A DNA stretch of 64,000 bases from Curvibacter lanceolatus ATCC 14669 (lineage in GTDB: Bacteria; Pseudomonadota; Gammaproteobacteria; Burkholderiales; Burkholderiaceae_C), in assembly GCF_000381265.1 (NCBI RefSeq), contig NZ_KB906257.1:124001-188000 (forward strand). The letters are read 5' to 3'. A program made the position numbers and the translations under genes. This document shows, piece by piece, positions 1 to 64,000 of the stretch. The first letter of the stretch is position 1; each line of letters starts with the position of its first letter. The notes beneath the pieces were generated by a model that saw only the letters and a list, made by a program, of their open reading frames with translations, had not been told where the DNA came from and searched no databases.

Positions 1-1615
1 GGTCCGGGCCCAGGAGGTGGCCGCTGGCGGCGCGGGCGGCGTCAGCCAGCTCGGCGGGCAGGCGCTTCAGCTCATCGGCAAAGTATTGGTCATCCAGCGT
101 CTGGCTGTCCTGGGAGCCTTGCGCGCCCTGGGCGATGGCGGCCAGCCGCAGCAGGCTTTGCCATTCGGCCGGCTGCCCCGCGGGACGCTGGAAGATCGGC
201 GCGCTGTAACGCGCGTGGTTGCGCCACGAGAGCTGAGGGAAGGGCACGTCGTAGTGCAGGTCTTCGAGCGGCGAGGGCGCGGGCAGGATCACATCGGCAT
301 GGCGCGTGGTCTCGTTGAGGTAAATGTCCAGGCTGACCATGAAGTCGAGCTGCCCCAGGGCCTTGGACAGGCGCTCGCCGTTGGGCGCCGAGAGCACCGG
401 GTTGGTGGCGATCGTGATCAAGGCCCGCACAGCCCCTTCACCCGGGGTGTCGATTTCTTCGGCCAGGCAGCTGATGGGCAACTCACCCATCACCTCGGGG
501 GCCGCACTGACGCGGCTGCTGAAGCGGCCTAGCTTGACCCCGCGGCCCTGTCCGGCGGGGCCTGCCGTGTTGGCGGCAAAGGCGGCTGCCTTGGGGAACA
601 TCGAACCCCCCACCTGGTCGAGGTGGCCGGTGAGCAGGTTCAACAGGTCGATCAGCCAGGTGGACAGGCTGCCGAAATCCTGCGTGCAGGTGCCGATGCG
701 GCCATACAGCACCGCGCGCGGTGTGCTGGCCAACTCGGTGGCGAGGCGGGCGATGGTCTCGGCCGGCAGCCCACAGCGTTCGGCCACCACCTCGGGGGCA
801 AAGGGGGCCACCGCCTGGCGCAACTCATCCAGCGATCCGATCAGGCCTTCGGCCGCGCCGGCCCGTGCCAGGCCTGACTTGAACACGGTGTGCAGCATGC
901 CCAGCAGCAGGAAGACGTCGGCGCCAGGGCGGATGAAATGGTGCTCATCGGCCAGGGCCGCGGTTTCGCTGCGGCGTGGGTCGATCACGATCAGTTTGCC
1001 GCCACGCGCCTGCAGGGCCTTGGCTTTGCCACGGAAGTCGGGCACGGTCCACATGCTGCCGTTGCTGGCCACCGGGTTGGCCCCCAGCACCAGCAGCCAG
1101 TCGGTGCGGGTGAGGTCGGGCACCGGCACGCTCATCCAGTGTCCGTACATCAGCCCGCTGACCACATGGCGTGGCATCTGATCGAGGGTGGCGGCGCTGA
1201 AGATGTTGCGCGTGCCCAGGGCCTTGAGCAGGCGGGGGTAGTACAGCATCAGCCCGATCTTGTGGGCGCTGGGGTTGCCGGCCACGGCCGCCACGCTGTG
1301 CCGCCCGTGGCGCGCCTGGACGGCCTGCAGGCGCTGCTCGATCTCGGCATAGGCCTCTTCCCAACTGGCGGGCTCGAATTGGCCGTTGCGTTTGATCAGG
1401 GGCTGGCGCAGGCGGTCGGGGTCTTCGTGCAGGTCTTTCAGGGCGGCGCCTTTGGGGCAGATGTAGCCTTGGCTGAACACATCGTCGGCATGGCCGCTGA
1501 TGCGGGTCACGTGCCCCCCGCTGACCTTGATTTCCAGGCCGCAACAGGCCTCGCACAGCGGGCAGATGCGGTGATGGGTGGTGGTGGTCGTGTTGGCGGG
1601 GCTTGTCTCAGTCAT
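1..1615 (-). CDS. Molybdopterin-dependent oxidoreductase, alpha subunit (partial, C-terminus outside window)
   Basis: About 538 codons are visible, reading leftward from an ATG at 1615 and running off the left edge without a stop. Residues about 14-55 hold a [4Fe-4S] motif of the molybdopterin oxidoreductase type (CPLCEACCG followed about 30 residues later by YICPKGAAL). Further on come the pterin-binding signatures LVLGANPVASNGS, VIDPRRSETA and FIRPGADVFLL. These are typical of the DMSO reductase superfamily (formate dehydrogenase, nitrate reductase, thiosulfate/polysulfide reductase and uncharacterised members). No Tat signal precedes the cluster motif, so a cytoplasmic enzyme is likely. 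Substrate cannot be assigned because the C-terminal half is missing and no partner subunit is visible. Confidence 0.9.
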   Translation of the reverse strand, partial: MTETSPANTTTTTHHRICPLCEACCGLEIKVSGGHVTRISGHADDVFSQGYICPKGAALKDLHEDPDRLRQPLIKRNGQFEPASWEEAYAEIEQRLQAVQARHGRHSVAAVAGNPSAHKIGLMLYYPRLLKALGTRNIFSAATLDQMPRHVVSGLMYGHWMSVPVPDLTRTDWLLVLGANPVASNGSMWTVPDFRGKAKALQARGGKLIVIDPRRSETAALADEHHFIRPGADVFLLLGMLHTVFKSGLARAGAAEGLIGSLDELRQAVAPFAPEVVAERCGLPAETIARLATELASTPRAVLYGRIGTCTQDFGSLSTWLIDLLNLLTGHLDQVGGSMFPKAAAFAANTAGPAGQGRGVKLGRFSSRVSAAPEVMGELPISCLAEEIDTPGEGAVRALITIATNPVLSAPNGERLSKALGQLDFMVSLDIYLNETTRHADVILPAPSPLEDLHYDVPFPQLSWRNHARYSAPIFQRPAGQPAEWQSLLRLAAIAQGAQGSQDSQTLDDQYFADELKRLPAELADAARAASGHLLGPD

Positions 1616-1978
1616 GGTGGGCGCTCGGTAGGCTCTTGATCGGGGTCATGCTGCCCCAGCGCTGGCGGCGGCGCGATCACACCCGCGACAGGCCGTGTTC
1701 AATCGCTTTTGCTGGGTGGCTTGAGCCGGCGCCACGAGCTTGTCGCCAGCTTGTCACATTCGTCCACAGCTTCTGTGGACAACTTTGTGGGTGAGTGCAT
1801 GAACAAGCTGCCAAAGCCTTTACTGGTGCGGCTTTCAACAGGCTGCTTACTGTTTAAGCAGGGTTAACCCTGTGTTGAAAACTGCGAATTTTGCTACCGA
1901 AATAAGAGCAAAAAAGGCCTGCGAAGCAGGCCTTTTCGGGTGGTTGGAGGGTGGATCTGTGCTATGCGCGTCAGCGCT
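1616..1978. other. 363-bp intergenic region with several inverted repeats
   Basis: No gene is seen. It lies between the divergent start of the oxidoreductase gene and the 3' end of the U32 gene. It contains an 8-bp inverted repeat GTCCACAG/CTGTGGAC (1762-1780) that includes near-matches to a DnaA box, a 7-bp repeat CTGCTTA/TAAGCAG (1843-1861), the palindrome GGGTTAACCC (1861-1870) and a strong terminator (1912-1936). Confidence 0.6.
1912..1936. terminator. Rho-independent terminator (bidirectional)
   Basis: A perfect 11-bp stem, AAAAGGCCTGC pairing with GCAGGCCTTTT, around a GAA loop. The A-tract on one side and T-tract on the other let it work in both directions. It lies 43 bp beyond the stop of the U32 gene, which it probably terminates. 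Confidence 0.85.
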
Positions 1979-3364
1979 TCAAGCCACCGCTTCGGGCTCA
2001 AATACCCGGGCCAGCAAGGCGCCGGCAAAGCGGGCCTCCAGCGGGATCCAGACCTTGATCGGGTTGCCCTGCGCCACGTCCACCGGCTGGCCCTCGCTGT
2101 TGCGCATTTCGGTGAGCTTGAGCATCTGGTTCCCGCTGGGGTGGATCACCTCCAGCGTGTCGCCCACGGCGAAGCGGTTCTTGGTTTCCACTTCCACCCA
2201 GCCGTCGGCCGCGCCACGCACCTCGCCCACAAACTGGCTGCGGTGGGCCACGGAGTGGCCGGTTTCGTAGTTCTGATAGTCGTTGGCCGGGCGACGGTCC
2301 AGCAGGCCGGTGGTGTAGCCGCGGTTGGCCAAGCCTTCCAGATCGGTGATCAAGGCCGGGTTGAAGGGGCGGCCGGCCACCGCGTCGTCGATGGCACGGC
2401 GGTAGGCCTGGGCCGTGCGGGCCACGTAGTACAGCGATTTGGTGCGGCCTTCGATCTTCAGCGAGTCGACGCCGATCTGGGCCAGGCGTTCGACGTACTC
2501 GATGGCGCGCAGGTCCTTGGAGTTGAGGATGTAGGTGCCATGCTCGTCCTCCATGATGGGCATCAGTTCGCCCGGGCGGCCCAGCTCTTCGATCAGGTAG
2601 ACCTGCTCGGCGGCGGGGTGGCGCTGGTGGTTGCCGCAGGTGCTGGTGAACTCGGCGTCGGCCTCGTCACGGGCCTGCTCGAAGCTGAAGCCCTTGTCCA
2701 GCTTCTGGGCCAGGGCCTCGCCGGTGTTGGGGTCGATCGCGGCCGACTGGGTTTTGTACTCCCAGCGGCAGGCATTGGTGCAGGTGCCCTGGTTGGGGTC
2801 GCGCCGGTTGAAGTAGCCCGACAGCAGACAGCGGCCCGAGTAGGCGATGCACAGGGCGCCATGCACAAAGACTTCGATCTCCATGTCGGGGCATTCCTGG
2901 CGGATCTTCTCGATCTCGTCCAGGCTCAGTTCGCGTGACAGGATGATGCGGGTCACGCCCATCTTCTGCCAGAACTTCACGGTGGCCCAGTTGGTGGTGT
3001 TGGCCTGCACCGAGAGGTGGATTTCGGTTTCGGGCCACTTCTCTTTCACCATCATGATCAGGCCCGGGTCGGCCATGATCAGGGCGTCGGGGCGGCATTC
3101 GATCACCGGTTCGATGTCGCGCAGGTAGGTGCGCACCTTGTCGTTGTGTGCGATCAGGTTGCTGGTGACGAAGAACTTCTTGCCGCGCGCATGGGCTTCG
3201 CCAATGCCCTGGGCGATCTGCTCCAGGCGGAACTCGTTGTTGCGCGCCCGCAGCGAGTAGCGGGGCTGGCCGGCATACACGGCATCGGCGCCAAAGTCAT
3301 AGGCGGCGCGCATCTTTTCGAGGGAACCGGCCGGCAGCAGCAGTTCGGGGGCTTTGAGGGTCAT
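1979..3364 (-). CDS. trhP: Peptidase U32 family protein, TrhP/YegQ-like tRNA hydroxylation factor
   Basis: 461 aa. The protein begins MTLKAPELLLPAGS, and the U32 family signature EVFVHGALCIAYSGRCLLS lies at residues about 164-182, followed by conserved cysteines in NQGTCTNACRWEY. Length and sequence match YegQ/TrhP, which in Escherichia coli works with prephenate-derived chemistry to hydroxylate U34 of tRNAs (ho5U, precursor of cmo5U). The U32 label is historical and protease activity is doubtful. The start at 3364 is chosen because AGGA lies nine bases upstream and the family begins here. Followed by the terminator at 1912-1936. Confidence 0.88.
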   Translation of the reverse strand: MTLKAPELLLPAGSLEKMRAAYDFGADAVYAGQPRYSLRARNNEFRLEQIAQGIGEAHARGKKFFVTSNLIAHNDKVRTYLRDIEPVIECRPDALIMADPGLIMMVKEKWPETEIHLSVQANTTNWATVKFWQKMGVTRIILSRELSLDEIEKIRQECPDMEIEVFVHGALCIAYSGRCLLSGYFNRRDPNQGTCTNACRWEYKTQSAAIDPNTGEALAQKLDKGFSFEQARDEADAEFTSTCGNHQRHPAAEQVYLIEELGRPGELMPIMEDEHGTYILNSKDLRAIEYVERLAQIGVDSLKIEGRTKSLYYVARTAQAYRRAIDDAVAGRPFNPALITDLEGLANRGYTTGLLDRRPANDYQNYETGHSVAHRSQFVGEVRGAADGWVEVETKNRFAVGDTLEVIHPSGNQMLKLTEMRNSEGQPVDVAQGNPIKVWIPLEARFAGALLARVFEPEAVA

Positions 3365-3542
3365 GGTGGGGTGTCCTGAGAGGGGCCGGCTGGCTTCGCC
3401 AACCCGTGCCATGCGATGCTCAGCAGCCATCGCACGGGGCGGCAGACAGGGCCTGTCTGGCGCTGGGCAAAAAGGGTGACGCTGTCGAAGCTCATGGCCA
3501 AGGCAGCGTCGGCTGGGGCCGATTTTAAGGGCTGACGCCGGT

Positions 3543-4806
3543 TCAGCCTTCTGTAGGGTTCAAGAGCGCTTCAAGAGTGGTGGCGCTCAGCATGTGCTGC
3601 GACCATTGATCGAGCTGCTGGCGGGTGGCCTCGCTCAGGCGTTGCTCGGCCCAGGGCGGCAGGGGGGCAAACCGCTGCTCCAGCACCCGCCGCAGCATCA
3701 GGGTGATGCCTTCCTCGCGGCCTTCCTCACGACCTTCTTGTCGACCTGCCTGGAGGCCATCCTTGTGGGCCTGTTTGAAAATACGCTCCAGGGTGTCTTC
3801 AAGCATGGGGGTTCTTTCAAAGAGGTTGGGGATGGCGGCCAGATCGGGCTCGGCGGTTTCGGGCATTTTGCGACGGATCAGACGGCGAAACCAGAGATCC
3901 AGGGTGCGTCGAAGTGCCTTCTGCTCGGGGGCTTGCAGCAAGCTTCCCGCTGCCTTGATCAGGCCGATGATGTCGGAGGGGCCCGTGCTGCGTTCAAGTC
4001 TGAACAAGGCTTCGACCACGTTGCGGACATCGGAGGAAGTTGACAGCTGCAGCCGGGCCTCATCGATCAGGTGGTACATGAGTCTGGGGCGGAACCGGGC
4101 CAGGCCGGGCAGGCTGGGGGCAAAGCAGTGGCCCGCATCGGTGGGTGCTTTCCAGGGGTGTGCGCCGTTGTAAAGCACCAAGGGGATCAGCGCGGGCAAT
4201 CGCCCGTCTTCCAGCTGCCTTTCCTTGATCAGATGCTGGGCCAGCAGGCCCACGTAGACCATCATGCGCACCGCCATCCACGGGTCATCCTGGCTCTGGA
4301 ACTCCAGCAGCAGGTAGATCCAGACCCAGCGTGGCCCCACTTGCAGCCGCCACACCATGTCGTCGTGGCGTTGCTTATCCGATTCGCTGACATAGCTGGC
4401 GTTGACGCGCTAAGAGCGTGTTCAATGTCTCGCACGGGCCGCGTTGGAGCGCAATCGGGATGAGTGGGTGGCCCGGGTGCGCCGCATGGGCTCGTGCCCA
4501 TGCAAGCAGTCGGGGCGCTCAATCGCCCGATTTCGCTCCAACCCTTCGGGCAGTGGCCTTTTCGGGCGGTCTGCGGCGTTGCGGCGCTTGTCGATAGGCG
4601 GGCTATCGACGGCGCACCGCGCCTTGCATCCCATCCCGAAAAGACCGCTGCGCGACCCGTGGGAGACGTTGAACACGCTCTAACGTATCGAAGCGGGCGG
4701 CTTGAACCCAGGGCCCGGGGACGAAACCGGTGAGCAGGTCGCGCACCATGTCGGGGTGCGAGAACAGCTGCTTGTAGCCACTGTCATGGGGAGTGTCCGT
4801 GCTCAT
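3543..4806 (-). pseudogene. Rpn-family recombination-promoting nuclease, disrupted
   Basis: The gene begins at ATG 4806 (MSTDTPHDSGYKQLFSHP, the usual Rpn/YhgA-like N-terminus) and reads to FDTL at 4681. It resumes on the other side of an inserted element at about 4409 with VNASYVSESDKQRHDD and continues through VWIYLLLEFQSQDD (the E-x-Q nuclease core of PF04754), VLYNG and a C-terminus with a GREEGREEG repeat, stopping at 3543. The two parts together cover a full-length family member. The insert brings stop codons and removing it with one target duplicate still leaves the frame off by one, so at least two lesions exist. A shortened protein could start at the internal ATG 4358. Confidence 0.85.
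4411..4683. mobile_element. Miniature inverted-repeat element with 3-bp target duplication
   Basis: A 267-bp element (4414-4680) has terminal inverted repeats of 30 bp, 27 of which match, beginning GAGCGTGTTCAA. It is flanked on both sides by the direct repeat TAA (4411-4413 and 4681-4683). Inside are further palindromes: GCATGGGC/GCCCATGC (4484-4503), a 16-bp arm pair 4551-4566 with 4635-4650 (14 of 16 matching), and GTCGATAG/CTATCGAC (4590-4610). There is no transposase-sized reading frame, so it looks like a non-autonomous element. It interrupts the Rpn gene. No second copy was noticed in the window. Confidence 0.8.
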
Positions 4807-4905
4807 GGCGGGCCATCGTGAGGCCCTGGGGGCAGCCTGTGGCCGGCGCACCGCTGGGCTGGCACTCCGGGGGGACAGAGGGGCGGCCCCGCCGACCCCG
4901 ACGCG

Positions 4906-5937
4906 TCAGTCCTTGGGCCGGAACACCAGCACCAGCGACGAAGGCACGGTGCCATCGGTGTCACGCGGAAGCACCTCGGTCTTGTCGATGGCCTTGAGCA
5001 CGGCCTCGTCCCACGCCGCCACGCCGCTGGACTTGCTCAGCTTGCGGCCCACGATGGTGCCGTCGGGGGCCAGGCGCACTTCCACCTCGGCCACCGGGTT
5101 GTTCGGCAGGTCGTCGGTGAAGACGATGTTGGGCTTGACCCGTGCCTTGACGCGCCCACCGTAGCTGGCAGAAGGCCCCGACGAACGCAGGGCGGTGCCC
5201 GTGGCACTGGGGCCTCCGCTGGCGCCGGCCATGCCGGCCATGCGCTTGAGGTTGTCGGCACGTTGGGCCTCGACGCGCTTGGCGTCGGCGGCGTCGGCGT
5301 CCTTCTTGCGCTTGGCATCGGCCTCGGCGGCGCGGCGCTTGTCGGCGGCTTCCTCCTGCTTCTTGCGCTCCTGGTCTTTTTCGCGCTGCAGTTGTTCCTG
5401 GCGCTTCTTTTCTGCGGCCTTCTCTGCTGCCTTTTCGGCTGCTTTCTCGGCCTCGCGCTTTTGCTGCAGGGCTTTTTCTTTTTCCAGCTTTTCCTGCTTT
5501 TCGCGCTCTTTCTTCTCCTGCGCTTTCTTCTCGAGTTCGCGCTGGTGCTCGCGGTCCTTTTTCTCGATTTCCTTGCGCTTGCGCTCCTTCTCGAGGGCGA
5601 TCTGGGCGTCCTTGAGCGATTCATCCGGCGCCGGTGGCGGCTTGACTGCCGGGGCCGGCGGCGGTGCGGGCCGGGGCTTGACGATCTCTTCGGGCGGCGC
5701 CGGCGGAGGAGGGGGGGGCGGCGGTGGTTCGACTGCGCGTGGCGCTGCCTCTTGCGGCACGGCAGACCACAGCTCGGCCTCGGCCACCGTGTCCTCGGCG
5801 TTGCGCTTCCATTGCACGCTGAAGGTCAGGCCGGCCACCAGCAGCGCGTGGGCCAGCAAGGCCAGGGCGACTGCGCGGCCCATGCCGCGCTGCGGCGGTG
5901 GCGCGAATTCGTTGCGTTCGGAGAGGGCGTGCGTCAT
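4906..5937 (-). CDS. tolA: Cell envelope integrity protein TolA
   Basis: 343 aa. One N-terminal transmembrane anchor (about residues 20-42), a run of nine prolines near residue 75, a long Lys/Glu/Ala coiled-coil stretch (about 110-225) and a C-terminal TonB-like globular domain containing PVAEVEVRLAPDGTIVGRKL. This is the usual three-domain TolA plan. It spans the periplasm and transmits inner-membrane energy from TolQ/TolR to Pal-TolB for outer-membrane constriction at division. It is the last gene of ybgC-tolQ-tolR-tolA and starts 18 bases after tolR. TolB and Pal are not encoded next to it. Confidence 0.93.
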   Translation of the reverse strand: MTHALSERNEFAPPPQRGMGRAVALALLAHALLVAGLTFSVQWKRNAEDTVAEAELWSAVPQEAAPRAVEPPPPPPPPPAPPEEIVKPRPAPPPAPAVKPPPAPDESLKDAQIALEKERKRKEIEKKDREHQRELEKKAQEKKEREKQEKLEKEKALQQKREAEKAAEKAAEKAAEKKRQEQLQREKDQERKKQEEAADKRRAAEADAKRKKDADAADAKRVEAQRADNLKRMAGMAGASGGPSATGTALRSSGPSASYGGRVKARVKPNIVFTDDLPNNPVAEVEVRLAPDGTIVGRKLSKSSGVAAWDEAVLKAIDKTEVLPRDTDGTVPSSLVLVFRPKD

Positions 5938-5955
5938 GAAGCTCAGGGGCCCGGG

Positions 5956-6384
5956 TCAGGGGGCCAGTTGCACCGACAGGCCCACGCGCTTGACGCCGGC
6001 GCGCTGCAGGGCATCCATCACCCTCACCACCGACTCGTATTTCACGTTCCGGTCGGCACTGATCACGACCGGGTTGTTGTCGTCGCCGTCCTGGGCCAGG
6101 CGCACGGCCGCCACCAGGCCGGCCTGGTTGATGGACTGGGTTTCTTCGGGCTTGCCGGGGCGGCGCAGCTCCAGCTTCTCGTCCTTGCCAATCACCACCT
6201 GCACCACACGGTCAGGTTGCTTGCTGGCCTTGCCCACGCTGGGCAGGTCGATGTTGCTGGGCGTGATCAGGGGCGCGGTCACCATGAAGATGATCAACAG
6301 CACCAGCATCACGTCGATGAAGGGCACCATGTTGATCTCGTTGATGGTGCGGCGGCCGCGGCCGCGTGAAACCATGGCGGGCAT
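5956..6384 (-). CDS. tolR: Tol-Pal system protein TolR
   Basis: 142 aa, ExbD/TolR family. A single membrane helix holds NMVPFIDVMLVLLIIFMVTAP at about residues 17-37, including the aspartate that carries protons through the TolQ-TolR motor. A periplasmic domain follows. The start at 6384 (MPAMVSRGRG) is preceded by GGAGGA eight bases upstream, much better than longer in-frame alternatives. It works with TolQ to energise TolA. Confidence 0.93.
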   Translation of the reverse strand: MPAMVSRGRGRRTINEINMVPFIDVMLVLLIIFMVTAPLITPSNIDLPSVGKASKQPDRVVQVVIGKDEKLELRRPGKPEETQSINQAGLVAAVRLAQDGDDNNPVVISADRNVKYESVVRVMDALQRAGVKRVGLSVQLAP

Positions 6385-6406
6385 AGCGGGGTCCTCCGGT
6401 CGGGGT

Positions 6407-7114
6407 TCAGCGGCCCGAGGCCGAGGCTTGAGCGGCCTGGGCGCCCAGGTTGCGCTGCAGGATGTTGGAGAACTCTTCGATGAAGGTTTCCTGGTGGATG
6501 GCCACGCGATCGATGTCGCGCGCAAAGCGGTTGTAGGCCACCACCGCCGGGATGGCCGAGAACAGGCCGATGGCGGTCGACACCAGGGCTTCGGCAATGC
6601 CGGGGGCCACCGTGGCCAGGGTGACCTGCTGCAGGGCGGCCAGGCCCGAGAACGCGCCCATGATGCCCCACACCGTGCCGAACAGGCCCACATAGGGGGA
6701 CACCGAGCCGACCGAGGCCAGGAAGGACAGATTGGACTCGATCACGTCCATCTCGCGCTGGAAGCTGGCCCGCATGGCGCGCCGGGCACCATCCATCAGG
6801 GTGCCGGCGTCGCTGATGCGGCGCTCGCGCAGTTTCTGGAACTCGCGCATGCCACTGGCAAAGATGCGTTCCATGGGGCCGGACTGGCGCGCGTTCTGCG
6901 CTGCAGCGGCAAACAGATCGTTCAGGCTGGTGCCCGACCAGAACTCGCGCTCGAACTCTTCATTGAGGGCTTTCACGCGCTTGATCGAAAACAGCTTGCG
7001 GAAGATGGCCGTCCAGCTGGCGATCGAAATGCCGGCCAGCAAGGCCATGACCAGCTGGACCACCAGACTGGCATGCAGCACCAGATGCACGATGGACAGG
7101 TCTTGAGAATTCAT
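6407..7114 (-). CDS. tolQ: Tol-Pal system protein TolQ (MotA/TolQ/ExbB proton channel)
   Basis: 235 aa. Three membrane segments with the family core YVGLFGTVWGIMGAF (about residues 140-155) and AEALVSTAIGLFSAIPAVVAYN (shown here as two overlapping signature parts) in the third helix. It forms the proton-driven stator with TolR. The ATG at 7114 follows GGAAG, and its first four bases overlap the ybgC stop (ATGA), indicating translational coupling. Confidence 0.94.
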   Translation of the reverse strand: MNSQDLSIVHLVLHASLVVQLVMALLAGISIASWTAIFRKLFSIKRVKALNEEFEREFWSGTSLNDLFAAAAQNARQSGPMERIFASGMREFQKLRERRISDAGTLMDGARRAMRASFQREMDVIESNLSFLASVGSVSPYVGLFGTVWGIMGAFSGLAALQQVTLATVAPGIAEALVSTAIGLFSAIPAVVAYNRFARDIDRVAIHQETFIEEFSNILQRNLGAQAAQASASGR

Positions 7115-7548
7115 GAGAGTACTTCCAGGATGTTCGTCGGGATGCGTGCGGGGCGCAGGCTGGCCGCATCGACCCAGCCTATGCGGATCGTGCCTTCGCA
7201 CAGAAGTTCCACCGGCAGGCCTGCCGCATCCTGCAGCCAGGCCTGCTGGGCAATCACCAGCGAGGCCCGGCCCGGGGTGTGCAGGCTGGCGGTGACAATG
7301 AGCTGATCGTCGAGCCGCGCCGGGCGGTGGTAGCGCACGCGGGTCTCGCTGACCACGAACATGCCGCCCGTGGCCTCGCGCAGCGCCTGTTGGCCCACGC
7401 CCAGGCTGCGCAGCCATTCGGTGCGGGCACGCTCGAAGAACTTGAGGTAGTTGGCATAGAACACGATGCCACCGGCATCGGTGTCTTCCCAGTACACGCG
7501 CACGCTGTGGCGGTAGGCGGCGCTTTGCGGAGCGGCTTGCGGGTTCAT
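7111..7548 (-). CDS. ybgC: YbgC family acyl-CoA thioesterase of the Tol-Pal operon
   Basis: 145 aa, hot-dog fold. The family motif WEDTDAGGIVFYANYLKFFE lies at about residues 20-39 and contains the catalytic aspartate of 4-hydroxybenzoyl-CoA-type thioesterases. YbgC hydrolyses short or hydroxylated acyl-CoA and is a standard first gene of tol-pal operons. It overlaps the aminotransferase stop upstream and the tolQ start downstream by four bases each (ATGA). Confidence 0.92.
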   Translation of the reverse strand: MNPQAAPQSAAYRHSVRVYWEDTDAGGIVFYANYLKFFERARTEWLRSLGVGQQALREATGGMFVVSETRVRYHRPARLDDQLIVTASLHTPGRASLVIAQQAWLQDAAGLPVELLCEGTIRIGWVDAASLRPARIPTNILEVLS

Positions 7549-8729
7549 CCGGCCAGGGCTTTCAGGCGGGCGATCGATTCCTGCAGGTGTTCCATCGAAC
7601 TGGCGGTGGAAAAGCGCAGAAAATCCGCGGTCTCGGCGGTGCCGAAATCGCGCCCCGGGGTGACGGCCAGGTGGCTTTCTCGCATCAGGGTGAAGGCCAG
7701 GTCCCAGCTGTCTTTCACGCCCAGGCGCTCGCACCAGTCGCGGCAGTGGGCCCAGGCATAGAAGGCCCCGTCGGGCTTCACGGGCACCGTCAGCCCCACG
7801 CTTTCCAGCGCCGGGATGAAGTAATCGCGGCGGGCCTTGAACTCGGCACGGCGGCGTTCGTACTCGGCCAGGCTGTCGGGCTCGAAGCAGGCCAGGGCGG
7901 CATGCTGGGCCACGGTGCTGGCACAGATGAACAGGTTCTGCGCCAGGCGTTCGACCACCGGCACCAGCGCATCAGGCACCACCAGCCAGCCCAGGCGCCA
8001 GCCCGTCATGTTGAAGTACTTGCTGAAGCTGTTGATGCTGATGAGCTGGTCGTCGATGGTGAGGCCCGTGTGGCCATAGGTGTCGTCATAGCTCAGGCCC
8101 AGGTAGATCTCGTCGACCATCGTGATGCCGTCGTGCTGCTTCACCACCTCGTGAATGCGGCGCAGTTCGTCGGGGTGGATCGAGGTGCCCGTGGGGTTGG
8201 AGGGCGAGGCCAGCAGCACGCCGCGGGTGCGCGGCGTCCAGGCCTGGCGCACCTTGTCGGCGCTGAGCTGGTAGCGCTCGGCCGCCGTGGTCGGGATCAA
8301 CACCGCATTGCCCTCGGCCGCGCTCACAAAGTGGCGGTTGCAGGGGTAGCTGGGGTCGGGCATCAGCACTTCGTCGCCCGCATCGATCAGCGCCAGGCAG
8401 GCCAGTTGCAGGGCGGCCGAGGCGCCGGCCGTGATCACGATGCGCCGCGCGGGCACCTGGGCGCCGAAGCGGTCCGCATACCACTGGCTGATGCGTTCAC
8501 GCAGCGCCATCAGGCCGGTGGCCTGGGTGTACTGGGTGGCCCCGTCGCGGATGGCCTTGGCGGCGGCCTCCTGCACGGCAGGGGGGGCGGTGAAGTCGGG
8601 CTCGCCGATGTTCAGGAAGATCATCGGGCGGCTGCTGTGCGCCACCTCGCGGGCCAGTTCGGAAGCAGCCTTGGCCACCTCCATGACATAGAAGGGCTCG
8701 ATGCGCCCAGCTCGGGTGGAGATTTTCAT
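7545..8729 (-). CDS. Pyridoxal-phosphate aminotransferase, class I/II
   Basis: 394 aa, fold type I. Signatures visible are FLNIGEPDFTAPPAV near residue 38, ASPSNPTGTSIHP near 173, MVDEIYLGLSYDD near 205, and the PLP-lysine region SINSFSKYFNMTGWRLGWL near 232. The conserved arginine that binds the substrate carboxylate lies in FLRFSTASS near the C-terminus. The subgroup resembles aspartate/alanine-type aminotransferases often annotated only as class I/II. The exact amino acid pair cannot be read from sequence. It overlaps ybgC by ATGA and therefore belongs to the same transcript as tolQRA. Confidence 0.88.
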   Translation of the reverse strand: MKISTRAGRIEPFYVMEVAKAASELAREVAHSSRPMIFLNIGEPDFTAPPAVQEAAAKAIRDGATQYTQATGLMALRERISQWYADRFGAQVPARRIVITAGASAALQLACLALIDAGDEVLMPDPSYPCNRHFVSAAEGNAVLIPTTAAERYQLSADKVRQAWTPRTRGVLLASPSNPTGTSIHPDELRRIHEVVKQHDGITMVDEIYLGLSYDDTYGHTGLTIDDQLISINSFSKYFNMTGWRLGWLVVPDALVPVVERLAQNLFICASTVAQHAALACFEPDSLAEYERRRAEFKARRDYFIPALESVGLTVPVKPDGAFYAWAHCRDWCERLGVKDSWDLAFTLMRESHLAVTPGRDFGTAETADFLRFSTASSMEHLQESIARLKALAG

Positions 8730-8811
8730 GCGCGGGGCTGTGCAGGCAAAACGGGCAAAACAGGTGAATCAGGCCATCAGGGCGGTGCAGGGTGGTGCAA
8801 GGGCTGGCAGC

Positions 8812-9390
8812 TCAGTCGACAGCGGGCGGGCTGACCGCATCGTCTGGCGTGGCTGCCGGGGCAGCCTGGGGCGCCTTGCCCTTGTCAGCCGCCACCTCGG
8901 CGGCGCGCAGGCGCGGGGCCAGGCCGTTGAGCACAGCGTTCACGTACTTGTGCCCATCGGTGCCGCCAAATTCCTTGGCCAGCTCGATGCACTCGTTGAG
9001 CACCACGCGCCAGGGCACGTCATGGCAGAACTGCAGTTCGTAGGCGCCGATCCACATCACGGCGTGCTCGATGGGCGAGATCTCGCCCAGCTTGCGGTCC
9101 AGCAGGGGCGCGATCTGGGCATCCAGATCGTCGGCCTGGGCGATGCAACCATGCAGCAAGGTGTTGTAGTGCGCGGCGTCGGCTTTGTGAAAGCCCGACA
9201 GATCGCGCGTGAAGTGGTCGATGTCGCTGGCGTCGTTCTTGCCCACCAGGAACTGGTACAGCGCTTGCAGGGTGAATTCGCGGGCCCGGCTGCGATCGGA
9301 TTTCGAGGCGGCCTTGCGGGCGCCGGTGCTGGTCGTGCCCTTGCGCGGGGGGCGCGGCTGGCGAGGTGCGGGGGTGGGGGTGTCGCTCAT
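8812..9390 (-). CDS. nusB: Transcription antitermination factor NusB
   Basis: 192 aa. An N-terminal basic, disordered extension of about 35 residues precedes the NusB domain ([14 protein letters not shown], then [20 protein letters not shown] and the C-terminal [20 protein letters not shown]). NusB pairs with NusE (S10) at boxA RNA in ribosomal RNA antitermination. It overlaps ribH by ATGA (9387-9390), the standard ribH-nusB arrangement. Confidence 0.95.
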
Positions 9391-9851
9391 GAAAGTTCGT
9401 CCAGCAGGTTGGCCATCTCGACCGCCACCCGGGCCGCGTCGCGCCCCTTGTCGGTCTGGCGGGCCACGGCCTGCTCCAGGTTTTCGGTGGTGATGATCGC
9501 GTTGGCGATCGGGATCTGGTAGTCCAGCGAGAGGCGGGTCACGCCGGCGCCCGACTCGTTGGCCACCAGTTCGAAGTGGTAGGTCTCGCCACGGATGATG
9601 CAGCCCAGGGCAATCAGGGCGTCGTACTCGTCTTTTTCGGCCAGGGCCTGCAGGGCCACCGGCACTTCCAGTGCGCCGGGCACCAGCACGTGGTCGATGT
9701 GCTTGTCGAGCACGCCCAGGGCGGCCAGCTCGGCCTTGCAGGCGTCGGCCAGGGCGTTGGTGATGCTCTCGTTGAAACGGGCCTGCACGATGCCGATGTG
9801 GAGTTTCTTGCCGTCCAGCTTGTCGGACGTGCCTTTTTCTGCGCCAAACAT
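9387..9851 (-). CDS. ribH: 6,7-dimethyl-8-ribityllumazine synthase
   Basis: 154 aa. Lumazine synthase motifs include [14 protein letters not shown] near residue 20, the loop [14 protein letters not shown] near 58 and [20 protein letters not shown] near 80, with the active-site histidine in the last. It condenses the RibA/RibD product with the RibB product 3,4-dihydroxy-2-butanone 4-phosphate. It starts five bases after ribBA ends and overlaps nusB. Confidence 0.96.
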
Positions 9852-9856
9852 GTGTC

Positions 9857-10981
9857 TTATTCCTTGGTGAGGTAGCCGGTGATCTCGAGGCCGTAGCCGG
9901 TCATGCTGGGCATGCGGCGCGGGTTGCCCATCAGGCGCATGCGGTGCACGCCGCAGGCCCGCAGGATCTGTGCGCCCACGCCGTAGGTGCGCAGGTCCAT
10001 GCGGCCGCGTTCGGGGGCCTGGGCCGCACGGGCACGGCCTTCAAACTGGGCCAGCAGTTCGCTGGCGCTTTCGCCGCAGTTGAGCAGCACGGCCACGCCC
10101 TTGCCGTTGGCGGCAAAGTGCGCCAGGCTGGCATCCAGCCCCCAGGAGTGCATGCTGCGGTTGATTTCCAGGGCATCCAGCACCGACAGCGGCTCGTGCA
10201 CGCGCACGTCCACCACCTCATCGGCCTGCCATTGGCCCTTCACCAGGGCCAGGTGGATGGCCTGGCTGGGCTTGTCGCGGAAGGCGTGGGCCTGGAACTC
10301 GCCATAGGCCGTGCGGATGCTGCGCACACCCAGGCTCTCGATCAGGGACTCGGTGCGGCTGCGGTACTCGATCAGGTCGGCGATGGTGCCGATCTTCAGG
10401 CCGTGCTCGGCGGCAAACAGCTGCAGGTCCGGCAGGCGGGCCATGGTGCCGTCTTCGTTCATCACTTCGCAGATCACCGAGGCGGGGCTGCAGCCGGCCA
10501 TGGTGGCCAGGTCGCAACCGGCTTCGGTGTGGCCGGCGCGCATCAGCACACCGCCATCGACCGCCTGCAGCGGAAAGATGTGGCCGGGCTGCACCAGGTC
10601 GCTGGCCTGGGCGTTGCGGGCCACAGCCGCCTGCACGGTGCGGGCCCGGTCGGCAGCCGAAATGCCGGTGGTGACGCCTTCAGCCGCTTCAATCGACACC
10701 GTGAACGCGGTCGAGTGCTTGGCCCCGTTGCGCGCCACCATGGGCGGCAGTTGCAGCTTCTCGCACATGTCGCGCGACAGCGTCAGGCAGATCAGGCCAC
10801 GTGCATAACGCGCCATGAAGTTGATGTACTCGGCGCTGACATGGTCGGCGGCCAGTACCAGGTCGCCTTCGTTCTCGCGGTCTTCTTCATCCACCAGGAT
10901 GACCATGCGGCCGGCCCGGATGTCGGCCACGATGTCCTCCACCGGGGAGATGGCCACGGGCGTGAGTGTTTTGCTTGTCAT
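9857..10981 (-). CDS. ribBA: 3,4-dihydroxy-2-butanone 4-phosphate synthase with a degenerate GTP cyclohydrolase II domain
   Basis: 374 aa. Residues about 10-205 form an intact RibB domain with [17 protein letters not shown] and [13 protein letters not shown]. The C-terminal half has the GTP cyclohydrolase II fold, but the zinc-binding segment, normally a cysteine-rich stretch after R-V-H, reads [14 protein letters not shown] and has lost the three cysteines. The family is known for such RibB-plus-inactive-RibA hybrids (sometimes called RibBX), so only the RibB reaction is likely and a true RibA should exist elsewhere. The start at 10981 matches the family N-terminus; no FMN riboswitch is recognisable upstream. 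Confidence 0.9.
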
Positions 10982-11419
10982 GGGTGTCGATGTGATCGGG
11001 CCAGCTCGCCGGCATCCTGCCGCTGCGGGTGCAGCGGTGCGGAAGGGGGCAGGGTGTGGTCCATGGGTTGATTCGCTTGTTTCCGTCGTCCCGCGGGTCA
11101 GTGCCCAGACGCCAGGGCGTGAGCCTGGCCGGCAGGCCACGGTGTGTCAGGGTGATGCGGGAAGCCTCTTGGGGAGATCCTGGATGAACCGACAAACCCC
11201 GATTATCGCCGCAAAGCCAACCGTCCAGCATGGCGGGCACCTCAGGCGCTCGTGTGTTGGCCAATTGCCGTGAACCCATCCATTGCGGCGGGTACCCGCG
11301 AGGGGTGGTCGGAAAGCAAAACAGCAGGCCGCGGATCACTCCGCGCCTGCTGTCTGTGTGCTGGCACCGGTCTGCTCAGAGACCGGGTTGGACCGCGCCA
11401 GGGCGCGGCCCGATGCCGA
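10982..11419. other. 438-bp gene-free region upstream of ribBA
   Basis: No gene is supported. It holds the ribBA leader and, at its right end, two hairpins following the small secreted-protein gene: the inverted repeat CCGGTCT/AGACCGG (11367-11386) and a terminator (11323-11351). I looked for the conserved strings of an FMN riboswitch on the minus strand and did not find them. Confidence 0.6.
11323..11351 (-). terminator. Rho-independent terminator after the 110-aa secreted protein gene
   Basis: Read on the minus strand, AGCAGGC-GCGGA pairs with TCCGC-GCCTGCT across a GTGA loop with one bulged base, and is followed by GTTTTGC. It lies about 70 bp past the stop at 11420 and separates that gene from ribBA. 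Confidence 0.7.
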
Positions 11420-11752
11420 TCACTGACCGTTCTTTTCGGTCTTGGCGGCTTCAGCGCCGGCGGCCTTGCGCTTGGCGCGGGCGGCCTTCTTTTCGGCGGC
11501 AGTGGCCTTGGCCGAAGGAACAGCCTTGTCGGCGCCGCCGGCGGCATCACCGTTCTCAGCAGCCTTGGCGGCCTTGGCAGCGTCAGCGCCAGCGGCCTTG
11601 CGCTCAGCGCGGGCAGCTTGCTTTTCAGCCTTGGTGACGGGGGTCGAAGCGGCAGCCTTGCTGTCAGCGGCGTCCACTTCACCAGCGGCGAAAGCGTTGA
11701 CGGCCATCAGTTGAACCAGAGCCACACCCACGGAAAGAATCACTTTTTTCAT
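11420..11752 (-). CDS. Secreted Ala/Lys-rich repeat protein (paralogue of the gene at 12183)
   Basis: 110 aa. A clear Sec signal peptide (MKKVILSVGVALVQLMAVNAF, cleavage after about AFA) is followed by a low-complexity, highly charged mature part of Ala, Lys, Glu, Arg and Gly. Two degenerate copies of a motif close to AEKxAxRAxRKAAGAxAAK are visible (about residues 43-65 and 82-105). No domain family is recognised. The mature chain should be helical or disordered and periplasmic. The ATG at 11752 has GGAG six bases upstream; an ATG twelve bases earlier is inside that ribosome-binding site context. The same layout and repeat occur in the next gene upstream, so the two are paralogues. Function unknown. 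Confidence 0.75.
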   Translation of the reverse strand: MKKVILSVGVALVQLMAVNAFAAGEVDAADSKAAASTPVTKAEKQAARAERKAAGADAAKAAKAAENGDAAGGADKAVPSAKATAAEKKAARAKRKAAGAEAAKTEKNGQ

Positions 11753-12182
11753 ACGTTTCTCCAAAAATCCGAGCTAGTCAGTGAACGTCCGGAACCGGAC
11801 GCTTGCACGTTTTGCTGTGCCTGCCAGTCAACATCAGGAAACCCATGGCCGAGTTCGCAGGCGCAGTAACACCACTCTAACGGAGTGGGCGGATGTTTTT
11901 TTACGATGAGTGGTCTAAGTGTCCGAGTTGCGACACTTTTGGTGTGTGATTGGGTTTTTTGATCTGGGTGCTTGACACGAATCAAAAGTTGAGATTTCCC
12001 AATTTTTGGGTTCTGAGCCGCCTGCAATCCCGCAGGGTAGGAAGTCAGCAGAAGCAATTAGCAATTGTCATGCCAGATTTTTGGGCTCAGCGGCAGCGTG
12101 GCAGATTTGCTCGGGCTGCGGACCGGGCAGGCCCTTGGCCCATCCCAGGGCAAGGGCCCGCCCGGTCGTGAGGTTTTCTTTC
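11753..12182. other. 430-bp AT-rich intergenic region
   Basis: No gene seen. The stretch from about 11880 to 12110 is much richer in A and T than the flanking genes. It contains CGTCCGG-AA-CCGGACG (11786-11801) in the leader of the 110-aa protein gene and a long GC-rich hairpin (12121-12167) just past the end of the upstream paralogue. Confidence 0.55.
12121..12167 (-). terminator. Strong GC-rich hairpin after the 138-aa repeat protein gene
   Basis: GACCGGGC (12121-12128) pairs with GCCCGGTC (12160-12167) and GCCCTTG (12131-12137) with CAAGGGC (12151-12157). It sits 15 bp past the stop codon of the gene at 12183. There is no T-run after it on the minus strand, so it may be a transcript-stabilising hairpin rather than an intrinsic terminator. 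Confidence 0.45.
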
Positions 12183-12599
12183 TTATTTTTTGGCGCGGTC
12201 GTCGGCCGTAGCGGCCTCACCCGAACCCTGGGCCTTGTTGGCCTCAGCGGCAGCCGCACCAGCGGTCTTGCGCTTGGCGCGGGCTTCGGCTTTCTGCTCG
12301 GCCGTGGCAGGCTGGGAGGCCTTGGCGCGGTCATCTGCGGTGGCGGCTTCGCCCGAGCCGTTGGCCTTGTCGGCCTTGGCGGCGGCAGCGCCTTCGGTTT
12401 TGCGCTTGGCGCGGGCCTCGGCCTTTTGTTCGGCGCTGGCGGGCTTGGACGCCTTGGCGCGGTCATCTGCGGTGGCGGCTTCGCCAGAGCCGTTGTTCTT
12501 GGCGGCCTGAGCTGCCGCTTCGCCGGCCGGATTGGCGTGGGCGGGGATGAGGGCCAGTTGGGTCAGGGCCAGGCCCAGGGAAAGAGCGAGTTTCTTCAT
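12183..12599 (-). CDS. Secreted tandem-repeat protein, Ala/Lys/Glu-rich
   Basis: 138 aa. Signal peptide MKKLALSLGLALTQLALIPAHA, then a mature part made of two 44-residue repeats and a partial third. Each repeat begins GSGEAATADDRAKAS and contains AEQKAEARAKRKT followed by an alanine-rich helix. At the DNA level this is a 132-bp tandem repeat. Composition and the AE(Q/K)KA-ARAKRK core match the neighbouring protein at 11420, so they arose by duplication. No known domain is recognised. GGAGAA lies upstream of the ATG at 12599. A periplasmic or secreted role is inferred from the signal peptide only. Confidence 0.78.
   Translation of the reverse strand: MKKLALSLGLALTQLALIPAHANPAGEAAAQAAKNNGSGEAATADDRAKASKPASAEQKAEARAKRKTEGAAAAKADKANGSGEAATADDRAKASQPATAEQKAEARAKRKTAGAAAAEANKAQGSGEAATADDRAKK
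12193..12512. repeat. 132-bp in-frame tandem repeat, about 2.4 copies
   Basis: Unit boundaries begin with GCGCGGTC at 12193, 12325 and 12457, giving exact 132-bp spacing (44 codons) and a partial third unit ending about 12512. The repeat lies wholly inside the 138-aa secreted protein gene and keeps the frame. Confidence 0.85.
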
Positions 12600-13051
12600 G
12601 ACATTCTCCAGTTTTGAAATTGAACCGCGCTGCCGTGACACGGACATGGGCCGGGCGTCAGCGCTGTGCCGATACCTGCGACGACAGGCGTTTCCCTGTT
12701 TCTTTGCACGCACCGGCTCAGCTGAATTTAATGGAGAAGCGATGAGAATCCAGGCTGATTTTCAAATCGGACGGATTTTGTGTGAGTAAATAAATTATCT
12801 GTATTTTTTTGAAAATCTGTGCTTCAGGTGCGGGCCATCGCGTGAGGAATTTTCTTTGAGGATCTCTGTCGGGACTTCCGTAAACAGGGTGATTGCTGAT
12901 TATCGTTGGGTTGTTAACTGATTTGGCGACTGGTTTGGATTGATGGATGGTATTGATTTTTTTGGGAATTCATGATTTTTTAATTTCAAGGTGTTCAACG
13001 AAAAAACCGGGGTTGGTCGCCCCGGTTTTGTTTTGATTAAATTGTTTCGAT
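12600..13051. other. 452-bp AT-rich intergenic region between ribE and the repeat-protein gene
   Basis: No gene supported. The stretch 12720-13000 is strikingly AT-rich with several T- and A-tracts. It contains a perfect 10-bp inverted repeat GATTTTCAAA/TTTGAAAATC (12757-12766 and 12808-12817) and the ribE terminator (13003-13029). It probably includes the promoter of the repeat-protein gene, but no confident -35/-10 pair is called. Confidence 0.55.
13003..13029. terminator. Rho-independent terminator after ribD-ribE
   Basis: Perfect 10-bp stem AAAACCGGGG with CCCCGGTTTT around a seven-base loop, A-tract on one side and T-tract on the other. It lies 22 bp past the ribE stop codon and would end the ribDE transcript before the small-protein genes. 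Confidence 0.88.
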
Positions 13052-13675
13052 TTACTTGTGTGTCGTCGAAAGCATTCTCTCGACATACCGCGCCACCGTG
13101 TCGATTTCGAGGTTGACCCGATCGCCCGCCTTGAGCACACCCAGCGCGGTGTTGGCGACCGTGTGGGGAATCAGGTTGATGCTGATCTCGGCACCCTCTG
13201 CGGTGTCGTGCACCTGGTTGACGGTCAGGCTGACGCCGTTGACCGTGATCGAGCCCTTGTAGGCCAGAAAGCGTGCCAGGCTGGCGGGGGCGCCGATGCG
13301 CAGTTCCCAGCTCTCGCTGATCTGCTCAAAACGCAGCACGGTGCCCAGTCCGTCCACATGGCCTGACACGATGTGGCCGCCCAGGCGGTCGTTGGCGCGC
13401 AGCGCCTTTTCCAGGTTGATGGTGCCGGTGCGGTCCAGGCCGCTGGTCTTGTCCAGCGATTCGGCCGAGATGTCGACCGTGAACTGGCGCTCGGCCAGTT
13501 GCAGCGAGGTCACGGTCATGCAGGCGCCATTCAGCGCAATGCTGTCGCCCAGGCCGACGTCGTCCAGGTAGCCCGCCGGGGTTTCGATGCTCAGGCGTTT
13601 GCCGTGGCTGGCGCTGCTGCCCAGGTCTTGCAAGGCCACGATGCGGCCGACGCCAGTGATGATTCCAGTGAACAT
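13052..13675 (-). CDS. ribE: Riboflavin synthase alpha chain
   Basis: 207 aa. Begins with the family's invariant MFTGIITGVG and shows the internal duplication of two lumazine-binding halves: LGDSIALNGACMTVTSL with SAESLDKT in the first, and LGGHIVSGHVDG followed by GSITVNGVSLTVNQV in the second. It dismutates two 6,7-dimethyl-8-ribityllumazine molecules into riboflavin. It follows ribD by 15 bases and ends at a strong terminator. Confidence 0.96.
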   Translation of the reverse strand: MFTGIITGVGRIVALQDLGSSASHGKRLSIETPAGYLDDVGLGDSIALNGACMTVTSLQLAERQFTVDISAESLDKTSGLDRTGTINLEKALRANDRLGGHIVSGHVDGLGTVLRFEQISESWELRIGAPASLARFLAYKGSITVNGVSLTVNQVHDTAEGAEISINLIPHTVANTALGVLKAGDRVNLEIDTVARYVERMLSTTHK

Positions 13676-13690
13676 GTTCAGCTTGTCCTG

Positions 13691-14851
13691 TCAGAAGGTT
13701 GAGGTGGAAAAGGATTGGCGGGGGGCGTCGGCCCGGCGCGCCAGCAGGCGCAGGTCCGGGCCGATGCGATCGATGTCGGTGAAGGCCAGCGTGCAGGCCT
13801 CGTCGAGCCGGCTCAGGGCAGGCAGGGCCAGCAGGGGGCGCCCGGGGCCCAGCAGCTTGGGTGCGAGGTAGAACAGCCACTCATCGGTCAGGCCGGCCTG
13901 CAGCAAGGCCGCGTTCAGGAGGGGGCCGGCCTCGACATGCAGTTCGTTCACTTCGCGCCGGCCCAGTTCGGTCATCAGCGCCACCAGGTCGATGCGCCCA
14001 TCCGGGCCGGGCTGCACCAGCACTTCGGCCTTGCGGGCCAGGTAGGGGGCGTGGCGGCTTGCATCGGCCACGGTGGTGACAAGCAGGCAGGGCCGGTCGA
14101 GCGTGAACAGGCGGGCGGTGAGCGGCGTGCGCAACTGGCTGTCCAGCACCACCAGCACCGGTTGGCGGGGTGTGGGCACCCCTTGCGCATCGCGCACATT
14201 GAGCAGAGGGTCGTCTGCCAGCACCGTGCCCACACCGGTGAGCACGGCACCGGCACGGGCCCGCCACAGTTGGCCGTCGGCTCGCGCCTCGGGGGAGGTG
14301 ATCCACTGGCTGACGCCATTCTCCAGTGCGGTGCGGCCGTCCAGCGAGCCCGCGATCTTGCTGCGCACCCAGGGGCGCCCCCGGGTCATGCGCGAGAAGA
14401 AGCCGATGTTGAGCTCGCGTGCCGCCGCTTCGCCGGGACCGACCTCCACCTCGATGCCGGCTGCCCGCAAGCGGGCAAAGCCCTGACCGGCCACCAAGGG
14501 GTTGGGGTCTTGCAGCGAGGCCACCACGCGGCCCACGCCGGCGGCAATCAACGCATCGCAGCAGGGGCCGGTGCGGCCGTGGTGGGAGCAGGGCTCCAGC
14601 GTGACATAGGCGGTGGCGCCCTGGGTGGATTCACCGCGCGCCTGGGCGTCGCGCAAGGCCATGACCTCGGCATGGGGCCCCCCGCGCACCTGGGTGTGGC
14701 CGAGGCCGATGACCCGACCGTCCGCGCTCACCAGCACGGCGCCCACGGCGGGGTTGGGCGGGCAGATCAGCTGGGCCTGCGCGGCCAGGGCCAGCGCCTG
14801 ATCCATCGGGTGCTCTGGGTGGCTTGAAGAGAGGGCGTTGGGGCGTGTCAA
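13691..14851 (-). CDS. ribD: Bifunctional diaminohydroxyphosphoribosylaminopyrimidine deaminase / 5-amino-6-(5-phosphoribosylamino)uracil reductase
   Basis: 386 aa. The N-terminal deaminase domain has the zinc motifs PHAEVMAL (about residue 65) and TLEPCSHHGRTGPC (about 92-105). The C-terminal reductase domain includes KIAGSLDGRTALENGVSQWI and the NADPH-binding HVEAGPLLNAALLQAG. It carries out the second and third steps of riboflavin synthesis. The annotated ATG at 14851 gives a short extra N-terminus; an internal ATG at MDQALALAA (position 14806) is a plausible alternative. First gene of the ribD-ribE unit. Confidence 0.93.
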   Translation of the reverse strand: MTRPNALSSSHPEHPMDQALALAAQAQLICPPNPAVGAVLVSADGRVIGLGHTQVRGGPHAEVMALRDAQARGESTQGATAYVTLEPCSHHGRTGPCCDALIAAGVGRVVASLQDPNPLVAGQGFARLRAAGIEVEVGPGEAAARELNIGFFSRMTRGRPWVRSKIAGSLDGRTALENGVSQWITSPEARADGQLWRARAGAVLTGVGTVLADDPLLNVRDAQGVPTPRQPVLVVLDSQLRTPLTARLFTLDRPCLLVTTVADASRHAPYLARKAEVLVQPGPDGRIDLVALMTELGRREVNELHVEAGPLLNAALLQAGLTDEWLFYLAPKLLGPGRPLLALPALSRLDEACTLAFTDIDRIGPDLRLLARRADAPRQSFSTSTF

Positions 14852-14926
14852 TCCAGTGGTCCTGAGATAAATACCGTCGTTCGCGTCGGCGTGCCGTGAT
14901 GTGGCTGAAGCACGTATTTTCGTCGG

Positions 14927-15520
14927 ATGTCTTCAGGTGCGTCGCCAAGCTGCAAAAACAAGCCACCCTGGTGCGGTCAAGGCCTGACCCTGGTCGAGCT
15001 GCTGGTCACGCTGGCGCTGATGGGCTTGCTCGCCGCGCTGGCAGCCCCCGGCTTCAGCGTGCTGGCGCAGCGCTACAAGGCCGACCTGGCGGCCAGCCAG
15101 ATGGTGGCGGCCCTGAACCTGGCGCGCACGGAGGCCCTCCGGCGCGGTGGTGGCGTGGCGGTCCAGCGCCTGGAGGACGCCGCTTGCGCCCGCCCGGATT
15201 CTGCCCAGGACTGGTCCTGCGGCTGGTTGGTGTTTGCCGATCGCGATGGCGACGGTTTGTTCAACCCTCCCACCCGGTCCGGCCGCGCGACATCGGATCA
15301 ATTGATCCAGGTGTTCCGTGTCTCGGATGGCACCTTGGTGATGCGCTCGCTCAGCCAGCGCTCCTTTGCCGTCAACCGCTGGGGGCAGCTGGGGGGCGTC
15401 AACCTGGGCTTCACCTTCACGCCGCCGAACAACCGGCTCGATTCCACCTACCAGGTCTGCAGCGCCACCGGAGGCCGGATCCGCAAGCTGCCCGCCACCG
15501 TCTCCTGCAGCGGGTCATGA
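14927..15520 (+). CDS. fimT: Type IV minor pilin, GspH/FimT family
   Basis: 197 aa. The type III signal (prepilin) site is G-LTLVELLVTLALMGLLAAL at about residues 19-38, with the key glutamate at mature position 5. The mature domain resembles GspH/FimT pseudopilins. It is the first gene of fimT-pilV-pilW-pilX-pilY1-pilE, each linked by ATGA overlaps or short gaps. FimT-like minor pilins form the pilus initiation complex, and in some bacteria bind DNA for natural transformation. The leader is unusually long and cysteine-containing, so the true start might lie slightly downstream. Confidence 0.87.
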   Translation: MSSGASPSCKNKPPWCGQGLTLVELLVTLALMGLLAALAAPGFSVLAQRYKADLAASQMVAALNLARTEALRRGGGVAVQRLEDAACARPDSAQDWSCGWLVFADRDGDGLFNPPTRSGRATSDQLIQVFRVSDGTLVMRSLSQRSFAVNRWGQLGGVNLGFTFTPPNNRLDSTYQVCSATGGRIRKLPATVSCSGS

Positions 15521-16059
15521 AGCCTCGTTCTTCGCTCACTGGCGTGGCCTTGCTTGAGGCCCTGGTGGCCCTGGGCGTGCTGGCCTCGGCAGTGCTGGGG
15601 CTGCTGGCACTGCAGCTGCGCAGCGGGGTCGATGGCCAAGTGGCCGCACAACGCGTGGTGGCCACCCGTCTGGCACAGGATCTGTTCGAGCGCATCAAGG
15701 CCAACCCCGGGGGCTCTGCGGTGTTGGCGGCCTACCTGAGCCCGCCTGACAGGGCCGGCAGCACCCTCGACAGTGCGCCAGACTGCAGCGCCCAGCCCTG
15801 CCGCCCGCAGGCCCTGGCCACCTGGGACCTCGATCAGTGGCATCGACAGGTCGGTCGTGATCTGCCCCTGGGGCGTGCCACCGTCTTTCGGCCTGGGGAC
15901 GCAGACGGCCAGATCGGCGTTCTGCTGGGCTGGCGCGCCCGCGAGGCCACCCGCGCTGCGGACTACCTGGCCCCTTTGAGCGTGTCGGCCCTGTCGGGCG
16001 GCGTGCCGCTGACCTGTCCCGAGCGGCAGATCTGCCAACTGCTCTATTCAGCGCCATGA
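15517..16059 (+). CDS. pilV: Type IV pilus modification/minor pilin protein PilV
   Basis: 180 aa. Prepilin site TG-VALLEALVALGVLASAVLG near residues 8-27, the usual PilV pattern with glutamate at mature position 5. A helix with LAQDLFERIKANPGG follows, typical of PilV. Start ATG at 15517 overlaps the fimT stop (ATGA). Together with the other minor pilins it primes pilus assembly and helps display PilY1. Confidence 0.88.
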   Translation: MKPRSSLTGVALLEALVALGVLASAVLGLLALQLRSGVDGQVAAQRVVATRLAQDLFERIKANPGGSAVLAAYLSPPDRAGSTLDSAPDCSAQPCRPQALATWDLDQWHRQVGRDLPLGRATVFRPGDADGQIGVLLGWRAREATRAADYLAPLSVSALSGGVPLTCPERQICQLLYSAP

Positions 16060-16886
16060 GGCTGTCCAACGTCTTGCCCCGAGCTCCGGTCCCGTGCCAG
16101 GGCGCTGTGCGTGGTGTGTCGCTGCCCGAACTGCTGGCGGGGCTGGCCATCGGCCTGCTGCTGGCTCTGGCGGCGGTGGGTCTGCTGGCCTCGACCCGGG
16201 TGCTGTCGCGGCAGACCCTGGACGGGGCCGAGTTGATGGCCCAGGCCAACAACGCGATGCGCCTGATCGGCAGCCAGTTGCGGCCGGCCGGCGCTGTCGA
16301 ACTGCAGCTCCTCAACCCGGCGGCCCCACTGTCAGAGCACACCTTTGTGTACAGCCCGCACTTCGATGGCCTGGATCTCGATGGCGATGGGGTGGGTGAC
16401 GGCGGCCATGTCTGGGGGCTGGATGGGCCGCAGGGCAGCGCCGACACCCTGGTGCTGAGCTTTGAGAACCGATCGGCCAGCATCAGCCCCGATTGCCTGG
16501 GCGCTGGCACGGCCAAAACGCTGCACCGGGTGGACAGCCGCTTTTTCGTGAGTGGGGGGCGCCTGATGTGCCGGGGCTCCAGCAATGCCGCCACCCCGCA
16601 GCCGGTGGCCGAGTCGCTGGAGGATTTCCAGGTGCGCTACGCGCTGCGCCTGGGCAGCGGTGACCTTGCCACCCTGCAATGGCTGGATGCCGACCAGATG
16701 GCTGGCCGATGGCCTCAGGTGCTCGCGGTGCAGGTTTGTCTGCAGATGGTGGGCGTGGTGGGCGGGCCCCGCCTGGAGGGCCCTTCGTTTCAGGGCTGCA
16801 ATGGGCTGGATCAGGCCCAGGAGGGGCGCCGGCACATCGTGTTGCGCAACACCTTCGTGCTGCGTGGCCTGGGGCACGTGCGATGA
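16056..16886 (+). CDS. pilW: Type IV pilus minor pilin PilW
   Basis: 276 aa. Prepilin site RG-VSLPELLAGLAIGLLLALA around residues 19-40, with the mature E5 kept, then MRLIGSQLRPAGAVELQ typical of PilW and a large beta-rich C-terminal domain. An acidic stretch LDLDGDGVGDGG could bind calcium. ATGA overlaps link it to pilV upstream and pilX downstream. Confidence 0.88.
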   Translation: MRLSNVLPRAPVPCQGAVRGVSLPELLAGLAIGLLLALAAVGLLASTRVLSRQTLDGAELMAQANNAMRLIGSQLRPAGAVELQLLNPAAPLSEHTFVYSPHFDGLDLDGDGVGDGGHVWGLDGPQGSADTLVLSFENRSASISPDCLGAGTAKTLHRVDSRFFVSGGRLMCRGSSNAATPQPVAESLEDFQVRYALRLGSGDLATLQWLDADQMAGRWPQVLAVQVCLQMVGVVGGPRLEGPSFQGCNGLDQAQEGRRHIVLRNTFVLRGLGHVR

Positions 16887-17603
16887 GGCCTCTGCCGGCC
16901 CAACAAGGGGTGTCGCTGCTGGTCGTGGTGGTGATGGTCCTGCTGTGCGCCTGGCTGGTGCTGGCCGATACCCAGGTCGTGCGCCTGTCGGAGATGCTGG
17001 CCGGCAACGACAGCGAAGCCAGCCGGGCCTTCGAGGCGGCCGAGGCCTTGCTGCACGATGCCGAGCTGGATGTGCTCGGCCTCGGGCCCCAGGGGCAGGC
17101 CTGCCGGCCCGGCCCCGCTGGAGTGGGCTGCCGCCACCCGGCCACCACGGCCATGGTGCCCCGCACTGTGGCCGATTTTGGCCTGCTGGCCCAGCAGTTG
17201 GCCCTGCGCGACCCACCCTGCGCCGATGGCCTCTGCCTGAGCCTGGGGCCGGCCGCGACCGCCGAGGCGGGCAGCGGCTTTTGGCGCAATGAGCAGACGC
17301 TGAGCACGTTCGTGGCCGCGGGGGGCGGTGTTCCGTATGGCCGCTACAGCGGCGCCACGCTGGCGGCCGGCGCGGGCAACCCGCTGCTGCAGCCCGGTGC
17401 CAGCCGGGGGGCCTGGTACTGGATCGAGGTGCTGCCCTACAACGCGGGGGCCGCCGCCGCCGGGGGAGCTCTGGCGATCTGGTCGCCCACGCCGGCCGAC
17501 CCCTTCATCTTCCGCATCACCGCGGTGGTGCAGGGGCGGCGGGCGGGGGGCCGCCACCGTGCTGCAGTCCCTGCTGGTTCGGAACATGTTGGGCAGCCCC
17601 TGA
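16883..17603 (+). CDS. pilX: Type IV pilus assembly protein PilX, with frameshift near the 3' end
   Basis: The N-terminus QQG-VSLLVVVVMVLLCAWLV and the segment MLAGNDSEASRAFEAAEAL are diagnostic of PilX; like other PilX proteins it lacks the mature E5. The reading frame runs normally to about codon 222. There the family C-terminus continues only in the +1 frame as ATVLQSLLVRNMLGSP, ending at 17603. The switch lies in a run of six Gs (17545-17550). Five Gs would give an intact 239-aa PilX. As written, the start frame misses that stop and stays open into pilY1, giving an apparent fusion. A sequencing error, a real mutation or slippage are all possible. Confidence 0.8.
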
Positions 17604-17629
17604 GGCTTCGGATGGGGGCCATGCCAGTG

Positions 17630-20600
17630 ATGAAAGGGTTGAGCGTCATGATCGGAAAACACAGCTGGAGGGTGTTGGCTCTTGCTTGCGGGATGGTTGG
17701 GCGTGCAGGGGCCGAGCCCCTGCCCCTGGAGACGGCCCCGGCAGGGGCCACGGGCGCGCCGCCCAATCTGATCCTCTCCGTGGGCGACTCCGTGTCGCTG
17801 GGCCCCGGTGGTTTGCAGGCCTTGCGTGCGGTGCTGCGCTCGGGTTTCAGTGCCGATGCCGTGCCCGACGACAGCCTGCGCTTGGCTTACCAGTCCTACG
17901 GCAGTTGCCGCCCTCAGACCGACGCAGGCTGTGCCAGGCGGCTCCAGCTCCGCTCGCTCGACAGCACCGAGCGGGCGCGCTTCTTCCAATGGCTGGAGGC
18001 GCTGGTGCCCAGCCAGTCCCAACCGGCGCATCTGTTGTTCTCGGAGGCGGGGCGCTTCATGAGAAGCACCGGTGTGGAGGGGCCGTATGCCGCCATCCCT
18101 GGCCAGGCGGAGGCCCCGGTGCTGGGCTGTCGCCGGTCCTACCACCTGTTCATCGACGCGGGCGGGTGGACCGATGAGGCCTTGGCTGGCGCGCATGCAG
18201 CCGACGCCGGCAATGCCGACGGCACCCGCCGCGTGCTGCCCGATGGCGTGGTGTATGACCCCTATGGCCAGACCGAGGCGGTGACGCGGGTCTTTCGCGA
18301 TGGCTACCAGCCGCGGCTCAGCACCCAGCTCACCCCCGGCCAGCCGCGCTGGCACCACAACACCCTGGCCGATTTCGCCTTTGACCATTGGGCCAGCGAC
18401 CTGCAACCCGGCCTGGCCAATCAGGTGCCGCCCCAGGTGCGCCAGGCCGCCGAGGCCGATCTCGGCACGGCGGCGGCCCCTTACCGGGTACCCGAGTACT
18501 GGAACCCGAAAAACGACCCGGCCACCTGGCAGCACCTGAGCACCTACACCGTGGGCTTCATCCCACCCCCGCAGGATGCGCGGCAGGCCGATGCCTATCC
18601 ATTGCCCGAGTCCGGCCCGCGGCGCCGGCCCTGGTGGGCGGGTGACACCTGGTCGGGCGATTTCCAGGTCCTGGTGCGCGGTGAGGTGGGTTGGTGCAAC
18701 CCCCTGTTCACCGCCGGCACGAATGCCGATCTGCTGCGCGGCCATTTCCCCTCATTGAAGGGGGATGGGCCTTTGCCCCCGAACCTGTGCATCGAGCCAA
18801 GCCCCCTGGATGGCCGCGCCCTGGCCGACGAGGCCCTGGCGCGTGCGCGCCTGCAGGAGCTTTGGCACGTGGCGATCAATGGGCGCGGGCGCTTTGTGCA
18901 GGCCACCGATCACGAGAGCCTGAGCCAGGCCCTGGGCGACATCCTCGGGCCGATCCCGCGCGAGAACACCGAATCCGAGGTAGCGCTGGCGGGCAACACC
19001 CAGGCGCTGGATGCCGGTGGGATGCTCTACTTGGCGGGCTACCAGAGCCGGCACTGGAGCGGCTCCCTGCAGGCCATCGGTGTCGACGACAAAGGGGTGT
19101 TGCAGCCTCGGCCGGTCTGGGAGGCGGGTCAGGTGTTACAGGGCATGGAGCCCGCGCAACGCCTGATCTGGACCCATGACGGTGCCCGCGGCGTCCGCTT
19201 TGAATGGGATGGGTTGAGCGCTGCCCAGCGCGATGTGCTCAAGGGCGGGCCGCGCGCGCCCGATGCCGAGGGGGAACTGCGGCTGCGCTACCTGCGGGGC
19301 TCGCGCGCCGATGAAGCGCCGCAGGGTGGGCGCCTGCGGCAACGGGGCAGCCTGCTGGGGGACATTGTGCATTCGGCCCCCTGGTATGTGGGGCCGCCGC
19401 TGCCGGGGCGGGCCGAGCCGGGCCATGCGGCCTTTGTGCAGCAGCACCGGGGCCGTGCCGGCATGGTCTACGTGGGCGCCAACGATGGCATGCTGCACGG
19501 CTTCTCCAGCCAGGATGGCCGCGAGACGCTGGCTTACGTGCCGCTGGGCGCCTGGCCTCGGCTGCGTGAGCTGACCGAGCCGGCCTATTCGCATCGCTAC
19601 AGCGTTGACGGGCGCCTCATGAGCGGCGATGTCTTCGACGGCAGTGGGTGGAAGACCCTGTTGCTCGCCACCCTGGGCCTGGGGGGTAAGGGCTATTTCG
19701 TGCTCGATGTCAGCTCACCCACCCAGTTCGCCCAGCAGGACCCCGCCCGCCAGGTGGTGCTGGACCGCAGCGACGGCGCGGATCCCGACATTGGCCACCA
19801 GATCCTCGAGCCCACCACAGACCCGGCGCATCCTGCCCGGGTGATGCAGTTCAGCCGCCTCAACAATGGCCGCTGGGCTGTGCTGATGGGCAATGGGGTG
19901 AGCAGCCGCAACGAGCGTGCGGTGCTGCTGATCCAGTACCTGGATGGCGCGAAGGAGTTGCTCAAGCTGCCGGTCGCGTCGGGCCTGGCAGGTGGTCCTG
20001 GTGTTCCCGGTGTTCCAGGAAATGGCCTGTCCACACCCCAGCTGATCGATTTCAACGGCGACGGCCAGGTCGATGTGGCCTATGCGGGCGACCTGCAGGG
20101 GCAGCTCTGGAAGTTCGACCTCAGCAGTGCCCAGGCCTCGGATTGGCGGGTCGCCGCACCGGGCGGGCCGCTCTTTGTCGCCGAAGACGCCCAGGGCCGG
20201 CGCCAGCCGATCGGGGTGGCCCCCGCCTGGTTGCCCCACCCCTACGGCGGTGTGATGCTGGCCTTTGGCACCGGCCGCCTGCTGACCGCGGGTGACCGCA
20301 GCAGCACCGGCGTGCAGACCCTGTATGGCCTCTGGGACACGGCCCGCGTGGGCGTGGGGGCTTCGACCGTGCAAATGGGGCCCAGCACGGCCTTGGGCGG
20401 GGGGTGGCGGCGGCTCACGCCCTCGCCCTTGGTGGCGCAGCAGCGCACCGAGGCCGTCCGGCAGGGCCCGCAGACCTTCTACCGCAGCAGCCGCCACCCC
20501 GTGAACTACCGCGGGCCAGCGGCCGTGCGCGGCTGGTACATGGACCTGCCCGAGCCACGCGAGCGGGTGCTCTCCAGCGGCCAGGTGCTGGGCCGCCTGT

Positions 20601-20932
20601 GGCTGCAGCGCAGCCAGGTGCCTGCCCGCAGCGAGCCGGCCGAAGCGGGCTCGCCAGGCTGTGAGGCCCCGCTGCGCGAGGCCCTCGGCCATGAGTACCT
20701 GCTCGACGTCTTCAGCGGCGCGCCGGCGCCGTGGCCGGCGTTTGATACCGATGGTGGCGGCTTCACCGGCACCGAGCTGGCCGACATCAGTGGCTGGCGC
20801 GCCGGGCCCCAGGCCCGCCTGTGGCAGCGTTCGGCGGGCCCCGATGTGGTCAGCCTGGGGCGGGGCGGGCCGATGCGCCTGCGCGTGCTGGGCGGGCCCA
20901 CGGCGCGCATCGGCTGGCGCCAGCTTCAGTGA
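17630..20932 (+). CDS. pilY1: Type IV pilus tip adhesin / biogenesis factor PilY1 (PilC family)
   Basis: 1100 aa from the ATG at 17630, which gives a signal peptide (MKGLSVMIGKHSWRVLALAC and on to RAGA). The C-terminal half is the PilC/PilY beta-propeller, with GDIVHSAPWYVG, VYVGANDGMLHGFS, FVLDVSSPTQF and the calcium loop DFNGDGQVDVAYAGD near residue 805. The N-terminal region starts NLILSVGDSVSLGP where many PilY1 proteins have a von Willebrand factor A MIDAS, here poorly conserved. PilY1 sits at the pilus tip and works with the minor pilins encoded around it in extension, retraction and adhesion. The open frame continues upstream into pilX only because of the pilX frameshift. Confidence 0.88.
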   Translation: MKGLSVMIGKHSWRVLALACGMVGRAGAEPLPLETAPAGATGAPPNLILSVGDSVSLGPGGLQALRAVLRSGFSADAVPDDSLRLAYQSYGSCRPQTDAGCARRLQLRSLDSTERARFFQWLEALVPSQSQPAHLLFSEAGRFMRSTGVEGPYAAIPGQAEAPVLGCRRSYHLFIDAGGWTDEALAGAHAADAGNADGTRRVLPDGVVYDPYGQTEAVTRVFRDGYQPRLSTQLTPGQPRWHHNTLADFAFDHWASDLQPGLANQVPPQVRQAAEADLGTAAAPYRVPEYWNPKNDPATWQHLSTYTVGFIPPPQDARQADAYPLPESGPRRRPWWAGDTWSGDFQVLVRGEVGWCNPLFTAGTNADLLRGHFPSLKGDGPLPPNLCIEPSPLDGRALADEALARARLQELWHVAINGRGRFVQATDHESLSQALGDILGPIPRENTESEVALAGNTQALDAGGMLYLAGYQSRHWSGSLQAIGVDDKGVLQPRPVWEAGQVLQGMEPAQRLIWTHDGARGVRFEWDGLSAAQRDVLKGGPRAPDAEGELRLRYLRGSRADEAPQGGRLRQRGSLLGDIVHSAPWYVGPPLPGRAEPGHAAFVQQHRGRAGMVYVGANDGMLHGFSSQDGRETLAYVPLGAWPRLRELTEPAYSHRYSVDGRLMSGDVFDGSGWKTLLLATLGLGGKGYFVLDVSSPTQFAQQDPARQVVLDRSDGADPDIGHQILEPTTDPAHPARVMQFSRLNNGRWAVLMGNGVSSRNERAVLLIQYLDGAKELLKLPVASGLAGGPGVPGVPGNGLSTPQLIDFNGDGQVDVAYAGDLQGQLWKFDLSSAQASDWRVAAPGGPLFVAEDAQGRRQPIGVAPAWLPHPYGGVMLAFGTGRLLTAGDRSSTGVQTLYGLWDTARVGVGASTVQMGPSTALGGGWRRLTPSPLVAQQRTEAVRQGPQTFYRSSRHPVNYRGPAAVRGWYMDLPEPRERVLSSGQVLGRLWLQRSQVPARSEPAEAGSPGCEAPLREALGHEYLLDVFSGAPAPWPAFDTDGGGFTGTELADISGWRAGPQARLWQRSAGPDVVSLGRGGPMRLRVLGGPTARIGWRQLQ

Positions 20933-20947
20933 GCCAAGGAGGTGTTC

Positions 20948-21382
20948 ATGTCGCGTGGTCCATTCCGAGGCCGTGGATCCAAGGGGTTCAGCCTGATCGA
21001 ACTCCTGGTCGTGGTGGCCGTGATCGCCCTGCTGACGGGCCTGGCCTTGCCGGGGTACCAGGCCACGCTGCAGCGGGCCCGCCGCAGCGATGCCCGCGAG
21101 GCGCTGCTGCGCGGTGCACAGTGGCTGGAGCGGGTGGCCTCGATCCACGGCCAGTACCCCGAGGCGGCGGCCTATCCGGCCCATTTGTCCCTCAGCACGG
21201 CGGGGCACTACCGCATCCGGTATGTGCCCGGTGCCGATCTGGCCGCCTACACCCTCACGGCGCAGCGCCAGGGCGTGCAGGCCTCAGACCCCTGTGGCGA
21301 TTTCGTGCTCGATCAGGCCGGGCAGCGTTCGGTGCTGAGCTCGGTAGCCGGCAGCGGCTCAGCAGAGTGCTGGCAACGCTGA
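20948..21382 (+). CDS. pilE: Type IV minor pilin PilE
   Basis: 144 aa. Prepilin site KG-FSLIELLVVVAVIALLTGL at about residues 13-33 with E5 present, then the pilin helix YQATLQRARRSDAREALLRG and a C-terminal disulfide pair (DPCGDF and AECWQR), as in PilE/PilA-type pilins. The start ATG at 20948 follows a perfect AAGGAGG five bases upstream, so it is preferred over the GTG at 20942. Last gene of the cluster; it converges with the binding-protein gene 19 bp away. Confidence 0.9.
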   Translation: MSRGPFRGRGSKGFSLIELLVVVAVIALLTGLALPGYQATLQRARRSDAREALLRGAQWLERVASIHGQYPEAAAYPAHLSLSTAGHYRIRYVPGADLAAYTLTAQRQGVQASDPCGDFVLDQAGQRSVLSSVAGSGSAECWQR

Positions 21383-21401
21383 GCACGCACGGGCCCAGGC
21401 C

Positions 21402-22697
21402 TCATTGCTTGCGTTGCACGAACAGGTTGCGTTTCGCGTCCTCGGGGTAGGCAAAGGTGACCAGCCCGTTGCGCACCTGGCCCATCACCAGCATGTTGGC
21501 CGAGATGGCTTCCTTGTCCTGGGCGCTGAAGGGGTGGTCGTAGGTGGCCACCACACCGTAGTAGGTCTTCATGCGGCCTTCGAGCGCGGCCTTGATGGCC
21601 GGGCCGTCGGCGGGCCCCTTGTTGATGGCCAGCAAGGCATACAGCAGCAGGTAGCTGGCGTCGTAGCCATTGGCTGCAGCCATGGGCACGGGGATGCGCC
21701 GGCTGTTGAACTTGCGCGCATAGCTGGCCAGAAAGGCGGCGCGGCGCTCGTTGCTGGGCTCGGCAATGAAGGTCTGGGCCATCAGCGCGCCTTCGGCCGC
21801 GTCTCTGGCCCCGTCGATGAAGAAGGGAAAAGACAGGGTCCAGGGCCCCACCTGGGGCACTTTCCAGCCCAGGGCCTTGCGGCCCTGCGCCACCACCGCG
21901 TTTTCCGGGCCCACGGTGTAGCTGAAGATCACATTGGCGCCCGCGGCCCGCGCGGCCTTGAGCTCGTCGGACAGGTCTTTCACGCCCAGCGCAAAGCGGG
22001 CGGTGTGCACCGGTTTGAGGTTCCTGGCCGCCAGCGCGGCGATCACATCACGTGTGCCGCCTTCGCCATAGCCCGTGGTGTCGGCGAAGATGGCCACCCG
22101 GTCCCAGCCCCGTTTGATCAGATCGTCCACCACGAAGGGCGCCTGCAAGGCATCGCGGCCCTGCACGCGGAAGATGTAACTCTCGGGCCCCGGGTACTGG
22201 GTGGTCAGTGCGGTGCCGGTGGCGCAGGGCACGATCAGCGGCACCTTGTTCTTCTGGAACACCTCGATCGAGTTGAGCGCCACCCCGCTGTTGCAATAGC
22301 CGATCGTGGCCACCACCTGATCGCGCACCAGCTCTTCGGCCAGTTGCCGGCCGCGGGCCGGGTCGGCGGTGTCGTCCTTGATCATCAGCTCCAGCGGGCG
22401 CCCCAGGTAGCCGCCGACGGCGTTGATCTCGTCAATGGCCAGCTTCACGCCATTGGCCATGGGCACACCGAAATCAGCCGAGGGCCCGGTCAAGGGGCCG
22501 ATCAGTCCGATGCGCAGCGGTGTCGGCCCGGGGGCTGCGGTGCCGGCCTCGACTGCGCCGGCCGCCGTGGCCGCCTCGGTCGGCAGGCCTGTGAGCCAGC
22601 CCCCGAGGAGCAGGGCGCTGCACACCAGGGCCCGGCCCAGGCCAGGGGTTGGCAACACGGACGCAGCGGTCCAACGCGGTAAGAACTTGAAAGACAC
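21402..22697 (-). CDS. ABC transporter substrate-binding protein, branched-chain amino acid type (LivJ/LivK-like)
   Basis: 431 aa from a GTG at 22697. A hydrophobic signal segment (about residues 20-40) precedes a type I periplasmic-binding fold: IGLIGPLTGPSADFGVPMAN, AIDEINAVGGYLGRPLEL and VATIGYCNSGVALNS are family hallmarks. No permease or ATPase genes are adjacent, so it would have to share a transporter encoded elsewhere. The start is uncertain: no good ribosome-binding site is visible and an ATG at 22802 is in frame. Ligand unknown. The AraC-type gene is divergent and could be its regulator. Confidence 0.82.
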   Translation of the reverse strand: MSFKFLPRWTAASVLPTPGLGRALVCSALLLGGWLTGLPTEAATAAGAVEAGTAAPGPTPLRIGLIGPLTGPSADFGVPMANGVKLAIDEINAVGGYLGRPLELMIKDDTADPARGRQLAEELVRDQVVATIGYCNSGVALNSIEVFQKNKVPLIVPCATGTALTTQYPGPESYIFRVQGRDALQAPFVVDDLIKRGWDRVAIFADTTGYGEGGTRDVIAALAARNLKPVHTARFALGVKDLSDELKAARAAGANVIFSYTVGPENAVVAQGRKALGWKVPQVGPWTLSFPFFIDGARDAAEGALMAQTFIAEPSNERRAAFLASYARKFNSRRIPVPMAAANGYDASYLLLYALLAINKGPADGPAIKAALEGRMKTYYGVVATYDHPFSAQDKEAISANMLVMGQVRNGLVTFAYPEDAKRNLFVQRKQ

Positions 22698-22965
22698 GTG
22701 ACAGCCCGCCCCGATGAATGAACAAATGACCGAATCTAGGGGGCGCACCCGCAGGCGCGGTACGGGGCTTACCCCAGTAACTGAGCGTTGCAAGCCGGCC
22801 ACGTGGCCTGTTGGGCAAGGCGCTGACCTGGGGGCTGCGGGGGGGTGTCAGGCGCCAACGGGGCAGCTTTTGTCGCGTGACGTGCCCGCACGCCGCTAAC
22901 ATGGCGCTTTTCGGGGCCATCGCGCGCACTGAACGCCGAGGGCCGTCACCGGTCCCCCGGGCCCT

Positions 22966-23913
22966 GTGGTCTCCATCCTGCCTCTGTCTGATCCTGTGAG
23001 CGCCTCCCGCGACATCAAAACCTATGGCATGGCCGAGCGGGCCAACCACCTCGATTTCGACATCCGCGAACAGCTGGTGCGGCCGCCCTTGCTGCGCCCG
23101 CACCGGCACGACTATTTCCAGATCCAGGTCAGCCTGCAAGGCGATGGCGAGCAGACCGTGGGGGCCAGCGTGCGCCCCTTTGCCCGCGGCACCCTGAGCT
23201 TTGTGCTGCCCTATCGGGTGCATGTGGTCTCGCACCCCGAGGGCTCGCGCTATGTGATCCTGAACTTTTCGCAAGCCTTTCTGCGCCCCGACCTGCAGGC
23301 CGACCCGCTGGACCTGGAGGATGTGCCCCTGAGCCTGGCGCCCGAGCTGGGGCCCTTTCTGTTCCAGGAGTACACCGACTTTGCCTTCGGGCCGGAGGCC
23401 TTCGCCGAGGTCGAAGCCCTGGTGCAGCGCATGCTGCGCGAGAACGCGCAGCGGCGCCATGGCAGCCTCACGCTGTTGCGGGGCCTGCTGCTGCAGCTGC
23501 TGGGCCTGACCTGCCAGGTGTTCGAGGCCGATCTGGCCCGGCTGGCGGCCCAGCATGCGCAAAAGACCAGCCAGCGCGAGGCCTTGCAGCGCGTGGCCCG
23601 TTTCATCCGCGAGCACCTGGCCGAGGACCTGACGCTGGCCGACGCCGCGGCAGCCGCGTTTCTGTCGCCCAACTATCTGGCCAACCTGCTCAAGAAGGAA
23701 ACCGGCAAGACCTTCACCGAACTGCTCACCGAGCGCCGCATGGAGCGCGCCCAGGAGCTGCTGGCCCACACCTCGCAGCGCGTGATGCAGGTGGCGCATG
23801 CGGTGGGCTTTGCCGATGAGTCGTATTTCACGCGGCGCTTTCGCCAGAGCATGGGCCTGAGCCCACGCGCCTGGCGCGACCAGTTGCGCCAGCGCCTGCA
23901 GCAGCCGGGCTGA
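22966..23913 (+). CDS. AraC family transcriptional regulator
   Basis: 315 aa from GTG 22966; GTG 22997 is an alternative start. The N-terminal half is a cupin-like sensor (PHRHDYFQIQVSLQGDGEQ). The C-terminal 100 residues carry the double helix-turn-helix of the family: LTLADAAAAAFLSPNYLANL for the first helix pair and VMQVAHAVGFADESYFTRRF for the second. It is divergent from the binding-protein gene and upstream of the FAH-family gene, either of which could be a target. Confidence 0.88.
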   Translation: MVSILPLSDPVSASRDIKTYGMAERANHLDFDIREQLVRPPLLRPHRHDYFQIQVSLQGDGEQTVGASVRPFARGTLSFVLPYRVHVVSHPEGSRYVILNFSQAFLRPDLQADPLDLEDVPLSLAPELGPFLFQEYTDFAFGPEAFAEVEALVQRMLRENAQRRHGSLTLLRGLLLQLLGLTCQVFEADLARLAAQHAQKTSQREALQRVARFIREHLAEDLTLADAAAAAFLSPNYLANLLKKETGKTFTELLTERRMERAQELLAHTSQRVMQVAHAVGFADESYFTRRFRQSMGLSPRAWRDQLRQRLQQPG

Positions 23914-24031
23914 GCAGGGGCCGGGCCGGCTTTGTGCTGGAAAACCTTAAGCCCGCGCGCAGGCCCACGGGCCGTCGTTTTCTACAGTGAGAGTCTGTCG
24001 CTTTCGACGATATTCACAGCTGGAGACAACG

Positions 24032-24841
24032 ATGACCGATCTGAACAAACGAGGCTGGCTGCAGGGCGGCCTGCTGATGGGCGCAGGGGCCTTGAGCGCC
24101 TGCGCCGCCCCGGGCACGGCCCAGCCCGGGCGGCCGGCGGCCACCCCCTTCGAGCTGCCCCACACCACCGTGCCCGTGGCCACGGCCGACGGCCAGCCGC
24201 TGGCCTTTCCGGTGCGCCGCATCTATTGCATCGGGCGCAATTACGCGGCCCATGCGCGCGAGATGGGCTCGGACCCCAGCCGTGAGCCGCCGTTTTTCTT
24301 CCAGAAGCCCAGCGATGCGATCCAGTACGTGGCCCCGGGCACGGTGGCCGATCACCCTTACCCCAGCCTCACGCGCAACTACCACTACGAGGTGGAGCTG
24401 GTGGCGGCCCTGCACCGGGGTGGGCGCGACATCCCGATTGACCGGGCCCTGGAGGGCGTCTATGGCTATGCGCTGGGCCTGGACATGACCCGGCGCGACC
24501 TGCAGCGCGGCATGGGCGACCAGAAAAAGCCCTGGGAGATCGGCAAGAGCTTCGACCATTCCGCCCCCATCGGCCCCATCCACCCCGTGGCCCGCACAGG
24601 CCATTACACGCAAGGCACCATCTGGCTCAAGGTGAATGGGCAGATCAAGCAGCAGGCCACGCTCAACCACATGATCTGGTCGGTGGCCGAGCAGATCAGC
24701 CGCCTGTCCGAGGCCTTCGAGCTGTTCCCGGGCGACATCATCTACTCGGGCACCCCTGAAAACGTGGGGCCGGTGGTGCGGGGTGACCTGATCGAATGCC
24801 ACATCGATGGCCTGCCCGAATTGAGCCTGCGCATCGTCTGA
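24032..24841 (+). CDS. Fumarylacetoacetate hydrolase family protein with an N-terminal lipoprotein-like signal
   Basis: 269 aa. Residues about 60-269 form the FAH domain: YCIGRNYAAHAREMG, the metal-binding YEVELVAAL (E-x-E), LGLDMTRRDLQ and the C-terminal PGDIIYSGTPENVGPV. Family members are fumarylpyruvate, acylpyruvate or 2-keto-acid hydrolases and decarboxylases, usually cytosolic. Here the first 24 residues read NKRGWLQGGLLMGAGALSAC, a basic-hydrophobic signal ending in a lipobox (L-S-A-C24). That predicts export and lipid anchoring and is unusual for this family. The ATG at 24032 has GGAG upstream. The extension is part of the same frame, not a start artefact, since no later start has a ribosome-binding site. 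Confidence 0.82.
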   Translation: MTDLNKRGWLQGGLLMGAGALSACAAPGTAQPGRPAATPFELPHTTVPVATADGQPLAFPVRRIYCIGRNYAAHAREMGSDPSREPPFFFQKPSDAIQYVAPGTVADHPYPSLTRNYHYEVELVAALHRGGRDIPIDRALEGVYGYALGLDMTRRDLQRGMGDQKKPWEIGKSFDHSAPIGPIHPVARTGHYTQGTIWLKVNGQIKQQATLNHMIWSVAEQISRLSEAFELFPGDIIYSGTPENVGPVVRGDLIECHIDGLPELSLRIV

Positions 24842-24965
24842 GCGCGCCGGCCACGCCGCCGGGTTGAGGGACGTCAAAGCCCGTGTCGCTGGCCGGTGGC
24901 AGGATGAAGTCCGGTGGCATCGGGGTCGGCAGACCAGCCGGGCTCCGATCTCGGGAGCTTGTCCT

Positions 24966-25550
24966 ATGAAGCGGCGCATTCTCATCATCCAGGGGCATCC
25001 GGATCACCGGGCCCCTCACCTGGCCCACGCGCTGGCGGACGCCTACGCCAGTGGCGCGCAACTGCAGGGGCACGAGGTGCGGCAGGTCTGCGTGGCTCAG
25101 CTGGACCTGAGCCTGCTGCGCAGCCAGGAGGAGTGGGAGCGCAAGCCCGTGCCGGCGGCGCTGGTGGCGGTGCAGGAAGAGCTGCGCTGGGCTCAGCATC
25201 TGGTGTTCTTTTTCCCACTGTGGCTGGGTGAGATGCCCGCCATGCTCAAAGGCTTTCTGGAGCAGGTGGCGCGGCCCGATCTGGTCCGGGTGCAGGGAGC
25301 GGACGGGCACAGCAGCCCGGGCCTGAAGGGGCGCAGCGCGCGTCTGGTGGTCACCATGGGCATGCCAGCCCTGTTCTACCGCGGCTTCTACGGCGGCCAT
25401 GGTCTGCGCTCGATGCGTCGCAGCGTGCTGGGCTTCATGGGCATTTCACCGGTGCGTCAGACGCTGATCGGCCGGGTCGGCACCCTCTCGCCGCACCGTT
25501 TCGAGAGCCTGGTGCATCAGATGCAGATGCTGGGGCGCAGCGCCCGCTGA
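24966..25550 (+). CDS. NAD(P)H-dependent flavin oxidoreductase, NQO1/KefF-like flavodoxin fold
   Basis: 194 aa. Starts KRRILIIQGHPDHRA, the phosphate-binding loop of the flavodoxin_2 family (quinone reductases, YwrO, KefF). LVFFFPLWLGEMPAMLKGFLEQV is the conserved segment that contacts the flavin ring. Members bind FMN or FAD and reduce quinones or related acceptors. The ATG at 24966 matches the family N-terminus. Physiological acceptor unknown. Confidence 0.85.
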   Translation: MKRRILIIQGHPDHRAPHLAHALADAYASGAQLQGHEVRQVCVAQLDLSLLRSQEEWERKPVPAALVAVQEELRWAQHLVFFFPLWLGEMPAMLKGFLEQVARPDLVRVQGADGHSSPGLKGRSARLVVTMGMPALFYRGFYGGHGLRSMRRSVLGFMGISPVRQTLIGRVGTLSPHRFESLVHQMQMLGRSAR

Positions 25551-25702
25551 GCAAGGGTTGGGCGCCTAGCACAGACCTCGTCTTTACGGGGGCGCGGCAC
25601 CGCGGGCAACTCCGGTATCAGGGTAAAGCCGGGGGTGTCTTCGGGCAATCTGCGACAATCCTGCCTCTCGAAAATTTTGACCGTCCGAAGAATAAATCCT
25701 AA

Positions 25703-26233
25703 ATGAGCACTCTGACCACTGTTGAGATCCGTCCTGCCACCCTGCGAGATGCCAAGACCGTAGCCGAAATCCACACGGTGGCTGCCCAAGCCGCCTACAA
25801 AGGCATTGTTCCCGACGAGTTTCTGAAAAGCTCCTCCACTGACAAGCGCGTGGCCCAATGGCGCGAAGCCATCGAATACTGCGAACCCCAGGTCCAAGTG
25901 GCCATGGATGAAGGCAAGGTTGTCGGCTTTGTCGGCTTCGATCGCTCGCGCGATCCGAAGTCCCGCCCGACCACCGGTGAAATCTGGGCCCTGTACGTTC
26001 TGCCCAGCCACTGGGACAAGGGCGTTGGCCTGGCCCTGTGGGACGCCGCCCGCGAAGGCTTGTCCGAAGAAGGTTGCACCAACGTCACCGCCTGGGTGCC
26101 CCTGCGCAATGAGCGCGCCATGCGTTTCCTGGAACTGGCCGGCTTCAAGCGCGAGCTGAACACCGCCAAGACCACGCCCATGGGTGCCATCAAGCTCGAG
26201 GAAATCCGCCTCAAGCGCGGCGACCTGAACTGA
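25703..26233 (+). CDS. GNAT family N-acetyltransferase
   Basis: 176 aa. Standard GNAT fold: EIRPATLRDAKTVAEIH at the N-terminus, GFVGFDRSRDPKS for strand 4, IWALYVLPSHWDKGVGLAL as the acetyl-CoA-binding motif A and NERAMRFLELAGFKREL at the C-terminus. It resembles the RimI-like/YuaI-type unassigned acetyltransferases; acceptor unknown. No Shine-Dalgarno is obvious before the ATG. A strong terminator follows 65 bp downstream. Confidence 0.85.
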   Translation: MSTLTTVEIRPATLRDAKTVAEIHTVAAQAAYKGIVPDEFLKSSSTDKRVAQWREAIEYCEPQVQVAMDEGKVVGFVGFDRSRDPKSRPTTGEIWALYVLPSHWDKGVGLALWDAAREGLSEEGCTNVTAWVPLRNERAMRFLELAGFKRELNTAKTTPMGAIKLEEIRLKRGDLN

Positions 26234-26297
26234 GCTCGGCACCGGGCCGCCCCCGCGGCCCGTCGGCTGCTCTTTGAAAGCCCTCGGTCGTGAGACC

Positions 26298-26329
26298 AAA
26301 AGGCCACCGCCCTCGTGCAGTGGCCTTTT
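26298..26329 (+). terminator. Rho-independent terminator after the GNAT gene
   Basis: AAAAGGCCAC pairs perfectly with GTGGCCTTTT around a 12-base loop, followed by further Ts (26330-26332). The flanking A- and T-tracts mean it can also serve the convergent esterase gene ending at 26363. Confidence 0.85.
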
Positions 26330-26362
26330 TTTCGTGGGCGATCGGCTGGCCGCAGGATCGGA

Positions 26363-27283
26363 TCAGCTGCCCTTGCGGCAGGCCTGGTCGACGTACTGCA
26401 GCGCGTCGGGCAGGGCATCGCGGAACACCAGCCATTCGTGGTCGCCATCGATCACGCGCAGCTCAACCTGCCGTGGCTGGATCTGGTGCAGGCGCCAGAA
26501 CAGGTTGGCCGACATCGGGGCAATGCCCAGGTAGTCGTGGTCGCCTGACACGATCCACATCGGCACCCGCGCGGCGCCGGCCCGGTAGGCGTCGAGCGCG
26601 GCCGGGTAGTTCAGCGCCTTCCAGGTGTCGGGATCGAACTGGCCGTTGCGCACGAACTGCGGCGTGCGGCGCGCGGCCGAGGTCTCCGGCGGCAGCGGGT
26701 CGTAGATGGCCGGGCTGATCACCGCGGCACCACAGAACTTCTGCGGGTGGCGCAGCGACAGGTTCAGCGCGCCATAGCCCCCCATGGACAGGCCGCCGAT
26801 GGCCCGTCCACTGCGCTCTTTCTGCACGCGGTAGCGCGCCTCCACATAGGGCAGCAGCTCGTTCATGATGGCCGTGCCGGCCTTCTCGGCAGCGCCATCC
26901 GCCCACCACGAGGCTGGGCCCGCCGTGGGCATCACCACCACCGAGGGGCGGATCAGCCCGCGCTTGATCAGGCCGTCCAGCGTCTCCACCGCACCCCCCT
27001 TGGTGCGCCATTCGTTCTCATCGCCGCCGGCCCCGTGCAGGAGGTACACGACCGGGTAAGGCTGTTGGGCCTTTTCATACCCGTCGGGCAGGTAGACCGT
27101 GAAGGGCAGGGGGCGCCCCAAGGCGGCCGAGGGCGCCTGATCGGCGAGAACCGTGCTGGCCGCGTGGCCGGGCAGGGCGGCACCCAGGGCTGCGCCCAGG
27201 GTCAGCAGGCCCAGCAGATGCGCCTGGGCCCAACGGCGGGCCTGTGCGCCCAGGGCGCGCCGGGTGGGGGATGTGAAAGCCAT
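26363..27283 (-). CDS. Exported esterase, esterase D / FGH-like alpha/beta hydrolase
   Basis: 306 aa. A signal peptide precedes ASTVLADQAP (about residues 1-41). The hydrolase domain has YPVVYLLHGAGGDENEW (oxyanion region), the nucleophile elbow GGLSMGGYGALNLS, and candidate acid and base in SGDHDYLGIAP and IDGDHEWLVFRDAL. The esterase D family includes S-formylglutathione hydrolases, mycolyltransferases and feruloyl esterases; the signal peptide points to a periplasmic or secreted ester hydrolase. The ATG at 27283 is preceded by AGGAGACAAC. Confidence 0.86.
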   Translation of the reverse strand: MAFTSPTRRALGAQARRWAQAHLLGLLTLGAALGAALPGHAASTVLADQAPSAALGRPLPFTVYLPDGYEKAQQPYPVVYLLHGAGGDENEWRTKGGAVETLDGLIKRGLIRPSVVVMPTAGPASWWADGAAEKAGTAIMNELLPYVEARYRVQKERSGRAIGGLSMGGYGALNLSLRHPQKFCGAAVISPAIYDPLPPETSAARRTPQFVRNGQFDPDTWKALNYPAALDAYRAGAARVPMWIVSGDHDYLGIAPMSANLFWRLHQIQPRQVELRVIDGDHEWLVFRDALPDALQYVDQACRKGS

Positions 27284-27456
27284 GTTGTCTCCTGATTTTT
27301 GGAAGTGCGGGCAGCCTGCCGAAGCCGGGCAACCCGCTCTGATTCTGGGTGCAAAGCCAAAAGAATGTGCGTTGATTCCATGAATTCGACCCTTGAGCAG
27401 GTGATTCAGCGCGATGCAGCCCCCGCAGGCTTCGCTCAAGCCGCGACAATGGCGGC

Positions 27457-28620
27457 ATGACCGATACCCCACCCAGCCTGAGCTGGACCGACGCCCAGGA
27501 CCTGCCGCAGCAGGCCCGCTGGCGCTCCGAAGCCGGCGTGCCTGCGCCGCGCCGCCTGCAACCCGCCGACGACACCCTGAACGCCGACACCGCCTACCGC
27601 CTGGCCTGCGAGGGCACCGGCCTGCTCTGGCAGGGCGATTTCCACAACGCCCGTCAGCTGCTGCAGGCGCTGGCGCGGCGCGTGGACCGCAAGCCGCGCA
27701 AGCTCAAGGCGCCCGCCACCACGCTCTCCGAAGCCTTTCACCAGCACCGCCAGGGCCAGGCCCAGCGGGCCAGGCTCCTGGGCCTGGTGCTGGTGCCGGT
27801 GAATGCCGATTACAGCGTGCCTTTGCGCCGCGCACCCGACATACGGCAGGCCTTGCAGGAGGTGTGGGGCGAGCCCGACGGCCAGCCCTCGGTGCTGAGC
27901 CTGCGTGAGCTGCTGGGCCTGGTGGGCGCACACGAATGGCGCAAGAAGGGCGTGCCCGTGCCGGCCCTCGGGCCGGACGCACGCATCCACCCCTATTACG
28001 GCGTGTTTTCGCCGGTGCGTGGTGAGTACGTCGATCTGGTGGCCAAGGCCCCCTGGCCGGCCGGCTTCAGCCCGGATCAGCCCGTGTTCGACATCGGCGT
28101 GGGCACCGGCGTGCTGTCGGCCGTGCTGGCCAAGCGTGGAGCCCGTCAGGTGGTGGCCACCGACCAGGACCCGCGCGCCCTGGCCTGTGCCGGGGCCAAC
28201 CTGAACCGCCTGAAACTGTCGGCCCAGGTGCAGTTGCAACAGACCGATCTGTTCCCGCCCGGGCAGGCCGCGCTGGTGGTATGCAACCCGCCCTGGTTGC
28301 CGGCCCGCCCCAGCTCGCCCATCGAGTACGCGGTGTATGACCCCGACAGCCGCATGCTGCGCGGCTTTCTGCAAGGCCTGGCCGCCCACCTGAGCCCCGA
28401 CGGCGAGGCCTGGCTGATCCTGTCCGACCTGGCCGAACTGCTGGGCCTGCGCAGCCGCGAGCAGTGGCAGACCTGGGCGCAAGAGGCAGGCATCGAGGTG
28501 GTGGGCCGGCGCGACGCCAAGCCCCAGCACCCCAAGGCCAGCGACCCCACCGACCCGCTGCACAAGGCCCGCTCGGCCGAGGTCACCAGCCTGTGGCGTT
28601 TGCGCCGGGCGGCGGCCTGA
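27457..28620 (+). CDS. SAM-dependent methyltransferase with NPPW motif (N6/N5-type)
   Basis: 387 aa. The C-terminal half is a class I methyltransferase: VFDIGVGTGVLSAVLAKRGA (SAM loop) and VATDQDPRALACAGANL, then VVCNPPWLPARPSSP. NPPW/NPPY marks enzymes that methylate planar nitrogen (HemK/PrmC, RlmG and DNA adenine types). The N-terminal 180 residues form an uncharacterised domain that includes RRVDRKPRKLKAPATTLSEA. The target cannot be decided; a single-gene unit with its own start, on the opposite strand to the esterase. Confidence 0.82.
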   Translation: MTDTPPSLSWTDAQDLPQQARWRSEAGVPAPRRLQPADDTLNADTAYRLACEGTGLLWQGDFHNARQLLQALARRVDRKPRKLKAPATTLSEAFHQHRQGQAQRARLLGLVLVPVNADYSVPLRRAPDIRQALQEVWGEPDGQPSVLSLRELLGLVGAHEWRKKGVPVPALGPDARIHPYYGVFSPVRGEYVDLVAKAPWPAGFSPDQPVFDIGVGTGVLSAVLAKRGARQVVATDQDPRALACAGANLNRLKLSAQVQLQQTDLFPPGQAALVVCNPPWLPARPSSPIEYAVYDPDSRMLRGFLQGLAAHLSPDGEAWLILSDLAELLGLRSREQWQTWAQEAGIEVVGRRDAKPQHPKASDPTDPLHKARSAEVTSLWRLRRAAA

Positions 28621-28704
28621 GCTGGCAAAACGCGGTGAGCTGACGCGAGGCGAGGGCGGGTTTCCACCGGGTGCCAGGGGCAGGGGTCTGGCACTAAGAT
28701 CAGA

Positions 28705-28724
28705 CTCTGAAACTGGTTTCAGAG
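28705..28724. promoter_or_regulatory. PtxS-type operator upstream of the LacI-family gene
   Basis: A 20-bp inverted repeat whose central 14 bases (28708-28721) read TGAAACTGGTTTCA, one base from the palindrome TGAAACCGGTTTCA bound by PtxS in Pseudomonas. It lies about 116 bp before the regulator's ATG, consistent with autoregulation. Confidence 0.8.
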
Positions 28725-28839
28725 CTTCCCGGTCTTGCGTCCTTGTGCAGGCGCCTGGAGGCCCTGGCCCGTGCTTGCCCAGCTTGACCCGACCCTGCCC
28801 GTGCCCCGTTCTGCCCCACCCACCTCCTCCAAGCCTGCC

Positions 28840-29931
28840 ATGGCCGCCGCAGCGGCCCCCTCCGGCGCTGCCGGCACCCGCGCCACCATTGCCGATGTGG
28901 CGCGCGAGGCCGGGGTGTCCAAGGCCACCGTCTCGCGCTTTCTGAACCACCGCGAGACCCTGCTCAGCCCCGACATTGCGATGCGGGTGGAGCGCGCGGT
29001 GGCGGCGCTGGGCTACTCGCCCAGCCCGATGGCGCAGGCCCTCAAGCGCGGCCGCACCCGGCTCATCGGCCTGGTGGTGGCCGATGTGACCAACCCCTAT
29101 TCGGTGGCGGTGCTGCGCGGTGCCGAGCAGGCCTGCCAGGAGGCGGGCTACCTGGTCATGCTGTTCAACCTGGGCAACGACAGCGGGCGCGAGCGCGAAG
29201 CCATGGCGGCCCTGGCCTCCTACCAGGTCGAGGGCTTCATCCTCAACACCCTGGGGCGTGACCCGGGCGTGGCGGCCGAGGCCTTGCGCCTGGGCCGCCC
29301 GGTGGTGCTGGTGGACCGGCGCCACAGCAGCATGCAGGCCGATTTCGTGTCGCTGGACAACGCCCAGGCCATGCGCACGGTACTAGCGCATCTGCAGGCC
29401 CAGGGCTACCGGCAACTGCTGTACGTGACTGAGCCAGTGCGGGGCGTGAGCTCGCGCACCGAGCGCGAGGCGGCTTTTCGCGAGGGCTGCCACCAGTCGG
29501 GCCACGAGGGCCCGGCCCTGCAGGGGCAGACCTTCGAGAGCCAGGACGATGCGCCCGAAGCCCAGTTGCAGGCCCTGGCCGAGGCCTTGCAGGCCTGCCG
29601 CCAGCAGGCTGGCGGGCAGCCCGCGGCGGTGCTGGCCAGCAATTCGGTGGTCACCCTGCGCGTGTGCGCGGCCCTGGCCCGCCTGGGTTGGCAGGCCGGG
29701 CGCGAACTGGGCCTGGTGGGTTTTGACGACCCCGATTGGGCGCCCTTCGTGGGCCCGGGCATCAGCACCCTGGCCCAGCCCACGCACGATCTGGGGCGCC
29801 TGGCCGCCACCTGCCTGCTGGAGCGCCTGGGCGGCCTGAGTCTGGCGCCGCGCCAGATCCTGTTGCCGGGGCAGCTGCGGGTGCGGGGTTCGACGGCAGG
29901 CCCCTCGGCCAGCACTTCGGTCGGCACCTGA
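28840..29931 (+). CDS. ptxS: LacI family regulator, PtxS-like (2-ketogluconate-responsive repressor)
   Basis: 363 aa from ATG 28840; in-frame starts further upstream exist but would add an unconserved Pro-rich stretch. Residues about 15-65 are the LacI helix-turn-helix (TIADVAREAGVSKATVSRFL), followed by a periplasmic-binding-like sensor domain with LIGLVVADVTNPYSVAVLRG and VGFDDPDWAPFV. Identification as PtxS rests on context: operators matching the PtxS palindrome precede both this gene and the downstream operon, and that operon carries kguE-, kguK- and kguD-like genes. In pseudomonads PtxS is a repressor released by 2-ketogluconate. Confidence 0.83.
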   Translation: MAAAAAPSGAAGTRATIADVAREAGVSKATVSRFLNHRETLLSPDIAMRVERAVAALGYSPSPMAQALKRGRTRLIGLVVADVTNPYSVAVLRGAEQACQEAGYLVMLFNLGNDSGREREAMAALASYQVEGFILNTLGRDPGVAAEALRLGRPVVLVDRRHSSMQADFVSLDNAQAMRTVLAHLQAQGYRQLLYVTEPVRGVSSRTEREAAFREGCHQSGHEGPALQGQTFESQDDAPEAQLQALAEALQACRQQAGGQPAAVLASNSVVTLRVCAALARLGWQAGRELGLVGFDDPDWAPFVGPGISTLAQPTHDLGRLAATCLLERLGGLSLAPRQILLPGQLRVRGSTAGPSASTSVGT

Positions 29932-29977
29932 GCATTTCCGAGCTGCTTGGCAGCCAGGGTTTTCACCCATGGAAACC

Positions 29978-29991
29978 TGAAACCGGTTTCT
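29978..29991. promoter_or_regulatory. PtxS-type operator, distal copy before the transport/kgu operon
   Basis: TGAAACCGGTTTCT matches 13 of 14 positions of the PtxS palindrome; the 12 central bases GAAACCGGTTTC are perfectly symmetric. Its centre is 23 bp from the next operator. Confidence 0.82.
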
Positions 29992-30000
29992 TAAACTTGC

Positions 30001-30014
30001 TGAAAACGGTTTCA
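30001..30014. promoter_or_regulatory. PtxS-type operator, proximal copy before the transport/kgu operon
   Basis: TGAAAACGGTTTCA matches 13 of 14 positions and is embedded in CTGAAAACGGTTTCAG. Two operators about two helical turns apart and 72-108 bp before the first gene suggest cooperative repression. Confidence 0.82.
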
Positions 30015-30085
30015 GGTTGTGTCTGAGTCGCCCGGCCAGGGCGTCAGACCGTCAGACACCCGCTCCTTCATCAATCGGATCGATC

Positions 30086-30757
30086 GTGAACTACAGCTTT
30101 CAATTTGCCGATGTGCTGGCCGCCTGGCCGCTGCTGCTCAAGGGCACCTGGATCACGGTGCAGCTGTCCCTGCTGGCCATGGCGCTGGGCCTGGGGCTGG
30201 CTATTCTGTGCGCCTGGGGCAAGACCGCCGGCCCGCGCCCGCTGCGCTGGGTGATCCAGGCCTACATCGAGTTGATCCGCAACACGCCGTTCCTGGTGCA
30301 GCTGTTCTTCTTTTTCTTTGCCCTGCCGGCCATCGGTCTGCGCTGGAGCGCCTACACCGCAGCCCTCACGGCCATGGTGATCAACCTGGGGGCCTACGCC
30401 ACCGAGATCATCCGCGCCGGCATCGAGTCCATCCCGCGCGGCCAGATCGAGGCCGGGCTGGCGCTGAACCTCAAGCGCTGGGAGATCTTCCGCTTCGTGA
30501 TCCTCAAGCCCGCGCTCAAGGCCATCTACCCCGCGCTGACCAGCCAGTTCATCCTGCTGATGCTGAGCTCGGCCGTGGTGTCGGTCATCTCGGCCGACGA
30601 CCTGACCTCGGTGGCCGCCAACCTGCAGTCGCAGACCTTTCGCAGCTTCGAGATCTACATCGTGGTGGCCCTGATCTACCTGGCGCTGTCGATGGCCTTC
30701 TCGGCCCTGTTCAAGCTGATCTACCGCGCCGCGCTCAACTACCCCGACCGCCGCTGA
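30086..30757 (+). CDS. ABC transporter permease, polar amino acid uptake (HisM/GlnP) type
   Basis: 223 aa from GTG 30086. Starts NYSFQFADVLAAWPLLLKGT; about five membrane helices and the permease EAA-like segment ESIPRGQIEAGLALNLKRWE that contacts the ATPase. ELIRNTPFLVQLFFFFFALP is the signature of the His/Glu/Arg/opine permease family. First gene of the operon that also encodes a second permease, binding protein, ATPase and the kgu enzymes. Despite its amino-acid family, its location under PtxS operators suggests a sugar-acid substrate. Confidence 0.9.
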   Translation: MNYSFQFADVLAAWPLLLKGTWITVQLSLLAMALGLGLAILCAWGKTAGPRPLRWVIQAYIELIRNTPFLVQLFFFFFALPAIGLRWSAYTAALTAMVINLGAYATEIIRAGIESIPRGQIEAGLALNLKRWEIFRFVILKPALKAIYPALTSQFILLMLSSAVVSVISADDLTSVAANLQSQTFRSFEIYIVVALIYLALSMAFSALFKLIYRAALNYPDRR

Positions 30758-30832
30758 GCCGGGTCGTCCACCCCCATGCTGACCTGTAACGCAACCCTGA
30801 TCTGCCCGCTGCGGGCAACGGAGACCTGACCC

Positions 30833-31486
30833 ATGCGCAGTTTCGGTTTGGCCGAGTTCATGTTCATCCTCGAGGCGGCCCGCTGGACGCTGGCCTTGTC
30901 GCTGCTGGCCTTTGTCGGCGGCTCGGTGGTGGGGCTGGCCGTGGCGCTGGCCCGCACCAGTGAGTCGCGCTGGGCCCAGGCGGGGGCCGGCCTGTTCATC
31001 CAGGTGTTCCAGGGCACGCCGCTGCTGCTGCAGTTGTTCCTGATCTTTTTTGGCGCCCCGGTGCTGGGCTTTGACATCAACCCCTGGGTGGCGGCCGGGG
31101 CTGCGCTGATCTTGAACAGCGGCGCCTTTCTGGGCGAGATCTGGCGCGGCTGCATCCAGGCCGTGCCCCGGGGCCAGTGGGAGGCGGCCGAGGCGCTCAG
31201 CCTGTCGTATGTGAACCGCATGCGCGACGTGGTGCTGCCGCAGGCCTGGCGCATCGCCGTGCCGCCCACCGTGGGCTATGGCGTGCAGATCATCAAGGGC
31301 ACCTCGCTGGCAGCCATCATCGGCTTCACCGAGATCACCCGGGCCGGCCAGATCATCAACAACGCCACCTTCCAGCCCCTGCTGGTGTTCAGCGCGGTGG
31401 CCGCCATCTACTTCGCACTGTGCTGGCCGCTGTCCTTGCTCGCGGCCCGCATGGAGCGCCGCCAGGCCGCCGCCACGGCGCGCTGA
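30833..31486 (+). CDS. ABC transporter permease, polar amino acid uptake type (second subunit)
   Basis: 217 aa. Same family as the preceding permease: LFIQVFQGTPLLLQLFLIFF and the cytoplasmic coupling loop QAVPRGQWEAAEALSLSYVN, with five predicted helices. The two permeases probably form a heterodimer. GGAGACCTGACCC precedes the ATG at 30833. Confidence 0.9.
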   Translation: MRSFGLAEFMFILEAARWTLALSLLAFVGGSVVGLAVALARTSESRWAQAGAGLFIQVFQGTPLLLQLFLIFFGAPVLGFDINPWVAAGAALILNSGAFLGEIWRGCIQAVPRGQWEAAEALSLSYVNRMRDVVLPQAWRIAVPPTVGYGVQIIKGTSLAAIIGFTEITRAGQIINNATFQPLLVFSAVAAIYFALCWPLSLLAARMERRQAAATAR

Positions 31487-31544
31487 GGCGACGCCACCGC
31501 AGACCTCTTTTTTCCGTCCCATCCCATCCCACCAGGAGACCTTC

Positions 31545-32375
31545 ATGCACGACCCGATCAACCCCTTGTTGTCCGCAGGCGCCAGCCGCCGCAGTTTCAC
31601 CACCGCGCTGGTGGCCTCTGCCCTGGGCCTGATGGCTTCGGGCATGGCCTCGGGCGTCTCGGCCCAGACCCTGGAAGAATTGAAAAAGAAGGGTGAACTC
31701 ACCGTCGGCATGCTGGTCGACTTTCCGCCCTATGGCACCACCAATGCGCAAAACCAGCCCGACGGCTATGACGCCGACGTGGCGCGCCTGCTGGGCAAGG
31801 ACCTGGGCCTGAAGGTCAACCTGGTGCCCGTCACCGGCCCCAACCGCATTCCGTTTTTGCTGACCAACAAGGTGGATCTGCTGGTGGCCTCGCTGGCCAT
31901 CACGCCCGAGCGGGCCAAGCAGGTGCAGTTCTCGCAACCCTATGCGGCCGCGACCATCGTGTTGTTTGGCGCCACCAAGTCGGCCATCAAGAGCGCGGCC
32001 GACCTCAAGGGCCTGCGCGTGGGCGTGGCCCGGGCCAGCACGCAAGACGTGGCAGTGACCAAGTCGGCCCCTGAGGGCACCGAGATCCGCCGCTTCGACG
32101 ACGACGCCTCGGCCATGCAGGCCCTGTTGTCGGGCCAGGTGGATGCCATCGGCTGCTCGGTCACGGTGGCGGCCCAGATCAACAAGCGCGCCCCGGCCGG
32201 CAGCTTCGAGGTCAAGTTCAACCTGCTGCAGCAAGCCATGGGCATTGCGCTGCGCCCCAACCAGGCCGAACTGCTGAAGGCCGTGAACGACTTCGTGGCC
32301 CGCAACACCGCCAATGGCGAGCTCAACAAGCTCTACCGCAAGTGGCTGGAAAGCGATCTGCCCAAGCTGTCTTGA
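31545..32375 (+). CDS. ABC transporter substrate-binding protein, polar amino acid (family 3) type
   Basis: 276 aa. An N-terminal signal with SRRSFTTALVASALGLMASG and cleavage near VSA-QT; the RR within it could be a Tat motif. The mature part is a type II binding fold: GELTVGMLVDFPPYGTTNA, DVARLLGKDLGLKVNLVPV, DLLVASLAITPERAKQVQFS and DLKGLRVGVARASTQD. Its ligand defines the transporter's substrate; the operon context suggests 2-ketogluconate or a related hexonate. AGGAGACCTTC precedes the ATG at 31545. Confidence 0.9.
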   Translation: MHDPINPLLSAGASRRSFTTALVASALGLMASGMASGVSAQTLEELKKKGELTVGMLVDFPPYGTTNAQNQPDGYDADVARLLGKDLGLKVNLVPVTGPNRIPFLLTNKVDLLVASLAITPERAKQVQFSQPYAAATIVLFGATKSAIKSAADLKGLRVGVARASTQDVAVTKSAPEGTEIRRFDDDASAMQALLSGQVDAIGCSVTVAAQINKRAPAGSFEVKFNLLQQAMGIALRPNQAELLKAVNDFVARNTANGELNKLYRKWLESDLPKLS

Positions 32376-32416
32376 ACGCCTGACCTCTCCCTGCCTTTTC
32401 GCCCCACCTCGCTGCC

Positions 32417-33199
32417 ATGACCGAACACGCCACCCACGCCCATGCCGACGCCCCGCCCATCATCCGACTGGAGCAAGTCCAGAAGTGGTATGGCGAGTTC
32501 AAGGTGCTCAGCGACATCAACCTGTCGGTGCAGCCCGGCGAGCGCATCGTGATCTGCGGGCCTTCGGGCTCGGGCAAGAGCACGCTGATCCGCTGCATCA
32601 ACCGTCTGGAGACGGTGCAGCAGGGCCGCATCGTGGTCGATGGCCATGAGCTGACCGCGGGCGGGCGCGAGGTGGACGCGGTGCGGCAAGAGGTGGGCAT
32701 GGTGTTCCAGCAGTTCAACCTGTTCCCGCACCTGACGATTCTGCAGAACTGCACGCTGGCGCCCATGCGCTCGCGCGGCATGAGCCAGCAGCAGGCCGAA
32801 GAGGTGGCCATGAAATACCTGAGCCGGGTGCGCATCCCCGACCAGGCGCACAAATACCCCAGCCAGCTCTCGGGGGGGCAGCAGCAGCGCGTGGCCATTG
32901 CGCGCGCCCTGTGCATGACGCCCAAGGTGATGCTGTTCGACGAGCCCACCTCGGCCCTGGACCCCGAGATGGTCAAGGAGGTGCTCGACACCATGATCGG
33001 CCTGGCCGAAGACGGCATGACCATGCTGTGCGTGACCCATGAAATGGGCTTTGCCCGCAGCGTGGCCGACCGGGTGATCTTCATGGCCGAGGGCCGCATT
33101 CTGGAGCAGGCCCCGCCCGAGCGCTTTTTTGGCAACCCGCAGCACGAGAAGACGCGCCAGTTCCTGGGCCAGATCCTGCCCTCGCACCAGGGCGCATGA
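32417..33199 (+). CDS. ABC transporter ATP-binding protein, GlnQ/HisP type
   Basis: 260 aa. Walker [10 protein letters not shown] near residue 49, Q-loop [12 protein letters not shown], signature [15 protein letters not shown], Walker [17 protein letters not shown] and switch histidine in VTHEMGFA. All ATPase residues are intact. It completes the importer encoded by the two permease genes and the binding-protein gene and overlaps the kguE-like gene by four bases. Confidence 0.93.
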
Positions 33200-34032
33200 T
33201 GCGCACCGACCTGACCCGCCCCGCCCGTGGCTTTGCGGTGCTGATTTCGCTGGGCGCCTTTGGCGCCAGCGAGGTGCTGCGCCTGGGCCAGCTGCACTTC
33301 ACCCGCGTGGCGGCCGCGGCCGGCGCCGACGGCGTGGAGGTGCGCGAGGAACTGCTGCGTGATGCCACAACCGAGCTGCCCCAGTTGGCCACCGAGCTGG
33401 CTGCCCGGGGGCTGCAGGCGGTCTACTCCTGCCCCACCGGTTTGTGGCGCGAGGGCGGCACCCTGGACGAGGCGGCGCTGCGCTCGGCCCTGGCGGCGGC
33501 CCGCTTGCTCGGGGCCGCTTGCCTCAAGATGTCCATCGGTGGCTTTGGCCCTGCATCGGCCGACAGCTGGGCGCTGCTCAAGTCGCTGCTCCAGACCCCC
33601 TCTGGCCCCGAGTTGCTGATCGAAAACGACCAGACCCCCGAGGCCGGCACGCTGCCCGCCTTGCAACGTTTCTTTGCTGCCGCCCAGGCCCAGGGCCTGC
33701 CGCTGGCCCTGACCTTTGACATGGGCAACTGGCACTGGGTGGGCGAATGCCCTCAGGCTGCTGCCCAGTTGCTGGGTGGGCAGGTGGGTTATGTGCATTG
33801 CAAGGGCGTGCTGCGCGAACCGGCCCGCTGGGTGGCCGTGCCGCTGGCCCAGTCGCAAGCCCCGTGGCGCACGGTGCTGGGCCAGCTGCCGGCCGATGTG
33901 CCCTGGGCCATCGAATACCCCTTGCAGGGCGCTGACCTGATCGCCTCCGTGCGGGCCGAACTGGCCCTGCTGCGCCGCGAAGCCCTGCGCCTGCGCGAAG
34001 CCCGTGCTGAACGGGCGCACGCGCTGGCCTGA
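33196..34032 (+). CDS. kguE: Sugar phosphate isomerase/epimerase, KguE-like
   Basis: 278 aa, AP endonuclease 2/xylose isomerase-like TIM barrel. Visible elements are [35 protein letters not shown] and [18 protein letters not shown], which supply metal-binding Glu, Asp and His at strand ends. In the pseudomonad 2-ketogluconate operon the gene kguE encodes this kind of protein beside the kinase and reductase genes. Its exact reaction is not established. ATGATG start overlaps the ATPase stop. Confidence 0.78.
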
Positions 34033-34073
34033 CATGCCCCTTTTGACCTGACTCCGCCATTTTCCGCAATGCC

Positions 34074-35054
34074 ATGACTGATTCCCTGAACCCCATAGCC
34101 GTGCAAGCGCTGGACGTGATCACTTTTGGCGAGGCCATGATGATGCTGGTGGCCGACAGCCCCGGCCCGCTGGAGGCCGTGAGCGGCTTTCACAAGCGCA
34201 CCGCAGGGGCAGAGACCAATGCCGCCATCGGGCTGGCCCGGCTGGGCCTGCGGGTGGGCTGGGCCAGCCGCCTGGGCACCGACTCGATGGGCCGCTACCT
34301 GCTGGCCGAGATGCAGCGCGAGGGCATCGACTGCTCGCACGTGGTGTGTGACGCCAGCCAGCGCACCGGCTTTCTGATCAAGGGCCGGGTGGACGATGGC
34401 AGCGACCCACCGATCGAATACCACCGCAAGGGCTCGGCCGCCAGCCAGATGGGGCCGGCCGACCTCGACGGGCCCTGGCTCACGGCGGCGCGCCACCTGC
34501 ATGCCACAGGCGTGTTTGCCGCCGTCTCGCCCAGCACCCTGGCGCTGACCCGCGAGACCTTGCTGCAGATGCGGGCGGCCGGCCGCAGCATCTCCTTCGA
34601 CACCAACCTGCGCCCCACGCTGTGGCCCTCGGCCGAGGTGATGCGGCGCGAGGTCAATCAGCTCGCCAGCCTGGCCGACTGGGTGCTGCCCGGCATCGAG
34701 GAGGGCCGGCTGCTGACCGGCCACGACACGCCCGAGGCCGTGGCCCGCTTCTACCTGGACCAGGGCGCGCAGCTGGTGGTGGTCAAGCTGGGGGCCGATG
34801 GCGCCTACTACGAAGGCCGCCACGCGGGCCAATCCGTGCAGGGGCGGGTGGCGGGCTTTCCGGTGGCCGAGGTGGTGGACACCGTGGGCGCAGGTGACGG
34901 CTTTGCCGTGGGCGTGGTCAGTGCCTTGCTGGAGGGGCGCCCCGTGGCCGAGGCGGTGCGCCGTGGCGCCTGGATCGGCGCCCGCGCGGTGCAGGTGCTG
35001 GGCGATACCGAAGGGCTGCCGACCCGGGCCCAGTTGAACGAGGCTGGCCTGTGA
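34074..35054 (+). CDS. kguK: PfkB family sugar kinase, 2-ketogluconate/2-keto-3-deoxygluconate kinase-like
   Basis: 326 aa, ribokinase fold. DVITFGEAMMMLVADSPGPL and RTAGAETNAAIGLARLG at the N-terminus are typical of KDG kinases; VDTVGAGDGFAVGVVSAL near residue 274 carries the catalytic aspartate (GAGD). KdgK and KguK are close relatives; presence between kguE- and kguD-like genes under PtxS operators favours 2-ketogluconate kinase. GTGA overlap couples it to the reductase gene. Confidence 0.82.
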   Translation: MTDSLNPIAVQALDVITFGEAMMMLVADSPGPLEAVSGFHKRTAGAETNAAIGLARLGLRVGWASRLGTDSMGRYLLAEMQREGIDCSHVVCDASQRTGFLIKGRVDDGSDPPIEYHRKGSAASQMGPADLDGPWLTAARHLHATGVFAAVSPSTLALTRETLLQMRAAGRSISFDTNLRPTLWPSAEVMRREVNQLASLADWVLPGIEEGRLLTGHDTPEAVARFYLDQGAQLVVVKLGADGAYYEGRHAGQSVQGRVAGFPVAEVVDTVGAGDGFAVGVVSALLEGRPVAEAVRRGAWIGARAVQVLGDTEGLPTRAQLNEAGL

Positions 35055-36076
35055 GCGCAGCCGCCGGGTTGGGAGCCGGGCGCCAGCGGGTGCTGGTGTT
35101 CCGTGCCTTGCCACCTGATCAGTTGGCCCGGCTGCAGGCGGCCCACGAGGTCACGGTGGCCGACCCGCGCCAAGCGGGGCAGGCCGAGGCCTTCGAGGCC
35201 GCCCTGGCCCTGGCCGATGGCCTGATCGGCTCCAGCTACCCCATCACCCCCGACTTGCTGGCGCGGGCGCCACGACTGAAGGTGATCTCCAGCATCTCGG
35301 TGGGCGTGGACAACTACCCTTTGGCGGCGCTTGCGCAGCGTGGCATCTTGTTGTGCCACACCCCCGGGGTGTTGACTGAAACCACGGCCGACACGATTTT
35401 TGCGTTGATCCTGGCCACCAGCCGGCGCCTGGTCGAGCTGGCCAACCATGTGCGTGAAGGGCGCTGGCAGCGCAACATCGGCGAAGACCTGTTTGGCCGC
35501 GACGTGCATGGCAAGACCTTGGGGCTGGTGGGCTTTGGCCGCATCGGCCAGGCCCTGGCCCGGCGTGCCGCGCTGGGCTTTGGCATGCCGGTGCTCTACC
35601 ACGCTCGGCGCGCCGTGGACCTGTCGGTGCAGGCGCCCGCGTTGCAGGGCCGGGTGCGCCATGCGCCGCTCGAGGAGGTGCTGGCCGGCTCGGATGTGGT
35701 GGCGGTGGTGCTGCCCTTGAGCGATGAGACCCGGGGCCTGATGGGGCCGCGTGAATTCGGCCTGATGAAGCCAGGCGCCATCTTCGTCAACGGCGCCCGG
35801 GGTGCCATCGTGCAGGAGGCGGCGCTGTTGCAGGCCCTGGAGTCCGGCCCCTTGTGGGCCGCCGGCCTGGATGTGTTTGCCACCGAGCCGCTGCCGCTGG
35901 ATTCGCCCCTGCGCGGGCATCCGCGCATCACCGCCTTGCCCCACATCGGCTCGGCCACCCTGGAGACGCGGCACGCCATGGCGGTGCTGGCCACCAGCAA
36001 CCTGTTGCAGGCCTTGGCGGGCGAGCGACCGCAAGCGGTCTTCGCCGGATCGGGATGGGGCGAAAGCGCTGGGTAA
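35051..36076 (+). CDS. kguD: D-2-hydroxyacid dehydrogenase, 2-ketogluconate (6-phosphate) reductase KguD-like
   Basis: 341 aa from GTG 35051 (GTGA overlap with the kinase). NAD(P)-binding loop LGLVGFGRIGQALARRAAL near residue 160, then the catalytic trio: arginine in FVNGARGAIV, glutamate in DVFATEPLPLDS, and histidine in ALPHIGSATLET. The family includes glyoxylate/hydroxypyruvate reductases and the 2-ketogluconate-6-phosphate reductase KguD. As last gene of the operon, the KguD reading yields 6-phosphogluconate for the Entner-Doudoroff or pentose phosphate route. GhrB-type activity is the alternative. Confidence 0.82.
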   Translation: MSAAAGLGAGRQRVLVFRALPPDQLARLQAAHEVTVADPRQAGQAEAFEAALALADGLIGSSYPITPDLLARAPRLKVISSISVGVDNYPLAALAQRGILLCHTPGVLTETTADTIFALILATSRRLVELANHVREGRWQRNIGEDLFGRDVHGKTLGLVGFGRIGQALARRAALGFGMPVLYHARRAVDLSVQAPALQGRVRHAPLEEVLAGSDVVAVVLPLSDETRGLMGPREFGLMKPGAIFVNGARGAIVQEAALLQALESGPLWAAGLDVFATEPLPLDSPLRGHPRITALPHIGSATLETRHAMAVLATSNLLQALAGERPQAVFAGSGWGESAG

Positions 36077-36088
36077 CGACGCGCCGGC

Positions 36089-37261
36089 TCAGCCGGTGCG
36101 CAGGCCGTCGCTTTGCACGTAGGGCTTGAACATCGAGAACTTCTCGGCCTGCATGCGTTGGGTGGCGATGTTCTCCAAAGCTTCCATCGTCTGACCATCG
36201 GTAGGCCACATGGCCATGCCCAGGCTGATGTCGAGTTGGATGGGTGTGTTGCGAACCTCGATGGGCTGTGCCAGCAGGCCGCGCAGTCGGGCCACAGCGC
36301 CCCTCAGGTGCTCCTGGGTGGGGGTGTGGTGCAAGACCACCCCGAACAGGTCTTCACCTATCGCGCTGGCAAAGTCGGCCTCGCGGGCGTACTCGTTCAG
36401 GCGATTGCCCAAGGCTGCCAGAACCTCGTCGCGCAGCCTGCTGTCGCGCTGGCCGCCAGGGCGGTGAAATTCATTCAGATCGACGAGCAGGTAGCTGAAG
36501 CGGACGCCCGAGCGCTCGCAGCGGGCGATCTCGCGCTGCATGACCTCGACCATGCGCTGGCGGCCGCTCAAGCCGCTGACAGGGTCTTTCTGCAGCAGCT
36601 GTCGCAGCGAGGCTTGGGAGCGCACATAGCAGGCCATGTGGATGCTGTAGGTCCAACCCATGATGCTCAGAACCACCACGGCCAGCGTGAGGGAGTGGAT
36701 TGGGTGGTTCTGCAAGGCCTCGGGGCTGGCAACCTGCCCGGCCACCAGGCTGCGGGCCGCCATGGCGCCGGCAATCCCCATCAGGAAGAACGCGACCAAG
36801 CTGTTGATCATCCGGTCATCGCCCTTCACCGGCCGCAACATCGTGAAGGCCGCGACCAGCACGACCACCGAGTAGGCCGCATCGTGGAAGATACGCTGCG
36901 CCAGCATCTCATCTTCGTACCACCAGTTGAGCAGCACGAACACGGGCACCAAGACCAGCCCGGCTTGCCAACGCAGCTTGGAAGGCCGTTGCATGAAGCG
37001 CAGCGACCCCTCCAGCACCATCAGCAGGGCCGCAAATACAAAGCCACCGTTGATCAACATGGGCCAGTCGGGGCCGTCTGTGCGGGGCGGTGGCAGGGTG
37101 GCCAGAAAGAAACCAACGGCGCCCGTGGCACCTGCGCCAGCAAACCACCGCACCCCGGCCATGTGCCGATTGGCCCGCCAGGTCGTGAACAGGAGCACGG
37201 CGGCGATGGACGCAGCCGTGACCATCAGAAAGGCGATGATCGATTGGTTCAGGAATCGCAT
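36089..37261 (-). CDS. Membrane protein with degenerate GGDEF domain
   Basis: 390 aa from ATG 37261; in-frame starts at 37384 and 37393 would add an AT-rich, poorly hydrophobic 41-44 residue leader. Six or seven membrane helices (residues about 5-210) precede a GGDEF-type domain (about 230-380). The active-site signature is SAIGEDLFG instead of R-GGDEF, and the metal/substrate motif D-x-D-x-F-K-x-I-N-D-x-x-G-H is replaced by LVDLNEFHRPGG. Cyclase activity is therefore unlikely; it may bind nucleotide or act as a sensor. Converges with kguD, 12 bp apart. Confidence 0.78.
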   Translation of the reverse strand: MRFLNQSIIAFLMVTAASIAAVLLFTTWRANRHMAGVRWFAGAGATGAVGFFLATLPPPRTDGPDWPMLINGGFVFAALLMVLEGSLRFMQRPSKLRWQAGLVLVPVFVLLNWWYEDEMLAQRIFHDAAYSVVVLVAAFTMLRPVKGDDRMINSLVAFFLMGIAGAMAARSLVAGQVASPEALQNHPIHSLTLAVVVLSIMGWTYSIHMACYVRSQASLRQLLQKDPVSGLSGRQRMVEVMQREIARCERSGVRFSYLLVDLNEFHRPGGQRDSRLRDEVLAALGNRLNEYAREADFASAIGEDLFGVVLHHTPTQEHLRGAVARLRGLLAQPIEVRNTPIQLDISLGMAMWPTDGQTMEALENIATQRMQAEKFSMFKPYVQSDGLRTG

Positions 37262-37481
37262 GAGGTGAACGAGGCCATGACGGCAATGCCAGCGAAAACC
37301 GCGCCAGGCGAGGCGCAGGTTTTCATATCCATCAAGTTTACCGTCTTTCTTTGTATAAATGGTTAAATTGATAGGATTGCTCATGAACAGCATTTGAGGT
37401 GCGGCTGTCGGCGCGTGGCTGATGTATTTGCGGGTGTGAATGCATCAAGATGGTGCATTCTAGAGGCCTCCCGGGGAGGCT

Positions 37482-37754
37482 TCAGCGTCCTCGGCTGCGG
37501 CGCTGCCAGAGGTACTGTCCCACAAAGGCCAGGCCCAGCACCAGGCTGAACCAGCCCACCAGGGAGGAGCCGCCGACGGCCTGTTGCAGGGCGGGCGACT
37601 GGATGAAATGCGGCGAGATCAGCACGGCCAGGCCGATCAGGGCACACAGCACGCCCTTGTGCAGCAGCAGCTTGTTGGCGCCTGGCTGGCGACGCAGCGG
37701 CGAGGTGGCGGGCGCCGGTGTGGCGCGGGCAGGGGTCTTGGATTTCTTGGACAT
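37482..37754 (-). CDS. Small two-helix membrane protein, uncharacterised
   Basis: 90 aa from ATG 37754 (MSKKSKTPARAT); ATG 37766 is four codons earlier. A basic, Pro/Ala-rich N-terminus of about 30 residues leads to two hydrophobic segments (LLLHKGVLCALIGLAVLISP and SLVGWFSLVLGLAFVGQYLW) and a short Arg-rich tail. No family is recognised. Looks like the small inner-membrane proteins common in Burkholderiales. Confidence 0.6.
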   Translation of the reverse strand: MSKKSKTPARATPAPATSPLRRQPGANKLLLHKGVLCALIGLAVLISPHFIQSPALQQAVGGSSLVGWFSLVLGLAFVGQYLWQRRSRGR

Positions 37755-37901
37755 GGCGGGCGACATTGTGCGCGCCAATTCTGACGCCGACGAACACGCC
37801 GCCGGCTTTGTCACCCACGTGCACGACGCTGCCCCGGGGGGCTCTTAAACTGCCCGATTGCAGATTTTTGCCCATCCACCCCAAGACAAGGAAGACATCT
37901 C

Positions 37902-38813
37902 ATGAGCAAGCTCGATTTCACCGGCCGCGTGGCCATCGTGACCGGCGCCGGTGGCGGCCTGGGCAAACAGCACGCCCTGGCGCTGGCCCGGCGCGGCGCC
38001 AAGGTGGTGGTCAACGACCTGGGGGGCGCGGTGGATGGCGCCGGTGGCTCGGTGACCGCTGCCCAGGCCGTGGTCGACGAGATCCGTGCTGCCGGTGGCG
38101 AAGCGATCGCCAACGGCGCGTCGGTGACCGATTTCGCCGCTGTCGAGGCCATGGTGCAACAGGCCATCGACGCCTGGGGCCGGGTCGACATCCTGGTCAA
38201 CAACGCCGGCATCCTGCGCGACAAGAGCTTTTCCAAGATGGAGCTGGCCGATTTCCGCCTGGTGGTCGATGTGCACCTGATGGGCGCCGTGAACTGCACC
38301 AAGGCCGTCTGGCCGCACATGAACGCACAAAAGTACGGCCGCATCGTGATGACCACCTCGTCCAGCGGCCTGTATGGCAACTTCGGCCAGAGCAACTACG
38401 GTGCTGCCAAGCTGGCCCTGGTGGGGCTGATGCAGACCCTGAGCCTGGAAGGCGCCAAGAACAACATCCACGTCAACTGCCTGGCCCCCACCGCGGCCAC
38501 GCGCATGACCGAAGGCCTGATGCCCGCCGACGTGCTGGCCGCCCTCCAACCCGAGGCCGTGGTGCCCGCCATGCTGGTGCTGGCCGCCGAGAGCGCCCCC
38601 ACCCGCACCATCCTGTGCGCCGGCGCCGGCACCTATGAAGCCGCCCACATCACCCTGACCGAAGGCGTGCACCTGGGCCTGACCGAAGACACCCCGGAAC
38701 GCCTGGCCGCCCGCCTGGCTGAAGTAACCGACCGCCAAGGCGAGCAAGTCCCCCAAAGCGGCGCCGCCCAAGGCACCAACGAGGTCGGCAAAGCCTTCGC
38801 CGCCAAACGCTGA
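37902..38813 (+). CDS. SDR family oxidoreductase, peroxisomal multifunctional enzyme/3-hydroxyacyl-CoA dehydrogenase-like
   Basis: 303 aa. Rossmann motif VAIVTGAGGGLGKQHALAL at residues 10-28, NNAGILRDKSF near 100, and the catalytic Ser-Tyr-Lys in TSSSGLYGNFGQSNYGAAK (about 148-166). The NAGILRDKSF pattern and the long insert VVNDLGGAVDGAGGS are typical of the (3R)-hydroxyacyl-CoA dehydrogenase part of multifunctional enzyme type 2. A beta-oxidation role is likely but substrate is not fixed. Followed by a hairpin at 38882. Confidence 0.85.
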   Translation: MSKLDFTGRVAIVTGAGGGLGKQHALALARRGAKVVVNDLGGAVDGAGGSVTAAQAVVDEIRAAGGEAIANGASVTDFAAVEAMVQQAIDAWGRVDILVNNAGILRDKSFSKMELADFRLVVDVHLMGAVNCTKAVWPHMNAQKYGRIVMTTSSSGLYGNFGQSNYGAAKLALVGLMQTLSLEGAKNNIHVNCLAPTAATRMTEGLMPADVLAALQPEAVVPAMLVLAAESAPTRTILCAGAGTYEAAHITLTEGVHLGLTEDTPERLAARLAEVTDRQGEQVPQSGAAQGTNEVGKAFAAKR

Positions 38814-38881
38814 GCCCTGCGGCTCCAGGCCTGCCTGCGCAGGGCTGGAAAGGGCGAAGAGCGCCTAAGTTCAGCGTCAAT

Positions 38882-38899
38882 GGGGACCGTCAGGTCCCC
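38882..38899 (+). terminator. Hairpin terminator after the SDR gene
   Basis: GGGGACC pairs with GGTCCCC around GTCA, followed by TTCTATGTTTA. It lies 68 bp past the stop. The T-tract is imperfect, so termination may be partial. Confidence 0.5.
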
Positions 38900-38933
38900 T
38901 TCTATGTTTAGGCAAGGCCTAAAACGAAGCGGT

Positions 38934-39016
38934 CAGCCCGCCGCCGGGCCGCCCCAAGGCGGGCTGGGCCCCCCTGGGGGGCAGCGACCACACGAAGTGA
39001 GGGAGCGTGGGGGCCA
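38934..39016. repeat. Dispersed extragenic palindromic repeat, copy 1
   Basis: Contains CAGCCCGCC/GGCGGGCTG (38934-38966), CCCCCC-T-GGGGGG (38969-38981) and the string GGCAGCGACCACACGAAGTG before GCGTGGGGGCC. A related sequence lies at 63949-64000. It separates the 3' ends of the SDR and AIM24 genes. Confidence 0.65.
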
Positions 39017-39832
39017 TCAATCCTCGTCGTTGCCGCCCAGCAACCCACCCAGCAGGCTGCCACCCGCCAGGCCGCCGAGCACCGAGCCTTCCTCCTTGGC
39101 CCCCCCACGCTGGGGCGCTGCCGCGAAGATGCGTGAGGCCAGGCGTGAGAACGGCAGGCTTTGCAGCCACACCGTGCCCGGCCCGGTCAGCTTGGCCAGG
39201 AACAAGCCCTCGCCGCCGAACAGCGCCGTCTTGATCTTGCCCACGTACTGGATCTCGAAGGCCACGCTGGGCGTGTAAGCCACCACGCAGCCGGTATCGA
39301 CCAGCAGGGTCTGGCCGGCCTGCAGCTCGCGCCGCACCACCGTGCCGCCCGCGTGCACAAAGGCCAGGCCGTCGCCGTCCAGCCTTTGCATGATGAAGCC
39401 TTCGCCGCCAAAAAAGCCCGTGCTCAGCTTCTGCTGCACGGCGATGCCCAGCGACACGCCGCGTGCTGCGCACAGAAACGCGTCCTTCTGGCAGATCAGC
39501 GTGCCGCCCAGTTGGCGCAGGTCCATCGGCAGGATCTTGCCCGGGTAGGGCGCCGCAAAGGCCACGCGCAGCTTCTGTGTGGCCTGGTTGGTGTAAATCG
39601 TGGTGAACAGCGATTCGCCCGTAACCAGGCGCTTGCCGGCGCCCAGCAGCTTGCCGAAAAAGCCGCCTTGCTGCGCGCTGCCGTCGCCGAACACCGTGTC
39701 CATGGAGATGCCGGCGTCCATGAACATCATGCTGCCGGCTTCGCCGATGGCGGCCTCGCCGGGGTCGAGCTCGACCTCGACAAACTGCATTTCAGCGCCG
39801 CGAATTTCGTAATCGATGACGTCCATGGCCAT
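39017..39832 (-). CDS. AIM24 / TIGR00266 family protein
   Basis: 271 aa. The AIM24 domain fills residues about 5-230, with [40 protein letters not shown] and repeated beta-strand pairs. The C-terminus ends in a Gly/Leu-rich tail [20 protein letters not shown], usual in the bacterial members. Function is unknown; structural relatives form beta-sandwich oligomers. ATG 39832 has GGAG eight bases upstream; ATG 39826 is possible. Confidence 0.83.
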
Positions 39833-40081
39833 GGCCAGATCTCCGGTTGGGTGGGCATATCGGCCCGGTCGGGCCCTGGCGTGGGGCACCGAGCCCCGCG
39901 CGCGCCGCGATGGTAACCAAGTTGCATGACCCTAGGCGCGATCCCGCACCAGCTCAGAATCGGCTTTTCTGCCGGCGGGCCCATTTTTGCCCCGCAGCGC
40001 GGGCTGGCTTGCGCCATGTGGCTGCAACTGTCAGCAGACCGTGATAAGTTCCGCCGCAACACAAAGACAAGGTCCCCCGAC

Positions 40082-41632
40082 ATGAGCTCATTGCAGGCCC
40101 GCCTCAACGCCCTGACCCCCGCACGACTGGGTGGCATCCGCCGTGGCATTGAAAAAGAAAGCCTGCGGGCTTTGTCCGAAGGCGGGCTGGCACTCACGCC
40201 GCACCCCCGTGCCCTGGGCTCGGCGCTCACCCACCCGTCCATCACCACCGATTACAGCGAGTCGCAGGTCGAGTTGATCACCAGTGCGCACGCCCGGGTG
40301 GAAGACTGCCTTGATGAACTCACCCAGGTGCACCAGTTCGTGTACCGCGTGCTGCGCGAGCAGGGCGACGAGATGCTGTGGGTCTCCAGCATGCCCTGCG
40401 GCCTGCCTACCGATGAGACCATCCCACTGGCGCGCTACGGCTCGTCGAACGTCGGCCGCGCCAAGAGCGTGTACCGCATGGGCCTGGGGCACCGCTATGG
40501 GCGGCGCATGCAGACCATCTCGGGCATCCACTACAACTGGTCGCTGCCCGGCGTGAGCAGCGAGCAGTATTTCGGCCTGATCCGCAATTTCCGCCGCCAG
40601 GCCTTTTTGCTGCTCTACCTGTTCGGGGCCTCGCCGGCGCTGTGCCCCACCTTTGTGAGCGGGCGCGAGCACGAGCTGCAGACGCTCAGCGACTGTGCGC
40701 TGTACATGCCGCATGGCACCTCGCTGCGCATGGGCCGCCTGGGCTACCAGAGCGATGCACAGGCCACCCTGGCCGTCAGCTACAACAGCCTGGAGGGCTA
40801 TGCCGCCTCGCTGCACGACGCGCTGACCCGCCCTTACCCGGCCTACGAGACGGTGGGCATCCGCAACCCGGGTGGCGACTACAACCAGCTCTCCACCACC
40901 TTGCTGCAGATCGAGAACGAGTTCTACGGCACCATCCGACCCAAGCGCACCATCTTCCCCGGTGAGCGTCCGCTGCATGCCTTGCGTGAGCGTGGGGTGG
41001 AGTACGTGGAAGTGCGCCTGATGGACCTCGACCCCTTTGTGCCGGTGGGCATCACGGCCCAGACCATGCGCTTCCTGGATGTGTTCCTGCTGCAATGCCT
41101 GCTGGCCGACAGCCCGCCCGATACCCCGGCCGAGATCGCCGAACTCAAGCACAACCAGCACCACACGGCCGCCCGGGGCCGCGAGCCCGGGCTGACCCTG
41201 CGCCGCGCCGGTGGCGAGCAATCGCTGACCGACTGGGGGCGTGAGATCCTGGCGCAGTGCGAGCCGATGGCCGCTGCCCTGGACGCGGCGCACCGCAGCA
41301 CCGACTACAGCCAGGCCGTGGCCGCCGCCTATGCCCTGCTGGCCGACCCGACGCAAACCCCGTCGGCCCGGGTGCTGCAGAGCATGGCCGGCTGCGACAA
41401 CAGCTTTGTGCGCTTTGTGCGCGAGCGCTCGCAGGCCACCCGCGATACGCTGCTGGCCCAGCCCTGGTCGTTTGAGCAGCAAGCCCGCTTCCTGGCGCTG
41501 AGCCAGAAATCGGTGGCCGATCAGCGCGCCATCGAGGCGGCCGATGTGCTGAGCTTCGAGGCCTACCGTGAGCAGTACGTGTCGCCCGATCGCCTGGGCT
41601 TGCAACTGCCGGCTGCGGCGGTGCTTGGGTAG
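40082..41632 (+). CDS. gshA: Glutamate-cysteine ligase
   Basis: 516 aa, proteobacterial class I GshA. GGIRRGIEKESLRAL near residue 18 carries the ATP/Mg ligand glutamates, DYSESQVELITS near 60, and GGDYNQLSTTLLQIENEFYG near 265 with VEYVEVRLMDLDPF near 315. It makes gamma-glutamylcysteine, the first step of glutathione synthesis. The ATG at 40082 fits the family N-terminus although the frame is open further upstream. gshB is not in the window. Confidence 0.94.
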   Translation: MSSLQARLNALTPARLGGIRRGIEKESLRALSEGGLALTPHPRALGSALTHPSITTDYSESQVELITSAHARVEDCLDELTQVHQFVYRVLREQGDEMLWVSSMPCGLPTDETIPLARYGSSNVGRAKSVYRMGLGHRYGRRMQTISGIHYNWSLPGVSSEQYFGLIRNFRRQAFLLLYLFGASPALCPTFVSGREHELQTLSDCALYMPHGTSLRMGRLGYQSDAQATLAVSYNSLEGYAASLHDALTRPYPAYETVGIRNPGGDYNQLSTTLLQIENEFYGTIRPKRTIFPGERPLHALRERGVEYVEVRLMDLDPFVPVGITAQTMRFLDVFLLQCLLADSPPDTPAEIAELKHNQHHTAARGREPGLTLRRAGGEQSLTDWGREILAQCEPMAAALDAAHRSTDYSQAVAAAYALLADPTQTPSARVLQSMAGCDNSFVRFVRERSQATRDTLLAQPWSFEQQARFLALSQKSVADQRAIEAADVLSFEAYREQYVSPDRLGLQLPAAAVLG

Positions 41633-41678
41633 AATCTCGCCCCCGTCCGTCACGTTCGCACAACAAGAAAGCCCTCTC

Positions 41679-42641
41679 ATGGCCATCCAGTGGTTTCCCG
41701 GTCACATGCACCTCACGCGCAAGGCGATTGGGGAGCGCATCAAGGAAATCGATGTGGTGATCGAGATGCTGGACGCGCGCCTGCCGGGCTCCAGTGCCAA
41801 CCCCATGCTGGTCGGGCTGACGGCGGTGAAGCCCGCGCTCAAGGTGCTCAACAAGGCCGATCTGGCCGACCCGGTGCACACGGAGGCCTGGCTGGCCCAT
41901 TACAACGCCCAGCCCGGCACCCGCGCCATCGCGCTGGACAAGCAGAACTCGGCCCCGGCGCGTGCGCTGGTCGAGGCCTGCCGCGTGCTGGCGCCCACCC
42001 GGGGCATCAGCCTGGCCAAGCCGATGCGGGTGCTGATCTGCGGCATCCCCAACGTGGGCAAGTCGACCCTGATCAACACCCTGGTGGGCAAGAAGTCGGC
42101 CAAGGCGGCCGACGAGGCCGGCGTCACCAAGACCGAGCAGCGCTATGTGCTCGAAGACGGCTTCTACCTGTACGACACCCCGGGCGTGCTGTGGCCGCGC
42201 ATCATCGTGGCCCAGAGCGGCTACAACCTGGCAGCCAGCGGCGCCGTGGGGCGCAATGCCTTTGACGATGCCGAAGTGGCCTTGGAGTTGCTGAGCTACC
42301 TCAAGCAGCACTATGTGCCCGCACTCGAGGCGCGCTACCAACTGGGCCTGCCGCCCGGCAGCGTGGCCGAGATGTCCGACGAAGACCTGCTGGCGGCCAT
42401 CGGGCGCAAGCGTGGCGCCTTGTTGGCGGGCGGGCGCATCAACGAGCAAAAGGCCGCCGAGATCGTGATCACCGACTTCCGCACCGGCACCCTGGGTCGC
42501 ATCAGCCTCGAAAGCCCTGAAGAATTTGCCCGCTGGCTGGCCGAGGGCAAGCAGCTCGATGCCGAACGCACGGCCCGAAAAGAGGCCTTCGACGTGGCCC
42601 GCAAGGCGCCCGGGCGCAAGACCCGTCAGCAGCGCTGGTGA
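41679..42641 (+). CDS. rbgA: Ribosome biogenesis GTPase YlqF/RbgA
   Basis: 320 aa. Circularly permuted GTPase: G4 LNKADLAD (about residue 57) precedes G1 GIPNVGKSTLIN (about 122) and G3 YDTPGVLWP (about 167). The N-terminus WFPGHMHLTRK is diagnostic of YlqF/RbgA, which in Bacillus completes 50S subunit assembly. The last 140 bases overlap the convergent MFS gene. A TAGAAT box overlaps the gshA stop just upstream and could be part of its promoter. Confidence 0.92.
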   Translation: MAIQWFPGHMHLTRKAIGERIKEIDVVIEMLDARLPGSSANPMLVGLTAVKPALKVLNKADLADPVHTEAWLAHYNAQPGTRAIALDKQNSAPARALVEACRVLAPTRGISLAKPMRVLICGIPNVGKSTLINTLVGKKSAKAADEAGVTKTEQRYVLEDGFYLYDTPGVLWPRIIVAQSGYNLAASGAVGRNAFDDAEVALELLSYLKQHYVPALEARYQLGLPPGSVAEMSDEDLLAAIGRKRGALLAGGRINEQKAAEIVITDFRTGTLGRISLESPEEFARWLAEGKQLDAERTARKEAFDVARKAPGRKTRQQRW

Positions 42642-43872
42642 GCGCCCACCCGGGCGTGGGCCCGTTGGCCAAGGTGCCTTGGCGGGCCCGTGCCAGCCGC
42701 TGGTCCAGGGCCAGCGCAGCCCAGGTGCCCAGGGCCAGCAGCGCGCCCAGGGCGCAGGTGCTGCACCAGCCGCCGTGCTGCCAGGCCAGCGAACCCAGGG
42801 CCGAACCCGAGGCCGCCCCGATGAAGTAACTGGTCATGTAGACCGCGTTCAGGCGTGAGCGCGACGGCGGCTCCAGGCCGTACACCACGTTCTGGTTGCT
42901 GATGTGCATGCTCTGCAGCGCCAGGTCGACCAGCAGCAGGCCGGCCAGAAACCAGGGCAGGCTGGCCGCTCCCAGCCACAGGCAGCCCCAGCCCAGCAAC
43001 AGCAAGCCCGCGCCCACCGCCGTGGTGGCCTGGGCCCAGCCGCGGTCTGACAGCTTGCCCACCACGCTGGCCATCAGGGCGCCCGCCACGGCCACCAGGC
43101 CGCACAGGCCGATGGCGCTGTCGCTCAGGCCATGGGCCGGGCCCGACAGCAGCAGCGCCATGGTCGAAAACAGCACGCTGACCGAGGCAAAGGCCAGGCC
43201 ACCGATCAACGAGCGGCTGCGCAGGCGCGGGTGGCGCGCCAGCAAGGTGCCCAGCGAACGCAGCACCTGGGCATAGCTGACCTGCCCCTCGTTGCGTGAC
43301 GGTGGCAGCTGGCGCCACAGGGCCAGCGCCACGCCCACCATCAGCACCCCGGCCACCTTGTAGACCGTGCTCCAGCCCCCCAGGGCCGACAGCAGGCCGG
43401 CCGCGCTGCGCGCGCCCAGGATGCCCGTGAGCAGGCCGCTCATGACCACGCCCACGGCCCAGCCGCTGCGCCCGGGGGCGGCCAGGGTGGCTGCCATGGG
43501 CACCAGCACCTGGGCCGCCACTGAAAACAGGCCTGTCATGAGTGTGCCCGCGGCCAGCCAGGCCAGGCTGGGGGCCCAGCCGCTGATGAACTGGCCCGCT
43601 GCCGCCAGCAGCATCAGCGTCACGGCCAGGCGCCGGCGCTCCAGCATGTCGCCCAGGGGCACCAGCAGCAACAGGCCGAGCGCATAAGACACCTGGGCCA
43701 GGGTCACGGTGAGGGCGGCCTGGGCTTCGCTCACCTGCAGCCCGAGCGCGATCGAATGCAGCAGGGGCTGGTTGAAGTAGTTGCCGCCGGCGCACAGCCC
43801 AGCGGCCACCGACATCAGCAGCAGCACGGGCAGGCTCAGGGCAGAGGGGGTTTTCGGGGTCACGGCAGGCAT
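42502..43872 (-). CDS. MFS transporter (YgaY/arabinose-efflux-like)
   Basis: 456 aa, 12 predicted membrane helices. PLGDMLERRRLAVTLMLLAA (the A-like motif between helices 2 and 3) and FNQPLLHSIALGLQVSEAQA mark the YnfM/YgaY-type drug/sugar efflux subfamily. The membrane part ends around LDQRLARARQG. Roughly 50 further residues, rich in Pro, Arg and Cys, are read antisense to the end of rbgA before the stop at 42502. Substrate unknown. Confidence 0.82.
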   Translation of the reverse strand: MPAVTPKTPSALSLPVLLLMSVAAGLCAGGNYFNQPLLHSIALGLQVSEAQAALTVTLAQVSYALGLLLLVPLGDMLERRRLAVTLMLLAAAGQFISGWAPSLAWLAAGTLMTGLFSVAAQVLVPMAATLAAPGRSGWAVGVVMSGLLTGILGARSAAGLLSALGGWSTVYKVAGVLMVGVALALWRQLPPSRNEGQVSYAQVLRSLGTLLARHPRLRSRSLIGGLAFASVSVLFSTMALLLSGPAHGLSDSAIGLCGLVAVAGALMASVVGKLSDRGWAQATTAVGAGLLLLGWGCLWLGAASLPWFLAGLLLVDLALQSMHISNQNVVYGLEPPSRSRLNAVYMTSYFIGAASGSALGSLAWQHGGWCSTCALGALLALGTWAALALDQRLARARQGTLANGPTPGWALTSAADGSCARAPCGPRRRPLFGPCVRHRAACPRPASGQILQGFRG

Positions 43873-43927
43873 CCAGGGTTCAGCCCGCCGCGAGGCGGGC
43901 GGCAGGCACCTGGCGGTGTTTCAAGAA

Positions 43928-44545
43928 TCAGGCCACGTAGGCCGCCACACTGATGAACTGGCAGACACTGCCGGCCAGCACGAACAGGTGCCAGATGCCG
44001 TGTCCGTGCCGGATCTTCTCGTCGTGGATGAACCAGTAGATGCCCACGCTGTAGCAGACGCCGCCCAGGCCCAGCCAGATCAGCCCGCCCAAGGGCAAGG
44101 CCGCCACCAGAGGCTGGGCCGCCACCAGCACCAGCCAGCCCATGGCCACGTAAAGCAGCATGGACAGCACGCGGGTGCGCCGGCCCAGGGTGAGCTCCTG
44201 CACGATGCCGAACAGCGCCAGGCCCCAGCTGACGCCAAACAGGCTCCAGCCCCAGGGCCCACGCAGGGTGACCAGTGAGAATGGTGTGTAGCTGCCCGCA
44301 ATCAGCAGGTAGATGGCCGAGTGGTCGCATTTCTGCAGCCAGGCCTTGGCCCGCCCGCGCACGCTGTGGTACAGGGTGGACACGCCGTACAGCAGCACCA
44401 GGGTGGCGCCGTACAGGCTGAAGCTGACGATCTTCCAGGGGTCAGCCTGCAGGCTGGCCATGACCACCAACACCACCAGGCCGGCCACGGCCAGCAAGGT
44501 GCCGATCAGGTGGGTGCTGCTGTTGAGGCGTTCTCCGGGGTACAT
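43928..44545 (-). CDS. Hemolysin III / PAQR family membrane protein (YqfA-like)
   Basis: 205 aa, seven membrane helices. PAQR signatures are ERLNSSTHLIGTLLAVAG, YGVSTLYHSVRG, CDHSAIYLLIAGSYTPFSL and HGIWHLFVLAGS; the conserved His and Asp residues form the zinc site of adiponectin-receptor relatives. In bacteria the family is linked to membrane fluidity homeostasis; the haemolysin name is historical. Confidence 0.9.
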   Translation of the reverse strand: MYPGERLNSSTHLIGTLLAVAGLVVLVVMASLQADPWKIVSFSLYGATLVLLYGVSTLYHSVRGRAKAWLQKCDHSAIYLLIAGSYTPFSLVTLRGPWGWSLFGVSWGLALFGIVQELTLGRRTRVLSMLLYVAMGWLVLVAAQPLVAALPLGGLIWLGLGGVCYSVGIYWFIHDEKIRHGHGIWHLFVLAGSVCQFISVAAYVA

Positions 44546-44569
44546 CGTCTGTGGGGCGTGTTGAGCGCC

Positions 44570-44713
44570 TTATTTGTCCTTGACCTTGCCGCGCGGGATC
44601 ACGGTGGTGACCGGGGGCATGGGCCGGTCGGAGACCGAGGGTTTGCTGGTGGTCGAAGAGTCCTTCTTGGGCTTCTTCGGCATCTTGTTGCTGCGTTGCT
44701 CGCCTTTGGCCAT
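44570..44713 (-). CDS. Small conserved basic protein (47 aa)
   Basis: 47 aa from ATG 44713, which has GGAGG six bases upstream. Sequence starts MAKGEQRSNKMPKKPKKD and ends RGKVKDK: highly basic, no membrane segment, likely disordered. Short proteins of this pattern recur in betaproteobacteria without assigned function. Starts further upstream lack ribosome-binding sites. Confidence 0.7.
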   Translation of the reverse strand: MAKGEQRSNKMPKKPKKDSSTTSKPSVSDRPMPPVTTVIPRGKVKDK

Positions 44714-44920
44714 GGTGCCTCCGTGGCAGGCATCGGGGTGACACCTGAGGCTGCATGGTAAGGCATGGCGAAAGGGCGTTCGCACCGTGGGGCTGCCGAT
44801 GGGCCCTTGTTTGAGCAAGATCAGCCCAGGGCTGGCCGCGGCGATTGGGGCATGATCAGGCATGCGGGGCCCCGAGTCTGGCCCGCCTTGCCCGTCTTTT
44901 TCAGCGTTTTCGATCCCGCC

Positions 44921-45619
44921 ATGAACCTGTCACCGCCTGTCCCGTCGCGCCGTCGCCTGCTGACTCGGCTGTTTCTCATGGTGCGGGTGCGCCCCAGGTT
45001 GTTCGGTTCGATCGGGCTGGGCCTGCTGGTGGCTTCGACACTGGCCTTGTCCATGCCCATGCGCACCCTGACGGCCTGCGTGATCGGCTGGAATGCGGGG
45101 GCCATCCTGTACCTGCTGCTGGCCTTGCACATGATGCGCGGGGCCGAGCCAGAGCAGATTCGCCATCGGGCCCTGCGCCAGGACGAAGGCGAGATGACCA
45201 TTCTGGCGCTGGTGGTGCTGTCGGCGGTGGTGTGTCTGTTGTCGATCGTGGCCGAGCTTTCGGTGGCCAAGGGGCTGGAGGGGGCAAACCGCGCCTGGCA
45301 CATCGGCCTGTCGGTGCTGACGATTCTGAGCACCTGGCTGTTCACCCAGACCATGTTTGCGCTGCATTACGCGCACCAGTTCCATGCGGCCCAGGGGCGG
45401 GGCGATCCGCCGGGGCTGCTGTTTCCGGGCGATGAAACCCCGGCCTACAGCGATTTTTTCTATTTCGCAGCGGTCATCGGTACGTCTGGGCAGACGGCGG
45501 ATGTGAGCTTCAGCTCTCGCGCCATGCGCCGCATCGGCACGGTGCACTGTATTTTGTCGTTCCTGTTCAACACCACCGTGCTGGCGATGATGATCAACAT
45601 CGCAGCGGGGCTGTTTTAG
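44921..45619 (+). CDS. DUF1345 family membrane protein
   Basis: 232 aa, five or six membrane helices. The family pattern VIGWNAGAILYLLLALHMM and FALHYAHQFH...YSDFFYFAAVIGTSGQTADV is present, including the soluble loop before YSDFFYF. Function unknown. ATG 44921 opens at the family N-terminus; the frame stays open upstream without a better start. Confidence 0.85.
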   Translation: MNLSPPVPSRRRLLTRLFLMVRVRPRLFGSIGLGLLVASTLALSMPMRTLTACVIGWNAGAILYLLLALHMMRGAEPEQIRHRALRQDEGEMTILALVVLSAVVCLLSIVAELSVAKGLEGANRAWHIGLSVLTILSTWLFTQTMFALHYAHQFHAAQGRGDPPGLLFPGDETPAYSDFFYFAAVIGTSGQTADVSFSSRAMRRIGTVHCILSFLFNTTVLAMMINIAAGLF

Positions 45620-45639
45620 CCCCGCCTGCGAAATCCGGC

Positions 45640-46014
45640 TTATTCGGTTTCGGCCGAGACCACGCGGGTCTTGCGGTTGTAGCGCGGGGTGATCTTGTGC
45701 ACTTCGCACAGGTCGATGTCTTCCCACACCACTTCAGAGCTGTCGTCCTCGAACACGACCTTGATGTCCTGCACGCAGTTGGCGGCGTCCGAGAAGCGGA
45801 ACAGCTTGGCCTTGCCGTTGTCCAGCGTGCCGTCGCCCATGCGGTCCTTGCCCCAGGCGTCCTTGTTGGCGGCCGAGATGTAGACCTCGGAGATCGAGTA
45901 GCCGGTGCGGTTGACCAGCGAGAAGTCGGCGGCGCCCGCGTAGGCCGTCACCGAGGCGGTGGCGCCAGCAAACAACAGAGCAGACAGGGCGAGGGATTTG
46001 AAAGTGGAGATCAT
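45640..46014 (-). CDS. Exported conserved hypothetical protein (124 aa)
   Basis: 124 aa. Signal peptide MISTFKSLALSALLFAGATA, cleavage near AYA. The mature part ADFSLVNRTGYSISEVYISA...WGKDRMGDGTLDNG is a small beta-rich domain with one Cys pair (AANCVQD and IDLCEVH). Related proteins are widespread in proteobacteria and are sometimes misnamed; no reaction is known. Converges with the DUF1345 gene. Confidence 0.75.
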   Translation of the reverse strand: MISTFKSLALSALLFAGATASVTAYAGAADFSLVNRTGYSISEVYISAANKDAWGKDRMGDGTLDNGKAKLFRFSDAANCVQDIKVVFEDDSSEVVWEDIDLCEVHKITPRYNRKTRVVSAETE

Positions 46015-46123
46015 GATCAGGTTGGTAACAAAAATTTACAAACCGGATCATCCGGGGCAAAGGCGGGCCTGTCCATTGACCTGACTCAAGAGTGTCGGGA
46101 AAAACGCACAGGCCGCCGCCTTC

Positions 46124-47929
<1,806 letters not shown>

Positions 47930-48087
47930 TCGTCCATTTTAGGCGGGCGCGCCCACAGGCCTTGGTTAACGCCTGGAAACAAATAAAGGCAGGCAGGCAG
48001 ACAACCAGGCGGCAACATGCCGCGTTGTGGTTCCAGGGCTGCCTTTGGTCGCCCCGAATCGCTGTTTGATCTGAAGGAGAGACTGCC

Positions 48088-48513
48088 ATGACAAACCTCA
48101 ATGTCCGCCCGGATGCCCGCTCGCTGACGCGCCACTTCAGCCGCTGCGCGCGCGTTCTGGCTGGGGGCTGCAGCCTGGCTGCCCTGGCTTTCCTGGCGAT
48201 GGCCACACCGGCCCAGGCCCACGGTGTCAACTGGGCGGTGGGCGTGGGGGTTCCCGGCGTGAGTGTCGGGGTCTCCAATGGTGGGGCGATGTATGTGGGG
48301 GCCCAGCCGGTCTATGCCGCACCGGTGGCTTATGCCGCGCCGCCGGTGGTGTACGCCCCCCCGCCCGTGGCCTATGCCCCGCCCCCTGTGACCTACGCCC
48401 CGGCCCCGGTCTACTACAGCAGCAATTACTACCGTCCGGCACCGGTCTACATGCCGCCCGTGGTGTATGGCGGCGGCTGGGGGCACTTCCACCATCACCA
48501 CGGCTGGCGTTGA
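48088..48513 (+). CDS. Exported Pro/Tyr-rich PXPV-repeat protein
   Basis: 141 aa. A long signal peptide ends at TPAQA-HG. The mature part is low complexity with repeats of P-x-x-Y-A-P-P and PAPV, then a histidine-rich end (GGGWGHFHHHHGWR). This matches the PXPV repeat family of short secreted beta- and gammaproteobacterial proteins. Function unknown; the histidines suggest metal binding. AAGGAG lies nine bases before the ATG. Confidence 0.75.
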   Translation: MTNLNVRPDARSLTRHFSRCARVLAGGCSLAALAFLAMATPAQAHGVNWAVGVGVPGVSVGVSNGGAMYVGAQPVYAAPVAYAAPPVVYAPPPVAYAPPPVTYAPAPVYYSSNYYRPAPVYMPPVVYGGGWGHFHHHHGWR

Positions 48514-48635
48514 GCCAGGGCCGTTCGGGGGCTTGCCAGGGTTGAGACCGACCGAGGGGCAAAGCCCGGCAAAATAGGTGATCCGACGGGGGCGCCGTGT
48601 GTGGCGGTCCCTGCACCTGTTTTTGCGAGCCCCCG

Positions 48636-49529
48636 ATGATGGATCAACTGTTCTCCACTGCCTCCCAACCCGCCCCGCCTTTGCCCGCGTTGGTGCAGCG
48701 CCTGGGGGCCCAGGCGCGCCGCTGCGTCACACCCTGCGGACAGGGCGATCTGGTCTGGCATGTCTGGGGGCAGGCCCGCGAGGGCGTGGCGCCCCTGGTG
48801 CTGTTTCACGGCGGCAGCGGCAGCTGGACCCACTTTGTGCGCAACATCGAGCCCTTGTTGCTGGCCGGGCGCGAGTTGTGGGTGCCTGACCTGCCGGGTT
48901 TCGGCGACTCGGCCGTGTCGCCCTTGGGGGGTGACGCCGACGGCATGGTCGAGCCCCTGTACCAGGGCCTGCGCAGCCTGCTGGGCGACCGGGTCTGCGA
49001 GCTGATCGGGTTTTCGTTTGGCGGTATGACGGCCGGCCTGCTGCTGGCGGCCCACCCCGATGCGGCCTCGCGCCTGGTGCTGGTGGGGGCGCCCGCCATG
49101 GGCGTGGTGCCGCAGCGTCAGTTTGAACTCAAGGCCTGGCGCCACCTGCCCGATGCGGCCGCCCAGGCCGACATTCACCGCTACAACCTGGCCGCGCTGA
49201 TGCTGCACGACACGGCCCTGATCGACGGGCTGGAGGGGCTGGCCCTGCAACTGCATGTGGCCAATGTGATGCGCGACCGCCTGCCGCGCCGGCGCCTGGC
49301 GCACACCGACATCCTGGCGCGCTCACTGCCGGCCTTGAGCTGCCCGGTGCACGCCATCTATGGCGCCCACGATGCCCTTTACAAGAGCTGGATCCACCAG
49401 CTGGAAGCCGCCTTTGCCGCCAGCGCCCGGGACTTCCGGGGCATGACCCTGATCCCCGAGGCCGGCCACTGGGTGCAGTTCGAGCGCCCCGAGGCCTTCC
49501 ATGCGGCCTTGATGAGCGCCCTGGGCTGA
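48636..49529 (+). CDS. Alpha/beta hydrolase
   Basis: 297 aa from ATG 48636. PLVLFHGGSGSWTHFVRNI (oxyanion loop), the nucleophile elbow LIGFSFGGMTAG, acid candidate in YGAHDALYKS and histidine in PEAGHWVQFERP give a complete triad. Resembles meta-cleavage-product hydrolase-like esterases; substrate unknown. No neighbour supports a pathway. Confidence 0.83.
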   Translation: MMDQLFSTASQPAPPLPALVQRLGAQARRCVTPCGQGDLVWHVWGQAREGVAPLVLFHGGSGSWTHFVRNIEPLLLAGRELWVPDLPGFGDSAVSPLGGDADGMVEPLYQGLRSLLGDRVCELIGFSFGGMTAGLLLAAHPDAASRLVLVGAPAMGVVPQRQFELKAWRHLPDAAAQADIHRYNLAALMLHDTALIDGLEGLALQLHVANVMRDRLPRRRLAHTDILARSLPALSCPVHAIYGAHDALYKSWIHQLEAAFAASARDFRGMTLIPEAGHWVQFERPEAFHAALMSALG

Positions 49530-49554
49530 CCGTTTTCGGGTTCCTCTGCGTTTG

Positions 49555-50454
49555 TCAGGCCCAGCCGGGCTGCATGAAGGCCTGAGCCAGAAAGTCGACC
49601 ATGGCGCGCACCTTGCCTGACAGGTGCTTGCGGCTGGGGTAAAGGGCGTGGATGTCCAGCAGCGGGCGGTGGTACTGGGGCAACAACTCGACCAGATGAC
49701 CCTGGCGCACGTCTTCACCCACCAGGAAGGCGGGTTGCATGATCACGCCCTGGTCGGCCAGCGCCGCGGCGCGGCAGGTGTCGCCACTGTTGGCCCACAG
49801 GCGGGGCCGCACGGTGACCGATTCGGGCTTGCCGTCGGCGTCGTCAAAGGTCCAGGTGGCGCCCAGCGAGGAATACGAATAGGCGATCACGCTGTGCTCG
49901 CTGAGGTCTTGCAGCGTCTGGATCGGGCTGTGGCGGGCCAGGTAGGCGGGCGAGGCGCACAGCACCATGCGGTCGCTGGCCAGGCGCCTGGCCACCAGCG
50001 AGGTGGCCTGCAGCCGGCCGATGCGCACCCCCAGGTCAAAGCCTTCTTCCACCAGGTCGACCACGCGGTCGCTCAGGGTGATGTCCAATTCGACCTCGGG
50101 GTACAGCTTGAGAAACTCGCCCCACAGTGGCGCCAGGTGCAGGTTGCCGAAGCTCAAGGGGGCGTTGATGCGCAGCTTGCCCGTGGGGCGGGCTGCGGTG
50201 GCGCTGGCCTCGGCATTGGCCTCGGCCAGGTCGTCCAGGATCTGCTTGCAGCGCTCGTGGTAGGCCGCCCCCGAATCGGTGAGCGACAGCCTGCGGGTGG
50301 TGCGGTTGAGCAGCCGCGTGCCCAGGCGGGCCTCCAGCTCCAGCACCAGGCGCGAGACCACGGCCTTGGACAGTTCCAGCCGGTCGGCGGCTTTGACGAA
50401 ACTGCCATGTTGCACGACGGCGGTGAAGGCTTCGATCTGACGGAGTTGGTCCAT
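49555..50454 (-). CDS. LysR family transcriptional regulator
   Basis: 299 aa. N-terminal winged helix MDQLRQIEAFTAVVQHGSFV with KAADRLELSKAVVSRLVLEL, then the LysR substrate-binding domain (LRINAPLSFGNLHLAPLW; VDLVEEGFDLGVRIG). The subgroup is the CrgA/DsdC-like type that often controls a divergent operon. It is transcribed away from the dioxygenase-esterase pair at 50574. Confidence 0.9.
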   Translation of the reverse strand: MDQLRQIEAFTAVVQHGSFVKAADRLELSKAVVSRLVLELEARLGTRLLNRTTRRLSLTDSGAAYHERCKQILDDLAEANAEASATAARPTGKLRINAPLSFGNLHLAPLWGEFLKLYPEVELDITLSDRVVDLVEEGFDLGVRIGRLQATSLVARRLASDRMVLCASPAYLARHSPIQTLQDLSEHSVIAYSYSSLGATWTFDDADGKPESVTVRPRLWANSGDTCRAAALADQGVIMQPAFLVGEDVRQGHLVELLPQYHRPLLDIHALYPSRKHLSGKVRAMVDFLAQAFMQPGWA

Positions 50455-50482
50455 GGTGGGCTTGTGGGTGCGAAGGGTAAGG

Positions 50483-50505
50483 ATTGTCAATGCCGGCGCA
50501 ACAAT
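50483..50505. promoter_or_regulatory. Candidate LysR-type binding site in the divergent intergenic region
   Basis: ATTGT (50483-50487) and ACAAT (50501-50505) form an inverted repeat 13 bases apart between the LysR gene and the dioxygenase gene, the place where a LysR box is expected. Spacing is not a perfect T-N11-A. Confidence 0.35.
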
Positions 50506-50573
50506 CAATTGCCGGGCTGCTGATTTGTCTGTGATGGGTCGACGCCTACAGTAGTTCCCGGAGCGTTAACACC

Positions 50574-51425
50574 ATGATCACCCAACTTGCCAATACCGAC
50601 CACCAATCCAGCACTACCGCTCATGCACGTTTGCCGGCCCTGTTTGTCTCCCACGGCGCCCCCTTGTTTGCCCTGGAGCCGGGTGACACCGGCCCGGCTT
50701 TGAGCCGGCTGGGCGCTGAATTGCGCAGCCACCAGCCCCTGCGTGGGGTGGTCGTGCTGTCGCCCCACTGGATGTCGCAAGGGCTGCGCGTGATGACGGG
50801 CGGCCAGCCCGCCACCTGGCATGACTTCGGGGGCTTCCCGCGCCCGCTGTATGCCCTGCAGTACCCCGCGCCTGGTGACCCGGCCCTGGCAGATGAGGTG
50901 CTGCAGCTGCTGCAGGCCGCCTGCCTGCCGGCCCAGGCCGATGCACAGCGCCCCTACGACCACGGCGCCTGGGTGCCCTTGATGCACCTGTTTCCGCAGG
51001 CCGATGTGCCGGTGGTGCAGTTGTCGCTGCCGGCCACGGCCGGGCCCGCCGAGGTGTTGGCCCTGGGGCAGGCGCTGGCGCCGCTGCGCGACCAGGGCGT
51101 GCTGCTGCTGGGCTCGGGCAGCATGACGCACAATCTGAGCGAGTTTTTTGGTGGCGAGCGCGAGCCCGCGCCTTATGTGGGCGCCTTCTCGCGCTGGGTG
51201 GAGGCTGCTCTTGAGCGCGGCGATCTGCCGGCCTTGCTGGACTACCGGCGTCAGGCCCCGCATGCGCAGCGGGCGCACCCCACCGAAGACCACTTTCTGC
51301 CGCTGTTCTTTGCCCTGGGCGCGGGGGGCGCCGCAGCCAGCCGGCCCCACTATGTGAGCCGCGAGGTCATGCACAGCATGCTCGCCATGGACGCCCTGAC
51401 CCTGGAAGAACCCCAACATGCCTGA
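50574..51425 (+). CDS. LigB/DODA-type extradiol dioxygenase (YgiD-like)
   Basis: 283 aa. Metal-binding histidines in FVSHGAPLFALE and VVLSPHWMSQG, with DHGAWVPLMHLFP and LLGSGSMTHNLSEF completing the class III extradiol dioxygenase site. E. coli YgiD and plant DODA (4,5-DOPA dioxygenase) share this pattern. Physiological catechol unknown. Overlaps the esterase gene by eight bases. Confidence 0.88.
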   Translation: MITQLANTDHQSSTTAHARLPALFVSHGAPLFALEPGDTGPALSRLGAELRSHQPLRGVVVLSPHWMSQGLRVMTGGQPATWHDFGGFPRPLYALQYPAPGDPALADEVLQLLQAACLPAQADAQRPYDHGAWVPLMHLFPQADVPVVQLSLPATAGPAEVLALGQALAPLRDQGVLLLGSGSMTHNLSEFFGGEREPAPYVGAFSRWVEAALERGDLPALLDYRRQAPHAQRAHPTEDHFLPLFFALGAGGAAASRPHYVSREVMHSMLAMDALTLEEPQHA

Positions 51426-52125
51426 GAACACCGCCTTGAACGCCACGACCTTCAACCCGTCAGTCACCCCGCCCCATGACCTGGGCCTGCAGGCTCAATT
51501 TCGCCCCGCCGAGCCAGGCACGACCGAGCCCTGGCTACTGGTGTTGATGCACGGTGTGGGCAGCAACGAGCAAGACCTGATGGGCATCGCCCCCTGGGTG
51601 CCGGCACGCTACCACCTGCTGAGCCTGCGGGCGCCGCACCCCATGGGCCCGAACGCCTGGGCCTGGTTTCAGTTCGGGGTGGCGGCCGATGGCTCGCGCG
51701 TGATCAACGCTGCCCAGGAGCGGCACAGCCGGGCCCTGGTCGAGCAGGCCGTCAGCCGGGCCGCGACCCAGTTGGGCGTGCCTGCCTCGCGGGTGGTGGT
51801 GGGGGGCTTCAGCCAGGGCGGCATCATGGGCCTGAGCCTGCTGCTGACCCGGCCCCAGAGCCTGCGTGCGGCCCTGTCGCTGCACAGCCGCCTGTTGCCC
51901 GAGGTGCTGCCCGAACAGGCCCCGGCCGAGGCCCTGCAGGGCCGCAGCCTGTGGGTCAGCCATGGCACCGAAGATGCCGTGCTGCCGGCCTCGCACAGCG
52001 AGCGCATCGTGGCCCACGCTGCCACCTTGCCGCTGCAGGTGCACAGCGCGGGCTTCCCGGGCGGCCACACCTTGGGCCGGCAGGAGCTGGACGAGCTGTC
52101 GGCTTGGCTCAGCGCGCTGGTCTGA
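51418..52125 (+). CDS. Carboxylesterase/phospholipase family alpha/beta hydrolase
   Basis: 235 aa. VLMHGVGSNEQDLMG (oxyanion loop), nucleophile GGFSQGGIMGLSL, aspartate in HGTEDAVLP and histidine in PGGHTLGRQE make the complete triad of the YpfH/dienelactone-like carboxylesterase group. It is translationally linked to the dioxygenase gene and could act on the same aromatic or its ester. Confidence 0.88.
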   Translation: MPENTALNATTFNPSVTPPHDLGLQAQFRPAEPGTTEPWLLVLMHGVGSNEQDLMGIAPWVPARYHLLSLRAPHPMGPNAWAWFQFGVAADGSRVINAAQERHSRALVEQAVSRAATQLGVPASRVVVGGFSQGGIMGLSLLLTRPQSLRAALSLHSRLLPEVLPEQAPAEALQGRSLWVSHGTEDAVLPASHSERIVAHAATLPLQVHSAGFPGGHTLGRQELDELSAWLSALV

Positions 52126-52972
52126 AGAAGGCGTCGAACAGGGTGAGCAGGGTGGGAAAGTGCTGCCCGAACGTTGCCCGGTTCACAAAATAGGCCTCGC
52201 AGGCCACGGCCAGAAACTCATCCAGTGACTGGGCCCCGTAGGCGTCCAGCCAGGGCTCGGCCTGGCCGAAGCGCTCGGCGCGGATCACCTGTTCGCAAAA
52301 ATCCTCCCAGGCAGGGGTCAGCACGCCCAGCCAGGCCTGGCGTGCCGCACGCGCGCCCTGCTGGCCCAGAAAGTCCGGTGGCAGGGGCGGGCAGGCATCG
52401 GCCGCGCCGTCGCGCAAGTCCATCTTGTGGATGAATTCATGGATCACCACGTTGTAGCCCTGGGCCGCTGACTCGCCCGCCGCGGCCACGTCGGGCCAGG
52501 ACAGCATCACCGGCCCGCCCGGCATGGCCTCGCCGGCCAGTTCTTCCTGCCATTGGTGGACGATGCCGTCGTCGTCGGTGAAGTCGCGCCGGGCCAGGGC
52601 CAGGCCCGGGTGCAGCACGATGCCCACAAAGTCGTCGTACCAGGCCAGCGCGCGCGGGTCGCCAGGCGCATCCGCGCCGGGGCCCAGGTGCAGCAGGGGC
52701 AGGCAGGCCTGGGCGGCCACGGCCAGGGCCATGGCGTCGGTCACCTGCAGGCCATGGGCGCCATGGAATTCCTTGCGCGCCAGAAAATGCCCGCACAGCC
52801 GGCGCAGCCCGGCCTGTTCGTCGGGGGGCAGGACGGCCAGAAAGGGCAGGGTGGCGAGGGTGGCCTGCCACAGCGCCTCTGCAATGGGCCGCGGTTGAGC
52901 GCTGCTGGCCCTGCCCAGCCAGGTGCGCAGGCGCTCCCACAGGCTGGCCGGGCGGGGCTGGGGGGTGTTCAC
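52109..52972 (-). CDS. mtfA: M90 family zinc metallopeptidase MtfA
   Basis: 287 aa from GTG 52972, whose first bases overlap the lpxH stop (GTGA). The zinc motif HEFIHKMDLRDG near residue 180 is the MtfA form of HExxH, and a downstream glutamate in FLAVACEAYFVN completes it. In E. coli MtfA binds the repressor Mlc and has aminopeptidase activity. It converges with the esterase gene, overlapping by 17 bases. Confidence 0.88.
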   Translation of the reverse strand: MNTPQPRPASLWERLRTWLGRASSAQPRPIAEALWQATLATLPFLAVLPPDEQAGLRRLCGHFLARKEFHGAHGLQVTDAMALAVAAQACLPLLHLGPGADAPGDPRALAWYDDFVGIVLHPGLALARRDFTDDDGIVHQWQEELAGEAMPGGPVMLSWPDVAAAGESAAQGYNVVIHEFIHKMDLRDGAADACPPLPPDFLGQQGARAARQAWLGVLTPAWEDFCEQVIRAERFGQAEPWLDAYGAQSLDEFLAVACEAYFVNRATFGQHFPTLLTLFDAFFRPAR

Positions 52973-53745
52973 GGGTGGGCGGGCGGCACGCGATGCAGGC
53001 CGCTGGCCTCCAGGCGCAGCACCTCGGCGCGGGGCTGAGGGGCGTGCAGATCCCAGTCGCTGAGCACTTCGCGGCTCAGGCCGGGGCCCAGCAGGTGCCG
53101 GGCCGGGCGGTGGGTGTGGCCATGGATCAGGCAGGGGGCGTTGCCAGCCTGCAGCCAGGCCAGGGTGGCGGCCGGGTCGAGGTCGGCATAGGGTTCGCCA
53201 CTGCGCTTGCGGGCTTCGCTCTGGGCACGCAACTGGCGCGCCAATGCCAGGCGTTCGGCCAGGGGCCGGGCCAGAAAGGCCTGCTGCCAGGCGGGGCTGC
53301 GCACCTCGGCCCGAAACCGCATGTAGTCGTGGTCGTCCAGGCACAGGGCGTCGCCATGGCTGAGCAGCCAGCGTTGGCCCGCGAACACCAGCACGCAAGG
53401 GTCGGCCAGCAGGGTCATGCCGCAGGCCTGCGCAAAGCGGGGGCCCAGCAGAAAGTCGCGGTTGCCGGCCATGAAGAACAGGGCGCGGCGCTGGCTGGCC
53501 TGCTGCAGCACCTGCTGGCAGGCGGCCTCGAAGCTGCCGGGCTGCACCGCGTCGTCACCCACCCAGACCTCGAAGATGTCGCCCAGCAGAAACACCGCAT
53601 CGGCCGGGGTGTGCAGCAGGTGCTGGCGCCAGGCCTCGAAGGTGGCGGGCTCGGCCTCGTGCAGATGCAGGTCAGAAATGAAATCGACCGTGCGCCAGGC
53701 CGCCGCAGCGTCAAGCTCGGCGATCCGGGGCACGGTCGGGGGCAT
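52969..53745 (-). CDS. lpxH: UDP-2,3-diacylglucosamine diphosphatase LpxH
   Basis: 258 aa, calcineurin-like phosphoesterase. All metal motifs are present in order: ISDLHLHE, LGDIFEVWVGDD, MAGNRDFLLG, LSHGDALCLDD and IHGHTHRPA. It hydrolyses UDP-2,3-diacylglucosamine to lipid X in lipid A synthesis, a peripheral inner-membrane step. The adjacent upstream ppiB is a usual neighbour. Confidence 0.94.
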   Translation of the reverse strand: MPPTVPRIAELDAAAAWRTVDFISDLHLHEAEPATFEAWRQHLLHTPADAVFLLGDIFEVWVGDDAVQPGSFEAACQQVLQQASQRRALFFMAGNRDFLLGPRFAQACGMTLLADPCVLVFAGQRWLLSHGDALCLDDHDYMRFRAEVRSPAWQQAFLARPLAERLALARQLRAQSEARKRSGEPYADLDPAATLAWLQAGNAPCLIHGHTHRPARHLLGPGLSREVLSDWDLHAPQPRAEVLRLEASGLHRVPPAHP

Positions 53746-53766
53746 GGTCGTGAGTGCCAGCGACGC

Positions 53767-54273
53767 TTACAGCGCCACAGCCTTCTCGATCACCACGTCT
53801 TCCTTCGGCACGTCGTCATGGAAGCCCTTGCGGCCGGTCTTGACGGCCTTGATCTTGTCGACCACGTCGTTGCCCGACACGACCTTGCCGAACACGGCGT
53901 AGCCCCAGCCCGAGGCGGTGGGGGCGGTGTGGTTCAGGAAGCTGTTGTCAGCCACGTTGATGAAGAACTGGGCCGTGGCCGAGTGGGGGGCGTTGGTGCG
54001 CGCCATGGCCACGGTGTAGTTGTTGTTCTTCAGGCCGTTGTTGGCTTCGTTGTCGATCGGAGCGTCGGTGGGCTTTTGCTCCATGCCGGGGGCAAAGCCG
54101 CCGCCCTGGACCATGAAGCCCGGGATCACGCGGTGGAAGATGGTCTTGTCGTAGTGGCCCTTCTTCACGTAGCTCAGGAAGTTCTCCACCGACTTGGGGG
54201 CTTTTTCGGCATCCAGTTCGAGCGTGATGACGCCGTAGTCCAGGATGTGCAGTTCGACTTGGGGGTTGCTCAT
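53767..54273 (-). CDS. ppiB: Peptidyl-prolyl cis-trans isomerase B (cytoplasmic cyclophilin)
   Basis: 168 aa, no signal peptide. Cyclophilin active-site residues are in [16 protein letters not shown] and [20 protein letters not shown], with [12 protein letters not shown] near the end. It follows the exported cyclophilin gene by 33 bp and is closely similar to it, so the pair represents cytosolic and periplasmic forms. Confidence 0.95.
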
Positions 54274-54306
54274 GGGTATTTCCTCAGTGCTTGCCTGTGG
54301 GCGGGT

Positions 54307-54900
54307 TTACTTGATCTGGGTGACCGAGTTGATGGTCACCGGGGTGGCCGGCACGTTCTGGTGCGGGCCCTTGTTGGTGGTGGGCACGAGCTTGATCTTG
54401 TCGACCACGTCCATGCCGCTGACCACCTTGCCAAACACCGCGTAGCCGTAGCCATCGGGGTTGGGCGCATTCAGCATGCGGTTGTCGACCACGTTGATGA
54501 AGAACTGGGCGGTGGCCGAGTTCGGGTTGGCCGTGCGCGCCATGGCGATGGTGCCACGGTCGTTGGTCAGGCCACCCGAGGTTTCGAGGGCGACCGGGGC
54601 CCGGGTGGGCTTCTGGGTCATGTCGGCGGTGAAGCCGCCGCCCTGGATCATGAAGCCGTCCATGACGCGGTGGAACACCGTGCCGTCATAGTGCTTGTCT
54701 TTCACGTATTGCAGAAAGTTCTCGACCGTCTTGGGGGCCTTGGCGGGGTACAGCTCCAGCACGATGTCGCCCTGGCTGGTGCTCAGCTTGACCTGGGGGG
54801 CGGTCTGGGCCGTGGCCATGCTGCCCAGGCCCATCAGGCCGGCGGCCGTGACGGCCAGCAGCGCGCGACGGCTGCTCAGGATTGAGCTCACATTCATCAT
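54307..54900 (-). CDS. ppiA: Peptidyl-prolyl cis-trans isomerase A (exported cyclophilin)
   Basis: 197 aa. Signal peptide [20 protein letters not shown] with cleavage near ATA-QT, then a cyclophilin domain ([50 protein letters not shown]). Periplasmic prolyl isomerase. The ATG at 54900 overlaps the L,D-transpeptidase stop by ATGA, so the two envelope proteins are made in a fixed relation. Confidence 0.93.
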
Positions 54901-56156
54901 CCGATGACTCCTTCAAAAAAGATTTTCCATTGCTGCCCCTGGCGCATCCAGTACTGGCGCTTGGTACTGCCGCGGTTGGTGCCGGCAACAAGTTCGCCGA
55001 AGGTTACCACCATGGTTTCGGTGCTGTCTGTCCAGCGCAGCATGGACAGGTCCTTGACTTCGAAGCCCCGGCCACCCGCTTTGCTGATCTCTTGCTGCAG
55101 CGACGGGGTCCAGTCGTTCAGGCTTTTGCCGTAGCTGTTGAAGTCGGGGGTGTAGTAGCCCAGCAGACGCGGTACATCGCCGGCGTTCTTGGCGGCCCGC
55201 CAGGCGTTGAAGGCGTCTTCAAAGCTGCGCCCGGCCTGGCGCGCCTGGGCCTGGGGCACCCAGTTCAGCGAGGTGGCGATCACCACCGGGGTGCTGCGCA
55301 CCTCGACCGTGGACAGCAGGCGCTCCAGATCGGGGTTGGCCATCACCACGCAGCCGTCAGTCGATTGCGGCGGGCGGGCAAACTGGGTGGAGGGCGTGCC
55401 ATGCAGCCAGATGCCGCTGCCGGTCTTGCCGCGGCGCGCGTCGTAGGGGTTGGGGTAGTTGATGGGCAGGGCGCCGGCACCGTAGAAGTCTTTCAGGGTG
55501 CGCGGGTCGAGGTTGCTGGTGATGAAGTAGACGCCCAGGGGGGTGCGCTGATCGCCTTCGCTGCCTTTGTCGACCCCCAGCTTGCCCACCGAGATGTAGT
55601 AGTCGGCCACCAGGCGCGGGCCGCTGCCGTTGTTCTCGAACAGGTACAGCCGGGCGCGCGAGGTGTCCACTGCGATCGCATGGCGGTGCCGGCTGGTCAG
55701 GGCCACGAACTGGTCGGGCACGGTCTGCGCCGGCGGGCGCTCGCTGAGGGCCTTCAGCCGCAGCGCGGCTTCGTCGCGCAGATCCTTGAGCTGGGCCGCC
55801 GCGGCGCGGGCCACGGTATCGGGCACATCGCCGGCGGTGCGCAGCGGCCGGGTCTGGGCCGCCAGCAGGTCGCCATAGACCAGCTGCGCCAGCTGAAAGC
55901 CAGGGTGGTCACGCACCAGGCCCTCGGCCAGGCGCAGTGCGTCGCGGGTGCGGGCCGCACCGATCAGGCGGTAGATCTCGATCAGCCGGGCCTCGGCCTG
56001 ACCGTCGCGCAACACCGGAGCTGCTGGGGCCGGCGCAGGGTGGGCCTGGCGCTTGGCGGCATGCGCGGCGGTACCGGCCAACATGCCGACGGCCAGCAAC
56101 AAACCCGCAGCGCCGAAGCGCTGCAGAAAAAGGGAGACAGGGGCGAATCGAATCAT
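54897..56156 (-). CDS. L,D-transpeptidase family protein with C-terminal SnoaL-like domain
   Basis: 419 aa. Signal peptide to about residue 34 (AHA), an alpha-helical region, then a YkuD catalytic domain (about 155-295) with [20 protein letters not shown] followed by [14 protein letters not shown], supplying the His, Ser-x-x-Gly and catalytic Cys. The C-terminal 110 residues ([20 protein letters not shown]...[18 protein letters not shown]) look like an NTF2/SnoaL fold, as in ErfK-type proteins and in the neighbouring TPR protein. Likely crosslinks peptidoglycan or anchors envelope proteins. Confidence 0.88.
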
Positions 56157-56241
56157 GGTCGCAAACGTGGCAAGGCCGCCAAACCCGGTACACGCCGCCC
56201 GCGCTGGGCAGCGTTCAGGTTGGCGGGCCTGCCCGGGACGA

Positions 56242-57330
56242 TCAGCCGCCGGTGGACTCGCGAACGATCAGCCAGCGGTCGCCGGCCTTGACCAGGTCCA
56301 GCGTCTTGCGGCTGGAGACATTGAGCGTGTCGGCGCTGTAGTCCTGGCGGAAACGGGCCGTGGCCTTGCTGCCGTTGACGTTGATGGCCAGGTCATGCAG
56401 TTTGACCGCAATGCGCGCCTTGCCCAGGATGCGCGAGCGGCGCTCTTCTTCCCAGGCCTTGCGGTTCATCTTGCCAGGGGGGTCGAATTCCTTGCCGTAG
56501 GCGGCCAGGTAGCCCGACACATCGCGGGCCGACCACACGGTGGCCCAGTGGCGCACGGCGGCTTCCACGTCTTTTTCAGGGCCGGCTGCGGCGGCGGGCG
56601 CAGGGGCGGGTGCCGGGGCTGCGGCCGGTGCCGCAGCGGTGGCCGGTGCTGCCACCGGGGCGGGCGCTGGCGCGGGGGCCGGGCTGGGCGCCGGTGCGGG
56701 CGAGGGTGCCGGAGCTGCCTTTGGCGCGGCAGCAACGGGGGCTGGTGCAGGGGCCGGCGCGGGCGTTGGTGCAGCGGTAGGCTTGCTTGCAGCGCCTGCC
56801 TTGCCGTTGGTGGTGAAGAGGTCGCGGATCAGGGCCAGCTTGGGCTGGATGGCCGGGTTGGTGTTGTCCAACTGCAAGGCCTTGCTGTAGGCCTGGCTGG
56901 CCAGCTTGGCATAGACGTCACCCAGGTTCTCGTGGGCGGTGGCGTAGCTGGGGTTGGTCCGGATGGCCATCTCGAGCGCCGTGCGGGCCTTGTCGTACTG
57001 GTTCTGGCTGGCGTAAAGCACGGCCAGGTTGTTGTACGGCTCAGGCAGCTCGGGGTACTCCTGGGTGAGGGCCACAAAGGTGGCGATCGCGTCGTTCGGC
57101 TTGCCGGCCTCGGACTGGATCACGCCCTTGATGAAGCGCATCTGGGGGTCTTTGGGCTTGCCGGCCAGGTACTGGTCGGCCTTGCTCAGGGCCTCGCTGG
57201 TCTTGCCCTGTCGAAGCAGCTGGGTCACATCGCCGTAGTCGTCGGCGTGGACTCCGAACGAGGCCCCCATCAGGGCGGCCAGTGCCAACATGCGAAGGCG
57301 GGCGGGAACAGTGCAGCGAGCTTGGGTCAT
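56242..57330 (-). CDS. Exported TPR protein with Ala/Pro linker and C-terminal SnoaL-like domain
   Basis: 362 aa from ATG 57330. Signal peptide (LRMLALAALMGASFGVHA), then about four TPR units (residues 25-165; e.g. LPEPYNNLAVLYASQNQYDK and ATAHENLGDVYAKLASQAYS). A roughly 75-residue linker of alternating Ala and Pro follows, then an NTF2-like domain (EAAVRHWATVWSARDVSGYL; GDRWLIVRESTGG). The last domain resembles that of the adjacent L,D-transpeptidase, so they may act together in the periplasm. Confidence 0.83.
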   Translation of the reverse strand: MTQARCTVPARLRMLALAALMGASFGVHADDYGDVTQLLRQGKTSEALSKADQYLAGKPKDPQMRFIKGVIQSEAGKPNDAIATFVALTQEYPELPEPYNNLAVLYASQNQYDKARTALEMAIRTNPSYATAHENLGDVYAKLASQAYSKALQLDNTNPAIQPKLALIRDLFTTNGKAGAASKPTAAPTPAPAPAPAPVAAAPKAAPAPSPAPAPSPAPAPAPAPVAAPATAAAPAAAPAPAPAPAAAAGPEKDVEAAVRHWATVWSARDVSGYLAAYGKEFDPPGKMNRKAWEEERRSRILGKARIAVKLHDLAINVNGSKATARFRQDYSADTLNVSSRKTLDLVKAGDRWLIVRESTGG

Positions 57331-57517
57331 GGAGCCTCGTGGGGTTTGCGCGATGGCAAGCGCCAACGGGGGCGCTTATACTGGGGCGGATTGTAGCCGA
57401 GGGGTTGAGGTGCTTTGCACCGTACGCCGTGGCGCTGCAACACTCCCATCCTCCCGATTTTTTCGATGATTTCCGGCCGCCACCAGGCTGCGGAGTCGCT
57501 GTCTGCCCAATTTATCC

Positions 57518-58900
57518 ATGAGCCTGCGCATCTACAACACGCTGACGCGTGATCTGCAAGCGTTTTCCCCTCTTGAGCCCGGCCATGTGCGCATGTACGT
57601 GTGCGGCATGACCGTGTACGACCTGTGTCATCTGGGCCATGCGCGTTCGATGGTGGCTTTTGACGTGGTGCAGCGTTGGTTGCGGGCCTCGGGTTTTTCG
57701 GTCACTTATGTGCGAAATATCACGGACATCGACGACAAGATCATCCGGCGCGCCGTTGAAAACGGCGAGTCGATCCGTTCGCTGACCGACCGCATGGTCG
57801 ACGCCCTGCACCAGGACGCCGACGCCCTGGGCGTGCAACGCCCCACCCACGAGCCCCGCGCCACCGACTACGTGCCCCAGATGCTGAGCATGATCAGCAC
57901 CCTGGAGCAAAAGGGCCTGGCCTACCGCGCCGCCAGCGGCGATGTGAACTACGCCGTGCGCAAGTTCCCGCACTACGGGCGGTTGAGCGGCAAGTCGCTG
58001 GATGAACTCCGCTCGGGCGAGCGCGTGGCCGTCAATGACGGCAAGGATGATCCGCTCGACCCGGTGCTGTGGAAAAGCGCCAAGCCCACCGAGCCGGCCG
58101 ACGCCAAGTGGGACAGCGAATTCGGCCCGGGCCGCCCCGGCTGGCACATCGAGTGCTCGGCCATGGCCTGCTCCTTGCTGGGCGAGACCCTGGACATCCA
58201 CGGCGGCGGGGCGGATCTGCAGTTTCCGCACCACGAGACCGAGATCGCCCAGAGCGAAGGCGCCACCGGCCAGACCTTCGCCCGCACCTGGATGCACAAC
58301 GGCTTCATCAACGTGGACAACGAAAAAATGTCCAAGAGCCTGGGCAACTTCTTCACCATCCGTGACGTGCTCAAGGTGTTCGATGCCGAGACCATCCGCT
58401 TCTTTGTGGTGCGCGCCCACTACCGCAGCCCCCTGAACTACAGCGACGCCCACCTGCAGGATGCCCGCAACGCGCTGCGCCGCCTGTACACCGCCCTCGA
58501 TGCGGTCGCGCCGGGTGAAGGCCTGGCCGACATCGACTGGTCGACCCCCCATGCAGCTCGTTTCAAGGCCGTGATGGACGAAGACTTCGGCACCCCCGAG
58601 GCGGTGGCCCTGCTGTTCGATCTGGCCACCGAGGTGAACAAGACCCGCTCGCCCGAGCTGGCCGCGCAGCTCAAGGCCCTGGGCGCCTGCCTGGGCCTGC
58701 TGCAAGGCGACCCCAAGGCCTTTTTGCAGGCCGGCTCCAGCCTCGACGAAGCCGCCATCCAGGTGCTGATCGCGCAACGCGCCGAGGCCAAGAAGGCGAA
58801 GAATTTTGCCGAGGCCGATCGCATCCGCCAGGAGCTGCTGGCGCAGGGCATCGTGCTCAAGGATTCCGCCGCCGGGACCACCTGGGAGGCGGCCCAGTGA
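57518..58900 (+). CDS. cysS: Cysteinyl-tRNA synthetase
   Basis: 460 aa, class I. The zinc cysteine in [18 protein letters not shown] sits with the HIGH-type HLGH motif near residue 38; the second zinc site is [10 protein letters not shown]...[15 protein letters not shown] is [11 protein letters not shown] near 270. All conserved. First gene of the cysS-alkA-accA-tilS-lysC series on the plus strand. Confidence 0.97.
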
Positions 58901-58958
58901 GCGCTTGTCAGCTCTGCGCCCAAGGGGCGCCGTGTCGCAGTGTGGTGGGGGCTGACGC

Positions 58959-59669
58959 ATGATGGCGGTCAGCAAGCAGCCCGCGGCTTTTGAGGCGGTG
59001 ACACTCGATTCACCGGCCTCAGGCCCCGATGAGAGCCGTGCGGACAAGGTGCTCACGCCGGCCTACTGGCAGGACGCCTGCAAGCACCTGGTCAAGAAAG
59101 ACCGGGTCATGAAGCGCCTGATCCCGCAGTTCGGCAATGCCTGCCTGCAGATCCGGGGCGATGCCTTCACCACCCTGGCCCGCTCGGTGGTGGGGCAGCA
59201 GATCTCGGTCAAATCGGCCCAGTCGGTGTGGCGCAAGTTTTCGGCCCTGTCGCAAAGCATGACCCCGGCCAGCGTGCTCAAGCTCAAGGTGGACGACATG
59301 CGCGCGGCCGGCCTGAGCGCGCGCAAGGTGGAGTACCTGGTCGATCTGGCGCTCAATTTCGACACCGGCTCGGTGCACGTGAAGTCCTGGGAGTCGATGG
59401 ACGACGAATCCATCATTGCCGAGCTGGTGGCCATTCGCGGCATCGGCCGCTGGACCGCCGAGATGTTCTTGATCTTTCACCTCATGCGGCCCAATGTGCT
59501 GCCGCTGGATGACGTGGGTTTGATCAAGGGCATCAGCGACAACTATTTTTCGGGCGATCCTGTGAGCCGCAGCGATGCCCGTGAGGTGGCTGCCGCCTGG
59601 GAGCCTTACCGCAGCGTGGCGACTTGGTATATTTGGCGCTCGCTGGATCCCCTGCCGGTCGCCGTTTGA
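58959..59669 (+). CDS. DNA-3-methyladenine glycosylase 2 (AlkA-like), helix-hairpin-helix family
   Basis: 236 aa. HhH motif and catalytic region read VAIRGIGRWTAEMFLIFHLM then VLPLDDVGLIKGI, the second aspartate being the usual catalytic residue. TTLARSVVGQQISVKSAQSV is the conserved first helix. It lacks the Ada N-terminal domain. It excises alkylated purines in base excision repair. Two adjacent ATGs (58959, 58962) are possible starts. Confidence 0.9.
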   Translation: MMAVSKQPAAFEAVTLDSPASGPDESRADKVLTPAYWQDACKHLVKKDRVMKRLIPQFGNACLQIRGDAFTTLARSVVGQQISVKSAQSVWRKFSALSQSMTPASVLKLKVDDMRAAGLSARKVEYLVDLALNFDTGSVHVKSWESMDDESIIAELVAIRGIGRWTAEMFLIFHLMRPNVLPLDDVGLIKGISDNYFSGDPVSRSDAREVAAAWEPYRSVATWYIWRSLDPLPVAV

Positions 59670-59765
59670 CGGCATCGTGCACGGGTCTTGCGTGCTGCCC
59701 GCGGGCGGTGCGCCATGCCGGCCAGACCGAAGGGGTCGGCCGGTGGAAACAACAGGAGAATGACG

Positions 59766-60743
59766 TTGGCGAAAAAAACCTTTCTTGATTTCGAGCAGCC
59801 GATTGCCGAACTCGAAACCAAAATCGAAGAACTGCGCTACGTGCAAAACGAGTCTGCAGTCGACATCTCCGAAGAGATCGACCAGCTCAGCAAAAAGAGC
59901 CAGCAGCTCACCAAAGACATCTACAGCGACCTGTCGCCCTGGCAGATCACCAAGATCGCCCGCCACCCCGAGCGCCCCTACACGCTCGATTACGTGCGCG
60001 AGCTGTTCACCGACTTCATCGAGCTGCATGGCGACCGCCACTTTTCGGACGACCTGAGCATCGTCGGCGGCCTGGCCCGCTTCAATGGCCATGCCTGCAT
60101 GGTGCTGGGCCAGCAAAAGGGCCGCGACACCAAGGAGCGCGCCCTGCGCAACTTCGGCATGAGCAAGCCCGAGGGCTACCGCAAGGCCCTGCGCCTGATG
60201 AAGACGGCCGAGAAGTTCAAGCTGCCGGTGTTCACCTTTGTCGACACCCCGGGCGCCTACCCCGGCATCGACGCTGAAGAGCGCGGCCAGTCCGAAGCCA
60301 TCGGCCGCAACATCTTCGAGATGGCCCAGCTCGAAGTGCCCATCATCACCACCATCATTGGTGAAGGTGGCTCGGGCGGCGCCCTGGCCATCTCGGTGGC
60401 CGACCAGGTGCTGATGCTGCAGTACTCGGTGTACTCGGTGATCAGCCCCGAGGGCTGCGCCTCCATCCTCTGGAAGACCAGCGACCGCGCCCAGGATGCG
60501 GCCGATGCCCTGGGCATCACCGCGCACCGCTTGAAGGCCCTCGGCCTGGTCGACAAGATCGTCAACGAACCCGTGGGCGGCGCCCACCGCGACCCCAAGC
60601 AGATGGCCGCCTTCCTGAAGCGCGCCCTCAACGATGCCTGGCGCCAGGTGGCCGACCTCAAGACCAAAGAGTTGGTCGACCGCCGCTACGACCGCCTGCA
60701 AAGCTACGGCCGCTACACCGACACCAAGGCCGACAGCCGCTGA
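59766..60743 (+). CDS. accA: Acetyl-CoA carboxylase carboxyltransferase subunit alpha
   Basis: 325 aa from TTG 59766. AccA hallmarks are [20 protein letters not shown] at the N-terminus, [19 protein letters not shown] and [20 protein letters not shown]. With AccD it transfers the carboxyl group from biotin to acetyl-CoA for fatty-acid synthesis. TTG is preferred over ATG 59760 because AGGAG ends only one base before that ATG but lies seven bases before the TTG, and the family starts with (M)[25 protein letters not shown] hairpin (60749-60768) follows the stop. Confidence 0.95.
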
Positions 60744-60818
60744 GGCAGGCCGGGCCCGCTGGCCCGGCACCGCAGGTGCCCCTGAGGACCGCCGCGTGAC
60801 CACCCCCACGCCCCTTTC

Positions 60819-61766
60819 ATGAGCACCTCGTTCGACGCCGCCCTGGCGTCTTTCCAACCCCTCCTGCCCTTGGGCGTGGCCTACAGCGGCGGCGCCGACT
60901 CCAGCGCCTTGCTGCTGGCCTGCGCGCGCCGCTGGCCGGGCCAGGTGCATGCCCTGCACATCCACCACGGCCTGCAGGCCGCGGGCGACGCCTTCGAGGC
61001 CCACTGCCGCGCCACCTGCGCGCGCTGGCAGCTGCCCTTGGTGGTGCGCCACATCGACGCCCGCCATGCCCCCGGCCAAAGCCCTGAAGACGCGGCCCGC
61101 CGTGGCCGCTACCAGGTGTTTGACGAGGTGCTGCTGAACGAGTGGCGCGAGGCCGGCGTGCGCACCGTGGCCCTGGCCCAGCACGCCGATGACCAGGTCG
61201 AGACCCTGTTGCTGGCGCTGTCGCGCGGCGCCGGCCTGCCCGGCCTGGCCGCCATGCCGGCCCACTGGCAGCGCGGTGGCATCGACTTTGCTCGGCCCCT
61301 GCTGGGCGTGCCCGGCCAGGCCTTGCGCGACTGGCTGCAGGCCCAGGGCGAAGGCTGGGTCGACGACCCCAGCAACACCGATCTGCGTTACACCCGCAAC
61401 CGCATCCGGCACGAACTGCTGCCGGCCCTGGAGGCCGTGTTTCCGGCCTTTCGCGACACCCTGGCCCGCAGCGCGGCCCATGCCGCGCAGGCCCAGACCC
61501 TGTTGCACGGCCTGGCCTGCGACGACCTGCAGCAGGTGGGCATCCCCCCGGTGATCGCCGAGCTGCGCGCCCTGGCCCCCGAACGCCAGGCCAATGTGCT
61601 GCGCCACTGGTTGCTGTCGGTGCACGGCACCACGCCCAGCGCCGCGCAGCTGAAAGAGCTGCAGCGTCAGCTGCAAAGCTGCACCACCCGCGGGCACCAG
61701 ATCCGCCTCAAAGTAGGACTTGGTTACGTGCAGCGCAGGGGGGCGGTGCTCGGTTGGTACAATTAG
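60819..61766 (+). CDS. tilS: tRNA(Ile)-lysidine synthase
   Basis: 315 aa. PP-loop GVAYSGGADSSALLLACAR at residues 19-37, HHGLQAAGDAFEAHC near 47 and AQHADDQVETLLLALSRGAG near 125, all typical of TilS. It makes lysidine at C34 of tRNA-Ile2 so that AUA is read as isoleucine. It lacks the long C-terminal domains of E. coli TilS (about 430 aa), a length usual in this bacterial group. Confidence 0.92.
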   Translation: MSTSFDAALASFQPLLPLGVAYSGGADSSALLLACARRWPGQVHALHIHHGLQAAGDAFEAHCRATCARWQLPLVVRHIDARHAPGQSPEDAARRGRYQVFDEVLLNEWREAGVRTVALAQHADDQVETLLLALSRGAGLPGLAAMPAHWQRGGIDFARPLLGVPGQALRDWLQAQGEGWVDDPSNTDLRYTRNRIRHELLPALEAVFPAFRDTLARSAAHAAQAQTLLHGLACDDLQQVGIPPVIAELRALAPERQANVLRHWLLSVHGTTPSAAQLKELQRQLQSCTTRGHQIRLKVGLGYVQRRGAVLGWYN

Positions 61767-61866
61767 CGGGTTTTGGTCCCCACTTTTTGCACGAAAACGG
61801 GCGGCGCACCAAAACGACTTTGCAACCTGCGCCGCTGATTTCCGAGTTTCGTACCCCGACACACCA

Positions 61867-63135
61867 ATGGCATTGATCGTTCACAAATACGGCGGCACGT
61901 CGATGGGCTCGCCCGAGCGCATCCGCAACGTGGCCAAGCGCGTCGCCAAATGGGCTCGCGCAGGTCACCAGATGGTGGTGGTTCCGAGCGCCATGAGCGG
62001 CGAAACCAACCGCCTGCTGGGTCTGGCCAAGGAGCTGGCACCGTCCAAGTCTTCGGCCGCCTACAACCGCGAGCTCGACATGCTGGCCGCCACTGGCGAG
62101 CAGGCTTCGTCGGCCTTGCTGGCCATCGCACTGCAGGCAGAGGGCATGGAGTCGGTCAGCTACGCTGGCTGGCAGGTGCCCATCAAGACCAACAGCGCCT
62201 TCACCAAGGCCCGCATCGAATCCATCGATGACGACCGTGTGCGTGCCGACCTGGCCGCTGGCAAGGTGGTGGTCATCACCGGCTTCCAGGGTGTGGACGA
62301 AGAGGCCAACATCACCACCCTGGGCCGTGGCGGCAGCGACACCTCGGCCGTGGCCGTGGCCGCCGCCATGAAGGCTGCCGAGTGCCTGATCTACACCGAC
62401 GTGGACGGCGTCTACACCACCGACCCGCGCGTGGTGGCCGAAGCCCGCCGCCTGCAGACCGTGAGTTTTGAAGAAATGCTCGAAATGGCCTCGCTGGGCT
62501 CCAAGGTGCTGCAGATCCGCTCGGTCGAATTTGCCGGCAAGTACAAGGTGCCGCTGCGCGTGCTGTCCAGCTTCACCCCGTGGGACATTGACATCAACGA
62601 AGAAGCCAAGTCCGGCACGTTGATCACTTTTGAGGAAGACGAAAAAATGGAACAAGCCGTCGTATCCGGCATCGCGTTCAACCGTGACGAAGCCAAGGTT
62701 TCCGTCCTGGGCGTGCCCGACAAGCCCGGTATCGCATACCACATCCTGGGCGCCGTCGCCGATGCCAACATCGAAGTCGACGTGATCATCCAGAACCTCA
62801 GCAAAGACGGCAAGACCGACTTCAGCTTCACCGTGCACCGTGGCGAATACGCCCGCACCGTCGAACTGCTGAACACCAAGGTGCTGCCCAGCCTGGGCGC
62901 CGCCGAAGTGGTGGGCGACACCAAGATCTGCAAGGTCAGTATCGTCGGCATCGGCATGCGCAGCCATGTGGGCGTGGCCAGCAAGATGTTCCGCAGCCTG
63001 TCGGAAGAAGGCATCAACATCCAGATGATCTCCACCTCCGAAATCAAGACCTCGGTCGTGATCGACGAAAAGTACATGGAACTCGCCGTGCGCGCCCTGC
63101 ACAAGGCATTCGATCTGGACCAGCCGGTTTCCTGA
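61867..63135 (+). CDS. lysC: Aspartate kinase
   Basis: 422 aa. Catalytic signature VHKYGGTSMGSPERI at the N-terminus, GFQGVDEEANITTLGRGGSD near 142, and two ACT domains (VSVLGVPDKPGIAYHILGAV; VSIVGIGMRSHVGVASKMF) for lysine/threonine feedback. An internal start for a shorter beta subunit, as in some aspartokinases, is possible at the ATG near 62647 (EKMEQAVVSGIAF). It feeds lysine, threonine and methionine synthesis. Confidence 0.96.
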   Translation: MALIVHKYGGTSMGSPERIRNVAKRVAKWARAGHQMVVVPSAMSGETNRLLGLAKELAPSKSSAAYNRELDMLAATGEQASSALLAIALQAEGMESVSYAGWQVPIKTNSAFTKARIESIDDDRVRADLAAGKVVVITGFQGVDEEANITTLGRGGSDTSAVAVAAAMKAAECLIYTDVDGVYTTDPRVVAEARRLQTVSFEEMLEMASLGSKVLQIRSVEFAGKYKVPLRVLSSFTPWDIDINEEAKSGTLITFEEDEKMEQAVVSGIAFNRDEAKVSVLGVPDKPGIAYHILGAVADANIEVDVIIQNLSKDGKTDFSFTVHRGEYARTVELLNTKVLPSLGAAEVVGDTKICKVSIVGIGMRSHVGVASKMFRSLSEEGINIQMISTSEIKTSVVIDEKYMELAVRALHKAFDLDQPVS

Positions 63136-63160
63136 AACAGGCCAAAAACTAGGCTAGAAT
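63132..63160 (+). promoter_or_regulatory. Candidate promoter of tRNA-Ser
   Basis: A -10-like TAGAAT (63155-63160) lies 12 bases before the tRNA 5' end, with CTGAAA (63132-63137) as a weak -35 at 17-bp spacing. The -35 overlaps the lysC stop codon. Confidence 0.45.
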
Positions 63161-63172
63161 AGCGGAATTGCT

Positions 63173-63265
63173 GGAAACGTGACCGAGTGGCCGAAGGTGC
63201 TCCCCTGCTAAGGGAGTATGGGGTGTAGAGCCTCATCGAGGGTTCGAATCCCTCCGTTTCCGCCA
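63173..63265 (+). tRNA. tRNA-Ser (anticodon GCU)
   Basis: 93 nt including encoded CCA. Acceptor GGAAACG pairs with CGTTTCC; anticodon stem CTCCC/GGGAG encloses CTGCTAA with anticodon GCT; T-arm GAGGG-TTCGAAT-CCCTC. The long variable arm (TGGGG...CCTCA) is the class II serine form. It reads AGC and AGU codons. Confidence 0.97.
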
Positions 63266-63278
63266 GCAACTTTCAAAG

Positions 63279-63300
63279 ACGGACCTTCGGGTCCGTTTTT
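63279..63300 (+). terminator. Rho-independent terminator after tRNA-Ser
   Basis: ACGGACC pairs with GGTCCGT around a TTCG tetraloop, followed directly by TTTT. It begins 14 bases after the tRNA end. Confidence 0.88.
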
Positions 63301-63401
63301 CGTTTGTGCTGCGAATTCCCTGTCAGGCATCGGGATGCATCGCTTTTGACCCAGCCTGTATCGGGCGGATCCACACGCAGTCATGATGAAGCCATGGCGG
63401 T

Positions 63402-63922
63402 TCAGAGTGCTTTGCCGGTTTTCAGGAGCTGGACCAGCTTGGCAAGTGTTGGGAAATCCGGAGCCTTTTGTTCAATCAAGGCCTGGTTGAAGTGCTGGGG
63501 CATGGATAGCGCCGATGCATCGCATCCAAAATGGTGTTTGAAGCGGTTTTTCAGTTGATCGGTGTTCAAGCCCTCCACCGGGGCGCCTGCGATTCCCAGC
63601 AGCAAGGCCTCCAGGCAGGGGGGGCACAGCAAGGGCAAGATGCCATGTTTTTGGGCTGTTTTACGCGTGCTGTCATTCCAGCCCACGTCGGTATCGAACA
63701 GGGCGGCTACCGCGTCAAAGCCCTTGTTCTGACACTGCCGACGCGCTACGTCGATGACGTTTTCGCCCCTTTTCCATGGGCGTTCTTGATGGTGACGGCA
63801 ACGCCTGAACCCCGATGCACATACAACGCCTTCAAAAGGCCCAGAAAGGCCACCTCGGCATCGCCTTCCCCGACCAGCAAGAGGGTGAGCGCTGCAGCGT
63901 GTTTGGACGCAGCCTTTTTCAT
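63402..63922 (-). pseudogene. RloB/TOPRIM-like protein gene with a single-base frameshift
   Basis: From ATG 63922 the frame reads MKKAASKHAAALTLLLVGEG...DAEVAFLGLL and ends early in HGKGAKTSST at 63746. In the neighbouring frame the expected continuation NVIDVARRQCQNKGFDAVAA then LFDTDVGWNDSTRKTAQKHG runs to 63402, ending TLAKLVQLLKTGKAL. One missing A in the run of four (T-run 63760-63763 on the plus strand) would restore about 173 aa. The G-E-G-D-A-E start, the D-x-D in LFDTD and PPCLEALLL resemble RloB/OLD-type TOPRIM proteins of restriction and abortive-infection loci. Family assignment is tentative. A sequencing error is an alternative. Confidence 0.6.
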
Positions 63923-63948
63923 CGTCGGGCTGTACCCAGTTGAATAGC

Positions 63949-64000
63949 GAGCCCCTGGGAGGCAGTGACCACGCGCAGCAAGAGAGCGCAGGGGCACCTG
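63949..64000. repeat. Dispersed extragenic repeat, copy 2 (runs to window edge)
   Basis: GAGCCCCTGGGAGGCAGTGA followed by CCACGCGCAGCAAGAGAGCG and CAGGGGCACC aligns with 38967-39016 with scattered substitutions. It lies immediately upstream of the frameshifted RloB-like gene. Confidence 0.55.

Follow-up and report, generated by a model that had tools for sequence, protein, structure and literature searches.

In Pseudomonas, the LacI-family repressor PtxS binds TGAAACCGGTTTCA and takes 2-ketogluconate as its effector, as described in the accessible part of PMC3402500, and 2-ketogluconate is given as the substrate of the MFS-type kgu operon in the accessible part of PMC11678583. Titles and abstract openings in the open PubMed Central literature yielded no description of a PAAT-type ABC importer for this compound. 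The window analyzed here, a 64,000-nucleotide stretch of Curvibacter lanceolatus ATCC 14669, contains a kgu-type operon led by the genes of a PAAT-type importer. As the first-pass annotation had read the gene order, permease 1 (P1, 30086..30757) and permease 2 (P2, 30833..31486) are followed by a periplasmic binding protein of the SBP_bac_3 family (31545..32375), an ABC ATPase resembling GlnQ and EhuA (32417..33199), a KguE-like TIM-barrel isomerase (33196..34032), a KguK-like PfkB kinase, the predicted 2-ketogluconate kinase (34074..35054), and a KguD-like D-2-hydroxyacid dehydrogenase, the predicted 2-keto-6-phosphogluconate reductase (35051..36076), all on the + strand. A GTG start was taken for P1, with the TTG at 30017 as an open alternative; P2 and the ATPase were assigned by profile matches and the dehydrogenase by profile matches and synteny. 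We consider it probable, at roughly 85%, that the locus is a PtxS/kgu-type regulon for 2-ketogluconate utilisation in which the ABC importer performs uptake in place of KguT.

The regulator, its operators and the catabolic enzymes

The LacI-family gene (28840..29931, + strand), classed as PtxS-like from profile matches and a tree, is preceded by a 20-bp palindrome (28705..28724) that is broken at its centre only and whose core, TGAAACTGGTTTCA at 28708-28721, has one mismatch to TGAAACCGGTTTCA. Two more sites, TGAAACCGGTTTCT (29978..29991) and TGAAAACGGTTTCA (30001..30014), lie before the kgu operon, the second 23 bp downstream of the first from start to start, each again with one mismatch; these are the three near-perfect 14-bp palindromes noticed beforehand. 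With up to 3 mismatches allowed, no further match to TGAAACCGGTTTCA was found in the window, a test that is weak on its own because 10 of 100 shuffles gave at least three matches. Across the whole genome (6,832,523 bases in 72 contigs), the same three sites are the only ones within one mismatch of TGAAACCGGTTTCA, and the reversed pattern gave 0 matches at that threshold. The LacI genes of relatives are preceded by the same type of site. At 60 of 70 loci with the window's form of the importer (the first form), a site carrying 2 mismatches or fewer lies within 300 bp of the first permease gene, upstream of it, and 44 of those 60 have a perfect operator there; the operator-plus-operon arrangement is conserved. 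Mononucleotide-shuffled loci average 0.025 such sites each, and genome-wide scarcity together with conservation across loci, as compared with the shuffles, rules out chance palindromes.

In the LacI tree, a branch with an SH-aLRT of 98 separates 123 kgu-linked rows from 8 other LacI rows, and the window's regulator shares its side of that branch with 52 rows from MFS-type loci; Pseudomonas is represented by kgu loci other than P. aeruginosa PtxS itself. The PtxS type proposed earlier is upheld by this grouping with the LacI proteins of MFS-type kgu operons rather than with another LacI clade. Identity to the window's LacI has a median of 66% in the first ABC form and 43% in the MFS form, and reaches at most 32% in 7 paralogues. 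The recognition helix covaries with the operator across the eleven LacI rows compared. On sequence comparison, the regulator qualifies as an orthologue of PtxS of kgu operons. By homology with Pseudomonas PtxS, it would occupy the operator of its own gene and both operon operators when substrate is absent, and incoming 2-ketogluconate would free it from these sites.

The enzymes had been likened to KguE, KguK and KguD, whose genes stand together here, and the comparisons agree. For KguE, PA2260 (PDB 1yx1) is the sole PDB relative at E ≤ 0.001; a plasmid search with KguE returned 18 records, 0 of them at 80% coverage. The 2-ketogluconate kinase of Cupriavidus necator H16 was purified, its activity proven and its primers published, according to the accessible part of PMC6651773. 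On a locus of C. necator A5-1 (L136), those primers match at 6989-7010 (1 mismatch) and 7916-7933 (0 mismatches), and the primer-matched kinase gene sits inside a second form of the ABC locus. Its product is 70% identical to the window's KguK, the link to H16 being made through this primer match on strain A5-1 and not through the H16 gene itself. Along this chain, the window's KguK is the predicted orthologue of an enzyme with proven 2-ketogluconate kinase activity. A KDG kinase, and with it a KDG regulon, was rejected, since the NCBIfam scores for KDG kinase and IolC fall below cut-off, as against 70% identity to the Cupriavidus enzyme. By homology, KguK would phosphorylate 2-ketogluconate at C6, the activity proven for the Cupriavidus orthologue, KguD would carry out the reduction to 6-phosphogluconate, and this product would enter the Entner-Doudoroff pathway, whose dehydratase gene, edd, was found in the window's genome. 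KguE is counted as a participant, with no specific step proposed for it.

The operon might serve a compound closely related to 2-ketogluconate (2-keto-D-gulonate, 2-keto-3-deoxygluconate or some other ketoaldonate, for example), with 2-ketogluconate as only one of several substrates. The retention of KguE at 49 of the 62 first-form loci that carry KguK (it is absent from 13) fits this alternative. We nonetheless regard it as unlikely, given that regulator, operator and enzymes match the MFS-type kgu set, for which the accessible parts of PMC3402500 and PMC11678583 give 2-ketogluconate as effector and as substrate, respectively.

Exchange of the carrier among kgu loci

The combination of PtxS-like regulator, operator type and kgu enzymes stands beside an MFS carrier in Pseudomonas, Enterobacterales and Burkholderia/Paraburkholderia, and elsewhere beside one or the other of two PAAT-type ABC importers, which differ in gene order. 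Retention of the MFS carrier by Burkholderia and Paraburkholderia, and the existence of a second ABC version, are observations beyond the first-pass annotation. KguT is absent from the window's operon, and none of the 15 ABC-form genomes searched contains a KguT orthologue, no match exceeding 37% identity, in keeping with the earlier suggestion that an ABC importer takes the place of the MFS carrier. At MFS loci, KguT is 63-100% identical to the query, three second, paralogous matches of 21-23% having been set aside. In all 13 MFS-type genomes searched, the best match to the window's binding protein does not exceed 40% identity.

As an alternative, 2-ketogluconate might be brought in by another carrier and the ABC importer might be dispensable. 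A search covering KguT relatives found nine matches in the window's genome, all distant (best 31% identity), and these supply the candidates for such a role. None of the nine is an orthologue or lies inside the operon, however, and at 60 of 70 loci the operator stands directly before the importer genes; we judge a dispensable importer to be very unlikely.

Some loci hold only part of the set, which, like the first-form loci without KguE, weighs against the preferred reading. L069 and L070 have the importer and KguK, with KguD, LacI and operator all absent, L133 is without LacI or operator within the stretch examined, and close relatives of the binding protein occur without KguK at L076, L094, L095, L204 and L205. 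No carrier was assigned at 14 of 143 loci. Within the window's family, 57 of 399 sampled genomes, the window's included, encode a close relative of its binding protein. We do not claim a TRAP carrier as yet another substitute in Halomonas; the TRAP-like genes at L187 stand with genes that look, by eye, like mannonate dehydratase and fructuronate reductase.

In the window's own genome, a second importer of the same binding-protein branch adjoins genes of hexuronate/hexonate type. The genome also has a match to the gluconate-2-dehydrogenase small subunit that lies just above the cut-off (29.5 vs 23.4 bits), next to a gene that by eye resembles a GMC-type oxidoreductase (L228). The idea that the organism only scavenges 2-ketogluconate was dropped in view of this pair.

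The binding-protein pocket and its candidate ligands

Amino-acid binders of the PAAT type hold the α-carboxylate with an Arg and the α-ammonium group with an Asp. The carboxylate Arg (R123) is retained throughout the kgu-type binding proteins (66/66 and 7/7). At the ammonium-Asp position these proteins carry Ser (66/66; Ser205 in the window) or Pro (7/7), and six of six E. coli amino-acid binders carry Asp. Arg101, Arg163 and Arg183 are conserved in the kgu-type proteins and missing from all six E. coli binders, and Asp187 is shared by both kgu ABC forms and the paralogue L101. The missing ammonium-binding Asp argues against ordinary α-amino acids as ligands. Among 23 further SBP_bac_3 proteins encoded by the window's genome, the Asp is absent or its position unaligned in 11, Arg101 is found in 12 and Arg163 in 6; related importers elsewhere that lack the Asp adjoin genes that look like ureide or purine breakdown (L231, judged by eye, without a profile search). 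Because the loss is not unique, the residue pattern argues against a standard α-amino acid more than for a hexonate, and its use as proof of a hexonate ligand was toned down in light of those importers.

The ABC genes could instead import an amino acid or an amino-sugar acid, for example D-glucosaminate, and merely be co-regulated with the kgu enzymes. The importer has the components of the PAAT family (an SBP_bac_3 protein, two HEQRo-type permeases (TIGR01726) and one GlnQ-like ATPase), and the profiles it matches describe amino-acid and ectoine transporters, with every score under the NCBIfam equivalog cut-off. A structure model of the binding protein (mean pLDDT 83.7) served for a fold search only, and the 50 closest structures listed belong to proteins that bind amino acids or opines and to engineered versions of such proteins. 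Glucosaminate is also chemically close to 2-ketogluconate, the sole difference being at C2. Weighed against these points, the Ser or Pro at the ammonium position, the recurrence of KguE, KguK and KguD as the operon genes, the lack, in all 15 genomes searched, of a KguT orthologue outside the operon that could take up 2-ketogluconate, and the occupation of the same place by two differently ordered PAAT cassettes make amino-acid or amino-sugar-acid import very improbable.

For 2-ketogluconate uptake by the ABC importer, which is the reading we prefer, binding and transport are inferred from gene context. Periplasmic 2-ketogluconate would be captured by the binding protein, with Arg123 on its carboxylate and the ammonium site remodelled, and the two permeases and ATPase would carry it into the cell. 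The odds seem slightly better than even for a broader proposal, in which part of the PAAT superfamily is no amino-acid family: a sub-branch marked by the lost Asp and by Arg101, Arg163 and Arg183 would recognise hexonates and ketohexonates through the carboxylate and hydroxyl groups. This sub-branch would have taken over from KguT in PtxS regulons on at least two occasions, with two gene orders, and would have joined the hexuronate/hexonate cluster of the window's genome in a further recruitment. Many beta-proteobacteria appear to use this gene set to take up and burn 2-ketogluconate, and such uptake has likely been overlooked in many of them because profile libraries place the genes with amino-acid transporters. 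Should the reading hold, a textbook importer family would gain ketoaldonates as substrates, with a residue signature for finding more cases. The regulon would also exemplify a system in which repressor, operator and enzymes are kept and the carrier mechanism is exchanged, secondary carrier versus ATP-driven, binding-protein-dependent uptake.

Comparison with described systems

The importers of the Sinorhizobium meliloti plasmid pSymA (L204) and the Variovorax VAI-C plasmid (L205) resemble the window's in their binding proteins (55% and 72% identical, respectively), in the order P1-P2-SBP-ATPase and in the 2-hydroxyacid dehydrogenase gene that comes after it. They differ in lacking KguK and a PtxS operator in the stretch, and the S. 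meliloti LacI groups with non-kgu paralogues. The S. meliloti relatives were dropped as proof of a sugar-acid role, as the regulator is not PtxS-like and no kinase is annotated there. The kgu loci of Cupriavidus, Janthinobacterium and Herbaspirillum (L135, L136, L142, L152 and L170), together with L097, share a PtxS-like LacI, operator-like sites, KguE-KguK-KguD and a PAAT importer with the window. These second-form loci differ in the order SBP-P1-P2-ATPase, in binding proteins 42-45% identical to the window's and in the Pro that replaces Ser.

Like GlnHPQ, HisJQMP, ArtPIQMJ and EhuABCD, the window's importer combines an SBP_bac_3 protein and two paired HEQRo permeases (TIGR01726) with a GlnQ/EhuA-like ATPase. 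Unlike these PAAT importers, its genes reach no equivalog cut-off, and its binding protein has Ser at the ammonium-Asp position along with Arg101, Arg163 and Arg183.

With Pseudomonas ptxS-kguEKTD, as described in the accessible parts of PMC3402500 and PMC11678583, the window shares a LacI-family regulator, the same 14-bp operator type, a site before both regulator and operon, and KguE, KguK and KguD in the same order. It differs in the two operators that precede its operon, and a gluconate dehydrogenase operon site is absent here because the genome holds no other PtxS site within one mismatch. The carriers differ as well: four PAAT ABC genes lead the window's operon, whereas Pseudomonas, in those accessible parts, has the MFS carrier KguT between KguK and KguD.

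Regulator and operator sites

The operon of the window, which extends to 36076, comprises two permease genes (P1, P2), a binding-protein gene (SBP, 31545-32375), an ATPase gene and kguE, kguK and kguD, the gene set originally assigned to it, preceded by a LacI-family gene (28840-29931, plus strand). Facing the operon's end is a minus-strand ORF (36089-37393) that, by eye, has a membrane portion and ends in a GGDEF-like segment. The first-pass annotation had proposed a PtxS-like regulon in which a polar-amino-acid-type (PAAT) ABC importer replaces KguT, the MFS 2-ketogluconate carrier of Pseudomonas. The regulator groups with the kgu-linked LacI proteins. In a tree of 131 rows, one branch (SH-aLRT 98) separates all 123 kgu-linked proteins from 5 paralogues encoded in the same genome, 2 additional LacI genes from Halomonas loci and a Sinorhizobium meliloti LacI, entered once. 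The tree was built by a quick method with SH-aLRT and no bootstrap, and its paralogue branches are long; its Pseudomonas rows come from kgu loci other than that of P. aeruginosa PtxS itself.

The three palindromes were found at the positions claimed for them, each with 1 mismatch to TGAAACCGGTTTCA. An excerpt of PMC3402500 gives this sequence as the Pseudomonas PtxS operator at the kgu, gad and ptxS promoters, and 2-ketogluconate as the effector. At ≤1 mismatch, the 6.83-Mb genome contains no PtxS-type site beyond these three, and a control with the reversed operator pattern returned 0 sites in the same genome.

The pairing of operator and operon, sought in other Burkholderiales, recurs. Among 70 loci of the first form (P1-P2-SBP-ATPase, as in the window), the best site within 300 bp upstream of the first permease gene is perfect in 44, has 1 mismatch in 14, 2 in 2 and 3 in 2, and has 5-6 in the remaining 8. 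For the second form (SBP-P1-P2-ATPase), a site with ≤2 mismatches precedes the SBP gene in 4/6 loci and LacI in 6/6; for the MFS form, such a site lies upstream of KguE in 50/53 loci. Most Pseudomonas loci carry a 14-mer identical to TGAAACCGGTTTCA upstream of both LacI and KguE, and TGGAACCGGTTCCA is found upstream of KguE in Burkholderia, Paraburkholderia and most Enterobacterales loci. In eleven LacI rows read by inspection, the recognition helix AGVSKATVSR or AGVSKASVSR accompanies the TGAAACCGGTTTCA type and TGKTSISR or TGKTSVSR the TGGAACCGGTTCCA type, covariation that is expected of a true regulator-operator pair.

Enzymes of the pathway

A PDB search at E ≤ 0.001 gave KguE a single relative, P. 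aeruginosa PA2260 (1yx1, E 1e-48), which we take to be kguE. Loss of KguE impairs 2-ketogluconate use in P. plecoglossicida (PMC11678583). The window KguK has NCBIfam matches to KDG kinase and IolC, both below cut-off. A 2-ketogluconate kinase of Cupriavidus necator H16 has been purified, and primers for it are published (PMC6651773); they fit the kinase gene of L136, the C. necator A5-1 locus, with 1 mismatch at the start and 0 at the end, and the product of that gene is 70% identical to the window KguK. Other Cupriavidus strains use 2-ketogluconate, and the non-user JMP134 is described as being without the kinase gene (PMC2842291). KguD is a 2-hydroxyacid dehydrogenase whose top NCBIfam match, GhrB, is sub-cut-off.

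Elsewhere in the genome, an Entner-Doudoroff dehydratase scores 938 bits against a cut-off of 708. A weak match to the gluconate-2-dehydrogenase small subunit (29.5 bits, cut-off 23.4) lies in L228 (G000:C13:45000-53000) and adjoins a gene that by eye resembles a GMC-type oxidoreductase, possibly forming a periplasmic sugar or sugar-acid dehydrogenase; the cell might therefore also produce 2-ketogluconate. The genome-wide search (≤1 mismatch) placed no PtxS site at these genes.

Distribution of the carrier forms

KguE was detected in at least 9 of 399 genomes of the order, and the SBP (E ≤ 1e-60) in at least 57 of 399 genomes of the family, the window's included in each; both are lower bounds, since at most six candidates were scored per genome. 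We typed 143 loci by tblastn: 56 other SBP-positive regions, four KguE loci (L096-L099), the window, two plasmid loci and the best 80 of 539 KguK relatives, confirmed from an alignment-based scan of a named genome collection. The short KguE stretches L008 and L009 are outside the counts. Seventy loci have the first form, 6 the second and 53 MFS KguT, and 14 have no assigned carrier; these numbers are not frequencies, because the loci were drawn via SBP, KguE or KguK, some genomes may belong to both sets, and near-identical copies were kept. First-form holders include Variovorax, Acidovorax, Rhodoferax, Ramlibacter and also Paralcaligenes, Schauerella and Allopusillimonas, presumably Alcaligenaceae; the second form occurs in Cupriavidus, Janthinobacterium and Herbaspirillum, among others, and the MFS form in Pseudomonas, Enterobacterales and Burkholderia/Paraburkholderia. 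A Polaromonas contig (L125) stops short of most importer genes.

KguK is present in 62/70 first-form loci, accompanied there by KguD in 58, LacI in 56 and KguE in 49. KguE was not found in the other 13 (including L043, L044, L067, L071, L073-L075 and L080), and is thus not always adjacent to the importer. Three of the 8 loci lacking KguK stop at a contig end (L060, L061, L093); L076, L094, L095, L204 and L205 have none in the stretch examined. L069 and L070 have the importer and KguK, with KguD, LacI and operator absent.

In MFS loci, KguT shares 63% identity or more with the query, and three matches there at 21-23% are second, paralogous genes. No KguT orthologue was found in 15 genomes with an ABC form (best ≤37% identity; 31% in the window's genome), nor a close SBP relative in 13 MFS-form genomes (best ≤40%).

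Several loci depart from these arrangements. A Herbaspirillum kgu cluster (L170, 2420-4034) has two tandem SBP genes with one importer. On S. meliloti pSymA (L204, 5462-10558), an importer relative accompanies LacI and a 2-hydroxyacid dehydrogenase, with no annotated kinase, a set that would fit reduction preceding phosphorylation. Halomonas-type loci (L163, L177, L187, L189, L194) keep LacI, KguK and mostly KguD; KguT, the PAAT importer and a PtxS-type operator were not found in these stretches, which perhaps use a further carrier and operator.

The binding protein and its relatives

The equivalent of Arg123 holds the substrate carboxylate in amino-acid binders, and this residue is invariant in 66 first-form core and 7 second-form SBPs. 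Arg101, Arg163 and Arg183 are likewise invariant in both forms and absent from six E. coli amino-acid binders. The ammonium-binding position is Asp in 6/6 E. coli proteins, Ser in 66/66 first-form and Pro in 7/7 second-form SBPs; the outlying SBPs, tallied separately, have Ser (L094, L204, L205) or Asn (L095). Single residues are not diagnostic: of the genome's 23 further SBP_bac_3 proteins, Asp occupies the ammonium position in 12, and Arg occurs at 101 in 12 and at 163 in 6. An AlphaFold2 model of the window SBP has the usual family fold, and the best 50 PDB matches listed for it all bind amino acids or opines or are engineered versions of such proteins.

In a tree of 53 SBPs (18/70 first-form), one clade (98/100) holds the two forms together with L095, paralogues L101 and L105 and, on a long branch, paralogue L119; the E. 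coli proteins lie outside. The L101 cluster, the genome's second PAAT importer from this Asp-less branch (L226, G000:C33:1-12000; 1633-8376), has a GntR/FCD regulator on the opposite strand and the order GntR-P1-P2-ATPase-SBP-zinc dehydrogenase-tagaturonate-reductase-like-galactarate/altronate-dehydratase-like, these neighbours having Pfam matches above cut-off and NCBIfam matches below. It is probably a hexonate or hexuronate importer, and its tagaturonate/altronate-type neighbours support sugar-acid importers within the sub-branch. Against a blanket sugar-acid rule, paralogue L105 lies near an amidase, and an Asp-less Pantoea relative (L231) adjoins genes that by eye resemble those of ureide breakdown.

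Among the titles and abstract openings returned by literature searches in an open-access library, none describes a PAAT importer for 2-ketogluconate. We infer that the window importer binds and takes up this compound. Regulator, operator, enzymes and context together strongly support a 2-ketogluconate regulon of the PtxS type in which a PAAT ABC importer stands where the kgu operons of Pseudomonas have KguT.
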